From assembly GCA_005240145.1 (NCBI GenBank), contig SBAS01000103.1, positions 1 through 37,964 on the forward strand: DNA of 37,964 bases, read 5' to 3'. A program made the translations under genes and the position numbers. This DNA comes from Nitrosomonadales bacterium. GTDB lineage: Bacteria > Pseudomonadota > Gammaproteobacteria > Burkholderiales > SG8-39. Below are positions 1 to 37,964 of this stretch, one piece after another. Every line of letters begins with the position of its first letter. Position 1 is the stretch's first letter. Under the pieces are notes generated by a model. That model was given only the letters and a program-made list of their open reading frames with translations. It searched no databases and was not told the origin of the DNA.

Positions 1-97
1 AGTACACTTATCCACAAACCAGACTATGACGGGAAGGCAAAAGCCCCTGGTCAAAATTCAACGCGCAGAGCTGGTCAAATTTAAACGCGCGCCGACA
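1..97. mobile_element. Probable terminal end of an IS21-family insertion sequence
   Basis: These bases do not continue the urtA reading frame that becomes recognisable from about base 99. They contain two 20-base imperfect direct repeats (47-66 and 71-90, both beginning ctggtcaaa and ending acgcgc) spaced 24 bases apart. Read on the minus strand the segment starts TGTCGGC at base 97. Tandem sub-terminal repeats and a TG...CA terminus are typical of IS21-family ends. No transposase is inside the window, so the family call is inferred from end structure only. Bases 1-46 are non-coding as far as I can see. Confidence 0.55.
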
Positions 98-626
98 CCT
101 CAAGGCGACCGACGTTCCGGTGGTGGCGTTTTCGGTCGGTGAAGAAGAACTGCGCGGCGTGGACACCAAGCCGCTGGTCGGCCACCTCGCGGCCTGGAAC
201 TACTTCATGTCGCAGAAGAACCCGGCCAACGACGCCTGGAAGAAGCAGTGGGCCACCTACGCCAAGAAGATGAAGCTGGCCGGCGCCGACAAGCCCCTCA
301 CCAACGATCCGATGGAAGCGGCCTGGATCGGCATCCACATGTGGAAGCAGGCGGTCGAGAAGGCGAAGTCCACCGACGTCGACAAGGTCATCGCGGCCAT
401 GGCGGGCCAGACCTACAAGGCGCCCTCGGGCATCACCTCCACCATGGACCCGAAGAACCATCACCTGCACAAGGCGGTGTTCATCGGCGAAGTGCAGGCG
501 AACGGCCAATTCAATGTGGTCTGGCAGACCAAGGGCCCGGTCAAGGCCGAGCCGTGGAGCCCGTTCATCGCCGGCAACGACAAGAAGAAGGGCGAGCCGG
601 ACGGCAAGACGATCATCACCAAGTAA
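98..626 (+). pseudogene. urtA: urtA 3' remnant, urea ABC transporter substrate-binding protein
   Basis: UrtA is the periplasmic urea-binding protein that feeds the UrtBC permease. The frame resumes with LKATDVPVVAFSVGEEEL and runs to IITK and a TAA stop; this is the conserved C-terminal part of UrtA, including the EEELRGVDTKPLVGHLAAWN stretch. About 175 residues remain of a family usually over 400, and the signal peptide and first lobe are missing. A GTG at 120 could start a 168-residue peptide, but it would have no export signal. The insertion-sequence-like end at 1-97 adjoins the break. A product could exist only if an intact copy lies elsewhere. Next downstream are a hairpin and urtB. Confidence 0.8.
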
Positions 627-646
627 CGTCGGCTTTTGCGACAATG

Positions 647-671
647 AAGGGGCCGCCACGCGCGGCCCCTT
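647..671 (+). terminator. Hairpin terminator/attenuator between urtA and urtB
   Basis: Perfect 10-bp inverted repeat (647-656 with 662-671, core ggggccgc/gcggcccc), 5-base loop, followed by a short T-rich run (ttcttcg) 21 bases after the urtA stop. It fits a partial terminator that keeps the binding-protein transcript more abundant than the permease/ATPase genes, a common design in ABC operons. The weak T-tract suggests attenuation rather than full termination. Confidence 0.65.
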
Positions 672-679
672 CTTCGTAA

Positions 680-2266
680 ATGCGCATACTTTTAATCGGC
701 TTGTCGTGGTTGGTCGCATCGGGCGCGCTCGCGCTGGATGCGGCGACCGTCAACAAGCTCGGTTTCGGCGACGGCGACGAGAAAATCGCCGCCATCGCCG
801 CGCTGGTCGCCGAGGGCGATCCCGCGGCGGCGGCGCTGCTGCAGGCGGCGATGGACGGCGAGCTGCAGGTGGCAGGCAAGCGGGTACTGATCGTCAAGAG
901 AGAGGGCGCGGTGGATGCCGCGACCGGCGCCAAGGTATCGCCGCTGCCGGAGGGGCGCGAGGACGTGATCTTCAACAATCGCCTGCGCCGCGAACTCGGC
1001 GGCGCGCTGGCGGCGCTCTGGCTGATTTCACCCGACCGCGCAGTGCGGCTGGCGGCGGCCAAGGAGCTGACCGGCAACGCCGACGAGGCGATGCTGCCGC
1101 TGATCAAGAAGGCGCTCGCGAAAGAGACCGACGCCGGGGTGAAGCAACTGCTCGAACTCACGCAGGCGAGCCTCGAACTCAAGACCGGCGCCAAGGAGTC
1201 GCGCCTGGGCGCGGTGCGCACCCTCGGCCAGTCCACGAATCCGAACACCAAGATGCTGCTGCTCGCGATCCTCGAGAAAAACAAGGAGGGCGTTTTCACC
1301 GAGCCCGACGAGGACATCCGCATCGAGGCGCAGAAGAGCCTGCGGGAGCTGGAGGCGAGGCTCGCCTGGGGCGAGCGCGCCGGCGTGCTCTTCACCAGCG
1401 TATCGCTGGGTTCGGTCCTGCTGCTCGCCGCGCTGGGCCTCGCCATCACCTACGGGCTGATGGGCGTGATCAACATGGCGCACGGCGAACTCATCATGGT
1501 GGGCGCCTATACCACCTACGTGGTGCAGAACCTGTTCAAGCGCACCGAATTCTTCGATTGGTATCCGCTCGCGGCGGTGCCGGCTTCGTTCCTCGTTGCC
1601 GCTGCGGTGGGCATGGCGCTCGAACGGCTGGTGATCCGCTGGCTCTACGGCAGGCCGCTCGAGACGCTGCTCGCGACCTGGGGCATCAGCCTGATGCTGA
1701 TCCAGACGGTGCGCACGATCTTCGGCGCCGCCAACGTGCAGGTCGAGAATCCCGCCTTCATGTCCGGCGGCATCGAACTGTTCACCGGCGTGGTCATGCC
1801 CTGGAGCCGGATCTACATCATTGCCTTTGCCGCCCTGGTCCTGTTCCTGATGTATTGCCTGCTGACCAAGACGCGCCTGGGGCTTTTCGTGCGCGGCGTG
1901 ACGCAGAACCGCGCCATGGCCTCCTGCGTCGGCGTGCCGACGGCGCGCGTCGATACCTGGGCCTTCGGCCTGGGTTCGGGCATCGCGGGCCTGGCCGGCT
2001 GCGCGCTCTCGCAGATCGACAACGTCGGCCCGAACCTGGGCCAGAACTACATCGTCGATTCGTTCATGGTGGTGGTGCTGGGCGGCGTCGGGCAACTGGC
2101 CGGAACCGTGTACGCGGCGCTGGGTCTGGGCTTCGCCAACAAGCTGCTCGAGGCCTGGCAGGGCGCGGTACTGGCCAAGATCGCGGTGCTGGTGTTCATC
2201 ATTTTCTTCATCCAGAAGCGGCCGCAGGGCATGTTCGCCCTCAAGGGCCGCGCGCTGGACGCATGA
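680..2266 (+). CDS. urtB: Urea ABC transporter permease UrtB
   Basis: Inner-membrane permease subunit of the high-affinity urea importer, LivH/branched-chain amino acid permease family. The 528-residue product begins with a hydrophobic signal-like segment (residues 1-19) and carries a roughly 220-residue hydrophilic N-terminal extension rich in Ala, Lys and Glu, which is typical of UrtB and absent from ordinary LivH. The membrane domain starts near residue 235 with the conserved GLMGVINMAHGE motif, then several hydrophobic segments and IVDSFMVVVLGGVGQLAGT near the end. It stops one base before the urtC GTG, so the two are probably translationally coupled. The ATG at 680 follows the hairpin directly and keeps the signal segment. 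Confidence 0.95.
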   Translation: MRILLIGLSWLVASGALALDAATVNKLGFGDGDEKIAAIAALVAEGDPAAAALLQAAMDGELQVAGKRVLIVKREGAVDAATGAKVSPLPEGREDVIFNNRLRRELGGALAALWLISPDRAVRLAAAKELTGNADEAMLPLIKKALAKETDAGVKQLLELTQASLELKTGAKESRLGAVRTLGQSTNPNTKMLLLAILEKNKEGVFTEPDEDIRIEAQKSLRELEARLAWGERAGVLFTSVSLGSVLLLAALGLAITYGLMGVINMAHGELIMVGAYTTYVVQNLFKRTEFFDWYPLAAVPASFLVAAAVGMALERLVIRWLYGRPLETLLATWGISLMLIQTVRTIFGAANVQVENPAFMSGGIELFTGVVMPWSRIYIIAFAALVLFLMYCLLTKTRLGLFVRGVTQNRAMASCVGVPTARVDTWAFGLGSGIAGLAGCALSQIDNVGPNLGQNYIVDSFMVVVLGGVGQLAGTVYAALGLGFANKLLEAWQGAVLAKIAVLVFIIFFIQKRPQGMFALKGRALDA

Positions 2267-2267
2267 C

Positions 2268-3367
2268 GTGAACACGCCGACGGGCGCAATGGCGGGCGGA
2301 ATCAGCCGGCGCCTGTACGGCCCGCGCGGCTGGGCGATCCTGGCGCTGTGCTCGATCGCGATCTTCGTCGTCATGCCGCTGCTCAACTTGGCGGTGCCGG
2401 CGCACAGCCCGTTCCACGTCTCGGCGTACTGGGTGACGCTGTTCGGCAAGATCATGTGCTACGCCATCGTCGCGGTCGCCCTGGACCTGGTGTGGGGCTA
2501 CGCGGGCATCCTGTCGCTCGGCCACGGCTTGTTCTTCGCGCTCGGCGGCTACGCCTTCGGCATGTACCTGATGCGCCAGATCGGCTCGGACGGCCAGTAC
2601 CGCCAGCCGATGCCGGATTTCATGGTGTTCCTCGACTGGAAGGAATTTCCCTGGCAGTGGTGGAACTCGGATTCCTTCCTGTGGTGCGCCATGCTGGTGG
2701 TCGTCGTGCCAGGGCTGCTTGCGTACGTCTTCGGCTACTTCGCCTTCCGCTCGAGGGTCAAGGGCGTGTACCTCTCGATCATCACGCAGGCGCTGACCTT
2801 CGCCGCGATGCTGCTCTTTTTCCGCAACGCCACCGGCTTCGGCGGCAACAACGGCTTCACCGATTTCAGGCGCATCCTCGACATCCCGATCGCCACGCCG
2901 CAGACGCGCATGGCGCTCTTTGCCATTACCGGCGCGACGCTGATAGGCACGCTGCTGCTCGCGCGCTGGCTCACCACCTCGCGCTTCGGCCGCGTGCTGG
3001 CCGCGATCCGCGACGCCGAGCAGCGCGTCATGTTCTGCGGCTACGACACGGTGCACTACAAGCTGTTCGTGTGGACCCTGTCGGCGGTCATCTGCGGCAT
3101 CGCGGGTGCCCTCTACGTGCCGCAGGTCGGCATCATCAACCCTGGGGAGATGTCGCCCGCGAATTCCATCGAGATCGCGATCTGGGTCGCGGTCGGCGGC
3201 CGCGGCACGCTCGTCGGGCCGATACTCGGCGCGGGCCTGGTCAACGGCGCGAAGAGCTTCTTTACCCAGGCGTTTCCCGAGTACTGGCTCTTCGCACTCG
3301 GGCTGATTTTCATCCTCGTGACCCTGTTCCTGCCGCACGGGGTCATGGGCTTGTTGAAGAAGCGGGC

Positions 3368-3371
<4 letters not shown>
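2268..3371 (+). CDS. urtC: Urea ABC transporter permease UrtC
   Basis: Second permease subunit (LivM-like), partner of UrtB in the inner membrane; 367 residues, normal for the family. Multiple hydrophobic segments are visible from residue 23 onward, with family motifs LVWGYAGILSLGHGLFFALGGY, YLSIITQALTFA, and AIWVAVGGRGTLVGPILGAG near the end. The GTG at 2268 sits one base after the urtB stop; an in-frame ATG at 2289 is an alternative. The stop overlaps the urtD ATG by four bases (ATGA). Confidence 0.95.
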
Positions 3372-4180
<809 letters not shown>

Positions 4181-4182
4181 GA

Positions 4183-4875
4183 ATGCTTGAAGTAAAGAAC
4201 CTCAATCAATACTACGGCGGCAGCCACATCCTGCGGGATCTCAGCTTCGAGATTCCCGCCGGCAAGGTCACCGCGCTGCTCGGGCGCAACGGCGTCGGCA
4301 AGACCACGCTGCTGCGCACCCTGATGGGACTGGTGCCTGCGGCGAATGGCGAAATCATTTTCTATGACAAGAAAATTACGCATGTGAAGCCGTACGAACG
4401 CGTGCGCGCGGGCATCGGCTACGTGCCGCAGGGCAGGGAGATCTTCCCGCGCCTCACAGTCGCGGAAAACCTGGAGATGGGCCTCGCCACGCGGCCGAGC
4501 GGCGAGCGCGTGCCGGCGCGCATCTTCGAGATGTTCCCGGTCCTCAGCCAGATGCTGCGCCGGCGCGGCGGCGACCTCTCGGGCGGACAGCAGCAGCAGC
4601 TCGCCATCGGGCGCGCGCTGGCGATGGGCCCGCGCCTGCTGATCCTGGACGAGCCCACCGAGGGCATCCAGCCCTCGATCATCAAGGACATCGAGCGCGC
4701 CATCCGCGCGCTCGCCGCCACCGGCGAGATGGCGATCCTGCTCGTCGAGCAGTACTACGACTTCGCGCGCTCGCTGGCCGACCAGTACATCGTCATGGAA
4801 CGCGGCGAGATCCTCAAGCGCGGTGCGGGAGCGGACATGGACAAAGACGGAGTCAAGGGGTTGCTGGCGGTTTGA
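4183..4875 (+). CDS. urtE: Urea ABC transporter ATP-binding protein UrtE
   Basis: Second ATPase of the urea importer (LivF-like), 230 residues. Walker A GRNGVGKT at 34-41, signature LSGGQ at 132-136, Walker B LLILDEP at 152-158, followed by TEGIQPSII, a typical UrtE/LivF stretch. The start lies two bases after the urtD stop, so it is co-transcribed and probably coupled. It is the last gene of the urt operon; the next gene is on the opposite strand and no clear terminator hairpin was seen in the 41-base gap. Confidence 0.95.
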   Translation: MLEVKNLNQYYGGSHILRDLSFEIPAGKVTALLGRNGVGKTTLLRTLMGLVPAANGEIIFYDKKITHVKPYERVRAGIGYVPQGREIFPRLTVAENLEMGLATRPSGERVPARIFEMFPVLSQMLRRRGGDLSGGQQQQLAIGRALAMGPRLLILDEPTEGIQPSIIKDIERAIRALAATGEMAILLVEQYYDFARSLADQYIVMERGEILKRGAGADMDKDGVKGLLAV

Positions 4876-4916
4876 CGGTCGCGGCCGCCCGGCGGTGGTG
4901 CGGCAAAAGATCGGAA

Positions 4917-5207
4917 CTATCCATGCAACGCCTCAATCGCTTTCGGATTTGACGCGACGATCTTGAGCAGCGCTTTGGCGGGCCCTGTGGGCTGGGTGCG
5001 GTGCTGTTCCCAGTTTTGCAGCGTGCGCAGGTTCACGCCGATCAATTTCGCAAACTGGCTCTGGCTGATATGGGCCGCCTCGCGGATGGTGCGCACGTCC
5101 GGCGCGGGCAGTTCGATCGTCCTTGCGCCACGTACGCTCTTGCCTGCCATGTGGCGCTTCATTTCGCGTACGCCTTTGACCAGTTGGTCGAAATGCCGTT
5201 TATCCAT
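4917..5207 (-). CDS. nadS: NadS-type HTH antitoxin / autorepressor
   Basis: 96-residue protein with a Cro/C1-type helix-turn-helix at about residues 38-72 (REAAHISQSQFAKLIGVNL followed by RTLQNWEQ) and the C-terminal RTQPTGPAKALLKI...NPKAIEALHG that characterises NadS, the antitoxin/regulator partner of HigB/RelE-like toxins. It should bind the toxin and repress its own operon through the inverted repeat at 5435-5455. The start overlaps the last codons of the upstream toxin remnant, the usual toxin-first arrangement of this family. The antitoxin looks intact although its toxin is broken, so it may persist as a lone repressor. Confidence 0.85.
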   Translation of the reverse strand: MDKRHFDQLVKGVREMKRHMAGKSVRGARTIELPAPDVRTIREAAHISQSQFAKLIGVNLRTLQNWEQHRTQPTGPAKALLKIVASNPKAIEALHG

Positions 5208-5426
5208 GTGTGATGTCTTTCATCAGTTGTGCCAGCGTCTTGATCTGCTTGTACGTCAGGTCAGATTGCGCGTTCTTTACATATCCGCAAATCAGGTAGA
5301 TGCATTCCCCCGCCACATGCCGGTGTCAGGCGTGGTGAGCAGGAAATTCTGCAAGCCGCGAAAGTCTTCGTCTCCCCACTGCTCAGCGCGAAAAGCGATG
5401 AACGGAGTAAGTTCGACAAAGACCAT
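5200..5426 (-). pseudogene. Decayed RelE/HigB-type toxin with internal deletion and frameshift
   Basis: Reading from the ATG at 5426 gives MVFVELTPFIAFRAEQWGDE... through LLTTPDTGMW, the normal N-terminus of NadS-associated toxins, then a stop at 5294-5292. A different frame covering about 5301-5200 continues with IYLICGYVKNAQSDLTYKQ and KTLAQLMKDITHG, the normal C-terminus. Together they make about 72 residues where the family has about 105; roughly 35 residues of the central sheet, including the conserved RKLRW...GKRGG region, are missing around 5300-5316. The C-terminal frame ends with a TAA overlapping the antitoxin ATG, so the original coupling is still visible. The toxin should be inactive. 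Confidence 0.8.
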
Positions 5427-5434
5427 TCTGCGAA

Positions 5435-5455
5435 CTATACGCGGTAAGCGTATAG
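5435..5455. promoter_or_regulatory. Inverted-repeat operator of the NadS toxin-antitoxin locus
   Basis: Perfect 8-bp inverted repeat ctatacgc/gcgtatag with a 5-base spacer (ggtaa), 9 bases upstream of the toxin-remnant ATG on the minus strand. Position and symmetry fit an autoregulatory operator bound by the HTH antitoxin. It also lies in the intergenic region upstream of ureD (ATG at 5513), so the antitoxin might influence the urease operon; that is inference. Confidence 0.65.
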
Positions 5456-5512
5456 GGCGCAACGCTGCGGATCAGTCTGGGCCCTGGAGCATGCTGGCGG
5501 TATGATTCAGAC

Positions 5513-6346
5513 ATGCGTCTGGCAGAGCCGCTCGTCAGTTCATGGAAAGCAAGCCTGGCGCTCGATTTTTCGTTTGCAGATCAAAAAACAATCTTAAGCA
5601 GGAAAATTCACGACGGCCCGCTCGTCGTGCAAAAGCCGCTCTACCCGGAAGGTGGCGGGGTCTGCCATGCGATCATCGTGCATCCACCGGGCGGCATTGC
5701 AGGCGGCGATGAACTGAGCCTGACCGCACGCATGGAAAAAGGCGCCTCGGCCCTGTTGACGACGCCGGGCGCGGCGAAGTGGTACCGCTCGGCGGGCCCG
5801 TGGGCAAAGCAGAGCGTGGCATTCGACGTCGAGGGGACGCTCGAGTGGCTGCCGCAGGAAACGATCGTGTTCGACGGCGCGCTGGCGCACTCGGAATACG
5901 ACGTCAACCTCGTCGACGGCGCCGGCCTCATCGGCTGGGACATCGTGTGCCTCGGACGTACGGGCTCGGGGGAGCGCTTCGCGCACGGCAAGCTGCGCAC
6001 CTCGATGCAGGTGCGGCGAGACGGCAAGCTGCTGTGGCTGGAGCGCGGGCGCATCGACGGCGGCAGCCGCCTGCTGGAATCGCCCGCCGGATTGGGAGGC
6101 GAGCCGGTGTTCGGAACGCTATACGCCTCTTTTGCGCATTGCGACAAGAAAATTCTTGCAGCCATGAGGGAACCGAGTCCGATCGCAGGCCGCGGCGCGG
6201 TGACCCTGCTTCCCGGAATCCTGCTGGCCCGCTACATTGGCGATTCGAGCGAGGCGGCGCGGCGCTATTTCACCGCGCTGTGGCGTATCCTTCGTCCCGC
6301 GCTCACAGGGCGGCAGGCTATCGAACCGAGGATCTGGCGAACATGA
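5513..6346 (+). CDS. ureD: Urease accessory protein UreD
   Basis: Cytoplasmic chaperone that binds apo-urease and, with UreF and UreG, guides nickel insertion. 277 residues, usual length. Family features: KPLYPEG near residue 40, HPPGGIAGGDEL near 60, TTPGAAKWYRS near 85, LPQETIVFDGA near 115 and the acidic/Gly-rich central strands. First gene of the urease operon; its stop overlaps the next ATG by four bases. Bases 5575-5615 form a short AT-rich patch in an otherwise GC-rich gene. Confidence 0.93.
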   Translation: MRLAEPLVSSWKASLALDFSFADQKTILSRKIHDGPLVVQKPLYPEGGGVCHAIIVHPPGGIAGGDELSLTARMEKGASALLTTPGAAKWYRSAGPWAKQSVAFDVEGTLEWLPQETIVFDGALAHSEYDVNLVDGAGLIGWDIVCLGRTGSGERFAHGKLRTSMQVRRDGKLLWLERGRIDGGSRLLESPAGLGGEPVFGTLYASFAHCDKKILAAMREPSPIAGRGAVTLLPGILLARYIGDSSEAARRYFTALWRILRPALTGRQAIEPRIWRT

Positions 6347-7149
6347 CGAGAGAAAAAGCGAACGAGGCGCTGGTGCAGGCGATGCGCAAGCACGGCGCCA
6401 CGGCCATCAGCAAGGCTGCGAAGCTGCTGCTCGACGCGTACCGCACCAAGGTGCCCGCGGCGACCGACGGGGTGGCGCTGCACGACGAGGAAGAGGCCTA
6501 CCGCGTGCAGGACGCGGTGTTCGCTGCGCTGTGGGCCGGGTCGCGGCCAGCGGCGTGGAAGGTGGGCGGTCCGAGCGACAAGGTGACGCCGACCGCGGCG
6601 CCGATACCGCCTGAGAACCTGTATCACAGCCCGGCGAGCGTCGCCGGCGCGAGGATGCACATGATCGGCGTCGAATGCGAAGTCGCCTTCCGCCTCGCGA
6701 AGGACCTGCCGCCGCGCTCGCGGCCCTATTCCGAGCGTTCCGTCGCGGCCGCGGTGGGTGAGGTGCTGGTGGCGATCGAGCTGTGCGATACGCGCCTGGC
6801 GAACTGGAAGAAGGCCTCCGGGCCGTGGATGCTGGCCGATTTCCAGAACAGCAGCGGCCTGGTGCTGGGGAGCGGCACGAAGGACTGGCAGAAGATCGAT
6901 TTCCTGCAGCAGGAGGCCGAGTTCAAGATCGGCAGGCGGCTGGTGAAGGTGAAGGGTGTGCATTCCTTCGGCAACCCGTTCCGCCTGCTGCCCTGGCTCA
7001 CGAAGCACTGCATGCAGCGCGGCCTGGGCCTGCACGCCGGCGACGTCATCACCACAGGGTCCTGGACCGGGCTGGAGATCGCCAGGCCCGGAGACGAGGT
7101 GACGGCACGGTTCTCCGGCATCGGCGAAGCGACCGTCCGCATTCTCTGA
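6343..7149 (+). CDS. 2-keto-4-pentenoate hydratase (MhpD) family protein inside the urease operon
   Basis: 268 residues related to the MhpD/fumarylacetoacetate hydrolase-like fold: AAWKVGGPSDKVTPTAAPIP near residue 67, IGVECEVAFRLAKDLP near 108, VAIELCDTR near 146 (metal-binding Glu/Asp pattern of 2-hydroxypentadienoate hydratases), and HAGDVITTGSWTG near 235. The family adds water to 2-oxo-pent-4-enoates in meta-cleavage pathways. It overlaps the ureD stop by four bases and ureA starts nine bases after it, so it is co-transcribed with urease. No role in urease maturation is known to me; it may be a passenger or act on another substrate. Family call firm, substrate unknown. Confidence 0.85.
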   Translation: MTREKANEALVQAMRKHGATAISKAAKLLLDAYRTKVPAATDGVALHDEEEAYRVQDAVFAALWAGSRPAAWKVGGPSDKVTPTAAPIPPENLYHSPASVAGARMHMIGVECEVAFRLAKDLPPRSRPYSERSVAAAVGEVLVAIELCDTRLANWKKASGPWMLADFQNSSGLVLGSGTKDWQKIDFLQQEAEFKIGRRLVKVKGVHSFGNPFRLLPWLTKHCMQRGLGLHAGDVITTGSWTGLEIARPGDEVTARFSGIGEATVRIL

Positions 7150-7158
7150 TCCGGCATC

Positions 7159-7461
7159 GTGGAATTGACCCCTAGGGAGAAGGACAAGCTGCTGGTGTTT
7201 ACCGCCGCGCTGCTTGCCGAGCGGCGCAAGGGCAGGGGCCTCAAGCTCAATTATCCGGAGGCAGTGGCCTACATCACGGCCGCGGTGATGGAGGGCGCGA
7301 GGGACGGCAGGAGCGTTTCAGACCTGATGGGCTATGGCGCCACGATCCTCAAGCGCGCCGACGTCATGGAGGGCGTGCCGGAAATGATTCCCGACATCCA
7401 GGTGGAAGCCACGTTTCCGGATGGAACGAAGCTCGTCACCGTGCACAACCCCATTCCATGA
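7159..7461 (+). CDS. ureA: Urease gamma subunit UreA
   Basis: Smallest structural subunit of the (UreABC)3 urease that hydrolyses urea to ammonia and carbamate. 100 residues, full length. [20 protein letters not shown] at the N-terminus, [10 protein letters not shown] near residue 30 and [21 protein letters not shown] near the end are diagnostic. GTG start at 7159 gives exactly the family N-terminus. The stop overlaps the ureB ATG. Confidence 0.97.
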
Positions 7462-7762
7462 TCCCAGGCGAAATGAAGGTCGCCGCCGGCGACATCGAGC
7501 TGAACAAGGGGCGTCGTGCTTTCAGCTTGAGTATCGTGAATTCTGGAGACAGACCCATTCAAGTCGGTTCCCACTATCACTTCTTCGAAACCAACGAGGC
7601 ACTCAAGTTTGACCGCCGGAAGGCCTACGGTTGCCGGCTCAACATCGCCGCCGGCACCGCGGTGCGCTTCGAGCCCGGGCAGACGAGGACTGTTGAATTG
7701 GTTGCTTTGGTCGGATTGCGGAAAGTTTTTGGCTTTACCGCCAAGGTAAACGGAAGACTAAA

Positions 7763-7766
<4 letters not shown>
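7458..7766 (+). CDS. ureB: Urease beta subunit UreB
   Basis: Middle structural subunit, 102 residues, the normal size when beta is a separate chain. MIPGEM start, then [20 protein letters not shown] and [17 protein letters not shown], all typical. Overlaps ureA by four bases upstream and the ureC GTG by four bases downstream, so the three structural genes should be translated in step. Bases 7505-7570 are AT-richer than the surroundings. Confidence 0.97.
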
Positions 7767-9460
<1,694 letters not shown>

Positions 9461-9475
9461 GGATTTTTATTCTTC

Positions 9476-10021
9476 ATGCTTGAAATAAAGTCAAAACTCA
9501 AAATACCCAGATCCGCCTACAAGGTGGAGGTGCGCGGCCAGTTGAAGCTGCCGTTCGAATCGCGGCAGAAGAGCCGGATGAGGACCAGGCTCGCCTCGGG
9601 CGAGGAAGTCGGATTGATGCTGCCGCGCGGCGAGATCCTGCGCGGGGGCGACCTCGTCACCGCCTCCGATGGGCGCGTGATCGAGGTGATTGCCGAACCG
9701 GAGAAGCTTCTGCACATTGAATCCAAGGAACTTGCGAAGATCGCATACCACCTCGGCAATCGCCACGTGCCGGTGCAGGTGGACGCAGGCTTCCTGCGCA
9801 TCGCGCAAGACCACGTCCTCGAGGAGATGGTGCGCAAGCTGGGCGCGAACGTCTCCCGCGTCGAGGCGGCCTTCGAACCGGAGGCCGGCGCCTACGCGGG
9901 CGGACATCACCAGCACGATGAAATGGGTCATGGAGGAAAAATTCATGACCATCATGAAGAACACGATCATGTCCACGACGAGCATTGCGGGCATGACCAT
10001 CATCATCACGACCACAAATGA
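9476..10021 (+). CDS. ureE: Urease accessory nickel metallochaperone UreE
   Basis: Cytoplasmic nickel-binding chaperone that delivers Ni to the UreDFG complex. 181 residues. The N-terminal part has the peptide-binding domain ([13 protein letters not shown]), the central domain has [14 protein letters not shown], whose His binds metal at the dimer interface, followed by [11 protein letters not shown]. The last 40 residues are extremely His-rich ([19 protein letters not shown], then [12 protein letters not shown]), which adds nickel storage capacity. The stop overlaps the ureF ATG. Confidence 0.96.
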
Positions 10022-10644
10022 GCCTGGCGAAGCTCTTGCAGCTTGCCAGTCCCACGCTTCCCGTAGGCGCCTACAGCTATTCCGGAGGCCTCGAGGCGGC
10101 GATTGAAGCCGGCACCGTGCACGACGCCGCAAGCGCCGAGCGCTGGATTGGCGATGTATTGGAGTTTTCGGTGGCCCGAATGGATGCCCCGATTCTTTTG
10201 CGCATGATGTCCGATCAAAAAGACTGGAATGAAACCTATCTGGCCAGCCGGGAAACGGCGGAACTGCGTGCCGAGACGGTGCAAATGGGCTATTCGCTGA
10301 ACCGGTTGCTGAAGGACCTGGGGATGGGAGAAGTGCCGGTGAGCGAGCCTTCCTTTCCCGCGGCGTTCGCTTATGCCGCGACGCAATGGAAGATCGAACC
10401 CGAGGCCGCGCTGCAGGCCTACCTCTGGTCCTGGCTCGAGAACCAGGTCATGGCAGCGGTGAAAACGGTGCCGCTCGGCCAGACCGATGGTCAGAAGATC
10501 CTCCTGTCATTGGGAAATGGTTTGAATGTACTTGTAGAAAAAATAAAAAAAATGCAAGACGATGACATTGGTAATTTCGCTCCTGGACTGGTGTTGATGT
10601 CGGCACGCCACGAGACCCAGTACAGCAGGCTGTTCCGCTCATGA
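10018..10644 (+). CDS. ureF: Urease accessory protein UreF
   Basis: Accessory protein that couples the UreG GTPase to the UreD-urease complex; all helical, 208 residues. [22 protein letters not shown] near the start is the family signature; [24 protein letters not shown] lies near residue 140. Overlaps ureE and ureG by four bases each. Bases 10490-10560, coding a Lys-rich segment, are distinctly AT-rich. Confidence 0.95.
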
Positions 10645-11258
10645 CGCTGCGTGTAGGCATTGGAGGCCCGGTTGGATCCGGGAAGACGGCCCTGACCCTC
10701 GCGCTGTGCAAGCGCCTGCGCGACCGCTTCAACATCGCGGTGGTCACCAACGACATCTACACCGAAGAGGACGCGCAATTCCTCGTCACGCACAAGGCGC
10801 TCGCGCCCGAGCGCATCATCGGTGTCGAGACGGGAGGCTGCCCGCACACGGCGATCCGCGAAGACGCCTCGATCAATCTGGAGGCGGTGTCGCGGCTCAC
10901 GCGGCGCTTCGCGGGCCTCGATCTGATCTTCATCGAATCGGGCGGCGACAACCTCGCCGCGACCTTCAGCCCGGAGCTCTCGGACCTGACGCTGTACGTG
11001 ATCGACGTCGCCGCGGGCGACAAGATTCCGCGCAAGGGCGGGCCCGGCATCACGCGCTCGGACCTCCTCGTCATCAACAAGATCGACCTCGCGCCGATGG
11101 TGGGCGCGTCGCTGGAGGTGATGGAGCGCGACGCGAAGAAAATGCGCGGCGCGCGGCCCTTCGTGTTCTCGAACCTGAAGACCGGCCAGGGGCTGGACGC
11201 GATCGTGAATTTCATCGAAACGGAAGGCATGCTATGCGAAGCGCAGCCGCAGCCCTGA
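10641..11258 (+). CDS. ureG: Urease accessory GTPase UreG
   Basis: SIMIBI-class GTPase that drives nickel insertion. 205 residues, normal. P-loop GGPVGSGKT at 8-16, [13 protein letters not shown] near 37, Cys-Pro-His nickel motif in [13 protein letters not shown] near 70, [16 protein letters not shown] near 100, and the guanine-specificity NKID near 150. Its last 25 bases overlap the start of the following small gene. Confidence 0.97.
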
Positions 11259-11383
11259 CACTGTTTGCCGGACAGGTTTTCGCGCACCCGGGGGCTGAAG
11301 GGCACGTTCACGGGTGGGGGATGGAGCATGTCCTCCTGTTTGCCGTGGTGTTCGCCTTCCTGGCCTTCGCAGCCAGGAAGTGA
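11234..11383 (+). CDS. Small His-containing membrane peptide, truncated HupE/UreJ-like
   Basis: 49-residue product: Ala-rich signal-like start ([17 protein letters not shown]), then [15 protein letters not shown] and one hydrophobic segment ([15 protein letters not shown]) ending ARK. The AHPG...GH..G...EH pattern resembles the first part of HupE/UreJ nickel permease-like proteins, which go on for several more membrane segments; here the protein stops after one. The ATG lies inside ureG and the stop overlaps the next gene's GTG, so it is embedded in the operon. A nickel-related role is inference from composition and position. Confidence 0.6.
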
Positions 11384-12186
11384 TTGGGCCGCTCCTAACC
11401 CAAAAAGTACATGACGGTCTGCGCGCCGGCGCGCAAGCCGTCGAATGCTCTCTGGACCTCGAGCGTTCCAGGACCACAGTCGAAGTGGATTCCTCCGGAT
11501 GGACGTGGGAGGGGCGGCGCTATCCGTTCCTCGAAACCTGCAGGGACCGGACCATCTACCACTGGACGGGCGAGAGCTTCCAGCCGGTGGCGCGTTACTC
11601 GAGCGCGCTCTACAAGCTGGTGCCGACGCAATGGGGCCCGCCGACCTTCGAAATCGACGGCATCAAGATGCTGCCCACGGCGCGCGTGTCGCCGTACGCC
11701 GATGCCGAGCGCAAGGTCGGCCTGATCCAGCCGCGCGGCAAAGTGATCCTGGATACCTGCGGCGGCCTGGGTTATTTTGCCGCGTGGTGCCTGCTGGGCG
11801 AGGCGCGGCAGGTGCTTTCCTACGAGAAGTCCGAAGACGTGATCTGGCTGCGCGGCCTCAATCCATGGTCGCCTCGGACTGGCGGCACACTGAGCCTGAC
11901 CCACGGCGACATCACCGCGGAGATCGTCAAACTATCCGCTGCGTCGGTGGACGCGGTGCTGCACGATCCGCCGCGCTTCGGCACCGCCGGGGAACTTTAT
12001 TCGCAGGCCTTCTATGACCAGCTCGCCCGGGTGCTCAAGCGCAAGGGCAAACTGTTCCACTACACCGGTTCGCCGAACAAACTGACCAGCGGCCGCAATG
12101 TGCCGAAGGAAGTCGTGAAGCGACTGCGGCAGGCGGGCTTCACGGCCGAACCGGAAGGCGACGGAGTGCTGGCGGTGAAGAAGTAA
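11380..12186 (+). CDS. COG2521-like predicted methyltransferase
   Basis: About 268 residues from a GTG at 11380 that overlaps the preceding stop (GTGA). The SAM-binding region is clear: motif I LDTCGGLGYFA at 124-134, an acidic strand end (LSYEK) about 15 residues later, and a catalytic-type HDPPRF at 195-200. KLFHYTGSPNKLTSGRNVPK near 220 matches the predicted archaeal-type methyltransferases of COG2521. Substrate unknown. An ATG at 11314 in the same frame would give a longer form overlapping the small gene by 70 bases; the GTG is preferred for coupling. It appears to be the last gene of the urease transcript. Confidence 0.75.
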   Translation: MIGPLLTQKVHDGLRAGAQAVECSLDLERSRTTVEVDSSGWTWEGRRYPFLETCRDRTIYHWTGESFQPVARYSSALYKLVPTQWGPPTFEIDGIKMLPTARVSPYADAERKVGLIQPRGKVILDTCGGLGYFAAWCLLGEARQVLSYEKSEDVIWLRGLNPWSPRTGGTLSLTHGDITAEIVKLSAASVDAVLHDPPRFGTAGELYSQAFYDQLARVLKRKGKLFHYTGSPNKLTSGRNVPKEVVKRLRQAGFTAEPEGDGVLAVKK

Positions 12187-12195
12187 AATTCCGCC

Positions 12196-12783
12196 ATGCC
12201 CAAAGGCGTTGTCGACTACGCGGGACTCAAGAGCGCGCAGAGCCAGGCGCTGCGCGATCTGCAGCCCAAGCCCGGCCGGCCGTTCGATCTCACCAAGATA
12301 GGCCATGTCGTCCTGATGTCGAGCGACCTGCAGCGCTCGGTGGAGTTCTATACCGGCGTCCTGGGCTTTCGTGTGTCGGATGTCTATCCCGAGACCATGA
12401 TGAAGGGCCGCATGGTGTTCATGCGCTGCGCCGCGGACCATCACGGCGTGGCGCTGATCGGCGCGGCCGCTGGCACGTCCTTGCAGCACGAGCTGCATCA
12501 CCTGGCCTTCGAGGTCGCGACGCTGGCGGAAGTGTTCCGCGCCCGTGGCTGGCTTCGCGCGCAGGGCGTGAAGATCGAATTCGAGGGCCGGCGCCGCGCC
12601 GGTTGCCAGGTGGCGGTGGAGTTCCGCGATCCCGACGGGCACTGGCTGGAAATCTACTGGGGCCTGGACCAGGTGGGCGCGGAGGGCAGGATCCGGCCGC
12701 CGCAGGAATGGCGCGAGTGCTTCACGCTCGAGGAGGCGGTCGCCGACGCGCCGCCGGGCCAGGATACTTCGCGGCTGGTTTGA
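12196..12783 (+). CDS. VOC (glyoxalase/extradiol dioxygenase fold) family protein
   Basis: 195 residues. Vicinal oxygen chelate fold: metal-ligand candidates His37 (KIGHVVLM), His102 (HELHHLAFEV) and Glu152 (DPDGHWLEIYW), the same His-His-Glu triad as type I extradiol dioxygenases and glyoxalases. SSDLQRSVEFYTGVLGF near 42 is the usual first beta-alpha unit. There is only one such pair of modules, so a single-domain enzyme or dimer is expected. It starts nine bases after the methyltransferase stop. Substrate not deducible; nearby catabolic genes suggest an aromatic or keto intermediate. Confidence 0.8.
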   Translation: MPKGVVDYAGLKSAQSQALRDLQPKPGRPFDLTKIGHVVLMSSDLQRSVEFYTGVLGFRVSDVYPETMMKGRMVFMRCAADHHGVALIGAAAGTSLQHELHHLAFEVATLAEVFRARGWLRAQGVKIEFEGRRRAGCQVAVEFRDPDGHWLEIYWGLDQVGAEGRIRPPQEWRECFTLEEAVADAPPGQDTSRLV

Positions 12784-12822
12784 TTTTTTCTGAATAAGAA
12801 CAAACAAATAGTTCGCCGGCGC

Positions 12823-13686
12823 GTGCTGCGCGGCATCGCGCTCAACCGGACGCCGGGCTTCCATTTCCCTGGCAATTTTCTCGACGTTTCCTTCGACAGG
12901 GTCGGCCGCAAGGGCACGCGGCTCTCCATCGACCCCGGTCCCTGGAGCGCCGATGCCTCCGGCCAGACCGACCTTGGCGCCCTGGCGATCCTCGCCGATC
13001 TCGCGCTCGGTGCGAGCATCCGTGCGCAGCTCTCGCGCGAGACGCGCATCGCCACGGTCAGCCTGAGCCTGCAGTTCACGGGCGCGCCGCGCCAGGGGCG
13101 GCTGCAGGCGCGCGGCGAGTTCCAGGGCTTTTTCGAGCGCGGCGCCGGGCGGCTGGGGCTGAGCCGCGTCACGGTGGCCGGCGGCGCGGGGCAGGTGTGC
13201 TACGGCACCGGCAGCTTCATGGTGCTGGCGCCGCCGAAGGGCGTGGTGCTGCACCCTGTACCGCTACGAAATCGCCGCGCGGCGGGTCCAGCCCGGCTGC
13301 GCGAGGACGAATTAAGCGATGACGAGAGGCTGGTGATGCATGCCGCGGACAGGGCTCTCAAGGGAAAGAATTTCATTGCAAACTTCTGGGGCGGGAGGCG
13401 CGGCGTCCTGAAGAACGGCCTGCACGCGGGAAACCGCGTCGGCCACGCGCAGGGTGGCATCCTCGTCGCTTTGGCAGCGAAGAATGCCGTCGCCGTGCTC
13501 GCGGGAAACTGGCAGCTGGCTGCCGTGACGGCGCTCTACATCAGCCCGGGCGAGGGCCGAACGCTGCGGGCGACATCGACGATCGTCCACCAGGGTCGAC
13601 TCACCGCCGTGGTGCGCACGCAGGTCACCGGCAAAAGCCGGCGTCGCGTGCTGGAAGTCGTCACCACGCATAGCGCCGTTGCCTGA
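12823..13686 (+). CDS. Acyl-CoA thioesterase-like protein with two hotdog domains
   Basis: 287 residues from GTG 12823. Two PaaI-like hotdog halves are visible: residues about 25-145 (ADASGQTDLGALAILADLALGAS is the central helix, followed by ATVSLSLQFTGAP) and about 160-287 (central helix NRVGHAQGGILVALAAKNAV, then WQLAAVTALYISPGEG and RATSTIVHQGRLTAVVRTQV). Tandem hotdog proteins usually hydrolyse acyl-CoA thioesters in the cytoplasm. No upstream ATG fits; the frame is closed at 12781, so the start lies between there and 12823. A gap of 39 bases separates it from the VOC gene. Confidence 0.7.
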   Translation: MLRGIALNRTPGFHFPGNFLDVSFDRVGRKGTRLSIDPGPWSADASGQTDLGALAILADLALGASIRAQLSRETRIATVSLSLQFTGAPRQGRLQARGEFQGFFERGAGRLGLSRVTVAGGAGQVCYGTGSFMVLAPPKGVVLHPVPLRNRRAAGPARLREDELSDDERLVMHAADRALKGKNFIANFWGGRRGVLKNGLHAGNRVGHAQGGILVALAAKNAVAVLAGNWQLAAVTALYISPGEGRTLRATSTIVHQGRLTAVVRTQVTGKSRRRVLEVVTTHSAVA

Positions 13687-13713
13687 AACTGCAGTCCTGA
13701 TGAGGTTCTCCAC

Positions 13714-14673
13714 ATGACCGCCCGTACCCACGTCCTGCTCTGGGCCGATTCGACGGCCACCTATGTCGAAGCGATCAAGGATGCCGGCCTCGCCGGTCGC
13801 GTCGTGGTCGATACCTTGCCGCGCAAGGAGAAACCCACGGCCGAACAGATGGCACGCACCGAGGCTCTGATGTCCTATGGCGCGCCGCCGGGACTGCTTC
13901 CGGCCATGCCGAAACTGCGCTGGGCCCAGTCCATGACTGCGGGCGTCGAGGGTTGGATGGCCTTGCCCGACCTGCCGGAAAACCTGCTGCTCACCTGCGC
14001 GCGCGGTACCCACGAGGAATCGATGCCGGAGAACATCCTTGGCGCCCTGTTCTATGTCGCCAAACCGTATGCCGCGGCGGCGGAGAACCAGAAGCAGGCG
14101 AAATGGGTCCATAGCGTCGCGCAACCGCTGACCGGCAAGACGCTCGGCATCCTCGGGCTGGGCGCCATCAGCAAAGGCGTCGCGCGCCTTGCCGTCGCGC
14201 TCGGCATGCGCGTAATCGGCACCAAGCGCCGGCCGGAACCGGTGGCAAATGTCGCAGAGGTTCTGGCGCCTGAACGCACGCCCGAGGTGCTTGCGCGAGC
14301 CGACTTTTTGCTGCTGCTGTTGCCGGCGACGGCGGAAACCGACAACTTCATCAACACAGAGCGCCTGGCGATGATGAAATCCACTGCCTGGCTGCTGAAT
14401 TTCGGCCGCGGCCACGTCATCAAGGATGACGACCTGGTTGCCGCGATCCAGGGACACAGGATCGCGGGCGCGGTGCTCGACGTGTTCCGGCAGGAGCCCT
14501 TGCCCGCCGACCATCCGTTCTGGACCACCCCCGGGATCATCGTCCTGCCCCATATTGGCGGTCCGCATCCGCAGCGCGACAGGATCGTCGCGCGCCTGTT
14601 CGTCGAAAACCTGGGCCGCTTTCTGGACGGCAAGCCTCTGCAAGAGGTCGTAGATCGAAAAGCGGGTTACTGA
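13714..14673 (+). CDS. D-2-hydroxyacid dehydrogenase (NAD(P)-dependent)
   Basis: 319 residues of the D-isomer-specific 2-hydroxyacid dehydrogenase family. Rossmann motif GLGAISKG near 148-155 after GKTLGI, catalytic Arg in LNFGRGHVIKDDDL near 230, catalytic Glu region VFRQEPLPADHPFW near 258, and catalytic His in LPHIGGPHP near 278. It interconverts 2-oxo and D-2-hydroxy acids. The closest look is to the GhrA/phosphoglycerate dehydrogenase-like group; substrate unknown. Convergent with the LigJ-like gene, whose stop is two bases away. Confidence 0.88.
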   Translation: MTARTHVLLWADSTATYVEAIKDAGLAGRVVVDTLPRKEKPTAEQMARTEALMSYGAPPGLLPAMPKLRWAQSMTAGVEGWMALPDLPENLLLTCARGTHEESMPENILGALFYVAKPYAAAAENQKQAKWVHSVAQPLTGKTLGILGLGAISKGVARLAVALGMRVIGTKRRPEPVANVAEVLAPERTPEVLARADFLLLLLPATAETDNFINTERLAMMKSTAWLLNFGRGHVIKDDDLVAAIQGHRIAGAVLDVFRQEPLPADHPFWTTPGIIVLPHIGGPHPQRDRIVARLFVENLGRFLDGKPLQEVVDRKAGY

Positions 14674-14674
14674 C

Positions 14675-15667
14675 TCAGCCTTTGAAGCGCGGATAGACCT
14701 TGCGGACGTTGCCTTCGAAGATTTTCTTCTTGTCTGCGGCCGATACCCAGTCGATGGCATCGATGTAGCGTTTGGTGTCGTCGAAGTACTGTCCGGTTTC
14801 GGGATCGATGCCGCGTACGGCGCCGACCATCTCGGATGCGAACAGGATGTTGTCCGCCGGTATGACTTTCAGCAGCAGTTCGATGCCCGGCAGGTGGTAG
14901 ACGCAGGTGTCGAAGAACACGTTGCCGAGCAGCAGCTCCTTCAGGGGCGGGCGCTTCATGTCCTGCGCCAGGCCCCGGTAGCGGCCCCAGTGGTAGGGCA
15001 CCGCGCCGCCGCCGTGCGGGATGACGAATTTGAGCGTCGGGAAGTCCCTGAACAGGTCCGAGGTGAGGAACTGCATGAATGCCGTGGTGTCGGCGTTGAG
15101 GTAGTGCGCGCCGGTGAAATGGAACGCCGGATTGCAGGAGGCGCTCACGTGCACCATCGCCGGCACGTCCAACTCCACCATTTTCTCATAAAGCGGATAC
15201 CACCACCTGTCGCCGAGGGGAGGTTCCTTCCACCAGCCGCCCGAAGGATCGGGGTTCAGGTTGCAGCCGACGAAGCCGAGTTCGCCGATGCAGCGCTCGA
15301 GCTCCGCGATGCAGTTCGCGGGCGGCACGCCGGGGGACTGCGGCAGCTGGCAGACGGCGGCAAAGTTGGCCGGATACAGGCTGCAGACACGATGGATCAG
15401 GTCATTGCACTGCCGCGACCAGGCCTCGCTCACCTTGACGTCGCCGACATGGTGTTCCATCGAGCCCGCGCGTGGCGAAAAGAAGGTCAGGTCCGAGCCG
15501 CGCTCGCGCTGCATCTTCAGCTGCGCGCCTTCCAGGGAATCCCGGATCTCCTGGTCGGAAATGACCGGTTTTGAAAAACAATTCTTTAAACTGGAAAGTT
15601 GATTCTTTCTCCAATCCCACAGTCCCGCGGGGGCGGTGGTGTAGTGCCCGTGGCAGTCGACGATCAT
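14675..15667 (-). CDS. ligJ: Amidohydrolase, 4-oxalomesaconate hydratase (LigJ)-like
   Basis: 330 residues from ATG 15667. MIVDCHGHYTTAP at the N-terminus, HGH at 6-8 as the first metal ligands, is typical of LigJ and its amidohydrolase_2 relatives; NLNPDPSGGWW near 170, FVIPHGGGAVPYHWGR near 240 and NILFASEMVGAVRGIDP near 285 follow the same family. LigJ hydrates 4-oxalomesaconate in the protocatechuate 4,5-cleavage and gallate routes. Longer in-frame starts upstream would overlap the preceding gene and lack similarity. Starts seven bases after the D-aminoacylase-like stop, so both form one operon. Exact substrate is inference. Bases 15570-15615 form an AT-rich patch. Confidence 0.78.
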   Translation of the reverse strand: MIVDCHGHYTTAPAGLWDWRKNQLSSLKNCFSKPVISDQEIRDSLEGAQLKMQRERGSDLTFFSPRAGSMEHHVGDVKVSEAWSRQCNDLIHRVCSLYPANFAAVCQLPQSPGVPPANCIAELERCIGELGFVGCNLNPDPSGGWWKEPPLGDRWWYPLYEKMVELDVPAMVHVSASCNPAFHFTGAHYLNADTTAFMQFLTSDLFRDFPTLKFVIPHGGGAVPYHWGRYRGLAQDMKRPPLKELLLGNVFFDTCVYHLPGIELLLKVIPADNILFASEMVGAVRGIDPETGQYFDDTKRYIDAIDWVSAADKKKIFEGNVRKVYPRFKG

Positions 15668-15674
15668 CGGCTGC

Positions 15675-17357
15675 TCAGGCGTCGAAATCGCGCAGGACGC
15701 GGCCTGGCAGCCGGTCGGGACGCGTCGCGCCGTGCTCGTTTGCGACGCGCACGCCATTGACCCAGACGCCGTGCACGCCGATGGGCGGCGTGATGAGGCG
15801 CGTGCCGCCGGCGGGCAGGTCCTGGATGCGTTTTTTCGGCCCGCGATTCACGCGCGCCGGGTCGAAGAGCAGCAGGTCGGCGGCGAACCCGGTTTTCAGC
15901 GCGCCGCGGTCCTTGATGCCGAAAACCGCGGCCGAATCGCTGGTGAGTTTTTGCACCGCCTGCTCCATTTTCAGCAGCTTTTTTTCGCGCGCCCAATGGC
16001 CGAGCAGGTGCAGGCCGAAGCCAGCGTCGTTGAACAGCGTCAGGTGCGCGCCGGCGTCCGAGAGCGATACCAGGCTGTGCGGATGGCGCAGCATCTCGCC
16101 GACCGCCTGTTCGTCCGAGTTGAGCAACAGGGCGCTGAACTCGGTGTCGAGGCCCTCGGCGAGCGCCAGGTCGAGGAGCGCATCGAGCGGGTCGGCGCCG
16201 GTGGCGAGCGCCATGTCAGCCACCGTCTGCTGCTGCCACTGCCGGTGCGCGGGCAGCCGGACGTTCTCGATGTAGACCTTTTCCCAGTCCGCGTTGAAAA
16301 GACGTGTGGCGACGGGAGGACCCGAAATCTCGGCGCGCACCGCGTCGCGAAATCCCTTGTCGCCGAGCATCCGCTCGTAGCTCTTGCCTTTGAGGGAGAG
16401 CGCGGGCTTCCACGCCGCCAGCCCCTCGAAGGTGTAGGGCGAGTGCAGCGTGAAATCCATGGTGAGCGGGCAGCAGGAGATCGCGCCCAGCATGCGCCGG
16501 CCGCGCCGGTTCGCCGCCGAGATTTTCTCCAGTTCCTCGAACACCGTGCGCGGGCTGCTGTTGTTGTGCAGGAGCGCGGCGACAACCACCGGCCGGCCCG
16601 AGTCCGCCGCCAGCTCCTCGAGGAATTCCATCTTCGACTGGGCGCCCTTGGTGAGCATGAACACGCCGCGCCCGGCTTCCCTGAGGCAGCCGACCAGCGC
16701 GCGCAGTTCCTGCTCGTCGGCCAGGCGCGAGGGCATCGGGATGCCGGCGTGGCCGTTGTGGTTGGGCGAGGTGGAGGTGGCGAAACCCACGGCGCCGGCG
16801 CGCATGCCCTCGAGCACGATGTCCTTCATCTGCGCGATCTCCGCGCCGGTGGCGGCGCGCTTCGGCGCGTCCGCGCCCATGACGTAGGTGCGCACCGAGG
16901 AATGGCCGACGTAGCAGGCGATGTTCAGCGCCACGCCCCCGCGCTCGAGCATGGAGAAAAATTCCGGGATGGATTCGAAATCCCAGCGCGTGCCCGCCTG
17001 CAGCACTTCCAGCGACATGCCCTCGACCTGCGTCAGGTTCTTCAGGATCAGTTCTCGATCGGCCGGCCGGCACGGGGCGATGGTGAAGCCGCAGTTGCCG
17101 ATGATCGCGGTGGTGACGCCCAGCGCCGGCGAGGGCGTGGCGTGCGGATCCCAGGTGAGCTGCGCGTCGTAATGCGTGTGGTTATCGATGATCCCGGGCA
17201 TCAACGCCAATCCGTCCGCATTGATGGTTTCCCTTGCACTGTCCTTTATCTTCCCCAGTGCAGAAATTCGACCCTGATAGACCCCCAGATCACCCCTGAC
17301 GGGTGCGGCGCCCAAACCGTCGAAGAGCAGGGCATCTCGAATGACAAGATCGTGCAT
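15675..17357 (-). CDS. D-aminoacylase / N-acyl-D-amino-acid deacylase-like amidohydrolase
   Basis: 560 residues, full length for the family. Metal-binding HTHYDAQ at 60-66 following GIIDNH, VTTAIIGNCGFTIAP near 80, the Cys of NCGF being a typical metal ligand, and SLSDAGAHLTLFNDAGFG near 430 with the catalytic Asp. The family hydrolyses N-acyl-D-amino acids or related amides in the cytoplasm. First gene of a two-gene minus-strand operon with the LigJ-like gene; divergent from the SDR gene with only 20 bases between starts. Confidence 0.87.
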   Translation of the reverse strand: MHDLVIRDALLFDGLGAAPVRGDLGVYQGRISALGKIKDSARETINADGLALMPGIIDNHTHYDAQLTWDPHATPSPALGVTTAIIGNCGFTIAPCRPADRELILKNLTQVEGMSLEVLQAGTRWDFESIPEFFSMLERGGVALNIACYVGHSSVRTYVMGADAPKRAATGAEIAQMKDIVLEGMRAGAVGFATSTSPNHNGHAGIPMPSRLADEQELRALVGCLREAGRGVFMLTKGAQSKMEFLEELAADSGRPVVVAALLHNNSSPRTVFEELEKISAANRRGRRMLGAISCCPLTMDFTLHSPYTFEGLAAWKPALSLKGKSYERMLGDKGFRDAVRAEISGPPVATRLFNADWEKVYIENVRLPAHRQWQQQTVADMALATGADPLDALLDLALAEGLDTEFSALLLNSDEQAVGEMLRHPHSLVSLSDAGAHLTLFNDAGFGLHLLGHWAREKKLLKMEQAVQKLTSDSAAVFGIKDRGALKTGFAADLLLFDPARVNRGPKKRIQDLPAGGTRLITPPIGVHGVWVNGVRVANEHGATRPDRLPGRVLRDFDA

Positions 17358-17362
17358 GCCTC

Positions 17363-17368
17363 TATACT
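17363..17368 (+). promoter_or_regulatory. Possible -10 element for the SDR gene
   Basis: TATACT ten bases before the SDR ATG in the 20-base divergent gap. No matching -35 was recognised, and the spacing would give a very short or absent leader, so this is only a candidate. Confidence 0.25.
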
Positions 17369-17377
17369 ACCGACCCC

Positions 17378-18100
17378 ATGGAGCTTTTTGACCTGAAAGG
17401 CAAAACGGCCCTCGTCACGGGCGCGGCCAACGGCATCGGCAAGGCGACGGCGGACCTGCTGGAGAAGGCCGGCGCCGCGGTGGCGCGGATCGATATCAAT
17501 GCCGCGCCGGGCGTCATTTCCGCCGACGTCGCGGACGAACAGGCGATGGAAAAGGCCTTCAAGAAGGTCGGCGCCGTCGACATCCTGGTCAACAACGCCG
17601 GCATCGCGGTGCGCAAAAACGCGCTCGACATCACGCGCGAGGACTGGGACCGGGTAATGGCCGTCAACGTCTCGGGCCTGTTCCTTTGCTCGCGCATTGC
17701 CGCGCGAGGCATGAAGGAAATTGGCAAGGACGGGTTGCCCCGTGGCGGCTCGATCGTCAATCTCGCCTCCATCATGGGATTTTCCGGTGGCCTGTTTCCC
17801 AATCCGGCCTACCAGGCCTCGAAAGGGGCGGTGGTGAACCTCACGCGCGCGCTGGCGCTGGAATTTGCCGAGCACAAGATTCGCGTCAATGCCGTGGCGC
17901 CGACCTTCGTGCGCACGCCGCTTACTTCGCCGGTGTTCAGCAACCCCGAGGTGCTGCGGAAAGTCATGGAGCACACCCCGCTCGGCGTGCTGCCGGAAGT
18001 GGAGGACATCGCCGCCGCGATTCTGTTTCTCGCCAGTCCGGCGGCGCGCTGCATCACCGGCGTCACGCTGCCGGTGGATTCAGGCTACCTCGCGCGCTAG
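17378..18100 (+). CDS. SDR family oxidoreductase
   Basis: 240-residue classical short-chain dehydrogenase. Cofactor motif TGAANGIG at 14-21, NNAG at 72-75, catalytic Ser131, Tyr145 and Lys149 (YQASK), and the C-terminal PVDSGYLAR typical of the FabG-like group. Uses NAD(P)H to oxidise or reduce an alcohol/ketone; substrate unknown. Divergent from the amidohydrolase pair and followed by the separately promoted ArsR gene. Confidence 0.9.
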   Translation: MELFDLKGKTALVTGAANGIGKATADLLEKAGAAVARIDINAAPGVISADVADEQAMEKAFKKVGAVDILVNNAGIAVRKNALDITREDWDRVMAVNVSGLFLCSRIAARGMKEIGKDGLPRGGSIVNLASIMGFSGGLFPNPAYQASKGAVVNLTRALALEFAEHKIRVNAVAPTFVRTPLTSPVFSNPEVLRKVMEHTPLGVLPEVEDIAAAILFLASPAARCITGVTLPVDSGYLAR

Positions 18101-18108
18101 CCTCTTTA

Positions 18109-18138
18109 TTTGACTTGCATTTAACATGTGTGTTAAAT
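18109..18138 (+). promoter_or_regulatory. Promoter with overlapping ArsR-type operator
   Basis: TTGACT (18109-18114), 17-base spacer, TTAAAT (18132-18137) make a good sigma-70 promoter 7 bases before the ArsR ATG. A perfect 8-bp inverted repeat atttaaca/tgttaaat (18119-18126 and 18131-18138, 4-base spacer) covers the spacer and -10 element. This is the expected arrangement for autorepression by the downstream ArsR protein. Confidence 0.75.
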
Positions 18139-18144
18139 AAAGGC

Positions 18145-18465
18145 ATGGACCGGCTCTCCTCGACCTTTGCTGCGCTCGCCGACCCGACGCGGCGCGCGAT
18201 CCTGGCGCGCCTGGCGAAGGGCGAGGCCACGGTGGGCGATCTTGCGGCGCCCTTTGACATCTCGCTTCCGGCCGTCTCGCGCCACCTCAAGGTGCTGGCG
18301 CACGCCGGGCTCATCGAGCGGGAAGTGGACGCGCAGTGGCGCCTTTGCCGGCTCAAGGGCAGGCCGCTGCGCGAGGCGCATGGCTGGCTGGAGGGCTACC
18401 GGCGCTATTGGGAAGAAAGCCTGGACCGCCTGACCGACTATCTGGAGAAAGGGACCAAGAAATGA
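18145..18465 (+). CDS. ArsR-family winged-helix regulator
   Basis: 106 residues. ALADPTRRAILARLAKGEATVGDLA near the start and the recognition region ISLPAVSRHLKVLAHAGLIERE at about 45-66 are the classic ArsR winged helix-turn-helix. It lacks the Cys-Val-Cys metal box, so it belongs to the non-metal ArsR group that typically precedes SRPBCC/AHSA1 genes. It probably represses itself and the downstream genes through the inverted repeat at 18119-18138. The stop overlaps the next ATG. Confidence 0.92.
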   Translation: MDRLSSTFAALADPTRRAILARLAKGEATVGDLAAPFDISLPAVSRHLKVLAHAGLIEREVDAQWRLCRLKGRPLREAHGWLEGYRRYWEESLDRLTDYLEKGTKK

Positions 18466-19535
18466 ACCGTGCCGCGACCTTCGATCTCACCCTGAAGCGT
18501 CACATCCGCGCCCCGCGCGAGAAGGTGTTCGACGCCTTCGTCAAGGCCGAGCACGCGCGCCACTGGATGTGCCCGCGCGGCATGACCATGCCGGTGGCCG
18601 AGTTCGATGTGCGCGTGGGTGGCAAGTACCGCATGACCATGCGTTCGCGCGACGGCGACCAGTTCACGGTTGGCGGCAGCTACCGCGAGGTGAAGCGGCC
18701 CGAGCGCATCGCCTATACCTGGGGCTGGCAGGGCGAGAACATGCCCAACGTGGAGACGCTGATCACGCTCGCGTTGAGCGAACGCGACGGTGTCACCGAA
18801 CTGGTGATGACCCACTCCGGCTTCCAGGATGAAGCGATGTGCGCTTCGCATGAGACCGGCTGGAACTCGGGTTTGAACAAGCTGTGTGAGTTGACCGACG
18901 CGCGCGGCCAGGCGGCGGTGGTCACGCTGATCGGAGATCCGCGCAGCACCTATGTGCGCAGCGTGCGTATGGGATTGGCGGAGAAAGGCGTCAAGTACAC
19001 GGTGCAGAATGCCGCACCCCACTCGCCCGAAATCCTTGCAATTCATCCCTTTGGCCGCCTGCCTGCGTTGCGCGACGGACCGATCGAGATTTTCGAAACC
19101 AGCGCGATCCTGCGCTACGTGGAAGAGGCCTTTCCCGGCCCGAGCCTGCTGCCCGGCAACATCCGCGACCGTGCGCGCTGCGAACAGTGGGTCAGCGCCT
19201 TGAACTCCTACATCGACGGCCCGCTGATCCGGCGCTATGTATTGAAATATGTCTTTCCCGCCGACGGCAAGCCTGACCGCGCCGCGATCGACGCCGCCGT
19301 GAAGGAAATGCCGGCCTTGCTGGCGATACTTGACGGCGCGTACGGCGCGCGCGACTACCTGGCCGGCGGCGCGTTCTCCATCGCCGACCTGATTCTCGCG
19401 CCGATGCTGTTCTACGTAGAGATGTTTCCGGAAGGCAAAGCGCTGCTGCCGAAGTACCCGAACCTGATGCGCGGCCAAGCGGCGATACGCGGGCGCGCCA
19501 GCTTCAAGGAAACCATGCCGCCGACGGGCGCTTGA
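18462..19535 (+). CDS. Fusion protein: SRPBCC (AHSA1-like) domain plus glutathione S-transferase
   Basis: 357 residues in one uninterrupted frame. Residues 1-145 are an AHSA1/CalC-like SRPBCC domain (RHIRAPREKVFDAFVKAEH, GGSYREVKRPERIAYTWGW, and the C-terminal helix HETGWNSGLNKLCEL), a ligand-binding helix-grip fold. Residues about 152-357 are a GST: thioredoxin-like part starting VVTLIGDPRSTYVRSVRM, cis-Pro in FGRLPALRDG, ETSAILRYVEEAFPG, then the helical domain with GAFSIADLILAPML. The two domains are normally separate proteins. The ATG overlaps the arsR stop. A joint role in binding and conjugating a small hydrophobic compound is inference. Confidence 0.88.
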   Translation: MNRAATFDLTLKRHIRAPREKVFDAFVKAEHARHWMCPRGMTMPVAEFDVRVGGKYRMTMRSRDGDQFTVGGSYREVKRPERIAYTWGWQGENMPNVETLITLALSERDGVTELVMTHSGFQDEAMCASHETGWNSGLNKLCELTDARGQAAVVTLIGDPRSTYVRSVRMGLAEKGVKYTVQNAAPHSPEILAIHPFGRLPALRDGPIEIFETSAILRYVEEAFPGPSLLPGNIRDRARCEQWVSALNSYIDGPLIRRYVLKYVFPADGKPDRAAIDAAVKEMPALLAILDGAYGARDYLAGGAFSIADLILAPMLFYVEMFPEGKALLPKYPNLMRGQAAIRGRASFKETMPPTGA

Positions 19536-19572
19536 TCGCTGAACGAGATTCTCAGCCGGCGAAGGAGGGCAA

Positions 19573-20241
19573 ATGAATTTTCCCAACGAGAGCAAGGCCT
19601 ACCGCTCGGCGCGCAACAAACTCCTCGGCGCGGAGAAGGCGCTGCGTAGCAAAGCCGAGGCGGTTGCGGCGCTGCGCCGCAAGCTGCCCGCGGGTGGCGC
19701 GATTGCCGAGGATTTCCTGTTTGAGGAAGTTCGAAATGGAGAACCAAGGAAAACTCTTCTTTCGGAACTCTTCGGCGCCCAGGACGCGCTGCTCGCCTAC
19801 AGTTTCATGTACTCACCGAAGATGGCGCAGGCTTGCCCGATGTGTACGGCGATGCTCGACGGGCTGGACGGCAATGCGCCGCACGTCGCGCAGCGCGCGA
19901 GCCTGGTCGTGATCGCGAACTCCCCCATCGGACGGATACGGGAATTTGCGCAGCAGCGCGGCTGGTCGAACCTGCGCCTGCTGTCCTCCGCCGGCAACAG
20001 CTACAACCGGGACTACTTCGGCGAGGGGCCGGACGGCAATCAGATGCCGATGCTCAACGTGTTTGTCAGGCGCGGCGGCAAGATTCGCCATTTCTGGGGC
20101 ACGGAACTGCTGTATGCAAAATCCGCGCCCGGCCAGCACCCGCGCCATCTCGATGCGCTCTGGCCGCTCTGGAGCGCGTTCGACCTCACGCCCGCTGGCC
20201 GCGGCAAGGACTGGTATCCGAAGCTCGATTACCGTACCTGA
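19573..20241 (+). CDS. DUF899 family thioredoxin-like protein
   Basis: 222 residues. AYRSARNKLLGAEKALRSKAEAVAALRRKLP at the N-terminus and MYSPKMAQACPMCTAMLDGLDG with a CPMC pair near residue 92, then FAQQRGWSNLRLLSSAGNSYNRDYFGE, match the DUF899 family, a thioredoxin-fold group of unknown function. A good ribosome site (ggagg, 19564-19568) precedes the ATG. Probably part of the ArsR-controlled operon. Bases 19722-19765 are AT-rich. Confidence 0.85.
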   Translation: MNFPNESKAYRSARNKLLGAEKALRSKAEAVAALRRKLPAGGAIAEDFLFEEVRNGEPRKTLLSELFGAQDALLAYSFMYSPKMAQACPMCTAMLDGLDGNAPHVAQRASLVVIANSPIGRIREFAQQRGWSNLRLLSSAGNSYNRDYFGEGPDGNQMPMLNVFVRRGGKIRHFWGTELLYAKSAPGQHPRHLDALWPLWSAFDLTPAGRGKDWYPKLDYRT

Positions 20242-20256
20242 CCAAGGGAGAACGAG

Positions 20257-20649
20257 ATGACTGTCACCATGATTTGCGCAGGCTTGCTGGCGTTCCTGTT
20301 GTTCCTTCTAGCCGCCTACGTCGTTGCAGGGCGGGTCGGCTTCAAGATCGACAATGGCGATGGGGGCAACGCCGCGATGCGGCAGCGGATTCGCGCCCAG
20401 GCGAACTTTGTCGAGTACGTTCCGGTCGCCCTGATCCTGCTTTTGCTGGTGGAAAAGGAATCCATCGGTCCGCGCTGGCTTGCCGTGGCCATGGGCGCGA
20501 CGCTGGTCGTCGCCCGCCTCTGGCACGCGCAGGGCATGCTCTCCAGTGAGGGCACCTCCGCCGGCCGCTTCATGGGCACCAACCTGACCTGGCTGGTGAT
20601 GCTGGTTGGCGCCGGTGCCAGCCTCGGGCGGGGCGCGGGAGTCTGGTAG
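20257..20649 (+). CDS. MAPEG family membrane protein
   Basis: 130-residue four-helix membrane protein of the MAPEG superfamily (membrane-associated eicosanoid/glutathione metabolism). Hydrophobic segments at about 3-24, 55-68, 75-90 and 105-125; the RIRAQANFVEYVP motif near 45 is the conserved glutathione-binding-type signature. Strong ribosome site (aaggga) before the ATG. Its presence after a GST fusion suggests a shared glutathione or detoxification theme. Confidence 0.88.
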   Translation: MTVTMICAGLLAFLLFLLAAYVVAGRVGFKIDNGDGGNAAMRQRIRAQANFVEYVPVALILLLLVEKESIGPRWLAVAMGATLVVARLWHAQGMLSSEGTSAGRFMGTNLTWLVMLVGAGASLGRGAGVW

Positions 20650-20682
20650 CCGCGGCTTCAAGCGGGTAGTGCGGTCGAAGTT

Positions 20683-20706
20683 CCGGTGATACTATAGTGA
20701 TACCGG
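20683..20706. promoter_or_regulatory. Operator/promoter of the RHH-ParE toxin-antitoxin pair
   Basis: Two direct repeats tgatac (20687-20692 and 20698-20703) one helical turn (11 bases) apart, flanked by ccggt/accgg that make the whole 24-base block partly palindromic. A TATAGT -10-like hexamer (20693-20698) lies between the repeats. This matches how ribbon-helix-helix antitoxins bind tandem short sites over their own promoter. Confidence 0.6.
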
Positions 20707-20722
20707 AGTGCCGGAGTCCGCG

Positions 20723-21004
20723 ATGGCCACCTCGATCAAGCTTTCCGAAGACCTGAAGAACCGTGTCGCCCGTGTCGTGAAGGGCACCGACCAGAGCGCC
20801 CATTCATTCATGGTGGAGGCGATCCGCCAGGAAACGGAGCGTGCGGAGAAACGCCGGCAATTTGTTGCCGATGCATACAATTCGCTTGCGCAATTCGAGC
20901 GTGACGGCATGGGCTACGCGCTGTCGGAAATCACGGCGCACTATCACGCCAAGCTGCAGGGAAGAGAATCGCGCAAGCCGAAACTCCGTTCGTGGCGGAA
21001 GTAA
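20723..21004 (+). CDS. Ribbon-helix-helix antitoxin (CopG/ParD-like)
   Basis: 93 residues from ATG 20723; a GTG at 20708 is possible but adds a non-conserved tail inside the operator leader. MATSIKLSEDLKNRVARVVK at the N-terminus is the RHH strand-helix, followed by SAHSFMVEAIRQETERAEKR. The C-terminal half should bind the toxin. It presumably represses its own promoter through the repeats at 20683-20706. Overlaps the toxin gene by 13 bases. Confidence 0.88.
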   Translation: MATSIKLSEDLKNRVARVVKGTDQSAHSFMVEAIRQETERAEKRRQFVADAYNSLAQFERDGMGYALSEITAHYHAKLQGRESRKPKLRSWRK

Positions 21005-21300
21005 TCGTCTCGAAGAATGCGGACGCCGATCTCGACCGGCTGGTGACCTTCCTGGGAAATGAGGAACCGGCCACAGCGCTTGCAACCTCTGCTCTCGTTC
21101 ACGGCGCGCTGCAGGTGCTGCGAACCTATCCGTCGATCGGCAGGCCCCTGGAAAATGTCCTGAGAGAGTTGGTGATCTCGCGCGGCAGCACAGGTTACCT
21201 GGCTTTGTACAAGTACGATGTACGGGCTGACCGGGTTGTGGTCCTCGCGCTGCGCCATCAGCGCGCGGCGGGTTACTCGGAGCCTGGTGCGATAGAGTAG
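20992..21300 (+). CDS. RelE/ParE-superfamily toxin
   Basis: 102 residues from GTG 20992. VIVSKNADADLDRLVTFLG at the start, LRTYPSIGRPLENVLRELVI in the middle and GYLALYKYDVRADRVVVLALRHQR near the end follow the ParE/RelE fold order, with the Arg/His-rich last strand. Full length and frame intact, so unlike the locus near 5.3 kb this pair looks functional. Whether it targets gyrase (ParE) or mRNA (RelE) cannot be told from sequence. Confidence 0.88.
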   Translation: MAEVIVSKNADADLDRLVTFLGNEEPATALATSALVHGALQVLRTYPSIGRPLENVLRELVISRGSTGYLALYKYDVRADRVVVLALRHQRAAGYSEPGAIE

Positions 21301-21338
21301 GCGACATTGAATCGTTCGATCCAATTCAGGAGGAAAAC

Positions 21339-21695
21339 ATGCATCCCAAGGCCCGCTTTCTGTTCACCGCCGCGATGGACGTCGACCCCGACCAAGAGGC
21401 GCTTTTCAACGAGGTCTACGACACCGAGCACATCCCGGAGCTGCTGAAGGTGCCGGGCGTGCTGGCGGTGCACCGCTACACGCTGGCGCCGCTGAAAATG
21501 AGCATCGGCGGCGAGTTGAAGACAATCGTCATCGAGGGTGAGCCCAAGCACAGCGCGACCTACGAGTTGGAGAGCGCGGAGGTGCTGACGAGCCCCGCGT
21601 GGGCGGTGGCGGTGGAGAAGGGGCGCTGGCCGGCGCAGGTGCGCCCGCACACGCGCAACCGGCGCCATACGCTGCGCCGGATCTCGGGCCGCTAG
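21339..21695 (+). CDS. Small dimeric alpha-beta barrel-like protein (EthD/DUF4286-like)
   Basis: 118 residues. ARFLFTAAMDVDPDQEALFNEVYDTEHIPELLKVPGV shows the two-strand/helix pattern with the conserved TEHIP found in EthD and DUF4286-like ferredoxin-fold proteins, then RYTLAP and a second half with ATYELESAEVLTSPAWAVAVEKGRW. Very strong ribosome site aggagg at 21328-21333. Function unknown; such proteins often act on aromatic or haem-like ligands. Confidence 0.7.
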   Translation: MHPKARFLFTAAMDVDPDQEALFNEVYDTEHIPELLKVPGVLAVHRYTLAPLKMSIGGELKTIVIEGEPKHSATYELESAEVLTSPAWAVAVEKGRWPAQVRPHTRNRRHTLRRISGR

Positions 21696-21699
21696 CGTT

Positions 21700-22818
21700 C
21701 TATGCGGCAGCCAGGCCGGCGAGGGCCTGGCGGATCAGCTGGCGGGAGCGGGCGAGCACCATTTCGCGCCAATCGTCGCTGTCCGGGTAGTACTGCTTGC
21801 GCACCTGCCGCTTGATGCGCTGCGTCTCCGCATTGGCCCAGTCGACCTTGCCGAAGGCATGCAGCCAGTGGTCCTCGCGTAGCGCGCGCCGGCCTTCGTC
21901 GGGCGTGTAAGTGCCGTATTCGAGCGCGACAAAGGTGGCTTTGTCGCCGAGCCTCGCCATCCAGCCGAATTCGTTCAAGCCGGATTTCACCACCGACGAC
22001 GAGGTGCCGGCCGCCGGCTCGGTGAGCGAATCGCCGTACCAGCGCCTGGCGCGCTCGAGCGCCGCGCTGCCGGCATCGTGGCTACAGATCGGCTCGCCGT
22101 AGCCGAAGGGGCCGAGGCCGGTGTGGTAGTCGATGATGGCGACCTGCGCGCGTGAGGCGAGCCCATGGTCGTCGAGCAGCGCCTCCAGCGTGCGCCGCGA
22201 CCAGGTCGGGCCGCTGCCGCCGTAGAACATGCTGTGGGCGTGCTTGTACTGGCCGCCGCCGCGCGCGACTTGGAACGCGGTTTCGCCGAGCCTGGCGCGG
22301 TAGGCGGCGATCTTTCTCTCAGCCGCCTCGAATACCGAGCCGGAGAGCTCGCGCGGCACCAGCGCGTCGGCGAGCTCGTCGTGGCCGGGATTCTCCGGCA
22401 GCGGGGCAGAGAAATCGACGAAATTGCGGTTGAGGTCGACGTTTTCCTCGGTGACGCGGCGCAGCCAGGCGAAGCCGTGCGGATTGATGGCGTGGATCAT
22501 CATTACGGCGACGCCCTCCGGCACCTGGCGCGGGCCCCCGGCAAGCAGGAAGTCGAGGATCGCGCCGGAGCCGGTGAAGCCTTCGACGCCGTGCGTGGCG
22601 GATTGCAGGGCCAGCACTTTGCACGCCTGCGCCGGTCCGAGCCAGGCGACATCGGTGGCAAGCTCCTCGCCCCGCGGCCCGCGCAGGGGATTGCGATACT
22701 CCTTGAGGCTGGCGCCCGCGGCGCGCGCCGCAGCGAGGAATTGCGCGCGCGCCGCGGCGTAGTCGGGTGCGAAGCAGGCCGCGAAGTCGTAGGGGTGATC
22801 GAGGGGCAGGCGATGCAT
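21700..22818 (-). CDS. DUF2817 family, M14-like metallopeptidase fold
   Basis: 372 residues. HGVEG (His76, Glu79) after LALQSAT, MMIHAINPHGFAWLRRVTEENVDLNRNFVDF, and AIIDYHTGLGPFGYGEPI near residue 230 give the zinc-binding His-x-x-Glu...His set of M14-type carboxypeptidases/deacylases as seen in DUF2817. No signal peptide, so cytoplasmic. Substrate unknown. Convergent with the alpha-beta barrel gene with four bases between stops; divergent from the M20 gene. Confidence 0.85.
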   Translation of the reverse strand: MHRLPLDHPYDFAACFAPDYAAARAQFLAAARAAGASLKEYRNPLRGPRGEELATDVAWLGPAQACKVLALQSATHGVEGFTGSGAILDFLLAGGPRQVPEGVAVMMIHAINPHGFAWLRRVTEENVDLNRNFVDFSAPLPENPGHDELADALVPRELSGSVFEAAERKIAAYRARLGETAFQVARGGGQYKHAHSMFYGGSGPTWSRRTLEALLDDHGLASRAQVAIIDYHTGLGPFGYGEPICSHDAGSAALERARRWYGDSLTEPAAGTSSSVVKSGLNEFGWMARLGDKATFVALEYGTYTPDEGRRALREDHWLHAFGKVDWANAETQRIKRQVRKQYYPDSDDWREMVLARSRQLIRQALAGLAAA

Positions 22819-22854
22819 GTGCGGATGGTACGCTGAAGATAGAATTCGTCTCCC

Positions 22855-24093
22855 ATGCCGCGCATCGATCCCGAACGGCTGCTTGCCGACCTACGACACC
22901 TGCGCAGCATCGGCGCGCAGGGTATCGGCGTGGTGCGGCCGGCGTTTAGCGCCAAGGACATGGAGGCAAGGCGCTGGCTGAAGAGTCGCTATGAAGAGGC
23001 CGGCCTCGAAGCCGCGATCGACGGCGTCGGCAACGTCTTGGGCCGCTCGCGCAATGCGGGCAAGGCGCTGCTCCTGGGCTCGCATTCGGATACCCAGCCC
23101 ACCGGCGGCTGGCTGGATGGCGCGATGGGCGTGATCTACGCGCTGGAAGTGGTGCGCGCACTCGCAGCGGACACGTCAACCCGAGGGCTGGCGGTGGACG
23201 CGGTGTCATTCCAGGACGAAGAGTCGCGCTTCCTCGGTTGCCTCGGCAGCCGCTCGCTCATCGGTGCGCTGACGCCCGCGATGGAGGAGGGTGTCGTGGA
23301 CAACAGCGGCCTCACGCTGGCCGAGGCATTGCGCCAGGCGGGCCTCGCCGGCGTGCCGCGCGTGAACCTGCCGCGCGAGCGATACGCGGGTTTCGTCGAA
23401 GCGCACATCGAGCAGGGCCCGCAGCTGGAGGACGCCGGACGCCGGATAGGCGTGGTCACCGGGATCGTGGGGCTGCGCGCCATCCGCTTCGTGTTCCGCG
23501 GCCAGCAGAATCATGCCGGCACCACCATGATGGCGCGGCGAAAGGACGCGGCCGCGGCGCTCTACGAGCTCGCCCACCGCATCAACCAGGAATTCCCCCA
23601 AGTGGCCGGCGAGCGCAGCGTCTGGACCATGGGCCGGCTGCGCGTCGAGCCCAACGCGACTTCGATCGTGCCGGGCTACGCCGACCTCGACCTGCAGTTC
23701 CGCGACGCTGCGGAGGCGCCGCTCGACGCCTTCGCCGCGGTCATCGCCAGGCTGGTCGCCGACATGAACGCGCGCGGCGGCGTGAAAATCGAAGCCACCC
23801 CTACGCGCGCGCCGATCGCGCCCACGCGCTTGGACGCAGGCCTGCTGCAGCACATCGAAGCCGCGGCGGAGCGCCATGCGCCGGGCAACTGGCAGCGCAT
23901 GCCGAGCGGCGCCTTTCACGACGCCGGCATCATTTCGGCAGCCATCCCCGCGGCGATGCTCTTCATCCCGTCGATCGGCGGCATCAGCCACGACTTCGCC
24001 GAGAACAGCCGCGATGAGGACATCGTGCTCGGCTGCCAGGTCCTTGCCGACGCCGCGGCGTCGATCCTTGCCGAGGCCAACGCGCGTGCTTGA
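22855..24093 (+). CDS. M20-family Zn-dependent amidohydrolase (N-carbamoyl amino acid hydrolase / allantoate amidohydrolase-like)
   Basis: 412 residues, normal length. Metal ligands His77 and Asp79 plus Asp88 in GSHSDTQPTGGWLDG, acidic pair in QDEESRF near 121-125, His184 in EAHIEQGPQLE, and the dimerisation domain with NHAGTTMMARRKDAA near 220; GGISHDFAENSRDEDIVLG near the end. The family hydrolyses N-carbamoyl-L-amino acids, allantoate or ureidoglycolate and releases ammonia, which would fit the nitrogen-scavenging urt/ure genes. Exact substrate not resolvable here. Confidence 0.88.
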   Translation: MPRIDPERLLADLRHLRSIGAQGIGVVRPAFSAKDMEARRWLKSRYEEAGLEAAIDGVGNVLGRSRNAGKALLLGSHSDTQPTGGWLDGAMGVIYALEVVRALAADTSTRGLAVDAVSFQDEESRFLGCLGSRSLIGALTPAMEEGVVDNSGLTLAEALRQAGLAGVPRVNLPRERYAGFVEAHIEQGPQLEDAGRRIGVVTGIVGLRAIRFVFRGQQNHAGTTMMARRKDAAAALYELAHRINQEFPQVAGERSVWTMGRLRVEPNATSIVPGYADLDLQFRDAAEAPLDAFAAVIARLVADMNARGGVKIEATPTRAPIAPTRLDAGLLQHIEAAAERHAPGNWQRMPSGAFHDAGIISAAIPAAMLFIPSIGGISHDFAENSRDEDIVLGCQVLADAAASILAEANARA

Positions 24094-24105
24094 GCCGCGC
24101 AAGTA

Positions 24106-24960
24106 ATGCGTGTAGCGCTCGTCGGCGCGGTCCTGTGGCTCTGGGTCGCGGAGTGCGTTGCGCAATCGCCGCTCCCGTCGGTGGAGCGGTGCGGCGAAGT
24201 CGTGGTCGTCGAGACGCATGGCCGCAGCACCATGCGCTACGCGTACCTGCCCCCAGCCGCCGCGGGCGTTCAGGGCGGCCCGATCACGCTCGCCTTGCTC
24301 CCGGGAGGCGGTGGCTTTGTCGACCTGGACGGGCGTGGCTGCGCCCGCCAGCTGACGGGCAACTCTCTCGTACGGTCGATACCAGCATTCGCCGCTGCCG
24401 GATTCGGCGTCGCGCTGCTCGACGCGCCTTCCGACCATCAGGGTGAAGACGGGCTGGGAGGATTCCGCGCCGCGCCCGAGCACGCGCAGGATCTCGGCAA
24501 GCTGATCGCGGGCTTGCGGGAGCGCACGCGCGGCGCAGTGTGGCTGGTCGGCACGAGCCGCGGTTCGATATCCGCGGCGAACGCGGCAGCACGCCTCTCG
24601 GGCCCCGCCGCGCCCGACGGACTCGTGCTCACCTCGGCGCTAATGACGGGGCAACGCGCGAGGAAGGATTGGGTGGCGCAGACGGTGTTTGATATTCCCC
24701 TCGAGGCAATCCGCATACCGGCGCTGGTGGTCGGACACGCCGCCGACGTGTGCCTGCGCTCGCCGCCGGGCCGCATGGCTGAAATCGCGGCGCGGACGCG
24801 CGGCGCCCGCCAGCAACTGGTCACGGTGACCGGCGGCCCCGCCTACGCGGGCGCGCCGGGCATCAGCGCCTGCGAGGGGAGAGCGCCGCACGGATTTGCG
24901 GACCAGGAGGCCGAAGTCGCTGCCGGCATCGCGCGCTTCGTGCGCGGCGGCAACTATTAG
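24106..24960 (+). CDS. Secreted alpha/beta hydrolase
   Basis: 284 residues with a likely signal peptide (residues 1-20, ending AECVAQ). Nucleophile elbow GTSRGS with Ser151, oxyanion-type LLPGGGGFVDLDG near 65-77, an Asp near VVGHAADVC and a His near RAPHGF that could complete the triad. Probably a periplasmic esterase or peptidase-like hydrolase; substrate unknown. Its last four bases overlap the stop of the convergent ghrA-like gene. Confidence 0.78.
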   Translation: MRVALVGAVLWLWVAECVAQSPLPSVERCGEVVVVETHGRSTMRYAYLPPAAAGVQGGPITLALLPGGGGFVDLDGRGCARQLTGNSLVRSIPAFAAAGFGVALLDAPSDHQGEDGLGGFRAAPEHAQDLGKLIAGLRERTRGAVWLVGTSRGSISAANAAARLSGPAAPDGLVLTSALMTGQRARKDWVAQTVFDIPLEAIRIPALVVGHAADVCLRSPPGRMAEIAARTRGARQQLVTVTGGPAYAGAPGISACEGRAPHGFADQEAEVAAGIARFVRGGNY

Positions 24961-25874
24961 TAGCCTGCGGCGAAATCCACAGTGTTGAGCGGCTTCTCGC
25001 CGCGCCGCACGCGCTCGATGTTCTCCGCCACTTTGCCGACCGAGGTACGCGGTTCGGTGAGCGCGGCGATGTGCGGCGTGAGCGTGATGCCCGGATGCGA
25101 CCAGAGCGGGCTGTCGGCCGGCAGTGGCTCGGTTTCGAATACGTCGAGGTAGGCGTGGGCGAGGTGGCCCGAGTCCAGCGCGGCGAGCAGGTCCGCCGCC
25201 ACGACATGTCCGCCGCGCGCCATGTTGATGAGGCAGCCGTCCTTGGGAATCAAAGCGAGGATTCTTGCATTGACGATTCCTCGGGTTTTATCGGTCAAAG
25301 GAAGAAGGCATACAAGAGCATCACTGCGCCGGACTACGTCCTCCAAGTCCGTCGAGCAGTACACGCCGTCGAGCTGCTTCGGCCTGCGGCTCCAGCCGGC
25401 GACGTTGAAATTCATCGCCAGCAGCTTCGCCGCGATGGTGCCGCCCAGCTCGCCCAGCCCGAGAATGCCGATGGTCCGGTCCGAAGCAAGGTACTGCCGG
25501 CGGCGCTTCCAGGTTTTTTGATTCTGAAAAGATCTATAACAATAAAAATGACGATGCCAATCCAGGACATAGGCGATCACCGTCTCGCCCATCGCCGCGA
25601 CCATGCCGGGATCGATCAGGCGCGCCACCGGCACGCCGCGCGGCAGTTCGGTGTCGCCGACGATGTTCTCCACGCCCATCCACAGCGACTGGATGAGCCT
25701 GAGTTTGCGCAGGCCGGCGAAAGTGCCCTTGGGGTGGGTCGCCACCAGGGCGATGTCGATATCGCCGCCGTTGATGTCCGGCCAGGCGCAGAAGCGGTCG
25801 GCGGGCAGCGCCTTCTGCAGCAGGGGAAACCAGAACTCCGGCTTCTCCTTCGTCGATGCAAATAGAATGTTCAA
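24957..25874 (-). CDS. ghrA: Glyoxylate/hydroxypyruvate reductase A-like D-2-hydroxyacid dehydrogenase
   Basis: 305 residues from TTG 25874, giving MNILFASTKEKPEFWFPLLQ, close to the GhrA N-terminus; no ATG upstream fits. IQSLWMGVENIV near 61-72, Rossmann GILGLGELGGTIA at 136-148, catalytic Arg in INMARGGHVV, Glu in VFETEPLPADSPLW, His in LTPHIAALTEP. Reduces glyoxylate or hydroxypyruvate with NAD(P)H. The start lies 11 bases after the stop of the Bug receptor gene, so they are co-transcribed. Bases 25510-25560, coding a Gln/Lys/Arg-rich stretch, are AT-rich. Confidence 0.87.
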   Translation of the reverse strand: MNILFASTKEKPEFWFPLLQKALPADRFCAWPDINGGDIDIALVATHPKGTFAGLRKLRLIQSLWMGVENIVGDTELPRGVPVARLIDPGMVAAMGETVIAYVLDWHRHFYCYRSFQNQKTWKRRRQYLASDRTIGILGLGELGGTIAAKLLAMNFNVAGWSRRPKQLDGVYCSTDLEDVVRRSDALVCLLPLTDKTRGIVNARILALIPKDGCLINMARGGHVVAADLLAALDSGHLAHAYLDVFETEPLPADSPLWSHPGITLTPHIAALTEPRTSVGKVAENIERVRRGEKPLNTVDFAAGY

Positions 25875-25885
25875 GGCGCGAACGT

Positions 25886-26836
25886 TCAGTTTGCGAGCTT
25901 GAAGCCGGAGGCCTTGATCACCGGGCCCCACTTGTCGTAGTCCGACTTGTGGATGCGCGCGAGCGCAGCCGGCCCGAGGCCGGTGGGTTCCATGCCGAGC
26001 GCCTCGAGCTTTTCGCGCACGTCGGGCGACTTGATCGCCTCGACGATCGCGCTCGCCAGCCTGTCGACTGTTTCCGGCGGCGTCTTCGCCGGCGCATAGG
26101 CCGCGTACCACCCGCTGCCTTCGATGTTGAAGCCGAGCTCGCGAAAGGTAGGAACTTCCGGGAGTTCCCTCGCGCGCCGTGCGCCGGAGGTCGCGAGCAC
26201 GCGCAGCCGGCCCGCCTTGTGCTGGGTGGCGACGTCGGAAGCCGTGCCAATGAACGCCGCAATCTGCCCGCCGAGCAGGTCTGTAAGGGCGGGCGCGGTG
26301 CCTTTGTAAGCGATATGGTTCAGGGAAATGCCTGCCGTATCGGCGAACAGCAGCGAGAAGAAGTGCGGCAGGCTGCCGGCCCCGGCAGAAGCATAGTTGC
26401 CGAACTTCACGTCCCGCTTGACCAGGCTGACGTAGTCCGCGAGCGAGCTGGCCGGCACAGCAGGGCCGACGCCGAACGCAAAAAGGAAATTCGCCGTATG
26501 CGCCACCGGCGTGAAATCGGCGAACGCGTCGTAGGGCAGCTTCGCGAACACCTGCGGCGCAGTTACCACAGTGACTAAAGGGGTCATGACCAGCGTGAGG
26601 CCGTCGGCGGGCGCCGCCTTCAGCGCGCTCATGGCGATCTGCCCCGCGGCGCCGGGGCGGTTCTCCACCACCACCGGCTGGCCGAGGCGAACGCGCATCT
26701 TTTCCGCGACCAGCCGCGTCATCGTGTCGAGGCCGGCGCCGGCGGGAAACCCGACCAGGAACCTGACGGTTTTTTCCTGCGCCGCCGCGGGCAGTGCGAA
26801 CGAAAGCGCAAGCAGCAGCACTGACATTCTGGACAT
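25886..26836 (-). CDS. Tripartite tricarboxylate transporter (Bug/TctC) solute receptor
   Basis: 316 residues with a clear signal peptide (MSRMSVLLLALSFALPAAAQ). VRFLVGFPAGAGLDTMTRL near 25, VVVENRPGAAGQIAMSAL near 57, and NHIAYKGTAPALTDLLGGQIAAFIG near 170 are the Bug family marks. Binds small carboxylates in the periplasm; TctAB membrane genes are not nearby, as is common for the many orphan Bug proteins of Burkholderiales. Divergent from the dioxygenase gene. Confidence 0.93.
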   Translation of the reverse strand: MSRMSVLLLALSFALPAAAQEKTVRFLVGFPAGAGLDTMTRLVAEKMRVRLGQPVVVENRPGAAGQIAMSALKAAPADGLTLVMTPLVTVVTAPQVFAKLPYDAFADFTPVAHTANFLFAFGVGPAVPASSLADYVSLVKRDVKFGNYASAGAGSLPHFFSLLFADTAGISLNHIAYKGTAPALTDLLGGQIAAFIGTASDVATQHKAGRLRVLATSGARRARELPEVPTFRELGFNIEGSGWYAAYAPAKTPPETVDRLASAIVEAIKSPDVREKLEALGMEPTGLGPAALARIHKSDYDKWGPVIKASGFKLAN

Positions 26837-26890
26837 GGAATGCGCTCCGTGGTTTCGCCAATGTTAGCATTCGGTCGGGAGGATTCAGCC

Positions 26891-27727
26891 ATGGCGATCC
26901 GCAGGTTCAGCGAGAAGAAACTCACTGCCGAGGTGCTGCACCGCATCCGCAAGACGAAAAACCGGCGGCTCAAGCAGGTGATGACCGCGTACATCAAGCA
27001 CCTGCACGCTTTCGTGCGCGAGGTGAAGCCGACGCCGGAGGAATGGATGCAGGGCATCCAGTTCCTCACCGAGACCGGGCACTGGTCCACGGACAAGCGC
27101 CAGGAATTCATCCTCATGTCGGACACGCTGGGCGTGTCGATGCTGGTGGATGCGCTCAACTACAAGGCGAGCGGCGGCGCCACGCAGTCGACCGTGCTCG
27201 GGCCGTTCCACCGCGAGAATTCGCCCGAATTCGCACTCGGCGCGAACGTCGCAAAGAATCCCGCCGACGGCGAAACCTGCGTCATCTCGGGCACAGTGCG
27301 CGACACGGCGGGGCGCGCGGTCGCGGGGGCGAAGCTCGATATCTGGGAAGGCGGCGCCGACGGCCTTTACGACTCGCAGAAGGGCGACGAGATGAATCTG
27401 CGCGGCGTTTTCAGGACCGATGGCAAAGGCCGCTTCCATTTCCGCTGCGTGGTGCCCACCTTCTACCCGGTGCCGAACGACGGGCCGGTCGGCAAGATGC
27501 TGGTCGCCACCGGGCGCCACCCGATGCGGCCGCCGCACCTGCACTTCTGGATCACCGCGCCGGGCTACCGGCCGCTCATCACGCATCTGTTCCGCAAGGG
27601 CGGCAAGTACCTGGATTCGGATGCGGTGTTCGGCGTCAAGCCAGAGCTGATCGTCGATTTTAAGAAAGGCCGGGACGGCGTCGTCACAGCGAGCTATGAT
27701 TTCGTGCTGATGAAGGAAAAAAAGTGA
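26891..27727 (+). CDS. Intradiol ring-cleavage dioxygenase (hydroxyquinol/catechol 1,2-dioxygenase-like)
   Basis: 278 residues from ATG 26891, which has gggagga at 26878-26884; an ATG at 26840 in frame has no ribosome site and adds no conserved sequence. The N-terminal helical domain (residues 1-105) is the dimerisation domain of catechol-type enzymes. Ferric-iron ligands Tyr160 (GLYDSQ), Tyr192 (FYPVPNDGP), His216 and His218 (RPPHLHFW) are all present. Cleaves a catechol or hydroxyquinol between the two hydroxyls to a muconate. Sits between two Bug receptors; the next gene overlaps its stop by four bases. Confidence 0.92.
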   Translation: MAIRRFSEKKLTAEVLHRIRKTKNRRLKQVMTAYIKHLHAFVREVKPTPEEWMQGIQFLTETGHWSTDKRQEFILMSDTLGVSMLVDALNYKASGGATQSTVLGPFHRENSPEFALGANVAKNPADGETCVISGTVRDTAGRAVAGAKLDIWEGGADGLYDSQKGDEMNLRGVFRTDGKGRFHFRCVVPTFYPVPNDGPVGKMLVATGRHPMRPPHLHFWITAPGYRPLITHLFRKGGKYLDSDAVFGVKPELIVDFKKGRDGVVTASYDFVLMKEKK

Positions 27728-28665
27728 GATTCGCGGTTTTGCTGTTGCTTGCCGTTTCCCTGGCGGGGAACGCGCAGGAATGGCCAAGGCAAAAGCCGAT
27801 CCAGTTTGTCGTGGGCTTTGCCCCCGGCAGCACCACCGACATCGTCGCACGGCTGGTGCAGCCGAAGCTCAGCGAAGCGCTCGGCCAGACGGTGGTGGTG
27901 GAGAACCGGCCGGGCGCGGGAGGCAACGTCGCGGCGCAGGCGGTCAAGCGCGCCGCAGCCGATGGCTACACCGTGCTCGCCGTGAGCGTCGCCTTCGCAG
28001 TGAATCCTTCGCTCTACGCCAATGCCGGCTACGAAGCGGCCGATTTCATCGCCGTCGCCCTGGGCCCCAGCACGCCAAACATCATCACGGTGAACCCCGC
28101 GGTGCCGGCGAAGAACCTGCAGGAGCTGATCGAACTGGCGAGGAAGCAACCGCTGTCCTACGCCTCCTCCGGCATCGGCACCACGACGCACCTGTCGATG
28201 GAGCGCATCAAGACGGCGGCGAAGCTCGACATCACGCACGTGCCCTACCAGCCGGCACAGGCGGTCGGCGCCGCAGTGGCCGGGCATACGCAGATCTCGA
28301 GCACGTCTCTGCCACCGGCCGTGCCTCAGGTGAAGGCGGGCAGAGTGCGTCCGATTGCCGTGACGAGCGCGCAGCGTTCGCCCGCGCTGCCCGACGTGCC
28401 CACCGTGAACGAGCAGGGCTTCAGCGATTTCGACGACCTCACCTGGATCGGCTTTTTCGTCCCGGCCGGTACGCCCGCAACCGTCGTGGCACGCCTCAAC
28501 GCCGAAATCAGCCGCGCGTTCGATGCGCCCGACACGCGCGAGCGGCTCGCGCAGCAGGGCCTGGAATGGAAGCGCAACACGCCGGCGGAGTTCGCCGCGT
28601 TCCTGCGCAGCGAGATCGTGAAATGGGCGCGCGCCGTCAAGGAGTCGGGCGCGAAGGCCGACTAG
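27724..28665 (+). CDS. Tripartite tricarboxylate transporter (Bug/TctC) solute receptor
   Basis: 313 residues from GTG 27724, which overlaps the dioxygenase stop. Signal peptide MRFAVLLLLAVSLAGNAQ. IQFVVGFAPGSTTDIVARL near 25, VVVENRPGAGGNVAAQAV near 57, and ITHVPYQPAQAVGAAVAGHTQ near 178. The coupling to a ring-cleavage dioxygenase suggests that the bound solute is an aromatic or muconate-like acid; inference. It is only moderately similar to the other receptor in this window, so it is not a recent duplicate. Confidence 0.93.
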   Translation: MRFAVLLLLAVSLAGNAQEWPRQKPIQFVVGFAPGSTTDIVARLVQPKLSEALGQTVVVENRPGAGGNVAAQAVKRAAADGYTVLAVSVAFAVNPSLYANAGYEAADFIAVALGPSTPNIITVNPAVPAKNLQELIELARKQPLSYASSGIGTTTHLSMERIKTAAKLDITHVPYQPAQAVGAAVAGHTQISSTSLPPAVPQVKAGRVRPIAVTSAQRSPALPDVPTVNEQGFSDFDDLTWIGFFVPAGTPATVVARLNAEISRAFDAPDTRERLAQQGLEWKRNTPAEFAAFLRSEIVKWARAVKESGAKAD

Positions 28666-28671
28666 GCAGGC

Positions 28672-28690
28672 GCCGACCTAAAATGTCGGC
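28672..28690 (+). terminator. Possible weak hairpin terminator after the Bug receptor
   Basis: 6-bp stem gccgac/gtcggc with a 7-base loop just after the receptor stop, before the convergent toxin-antitoxin genes. There is no clear T-tract (catttaac follows), so it is only a candidate. Confidence 0.3.
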
Positions 28691-28704
28691 CATTTAACGT
28701 GGAG

Positions 28705-28959
28705 CTAGCCGGCGCGCGCCGCCTTTGCGCGCGTCCGTGCTGAGCGCCCGGTTATGCGTGATGCCTGCTTGCCGGGCGAGAGCAAACCGGCCAACGCATC
28801 GTTTACCGCTTGCGATGTTGGGAAAGCCTTTGCGTTCCTCGGCGAAAGGAGTACGACGGAAGAGCCTTTCGAGACCTCCGCGTAGAACTTGCCGCGTTCC
28901 AGGCGAGTAAAGTCCGAGCGCTTGTATTCGGACCGCATTTCGTCTTTAGCCTTCTTCAT
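28705..28959 (-). CDS. Probable antitoxin partner of BrnT
   Basis: 84 residues, Lys/Arg/Ser-rich: MKKAKDEMRSEYKRSDFTRL then RGKFYAEVSKGSSVVLLSP and NDALAGLL. It overlaps the BrnT gene by 14 bases and follows it, the standard BrnT-BrnA order. The DEMRSEYKRSDF start resembles BrnA-like proteins, but the RHH region usual at the BrnA C-terminus is not obvious; instead the tail is basic (SARTRAKAARAG). Identity as antitoxin rests mainly on position. Confidence 0.65.
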   Translation of the reverse strand: MKKAKDEMRSEYKRSDFTRLERGKFYAEVSKGSSVVLLSPRNAKAFPTSQAVNDALAGLLSPGKQASRITGRSARTRAKAARAG

Positions 28960-29218
28960 ATAGTTTCCTCTCGCCGCGCGTCATGCGGCGTGCGCTGAAA
29001 ATGCGAATAGTACCGGGTCGGTGAGTATGGTGGATTGCGAGTGGCCGGCCAAGGCTGGACTGACCAAAAGTGATGAACCGATTTTCGCCGACGGAGTGAT
29101 CGGGGTCTGGGCCGGATACGGCTAGGGGGTCATGGAAGACCGAGGCGCTTTCATCGAACGAGACCCCGTGCTTTCGTAGATTGGCCTCCGCCTTCCGCGG
29201 GTCCCATTCAAACTTCAT
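28946..29218 (-). CDS. brnT: BrnT family toxin
   Basis: 90 residues, full length. MKFEWDPRKAEANLRKHGVSFDES at the start and RIFSARRMTRGERKLYEE at the end are the family signature: a RelE-like fold ribonuclease neutralised by BrnA. Catalytic basic residues in the ARRMTRGER helix/strand are present. Third toxin-antitoxin locus of the window, all three from different families. Confidence 0.9.
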   Translation of the reverse strand: MKFEWDPRKAEANLRKHGVSFDESASVFHDPLAVSGPDPDHSVGENRFITFGQSSLGRPLAIHHTHRPGTIRIFSARRMTRGERKLYEEG

Positions 29219-29421
29219 TGCGGATTGCAGACGATTTCATCACGCATAACGTAATGTGACCTCCCTAATCGGCGGTCAATTCGACACCCTACCATCCTGG
29301 TCTGGCATTTTGCTTGTTGGAGCATGAACTTGCATCGCGTCGGGGCTTTCAATTGTCCGGTTTCCCCGGCGATCAAGGGACTCGTCGCGTGCCACCGGTT
29401 GGAGATTGCCGGCTGGCGCGC
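29219..29421. other. Intergenic region with a candidate BrnT operator
   Basis: 203 bases between the BrnT start and the enolase-like gene stop. A near-perfect 12-base palindrome cataacgtaatg lies at 29245-29256, upstream of brnT, and could be the antitoxin operator. TTGACC on the minus strand (about 29279-29274) is a possible -35. Nothing else recognisable. Confidence 0.35.
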
Positions 29422-30591
29422 TCAGCCGCGAATTTCCGCGCTCTCCAGCGTTACCTTTTCGAGCTTGGTCAGGTCGAGCGTTACACCGAGTCCGGGTCCG
29501 GCGGGGAGCCGCATCGCACCGTCTTTGACTTCCTGAGGTTCGGCCAGCACGTCGGAGGAAAGAAAGTGCAGGCCGGAGTCGTTCGGGTACTCGACTTCCG
29601 GGAGCGCCGAGGCAAGGTGCAGATTGGCCACGGTGGCGATGCCGGTTTCGTAGACGCTGTGCAGCGCGGGCTTGAGGCCGTAGGCGTGCGCGACGCGCGC
29701 CATGCGGCGCCAGGCGTCGATGCCGCCCCACATGAACAGGTCTCCAAGCACCACGTCCACCGCCTGCCTGCGGATCGCGGGCACGAGGTGCTCGTCCTTC
29801 ACCACCCACATGTTGGTGGCGACGGGGGTTTTCACCGCGGCCTTGAGGCGCGCGATGCCTTCGAGTTCGCCCGTCGGGTCCTCGAAGAATTCCAGTCCGA
29901 GCGAGTCGAGCCGGCGGCAAAGTTCGGTGGCGGTGGCCGCACCGTAGTTGGCGTTCGGATCGAAGCGGATGCGCGCCTGTGGCATGGCTTCGCGCAGTTC
30001 GTTGAGCAGCTTCCAGTCCCACTCGGGCGAATAGGCGGCGCTTTTCAGCTTGAAGGAGCGGAAACCGGACTTGCGCTGCTGGTCCAGTGCGAACTGCACG
30101 ACGAGCTTCGTGTTGGCGAGCACATCAAGGTGATCCGTCAGTTCCTTGCGCGATACGGCCCTGGGCAGGATCGCGGCGGGCAGGGTGGAGACGACGTCGA
30201 TGGATTCACGCTTGCGGGCACCGATCAATTCGGCGAGCGACATTTTCAGGGACCGCGCGACCGCGTCCCAGGCCGCGAGGTCGAGGCCGGCGAGGGCCGC
30301 GAGGCCGTTGCGGCCGAAGCGGTTGTCATAGGTGGACTTGCCGAGCACTTCGCGCAGGGCGAAGCGGTCCAGCGCGTCCTTGCCCAGCCAGTCCTTCGCA
30401 AAGCGCTGCGCCAGTGCATAGGCGTCCGGCGTGCCCCAGGTCTCGCCCAGGCCGGTGACGCCGTTTTCGAGTCTGAGCTCGATCACGGTGCGTTCGGTTT
30501 TCTCGATCACATACATCGACCCCGCATGGACCATCGTGAGCGGGATCGATACGCGCGTGAGGTGTATCGAGGTTATATCTAGCTTTGCCAC
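29422..30591 (-). CDS. Enolase-superfamily enzyme, glucarate dehydratase-like
   Basis: 389 residues from GTG 30591 (MAKLDITSIHLTRVSIPLTM). Capping domain to about 130, then the barrel: Lys181 and Lys183 in FKLKS, Asp211 (RFDPNAN), Glu237 (FFEDP), Asn260 (ATNMWV), Asp284 (VLGDLFMWGG), His311 (ALHSVYETG). The KxK, D, E, N and D-H dyad pattern is that of the glucarate dehydratase/mandelate racemase branch, which abstracts the proton alpha to a carboxylate. Specific substrate unknown; an acid-sugar dehydratase or muconate-type lactonising role are alternatives. The start overlaps the half-length paralogue's stop by 13 bases. Confidence 0.88.
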   Translation of the reverse strand: MAKLDITSIHLTRVSIPLTMVHAGSMYVIEKTERTVIELRLENGVTGLGETWGTPDAYALAQRFAKDWLGKDALDRFALREVLGKSTYDNRFGRNGLAALAGLDLAAWDAVARSLKMSLAELIGARKRESIDVVSTLPAAILPRAVSRKELTDHLDVLANTKLVVQFALDQQRKSGFRSFKLKSAAYSPEWDWKLLNELREAMPQARIRFDPNANYGAATATELCRRLDSLGLEFFEDPTGELEGIARLKAAVKTPVATNMWVVKDEHLVPAIRRQAVDVVLGDLFMWGGIDAWRRMARVAHAYGLKPALHSVYETGIATVANLHLASALPEVEYPNDSGLHFLSSDVLAEPQEVKDGAMRLPAGPGLGVTLDLTKLEKVTLESAEIRG

Positions 30592-31175
30592 TGGATGTTG
30601 CTGAACGAGGTTTCCAGCGACCAGTCGATTCCTATGCCTTTTTCTTTGGATATTTGAATTAAAGACATTGAAGGCACGGAACGAACAATTATTCTTGTGT
30701 CTTCTCCCTTGAGCGTCGCCGAGAGGGCGGCGCAATACTGGATCTCCCAGGGATGCGCGTTCGGCGCAAGGAGGGCGATGCTCAGGTCGAAAGCATTGGC
30801 GACGGCGGCAATGGTCTGCACCATCTCCACCGATCCCCAGGCGAAAGGATCGATGCGCAGGAGTTCGTGGCGGCCTTCGAGGATGTCCTTGCGCAGCGCC
30901 GTCCAGTCCGGGGGAATCGCGGGCTGTTCATCCTTCACTGCCCTCACTTCTTTTCTGTACGAACCGCCAAGCAGGCTGAATAGCGGCACCCCCTTGGCGC
31001 GCGCCAGCAGGTCCCAGGCGGCCATGTCGCGGGCGACGCCGGCGTCCAGGTTCAGGGTGAAGCCGAATCCCGTGCTCCCGTCCGGCGCCCGGACGCGCGC
31101 CACCAGCGCCTCGTCGCCCGAGGCGACGCGCAGCGAATGCACGTGCGTATGCGCGATCGGAACCGGGGCGGCCAT
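30579..31175 (-). CDS. Half-length enolase-superfamily-like protein lacking catalytic strands
   Basis: 198 residues. Residues 1-75 resemble the enolase capping domain, ending RDMAAWDLLARAKGVPLFSLLGG, the cap-to-barrel junction typical of the superfamily. Residues about 100-150 (LLRIDPFAWGSVEMVQTIAA followed by VANAFDLSIALLAPNAHPWE) resemble the last barrel units, and GIGIDWSLE looks like the normal C-terminal tail. The segment that normally holds KxK and the D/E/E metal ligands (about 150 residues) is absent, so it cannot be a normal enolase-family enzyme. The frame is clean and coupled to the full-length partner by a 13-base overlap. Bases 30590-30715 are AT-rich. Confidence 0.7.
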   Translation of the reverse strand: MAAPVPIAHTHVHSLRVASGDEALVARVRAPDGSTGFGFTLNLDAGVARDMAAWDLLARAKGVPLFSLLGGSYRKEVRAVKDEQPAIPPDWTALRKDILEGRHELLRIDPFAWGSVEMVQTIAAVANAFDLSIALLAPNAHPWEIQYCAALSATLKGEDTRIIVRSVPSMSLIQISKEKGIGIDWSLETSFSNIQWQS

Positions 31176-31195
31176 GTCAGCTCAGCGCCAGACCG

Positions 31196-32281
31196 TCATT
31201 TCCATACTTCACTCGCCACCTCGACGATGCGCTCCAACTTGCGCCACTGCTCGTCCGCGGTGAGGCTGTTGCCATGATGCGTGCTGGAGAAGCCGCACTG
31301 CGGCGACAGGCAGAGGTCCTCAAGGGGAACGAACTTCGATGCTTCCTTGATTTTCCCGATCAGGAATTCCTTTGATTCGAGTTCCGGAGTTTTCGAAGTC
31401 ACGATGCCCAGTACCACCTTTTTCCCCCTGGGCAGGTGGCGCAGCGGCTCGAAGCCGCCCGCGCGCTCGGAATCGAACTCCATGAAGAAGGCGTCCACCG
31501 CCGAGGAGAACATCGCCTCGGCGACCGATTCGTAGCCGCCGGAGGCGACCCAGCTGCTCTTGAAGTTGCCGCGGCAGGTGTGCATGGTCACCGTCATGCC
31601 GGCGGGCCGGTCCTTGAGCGCTTCGCTGATGGCGTTGGCATAGGTGCGCGGCAGCCTGGCGGGGTCGTCGCCGTTCCTGCGGCTGGTTTGCCGGATTTTC
31701 GGGTCGCACAGGTACGAGAAGCTCACATCGTCGAGCTGCAGGTAGGTGCAGCCGGCAGCGGCGAACTGCCGGATGGCCTTGGCATAGGCCGCGGCGGCGT
31801 CGGCCCAGAATTCGGCCAGGTCCGGATACACCGTCTCCGAGATGGAGCTGCGCCCGCCGCGCAGGTGGAGCATGGCGGGCGAGGGGATTGTCAGCTTCGC
31901 TGTCTTTTTAGTATTTTCCTTTAAAAACAGAAAATCACTGACAAAAATAGGCTTCGAACAGTCGATCTTCCCGGTCACGGACGGAATCGGCGGCTGCTCC
32001 TCGGTGCCGCCGAACTTCGGACCCGGATTGGCCACGGCGGTGACGCCGTCGAGCTGCGTCATGAAGTCCAGGTGCCACCAGTCGCGGCGAAATTCGCCGT
32101 CGGTGACCGCCTGCAGGCCGATCGACTCCTGTCTGGCAACGGCCTCCTTGATGCAACGATCCTCGATTGCTTTCAGGGAAGGAAGGTCCAGTTCCTTGTT
32201 CCTGTACTGCGCCCTAGCATCGGCAAGCTCCCTCGGCCGCAGCAGGCTGCCGACCTGGTCGGCGCGAAACGGAGGTTTCAT
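31196..32281 (-). CDS. MetE C-terminal domain-like (B12-independent) methyltransferase
   Basis: 361 residues corresponding to the catalytic C-terminal barrel of cobalamin-independent methionine synthase. Zinc ligands His234 and Cys236 (MTMHTCRGN) and Cys329 (LSPQCGFSS) are kept; DGEFRRDWWHLDF near 61, YLQLDDVSFSYLCDP near 180 and EFDSERAGGFEPL near 268 match the YxjG/MetE-like branch. The N-terminal folate-binding repeat of MetE is missing. It may transfer a methyl group between a small substrate and a thiol or folate. The start overlaps the HMG-CoA-lyase-like stop. Bases 31901-31960 are only about 28 percent G+C (17 of 60). Confidence 0.85.
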   Translation of the reverse strand: MKPPFRADQVGSLLRPRELADARAQYRNKELDLPSLKAIEDRCIKEAVARQESIGLQAVTDGEFRRDWWHLDFMTQLDGVTAVANPGPKFGGTEEQPPIPSVTGKIDCSKPIFVSDFLFLKENTKKTAKLTIPSPAMLHLRGGRSSISETVYPDLAEFWADAAAAYAKAIRQFAAAGCTYLQLDDVSFSYLCDPKIRQTSRRNGDDPARLPRTYANAISEALKDRPAGMTVTMHTCRGNFKSSWVASGGYESVAEAMFSSAVDAFFMEFDSERAGGFEPLRHLPRGKKVVLGIVTSKTPELESKEFLIGKIKEASKFVPLEDLCLSPQCGFSSTHHGNSLTADEQWRKLERIVEVASEVWK

Positions 32282-33195
32282 TCGAGTGGGTTGAGGCCGC
32301 TGCGGGTCACGCGGCCGTGCAGCTCACGGCCAAGCGCCTGCTCGCACGACTCCGCGGTGGCGAGCAGCTGGTCCAAGTCTATCCCGGTGGCGATGCCCAT
32401 GGACTCGAACAGGCCTACCAGATCCTCGGTGCACACGTTGCCGGTGTGGCCGCCGCCGTACTTCACTTTGGCCGGATGGCCGCCGACCCCGCCGAACGAG
32501 GAATCGAAGTGGCGCACGCCCGCCTCGTAGGCGGCGACGTAGTTCGCGAGGCCCGTGCCGCGCGAGTCGTGAAAATGGGCGATCGGAACGAGAGACGGGG
32601 TATTTTGAACTTTCTTGAAAAAAGCTCTTACCGTAAGTGGAGTGGCCATGCCGGTGGTGTCCCCGACAGCGACATGATGAATACCTAACTGGGAAAACCG
32701 CAAAACGTCTTCCGCAACGGATCCTGGGTCCACCTTGCCCTCGAAAGGGCAGCCGAAGGCGACCGAGACGGTGCCGACCAGCCTGAAGCGCCCGCCCGCC
32801 GCGCGCACCATCTCTTCGATGTTGGCCCACTGTTCGGCGCGCGTGCGTCTTAGGTTCTTCTGTGTATGGGATTCGGTGGCGGAAACCAGCAGGCTGATCT
32901 CATTCACGCCGAAGCCTGCGTCGAGGTCGGCCAGGGCCCTTTGCACTGCCTTCGGATTTGCACAGGTTGCCTTGTAGTGTGTATTTGATTTTCTTTTCAG
33001 TGATTTTAGAAGTTCACTCGCATCGGAGAACTGAGGAACTACCTTGGGGTTTGAATAGGAAGTCGCTTCGACGCGGGGGAAACCGATGGCGGCGAAGCGC
33101 TCGACCAGGGCGCGCTTGGCGGCGGTCGGGATGAAGGCCGGTTCGTGCTGCAGCCCGTCGCGGGCGAAGCATTCGCACAGCGTGACCATGGACAT
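32278..33195 (-). CDS. HMG-CoA lyase-like (HMGL/DRE-TIM) aldolase
   Basis: 305 residues from ATG 33195 (MSMVTLCECFARDGLQHEP); ATGs at 33207 and 33189 are also possible. RDGLQ at 12-16, metal-binding HFHD at 207-210 (IAHFHDSRGTGLAN) and a Gly loop GGVGGHP at 235-241 then GNVCTED mark the HMG-CoA lyase family. The loop has His where true HMG-CoA lyases have their catalytic Cys (GGCP), so the substrate may differ. Stop overlaps the MetE-like start by four bases; first gene of the minus-strand operon. AT-rich patches lie at 32590-32710 and 32860-33055. Confidence 0.85.
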   Translation of the reverse strand: MSMVTLCECFARDGLQHEPAFIPTAAKRALVERFAAIGFPRVEATSYSNPKVVPQFSDASELLKSLKRKSNTHYKATCANPKAVQRALADLDAGFGVNEISLLVSATESHTQKNLRRTRAEQWANIEEMVRAAGGRFRLVGTVSVAFGCPFEGKVDPGSVAEDVLRFSQLGIHHVAVGDTTGMATPLTVRAFFKKVQNTPSLVPIAHFHDSRGTGLANYVAAYEAGVRHFDSSFGGVGGHPAKVKYGGGHTGNVCTEDLVGLFESMGIATGIDLDQLLATAESCEQALGRELHGRVTRSGLNPLE

Positions 33196-33197
33196 AG

Positions 33198-33231
33198 TTG
33201 ACAGCATCAACCAACTGCGCGATGCTGTCAA
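33198..33231. promoter_or_regulatory. Divergent operator/promoter: 11-bp inverted repeat
   Basis: Perfect inverted repeat ttgacagcatc (33198-33208) and gatgctgtcaa (33221-33231), 12-base spacer, in the gap between the HMGL-like and pcaH-like starts. Each arm carries TTGACA reading toward the gene on its far side, so the two arms may double as -35 boxes of divergent promoters. The MarR-type regulator encoded at 34503 is the obvious candidate to bind here; inference. Confidence 0.55.
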
Positions 33232-33237
33232 TCGCCC

Positions 33238-33936
33238 ATGAAGACGGTCATCGACCCGCGCGACGAGCGCACCCAGCCGGCGCGCATCGTGCCCGGCTAC
33301 CCGCAGACGCCCCTGCGCAATCCGCGCGAGCCCCTCATCCGGCGGCCGCCCACCCTCTCGGAGCTGAGCGGCCCGCTGGAGGTGGCGCGGCGCGTCAGGG
33401 TCCTGGGTGGCGACATCGCCGGCCAGGGCGAAAAGCAGGCCATCGGGCAGCTGATCCACCTCAGGGTGCGCGTGCTCGACGAGGACGGCGCGCCGGTCGG
33501 CGGCACGGTGGTCGAGATGTGGCAGGCCAATGGCGCCGGGCGCTACATCCACCCCAACGACGACGATCACGCGCCGCCGGACCCGAATTTCTACGGCGCG
33601 GCGCGACTGGTTACCGACGAGAACGGGCAGTTCGAACTGCGCACGGTGAAGCCCGGCGCCTATCCGGTGCCGACCCGGGACGGCTGGTGGCGCCCGCCGC
33701 ACGTCCATTTCTCGCTCTTCGGCAAGGTCTGGCTGTCGCGCCTGGTGACGCAGATGTACTTTCCGGGCGAGCCGCTGAACGCGCAGGACCGGATCCTGAA
33801 CGCGGTGCCCGACACCGTGGCGCGCGAACGGCTGGTGGCGCAGCTCGTGCCGCCCTCGGCACAACCGCACAACGCGCTCGTCTATGAACACCGGATCGTG
33901 CTGCGCGGGCGCACTGCGACTCCGGAGCAGTCCTGA
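33238..33936 (+). CDS. pcaH: Protocatechuate 3,4-dioxygenase beta subunit-like (PcaH)
   Basis: 232 residues. Iron ligands of the beta subunit are conserved: Tyr103 (AGRYIHPND), Tyr142 (PGAYPVP), His155 and His157 (RPPHVHFSLF), after the N-terminal RNPREPLIRRPPTLSELSGP that is typical of PcaH. Catalytic partner of the following PcaG-like subunit; cleaves a dihydroxybenzoate between the hydroxyls. Usual neighbours pcaB, pcaC and pcaD are absent, so the natural substrate may not be protocatechuate. ATG at 33238 is seven bases after the inverted repeat. Confidence 0.87.
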   Translation: MKTVIDPRDERTQPARIVPGYPQTPLRNPREPLIRRPPTLSELSGPLEVARRVRVLGGDIAGQGEKQAIGQLIHLRVRVLDEDGAPVGGTVVEMWQANGAGRYIHPNDDDHAPPDPNFYGAARLVTDENGQFELRTVKPGAYPVPTRDGWWRPPHVHFSLFGKVWLSRLVTQMYFPGEPLNAQDRILNAVPDTVARERLVAQLVPPSAQPHNALVYEHRIVLRGRTATPEQS

Positions 33937-33955
33937 TGTTGACGCCGGAGCAGCA

Positions 33956-34510
33956 TTGAAGCGTACGGCGATGATCCCCACGGGCGAAGCGACCATCGGG
34001 CCGTTTTTCCCGCCGCGCTACGTCGATGCGGGCGCGAACGACCTCACGCTGTTCGAGGGCCGCAAGGCGAAGGGCGAGGCCATCGAGATTCGCGGCCGCG
34101 TGCTGCAGGAGGACGGCGCTGCGCTGGAAAACCTGGTGCTCGAGATCTGGCAGACCGATGCGAAGGGCATCTACCGCCACCCCGCCGATCCGCGCCACGC
34201 GCAGGCCGACGCGGATTTTCTCGGCTGGGGCCGGACCGTGACCGACGCCGGGGGTGAATACGTTTTCCGCACCATCAGGCCCGGCGCAACCGAAGGCCGC
34301 GCGCCGCACATCAATTTCATGGTCATGTATTCGGGCCTGATGCGGATACTGAAAACGACGATGTATTTCACGCATGAGATGGATGTTGTTCTATCGGCTG
34401 TTCCCGTTTCACGTCGTGAACTTCTAATAGCGAAAAAACAAGGTCCTGACGGTTATCGTTTCGATATCCGCTTGCGCGGCGAGAACGAGACGCCGTTCTT
34501 CGATGACTAG
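33956..34510 (+). CDS. pcaG: Protocatechuate 3,4-dioxygenase alpha subunit-like (PcaG)
   Basis: 184 residues from TTG 33956, which has ggag five bases before it; ATG 33971 (MIPTGEATIGPFFPPRYVD) is a close alternative. The ATIGPFF start, EIWQTDAKGIYRHPADP in the middle and APHINFMVMYSGLM with the single His of the alpha subunit mark PcaG, which shapes the active site but lacks the iron ligands. 20 bases after the pcaH-like stop; its last eight bases overlap marR. Bases 34375-34450 form an AT-rich patch. Confidence 0.83.
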   Translation: MKRTAMIPTGEATIGPFFPPRYVDAGANDLTLFEGRKAKGEAIEIRGRVLQEDGAALENLVLEIWQTDAKGIYRHPADPRHAQADADFLGWGRTVTDAGGEYVFRTIRPGATEGRAPHINFMVMYSGLMRILKTTMYFTHEMDVVLSAVPVSRRELLIAKKQGPDGYRFDIRLRGENETPFFDD

Positions 34511-35024
34511 GCCGACCATACGCGAGCTGCTGTCCTACCGCCTGCACCGGGTGGCGAACCTGCTCTCGCGCGGCGCCGAGATGCGCTACCGGCGCGAGTT
34601 CGGCGTCAGCCTGTGGGAATGGCGCACGGTGGCATTGCTGGGCGGCGCGACTGAACCGCAGTCGCTCAACGACCTCGCGCGCGCCGCGGGCATGGACAAG
34701 GGGCAGATGAGCCGGGTGGTATCAGGCCTGACCGCGCGGAAGATCGTTTGCCGCGAGACCGATGCCAACGACGCGCGGGGGATCCGGCTCTCCCTGACCG
34801 CATCCGGCGGGAAGCTGTACCGGAAACTGATTAAGGCGGCTGCCGAGCGCAACAGCGCCTTCCTCGGCTGCCTCAGCGCGAAGGAGCGGGTGTGCCTTGA
34901 GCAGGCAATGACCAAGCTCGCGCACGAGGCGCGCGGCTTCATCCAGGCTGAGAAGCAGAAAAAGGGGGTCAGACCCCAATTTCCTGCTCGTCCAGGCGAA
35001 AGTCGGAGGGAAATTGGGGTCTGA
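34503..35024 (+). CDS. MarR-family transcriptional regulator with repeat-derived C-terminus
   Basis: 173 residues. Winged helix at about 45-95 (LARAAGMDKGQMSRVVSGL followed by TARKIVCRETDANDARGIRLSL), flanked by N- and C-terminal dimerisation helices. The family normally ends near AHEARGFIQAEKQ, about residue 151. The last 22 residues (KGVRPQFPARPGESRREIGV) are encoded by the inserted hairpin element at 34957-35036 and end at its TGA. It probably regulates the divergent operons via 33198-33231. Overlaps the enoyl-CoA hydratase start by 11 bases. Confidence 0.85.
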   Translation: MTRPTIRELLSYRLHRVANLLSRGAEMRYRREFGVSLWEWRTVALLGGATEPQSLNDLARAAGMDKGQMSRVVSGLTARKIVCRETDANDARGIRLSLTASGGKLYRKLIKAAAERNSAFLGCLSAKERVCLEQAMTKLAHEARGFIQAEKQKKGVRPQFPARPGESRREIGV

Positions 35025-35036
35025 CCCTCTTTTTCT
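34957..35036. repeat. 80-bp hairpin repeat (REP-like, ggggtcagacccc type)
   Basis: Left arm 34957-34984 and right arm 35009-35036 are inverted copies, 27 of 28 bases matching, around a 24-base loop. Each arm carries the core gggtcagacccc followed by aattt and is bounded by runs of A or T, so the DNA would fold as a long hairpin and could act as a terminator as well. This type of palindrome is a dispersed REP-like repeat in many proteobacteria (from memory; not verified here). It contains the last codons of marR and the ribosome site and TTG start of the next gene. Confidence 0.82.
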
Positions 35037-35751
35037 CCTGACGGAAGACCGCGGCGCGGTGCGGATCCTGACCATGAACCGGCCGGAGAAGCGCAACGCG
35101 CTGAACACGGCCTTGACGCGTGCGCTGCTCGATGCTCTGCGCGCCGCCGATGCCGCCGATTCCGTCGCGGCAGTGGTCCTGACCGGCGCCGGGCAGGGGT
35201 TCTGCGCCGGAGCGGACCTGGCGGAGTTCAAGGACCTGACGCCGGAAAAGCAGCACCTGGTGGAAGAACGCGCCGAACTCACGATGCAACTGCACCTGGC
35301 ATTCCCGAAGATGGCCAAACCCGTGGTGACGGCGATCAACGGCGCCGCGATGGGTGGCGGCGCCGGTCTCGCGATTGCTGCCGACCTGGCGCTGATGGCG
35401 CAAGGCGCGCAACTCGGCTACCCGGAGACGCGCCACGGCATCGTCGCCGCCATCGTGATGGCGAACCTGGTTCGACAGACCGGCCGCAAGCGCGCCTTCG
35501 AGCTGGTTTCCCTGGGCGAACCCATAACCTCACGGCAGGCGCTGGAGTACGGACTGGTCAACCGCGTCGTGCCGGATGCTGACCTGCTGGCTGAGTCTTT
35601 TTTGCTTGCTGAAAGGCTTTCCAGGATCAGGAAAGAAGGATTGACAGAAACAAAAAAACTTTTCCATCAGGTCGCCGACCTGCCGCTGGAGGAAGCGCTC
35701 AGGCAAGGGCGGGAACTGAACAAGCGCATGCGCGCTTTCGGCAAGAGGTAG
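35014..35751 (+). CDS. Enoyl-CoA hydratase/isomerase family protein
   Basis: 245 residues from TTG 35014, preceded by ggaggg at 35005-35010; both lie in the hairpin repeat. The first seven residues (MGSDPLF) are repeat-derived; recognised sequence begins near LTEDRGAVRILTMNRPEKRNALN. Oxyanion-hole segments GQGFCAGADL near 58 and NGAAMGGGAGLAIAADLAL near 110, and the catalytic-region Glu in LGYPETRHGIVA near 134. Acts on an enoyl-CoA intermediate. Six bases precede the EamA gene. Bases 35590-35670 are AT-rich. Confidence 0.88.
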   Translation: MGSDPLFLLTEDRGAVRILTMNRPEKRNALNTALTRALLDALRAADAADSVAAVVLTGAGQGFCAGADLAEFKDLTPEKQHLVEERAELTMQLHLAFPKMAKPVVTAINGAAMGGGAGLAIAADLALMAQGAQLGYPETRHGIVAAIVMANLVRQTGRKRAFELVSLGEPITSRQALEYGLVNRVVPDADLLAESFLLAERLSRIRKEGLTETKKLFHQVADLPLEEALRQGRELNKRMRAFGKR

Positions 35752-35757
35752 GGATGC

Positions 35758-36654
35758 ATGGGCGTCACCTACGCGCTGCTGGCAATGGTCTTCTTTGCCG
35801 CCAACATCGTCATTACGCGCTACGCGCTCGCGCGCCTGCCGGTGGAGGCGGGATTCTTCATCGTGCTGGCGACCAACATCCTCTTTCCCTCGGCGCTGTT
35901 CGCTGTGGAAGTGACGTTACGCGCCGCGCCCTGGGCCTGGGACTGGAGTGGGGCGGGAATGTTCGCGCTTGCCGGCGTGATCGGGACCTTCCTCGGCCGC
36001 CGCATGCTGTTCGACACGGTGCGCCTGCTCGGCCCGTCGCGCGCGAGCGTATTCCATTCGACGGCGCCGGCATTCGCGCTGGTGGCGGCCTGGCTTCTGG
36101 CCGACGAGCTGCTCGGCCTTTACGAACTGGCCCTGATGGCGGTCGTGTGGCTGGGATTGTGGTTCACGCAGCCGCGGGCGGGGACCGCCGCGGGAGTCAT
36201 CCCGCTCTCCCCGGCCAACGTGCGCCGTGGATTGATCGTCGGGGTATTTACGGTCGCGGGCTTCGGCTTCGGCAATGTGCTGCGCGGCCTTGCCATGCGC
36301 GGCTGGGACGAGGCGGTTTTCGGCACGCTCCTCTCCGCATTGGCCGCGCTCGTCTGCCAGGTGATCGCAACCCGCGACTGGCGGAAAATCGGCGCGCTGC
36401 TGCGGGGCGCGGAGCGCAATACCGTGTGGCTGTATATCGGCTGCGGCGTGTTCACGTCGCTTGGCTCCATCTTCGTCGCCTTGGCGATGAACCACATCGA
36501 GATCGCGCTCGCGGTGCTGGTGGTGCACACCACGCCGCTGGTGATTTTTCCGGTGAGCGTCTTCATCCTGAAGAACAGGGAGGAACTCACCCCGCGAACG
36601 CTCATTGGCGCACTTCTGGTTCTTTCAGGCATTTCCCTCCTGGCGTTCAGGTAA
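35758..36654 (+). CDS. EamA/DMT family transporter
   Basis: 298 residues, about ten hydrophobic segments in two repeats (first half ends near residue 140, second begins around RRGLIVGVFTVAGFGFG). AMNHIEIALAVLVVHTTPLVIFPVSV near the end is the conserved EamA C-terminal pattern. Inner-membrane metabolite exporter or importer; substrate unknown. ATG 35758 follows the hydratase stop by six bases. Confidence 0.9.
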   Translation: MGVTYALLAMVFFAANIVITRYALARLPVEAGFFIVLATNILFPSALFAVEVTLRAAPWAWDWSGAGMFALAGVIGTFLGRRMLFDTVRLLGPSRASVFHSTAPAFALVAAWLLADELLGLYELALMAVVWLGLWFTQPRAGTAAGVIPLSPANVRRGLIVGVFTVAGFGFGNVLRGLAMRGWDEAVFGTLLSALAALVCQVIATRDWRKIGALLRGAERNTVWLYIGCGVFTSLGSIFVALAMNHIEIALAVLVVHTTPLVIFPVSVFILKNREELTPRTLIGALLVLSGISLLAFR

Positions 36655-36664
36655 GACCCGATCG

Positions 36665-37843
36665 ATGAAACCGCTCCAGCACCTGACGATCCTCGATCTG
36701 TCGCGCGTGCTGGCCTGTCCGTTCGCGAGCATGATCCTGGCCGAACTCGGCGCGACCGTGATCAAGGTCGAGCAGCCCGGCGCCGGCGACGAGACGCGCG
36801 GCTTCGAGCCGCAACTCGCGCGCGACAGCGCCTACTTCTTCGCCTGCAACCGCTCCAAGGCCTCGATCACCGTCAACCTGCGCTCGGCGGAGGGGCAGGA
36901 CATCATTCGCGAGCTGGCGCAGAAGGTGGATGTGCTGGTGGAGAACTTTCCGGCCGGAACCCTGGCCCGCTACGGTCTCGATTTCAGCATGCTCTCGACG
37001 CTGAACCCGAAGCTGGTCTATGTCTCCTGCACCGGATTCGGCCAGAGCGGGCCGTATGCGCACAAGAAGGGCTACGACACCGTGTTCCAGGCGATGGGCG
37101 GCCTCATGAGCCTCACCGGCGAAAAGGACGGCGGACCCGTGAAGCCGGGGCTGCCGATCGCCGATCTTACTTCGGGGCTGTGGGTGGCGATCGGGATCCT
37201 GGCGATGCTCGCGGGGCGCGAGAAGACGGGCCGCGGCGCGCACCTGGATTTTTCCATGCTCGATGGCCAGGTTTCCTTGCTGACCCTGGCCGCGGCACGC
37301 TACTTCGCGCTGGGCGAAGTGCCGCCTCGCCTGGGAACCGAGCATCCCGGGCGCGTGCCCTCGGCGACGTTCCGCTGCAAGGACGGCAAGTTCGCCCACA
37401 TCACCGCCAGCGACCAGCACTGGGAACCGCTGTGCAGGGTGTTGGGATTTGGTGAATGGGGTTTGGGTTTTACTTCAAATGCGTTAAGAGTTCAAAAGCG
37501 AAAAGAAGTAATGCGAAAGCTCACGGAAGCGATTGCAGGCATTGAACGGGCAGAGCTGCTCAAGATGCTCGATGCAGTTGACGTCCCCATCGGGCCGGTA
37601 AACGACGTCGCCGAAATACTGTCCGATCCGCATGTGCGCGCGCGCGGGCTGGTCGGCAGCTTCGACTACGCCGGCGTGGGCGAATTCAAGGCGCTCGCGC
37701 TGCCTTACAAGTTCCTCGGCTGGGACAACCCTGATATTGGGCCGCCGCCCGCGCTTGGGGAGGATACCGAGACCATCCTCGCCGAAAGACTGGGGTACTC
37801 AAACGACAAGATCGCGCGGCTGAAAGCGGTGAAGGCGATATGA
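36665..37843 (+). CDS. CaiB/BaiF CoA-transferase family protein
   Basis: 392 residues, full length for family III CoA-transferases. LSRVLACPFASMILAELGATVIKVE near the N-terminus, SCTGFGQSGPYAHKKGYDTVFQAMGG near 121-146, catalytic Asp167 (GLPIADLTSGL), and VDVPIGPVNDVAEILSDPHVRARG near the end. Transfers CoA from an acyl-CoA to a free acid, probably activating the pathway substrate for the enoyl-CoA hydratases. The stop overlaps the next ATG by four bases. Bases 37441-37520 are about 40 percent G+C (32 of 80). Confidence 0.93.
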   Translation: MKPLQHLTILDLSRVLACPFASMILAELGATVIKVEQPGAGDETRGFEPQLARDSAYFFACNRSKASITVNLRSAEGQDIIRELAQKVDVLVENFPAGTLARYGLDFSMLSTLNPKLVYVSCTGFGQSGPYAHKKGYDTVFQAMGGLMSLTGEKDGGPVKPGLPIADLTSGLWVAIGILAMLAGREKTGRGAHLDFSMLDGQVSLLTLAAARYFALGEVPPRLGTEHPGRVPSATFRCKDGKFAHITASDQHWEPLCRVLGFGEWGLGFTSNALRVQKRKEVMRKLTEAIAGIERAELLKMLDAVDVPIGPVNDVAEILSDPHVRARGLVGSFDYAGVGEFKALALPYKFLGWDNPDIGPPPALGEDTETILAERLGYSNDKIARLKAVKAI

Positions 37844-37964
37844 GCGTCCTCTACTCAGCATCGAACGGCGTGGCGACGCTCACCCTCAACCGCCCGGAAA
37901 GTCGCAACGCGCTCAACCTGGACATGTGCGATCGACTCATTTCGATTTCACGGGAACTTCAATC
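37840..37964 (+). CDS. Enoyl-CoA hydratase family protein, 5' part only
   Basis: ATG overlaps the CoA-transferase stop. 41 codons are in the window: MSVLYSASNGVATLTLNRP then ESRNALNLDM, the typical first strand and NRPexRNAL motif of enoyl-CoA hydratase/isomerases. The gene runs off the end of the window. It is a second hydratase of the same operon. Confidence 0.85.
   Translation, partial: MSVLYSASNGVATLTLNRPESRNALNLDMCDRLISISRELQ

Follow-up and report, generated by a model that had tools for sequence, protein, structure and literature searches.

A conserved PcaHG-like dioxygenase locus that may couple intradiol ring cleavage to a CoA-transferase, hydratase and lyase gene set

Several described pathways resemble parts of the locus analyzed here. 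Itaconate is degraded by a CoA-transferase, a hydratase and a citramalyl-CoA lyase; the locus shares this transferase-hydratase-lyase logic giving acetyl-CoA, but the hydratase and lyase of the itaconate route belong to other protein families. Leucine breakdown through 3-methylglutaconyl-CoA likewise combines a crotonase with a lyase of the HMG-CoA lyase (HMGL) fold, and the CaiB-type transferase of the locus is related to HMG/glutarate CoA-transferase; here, however, a His replaces the loop Cys of HMGL, the window cluster has no acyl-CoA carboxylase and the set is coupled to a ring-cleavage enzyme. With the protocatechuate branch of the beta-ketoadipate pathway the locus shares an intradiol enzyme of the PcaHG type whose iron ligands are conserved, but PcaB, PcaC, PcaD and PcaIJ were not seen in the cluster, which instead carries CaiB, two crotonases, HMGL and, in relatives, an acyl-CoA synthetase (ACS). 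A hydroxyquinol-1,2-dioxygenase-like gene (HQD) close by recalls the hydroxyquinol pathway; however, it is loosely tied to the core, and a weak search with one divergent query gave no maleylacetate reductase (MAR) match. Finally, the 4-sulfocatechol clusters, as described in PMC5632844, have the composition pcaH2-pcaG2-pcaB2-4SLH-MAR (type II PcaH2G2); they too contain a second, non-canonical PcaHG pair, but pcaB2, 4SLH and MAR were not seen here and a CoA block is present. A literature search, mostly of titles and abstract openings, met no description of the gene set, and this conserved set is apparently undescribed.

The window (the whole analyzed stretch of 37,964 nucleotides) ends with its contig. 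As the original prediction had proposed, it contains two divergent operons with a common control region: the start codons of HMGL (33186, minus strand) and PcaH (33238, plus strand) are separated by 51 bp. Pfam and NCBIfam also confirmed the proposed PcaH/PcaG-like, MetE-like, HMGL-like, CaiB-family, MarR, EamA and enoyl-CoA hydratase assignments. The plus-strand operon encodes a PcaH-like beta subunit (33238..33936), a PcaG-like alpha subunit (33884..34510, with a start more likely near 33971), a MarR-family regulator (34503..35024; Pfam, also in relatives' loci), a first crotonase (ECH, 35014..35751), an EamA transporter (35758..36654; Pfam and gene map of relatives), a CaiB-type (family III) CoA transferase (36668..37843) and a second crotonase (ECH2). 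Two enoyl-CoA hydratases had been announced: the first is intact, but the second starts at 37840 and is interrupted by the contig end, so that only its 5′ part (37840..37964) is available; ACS follows it in relatives. Locus mapping showed that the core order PcaH-PcaG-MarR-ECH-CaiB-ECH2-ACS, with HMGL divergent, is repeated in many relatives. In several of them a nitronate-monooxygenase/FabK-like gene (NMO) lies between MarR and ECH, replacing EamA or adding to it. Its ortholog is present in three of 13 genus genomes and absent from the window genome, and the NMO protein of locus L172 scores below the FabK cut-off (292.9 against 453.1 bits).

The PcaH-like protein, identified by Pfam, NCBIfam and alignment of its iron ligands, reaches 235.9 bits with TIGR02422, the equivalog model of the protocatechuate 3,4-dioxygenase beta subunit, under its cut-off of 296.4, whereas PcaG (Pfam, NCBIfam) passes the corresponding alpha-subunit equivalog TIGR02423 (144.4 bits for a cut-off of 126.25). 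The iron ligands Tyr, Tyr, His and His are intact in all 47 aligned PcaH rows (35 distinct sequences); several of the row counts given here include near-duplicate loci, in which the same contig was retrieved by two routes. Arg157, Gln177 and Tyr24 are conserved in the alignment, and a Val occupies the Trp449 position. This Trp-to-Val change was considered as a marker of the PcaH variant and rejected as not diagnostic, since three of six other PcaH-like rows also have Val at position 149.

HMGL (32278..33186, minus strand; Pfam, NCBIfam, alignments) just passes PRK05692 (247.3 bits, cut-off 246). It keeps the HMG-CoA lyase fold together with the other catalytic residues (Arg/Asp, Glu, His-x-His and Asn). 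In its GGHP loop, His replaces the catalytic loop Cys of the human enzyme (Cys266) in all 26 aligned rows (18 distinct) and likewise in each of 11 additional loci; this lack of the loop Cys counts against the reading preferred below. CaiB, assigned by Pfam, NCBIfam and structure comparison, matches PF02515 over its full length (1-366 of 366, 383.6 bits), and its nearest solved structure is human succinate-hydroxymethylglutarate CoA-transferase. By Pfam and alignment, ECH is a crotonase with one catalytic Glu (motifs GGGAG and YPE), and ECH2 is a two-Glu crotonase. No acyl-CoA carboxylase was found among the window gene models scanned; among the mapped loci, a carboxylase beta subunit occurs in L042/L070 only.

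The 51-bp shared control region (33187..33237) contains a perfect 11-bp inverted repeat at 33198-33231 and the palindrome GTTGA-N5-TCAAC at 33197-33211, the sole exact match of this motif within the window. The palindrome is a putative MarR-type operator, which the MarR protein would bind. Both features by which a MarR-regulated operon is recognized at the sequence level, a MarR gene and a palindrome conserved within the promoter region, are present. The motif is exact in 20 of 20 short divergent regions listed (near-duplicate loci counted). It is absent from L065/L181 and was not found near these genes in L165, L166, L169, L042, L173, L174, L185, L186 and L188. Scanning the control region for a sigma-70 consensus gave no hit.

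The prediction had named scattered gene order in relatives as its refutation, and this condition did not hold; besides the recurring core order, strong co-occurrence was observed in 98 genomes of the family. With a PcaH-variant threshold of about 235 bits and above, chosen with the match list already in view, and thresholds of 1e-90 for HMGL, 1e-85 for HQD and 1e-130 for CaiB, fixed at search time when previous match lists for these proteins were already known, the PcaH variant and CaiB occur together in 26 genomes, alone in one and six, and are both missing from 65 (p=5.9e-17). For the PcaH variant and HMGL the counts, in the same order, are 24, 3, 3 and 68 (p=1.7e-16). These Fisher p-values ignore shared ancestry; the genus-level p is 2.3e-4. 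The PcaH variant was found without HMGL at 1e-90 in G059, G348 and G379, and the co-occurrence holds also where PcaHG and HMGL are located on separate contigs. In a phylum sample, HMGL at 1e-95 was detected in two of 398 genomes, the source genome among them.

Our preferred reading, to which we give a little less than even confidence, is a MarR-controlled locus for intradiol ring opening followed by a CoA-transferase/hydratase/lyase sequence releasing acetyl-CoA. We infer its substrate, every intermediate and the order of its steps. The PcaHG-like enzyme would cleave a 4-substituted catechol to a 3-substituted muconate, onto which CaiB would load CoA; the one-Glu crotonase would then hydrate the branched carbon, after which acetyl-CoA would be released by the HMGL-like lyase, leaving an oxo acid. 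The remaining unsaturated half would fall to ACS and the two-Glu crotonase, which in many relatives are joined by a FabK-like reductase. The best reading of this logic, by analogy, is that of 3-methylglutaconyl-CoA/HMG-CoA (leucine) or itaconate breakdown, with a ring-cleavage product as input. The CoA-thioester route of the original prediction follows naturally from the enzyme classes, and the results speak neither for nor against its guess of a methylated dihydroxybenzoate as substrate. A carboxymethyl substituent (homoprotocatechuate) would give maleylacetate as the oxo acid, and a carboxyl substituent (protocatechuate) an oxoglutaconate. The candidate substrates weighed were protocatechuate, homoprotocatechuate, gallate, hydroxyquinol or methoxyhydroquinone, hydroxycinnamate conjugates, glutarate and tricarballylate-like acids.

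The CoA block is also found apart from the dioxygenase. HMGL-ECH-CaiB-ECH2-ACS plus an NMO/FabK-like gene recurs on 10 plasmids of Alpha- and Betaproteobacteria and Rhodococcus, and the 11 best HMGL matches among 72,556 plasmid records are the same as the 11 best for CaiB. None of the 10 plasmid stretches has PcaHG next to the block; in the record of Cupriavidus campinensis, a PcaH-like match (49%) lies roughly 1 Mb from it. We weighed an explanation in which the block degrades one portion, acyl or side chain, of a plant-type conjugate (such as an amide or ester of a hydroxycinnamate, or some other branched acid), PcaHG only cleaves the freed catechol, and plasmid hosts devoid of PcaHG use the same block substrate. 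In Bosea, Shinella and Gemmobacter the block adjoins amine-type genes (aminotransferase, ABC transporter, SSADH-like dehydrogenase), together with a deacetylase-family gene in the first two; its substrate therefore need not be a ring-cleavage product. In R. opacus it lies, by our reading of the sequence, with MarR, a transporter and an alpha/beta hydrolase, and an operator with at most one mismatch is present near HMGL or MarR in seven of the 10 plasmid stretches. However, no hydroxycinnamoyl-CoA hydratase-lyase model is among the best 25 of 33 families matched by ECH2 of L037, and in the 41 better genomes the PcaH variant and CaiB are tightly paired (18 both, 1 and 0 alone, 22 neither), which suggests a direct link; we consider this explanation unlikely.

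Ring opening coupled to the CoA block, as we prefer, could be extended into a broader proposal, which is only tentative: a new intradiol lower pathway in which the muconate-type product would not be lactonized but split as CoA thioesters by the transferase-hydratase-lyase set with a new His-loop HMGL-like lyase, one half giving acetyl-CoA and the other an oxo acid. The CoA block would then be a portable unit with its own putative MarR operator, spread across Pseudomonadota and Rhodococcus and joined to different upstream routes. If the block truly processes the PcaHG product, this would be an alternative ending to textbook ortho-cleavage, and some genes named hydroxymethylglutaryl-CoA lyase, CoA transferase or protocatechuate dioxygenase subunit would be misnamed. 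Since the set is small and isolates of Cupriavidus, Bosea, Shinella, Sinorhizobium and Rhodococcus carry the CoA block, the proposal is directly testable.

On the minus strand beyond HMGL, the MetE-like protein (31196..32281; Pfam, NCBIfam) has the C-terminal catalytic domain only and matches PRK06520 with 453 bits (cut-off 313). Of the predicted "enolase pair", one member is a full-length MR/MLE enolase-superfamily protein (29422..30582; Pfam, NCBIfam). Its partner, a conserved 198-aa protein (30579..31175; Pfam, NCBIfam), weakly resembles the N-terminal domain of enolases (it matches 29 positions of the MR_MLE N-terminal model, with a score exactly at the cut-off) and has no match to the barrel-domain model PF13378 in the Pfam scan; the top NCBIfam hit spans 66 residues (31.1 bits), and its predicted structure has a pLDDT of 60. 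The conserved island is larger than originally stated, extending in part of the relatives to HQD, a second intradiol enzyme (26894..27727, plus strand), and to a TctC-family solute receptor (Bug1, 25886..26836) and a GhrA-like D-2-hydroxyacid dehydrogenase (24957..25883), both on the minus strand and adjoining HQD in some relatives.

A rival reading is a hydroxyquinol-type route, in which HQD would be the main ring opener, the MetE-like protein would demethylate, PcaHG would be a side activity and maleylacetate-type acids would pass through the CoA block. HQD, for which the closest solved structure is that of hydroxyquinol 1,2-dioxygenase, was matched at 1e-40 in 12 of 13 genus genomes (in G355 only at 38%) and found beside MetE and HMGL in L244, L245, L249 and L252. 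Yet it is the least linked gene in the 98 genomes (19, 8, 9 and 62 with the PcaH variant; 19, 9, 13 and 57 with CaiB), its co-occurrence with HMGL reaches p=0.06 in the 41 better genomes, and neither HQD nor the MetE-like gene is present in the stretches retrieved for core clusters L165, L168, L171 and L172. The MetE-like gene being absent from all 10 plasmid stretches as well, methyl transfer lies outside the core. A MAR lead, the iron alcohol dehydrogenase of L168, did not generalize: this divergent query, not a firm MAR (other iron alcohol dehydrogenases account for its NCBIfam matches above 1e-30), matched none of 13 genus genomes at 1e-40 in a search that had no positive control. We regard the hydroxyquinol-type route as rather improbable.

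The absence of standard pcaBCDIJ genes, also predicted, held for the window, where no pcaB/C/D/I/J-like gene was found among the 30 gene models given to Pfam (a non-exhaustive scan), but not for the genome. Another PcaHG with PcaB- and PobA-like genes is present elsewhere, as are PcaD (259.9 bits, cut-off 255.85) and two PcaI-family genes. The cluster is therefore a second system, and its PcaHG product could flow into the canonical genes, which counts against our proposal: the beta-ketoadipate route would be joined in trans, while HMGL, CaiB and ECH degraded another compound of the same habitat. However, among 11 genomes with only other PcaH-like genes, HMGL of this type is present in one and CaiB of this type in three, and PcaHG and the block form one divergent unit over the same palindrome; this explanation, too, is improbable. 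A 4-sulfocatechol-type (type II PcaH2G2) pathway would agree with a non-canonical PcaHG pair, as in the pcaH2-pcaG2 clusters of PMC5632844, but is disfavoured as very improbable by the absence of PcaB2-, sulfomuconolactone-hydrolase- and MAR-like genes among the window models scanned. Chance assembly of unrelated neighbours is hardly credible: it suits the accessory MLE, MetE, EamA and NMO genes, whose presence varies among relatives' loci, but is refuted for the core by conserved order and co-occurrence. Farther away, an amidohydrolase (15675..17357, minus strand) and a short-chain dehydrogenase (17378..18100, plus strand) adjoin each other also in L039, L041 and L249 and show a weak link to the system.

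The window corresponds to an entire contig (G000:C74, 37,964 bases) and carries two divergent operons whose start codons are separated by 51 bp. The minus strand encodes an MR/MLE enolase, a 198-aa protein, a MetE-like protein and an HMGL-like protein. The plus strand encodes PcaH-like and PcaG-like proteins, a MarR regulator, a crotonase (ECH), an EamA protein, a CaiB-type CoA transferase and a second crotonase (ECH2), of which only the start is present because the gene is truncated at the contig end. Our analysis indicates that this cluster is real and conserved and is probably regulated as a unit, and that its function is only partly inferable. It seems to combine known enzyme families in a new arrangement; a search of the open-access literature (subscription papers and preprints being mostly outside its scope) found no description of this gene set. 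The original prediction included a pair of enolases. However, the 198-aa protein matched only 29 positions of the MR_MLE N-terminal model, with a score exactly at the cut-off, did not match the barrel model, and shares with its relatives (17 rows, 10 distinct sequences) conserved motifs of its own. Therefore, it was not counted as a second enolase. The invariant motifs of this protein (30579-31175) and its relatives are HVHS, DPFAWG and APN.HPWE, besides faint similarity to the enolase N-terminal domain.

Relatives of the PcaH-like gene came from two sources: named genome contigs, where a scan gave 116 loci of which 80 were kept, and 98 family genomes. When the window genes were mapped onto these loci, the closer relatives showed the order PcaH-PcaG-MarR-(NMO and/or EamA)-ECH-CaiB-ECH2-ACS with a divergent HMGL gene (NMO, nitronate monooxygenase/FabK-like; ACS, acyl-CoA synthetase), followed in part of them by the MetE, 198-aa and enolase genes. 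More divergent clusters (L165, L166, L168, L169, L171 and L172) retain PcaHG, ECH, CaiB, ECH2, ACS and HMGL, the latter being located at the opposite end of the cluster in L165, L166 and L169. Loci L042/L070 retain PcaHG, CaiB, ECH, ECH2, ACS, MetE and HQD (a hydroxyquinol-1,2-dioxygenase-like gene, at 26894-27727 in the window), and no HMGL was found in their genome at 1e-90. PcaHG-like genes devoid of the CaiB-ECH2-ACS run were found in Alphaproteobacteria (L068, L069, L073-L076) and Gemmatimonadetes (L077); L074 has nearby matches to HMGL (55%), ECH (50%) and NMO (56%). Of 300 genomes from the order, 40 contained MetE-like matches (1e-60, paralogs included). The CoA block (HMGL, ECH, CaiB, ECH2, ACS and NMO) is rare in a phylum-wide sample, where HMGL was found in two of 398 genomes (at 1e-95, own genome included).

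Co-occurrence was counted over the 98 family genomes (both genes, first only, second only, neither). The PcaH variant, i.e. the group including the window gene, gave 26, 1, 6 and 65 with CaiB, 24, 3, 3 and 68 with HMGL, and 19, 8, 9 and 62 with HQD; the other pairs gave 23, 4, 9 and 62 (HMGL/CaiB), 17, 10, 11 and 60 (HMGL/HQD) and 19, 9, 13 and 57 (HQD/CaiB). Among the 41 better genomes (completeness ≥90%, contamination ≤5%), the PcaH variant gave 18, 1, 0 and 22 with CaiB, 17, 2, 2 and 20 with HMGL, and 13, 6, 6 and 16 with HQD. Genomes carrying only other PcaH-like genes (n = 11) harbor HMGL in one case, CaiB in three and HQD in three. Tests on such counts are inflated by shared ancestry; with genera as units, the PcaH variant and HMGL gave 8, 1, 2 and 15 (p = 2.3e-4). 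In several genomes (G376, G377, G378 and G380), the partners co-occur on separate contigs.

The control region contains a perfect 11-bp inverted repeat (33198-33231); the window has three inverted repeats (arm ≥11, gap ≤20) compared to 0-1 in six simulated windows. GTTGA-N5-TCAAC, at 33197-33211, has no other exact match in the window and one additional match with at most one mismatch (0.44 expected). It was found in all 20 short HMGL-PcaH regions examined (near-duplicates included) and in L063/L183, and was absent from L065/L181. With at most one mismatch, seven of ten plasmid stretches have it upstream of HMGL or MarR (L187, L189, L190, L191, L192, L196 and L198); it is absent from L185, L186 and L188, and was not found near these genes in L165, L166, L169, L042, L173 and L174. 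We read this motif as a putative MarR operator, which the regulator would bind.

PcaH residues Tyr408, Tyr447, His460, His462, Arg457, Gln477 and Tyr324 (P. putida numbering) are kept in 47/47 rows (35 distinct sequences). At the Trp449 position, every one of these rows has Val, Ala or Thr, Val being also found in three of six other rows. The HMGL-like protein retains the fold, 6nds being its closest structural match (37% identity, TM 0.87), and the other catalytic residues; His takes the place of the human loop Cys in 26/26 rows and 11/11 further loci, in a loop poorly ordered in the predicted model. At the catalytic positions, which we assign from rat crotonase, ECH has Gly then Glu (28/28 rows) and ECH2 has Glu at both (29/29). 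Among solved structures, human succinate-hydroxymethylglutarate CoA-transferase is the closest to CaiB. Against FabK (cut-off 453.1 bits), the NMO of relative L172 falls short with 292.9 bits, and only a 37% relative is present in the window genome. The MetE-like protein has MHTCRGN in 21/22 rows and PQCGF in 22/22, presumably a zinc site.

The enzyme set fits a sequence, resembling leucine and itaconate breakdown, in which a branched unsaturated diacid receives CoA, is hydrated and releases acetyl-CoA in a retro-aldol-type step. If it acts on a 3-substituted muconate, the products would be acetyl-CoA and an unsaturated oxo acid that could be finished by ACS, ECH2 and the reductase, all intermediates of this route being ones that we infer. 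The chief doubt comes from the CoA block found without PcaHG. When 72,556 plasmid records were searched, the same 11 records gave the best matches to HMGL (57-72% identity, next 41%) and to CaiB (52-65%, next 44%). The ten stretches analyzed (all but Shinella WSD5-1) carry HMGL, ECH, CaiB, ECH2, ACS and NMO, several genes of L185 matching in separate pieces, and none has a PcaH or PcaG match within it; on the Cupriavidus campinensis record, a PcaH-like match (49%) lies some 1 Mb away from the block. Annotated neighbors in Bosea, Shinella and Gemmobacter include an aminotransferase, an ABC transporter and an SSADH-like dehydrogenase; Bosea and Shinella also have a histone-deacetylase-family gene, and Shinella and Gemmobacter a GMC oxidoreductase. 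Different transporters replace them in Paracoccaceae strain La 6, and Rhodococcus opacus has a MarR gene with the block and, by our reading, a putative transporter and hydrolase. We conclude that the block is portable, with PcaHG as one upstream partner among several. Its input may therefore be ring-derived in this lineage alone, or may correspond to another portion of the same compound.

Elsewhere in the genome, a separate locus carries another PcaHG (46% and 39%) with what we read as PcaB-like and PobA-like proteins, while PcaD (259.9 bits against a cut-off of 255.85) and two genes of the PcaI family are located on other contigs. Given these genes, the window cluster is a second intradiol system in the genome. 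Around the PcaH match, L073, L075 and L076 (Alphaproteobacteria) and L077 (a Gemmatimonadetes MAG) have MLE-PcaH-PcaG clusters. As we read them, all four include a probable RraA/CHA-aldolase-like gene, and the first three probable amidohydrolase and Rieske-like genes; they might encode an intradiol gallate-type route to oxalomesaconate. L197, on a Paracoccus marcusii plasmid, is another non-canonical intradiol cluster, with a PcaHG-like pair (PcaH 52%), CaiB, PcaF, carboxymuconolactone decarboxylase, fumarase and GST, near a sulfatase and a SulP transporter. A gene that we read as UbiD-like decarboxylase lies near divergent PcaHG pairs in L072, L173, L175 and L177 (L072 and L175 being one contig). 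In the window, a BrnT-family toxin gene (28946-29218) with a small ORF beside it (within 28705-29218) separates the HQD and PcaHG parts, and the region 680-10644 holds genes for a branched-chain-type ABC transporter and, after them, urease genes (UreD, alpha subunit, UreF).
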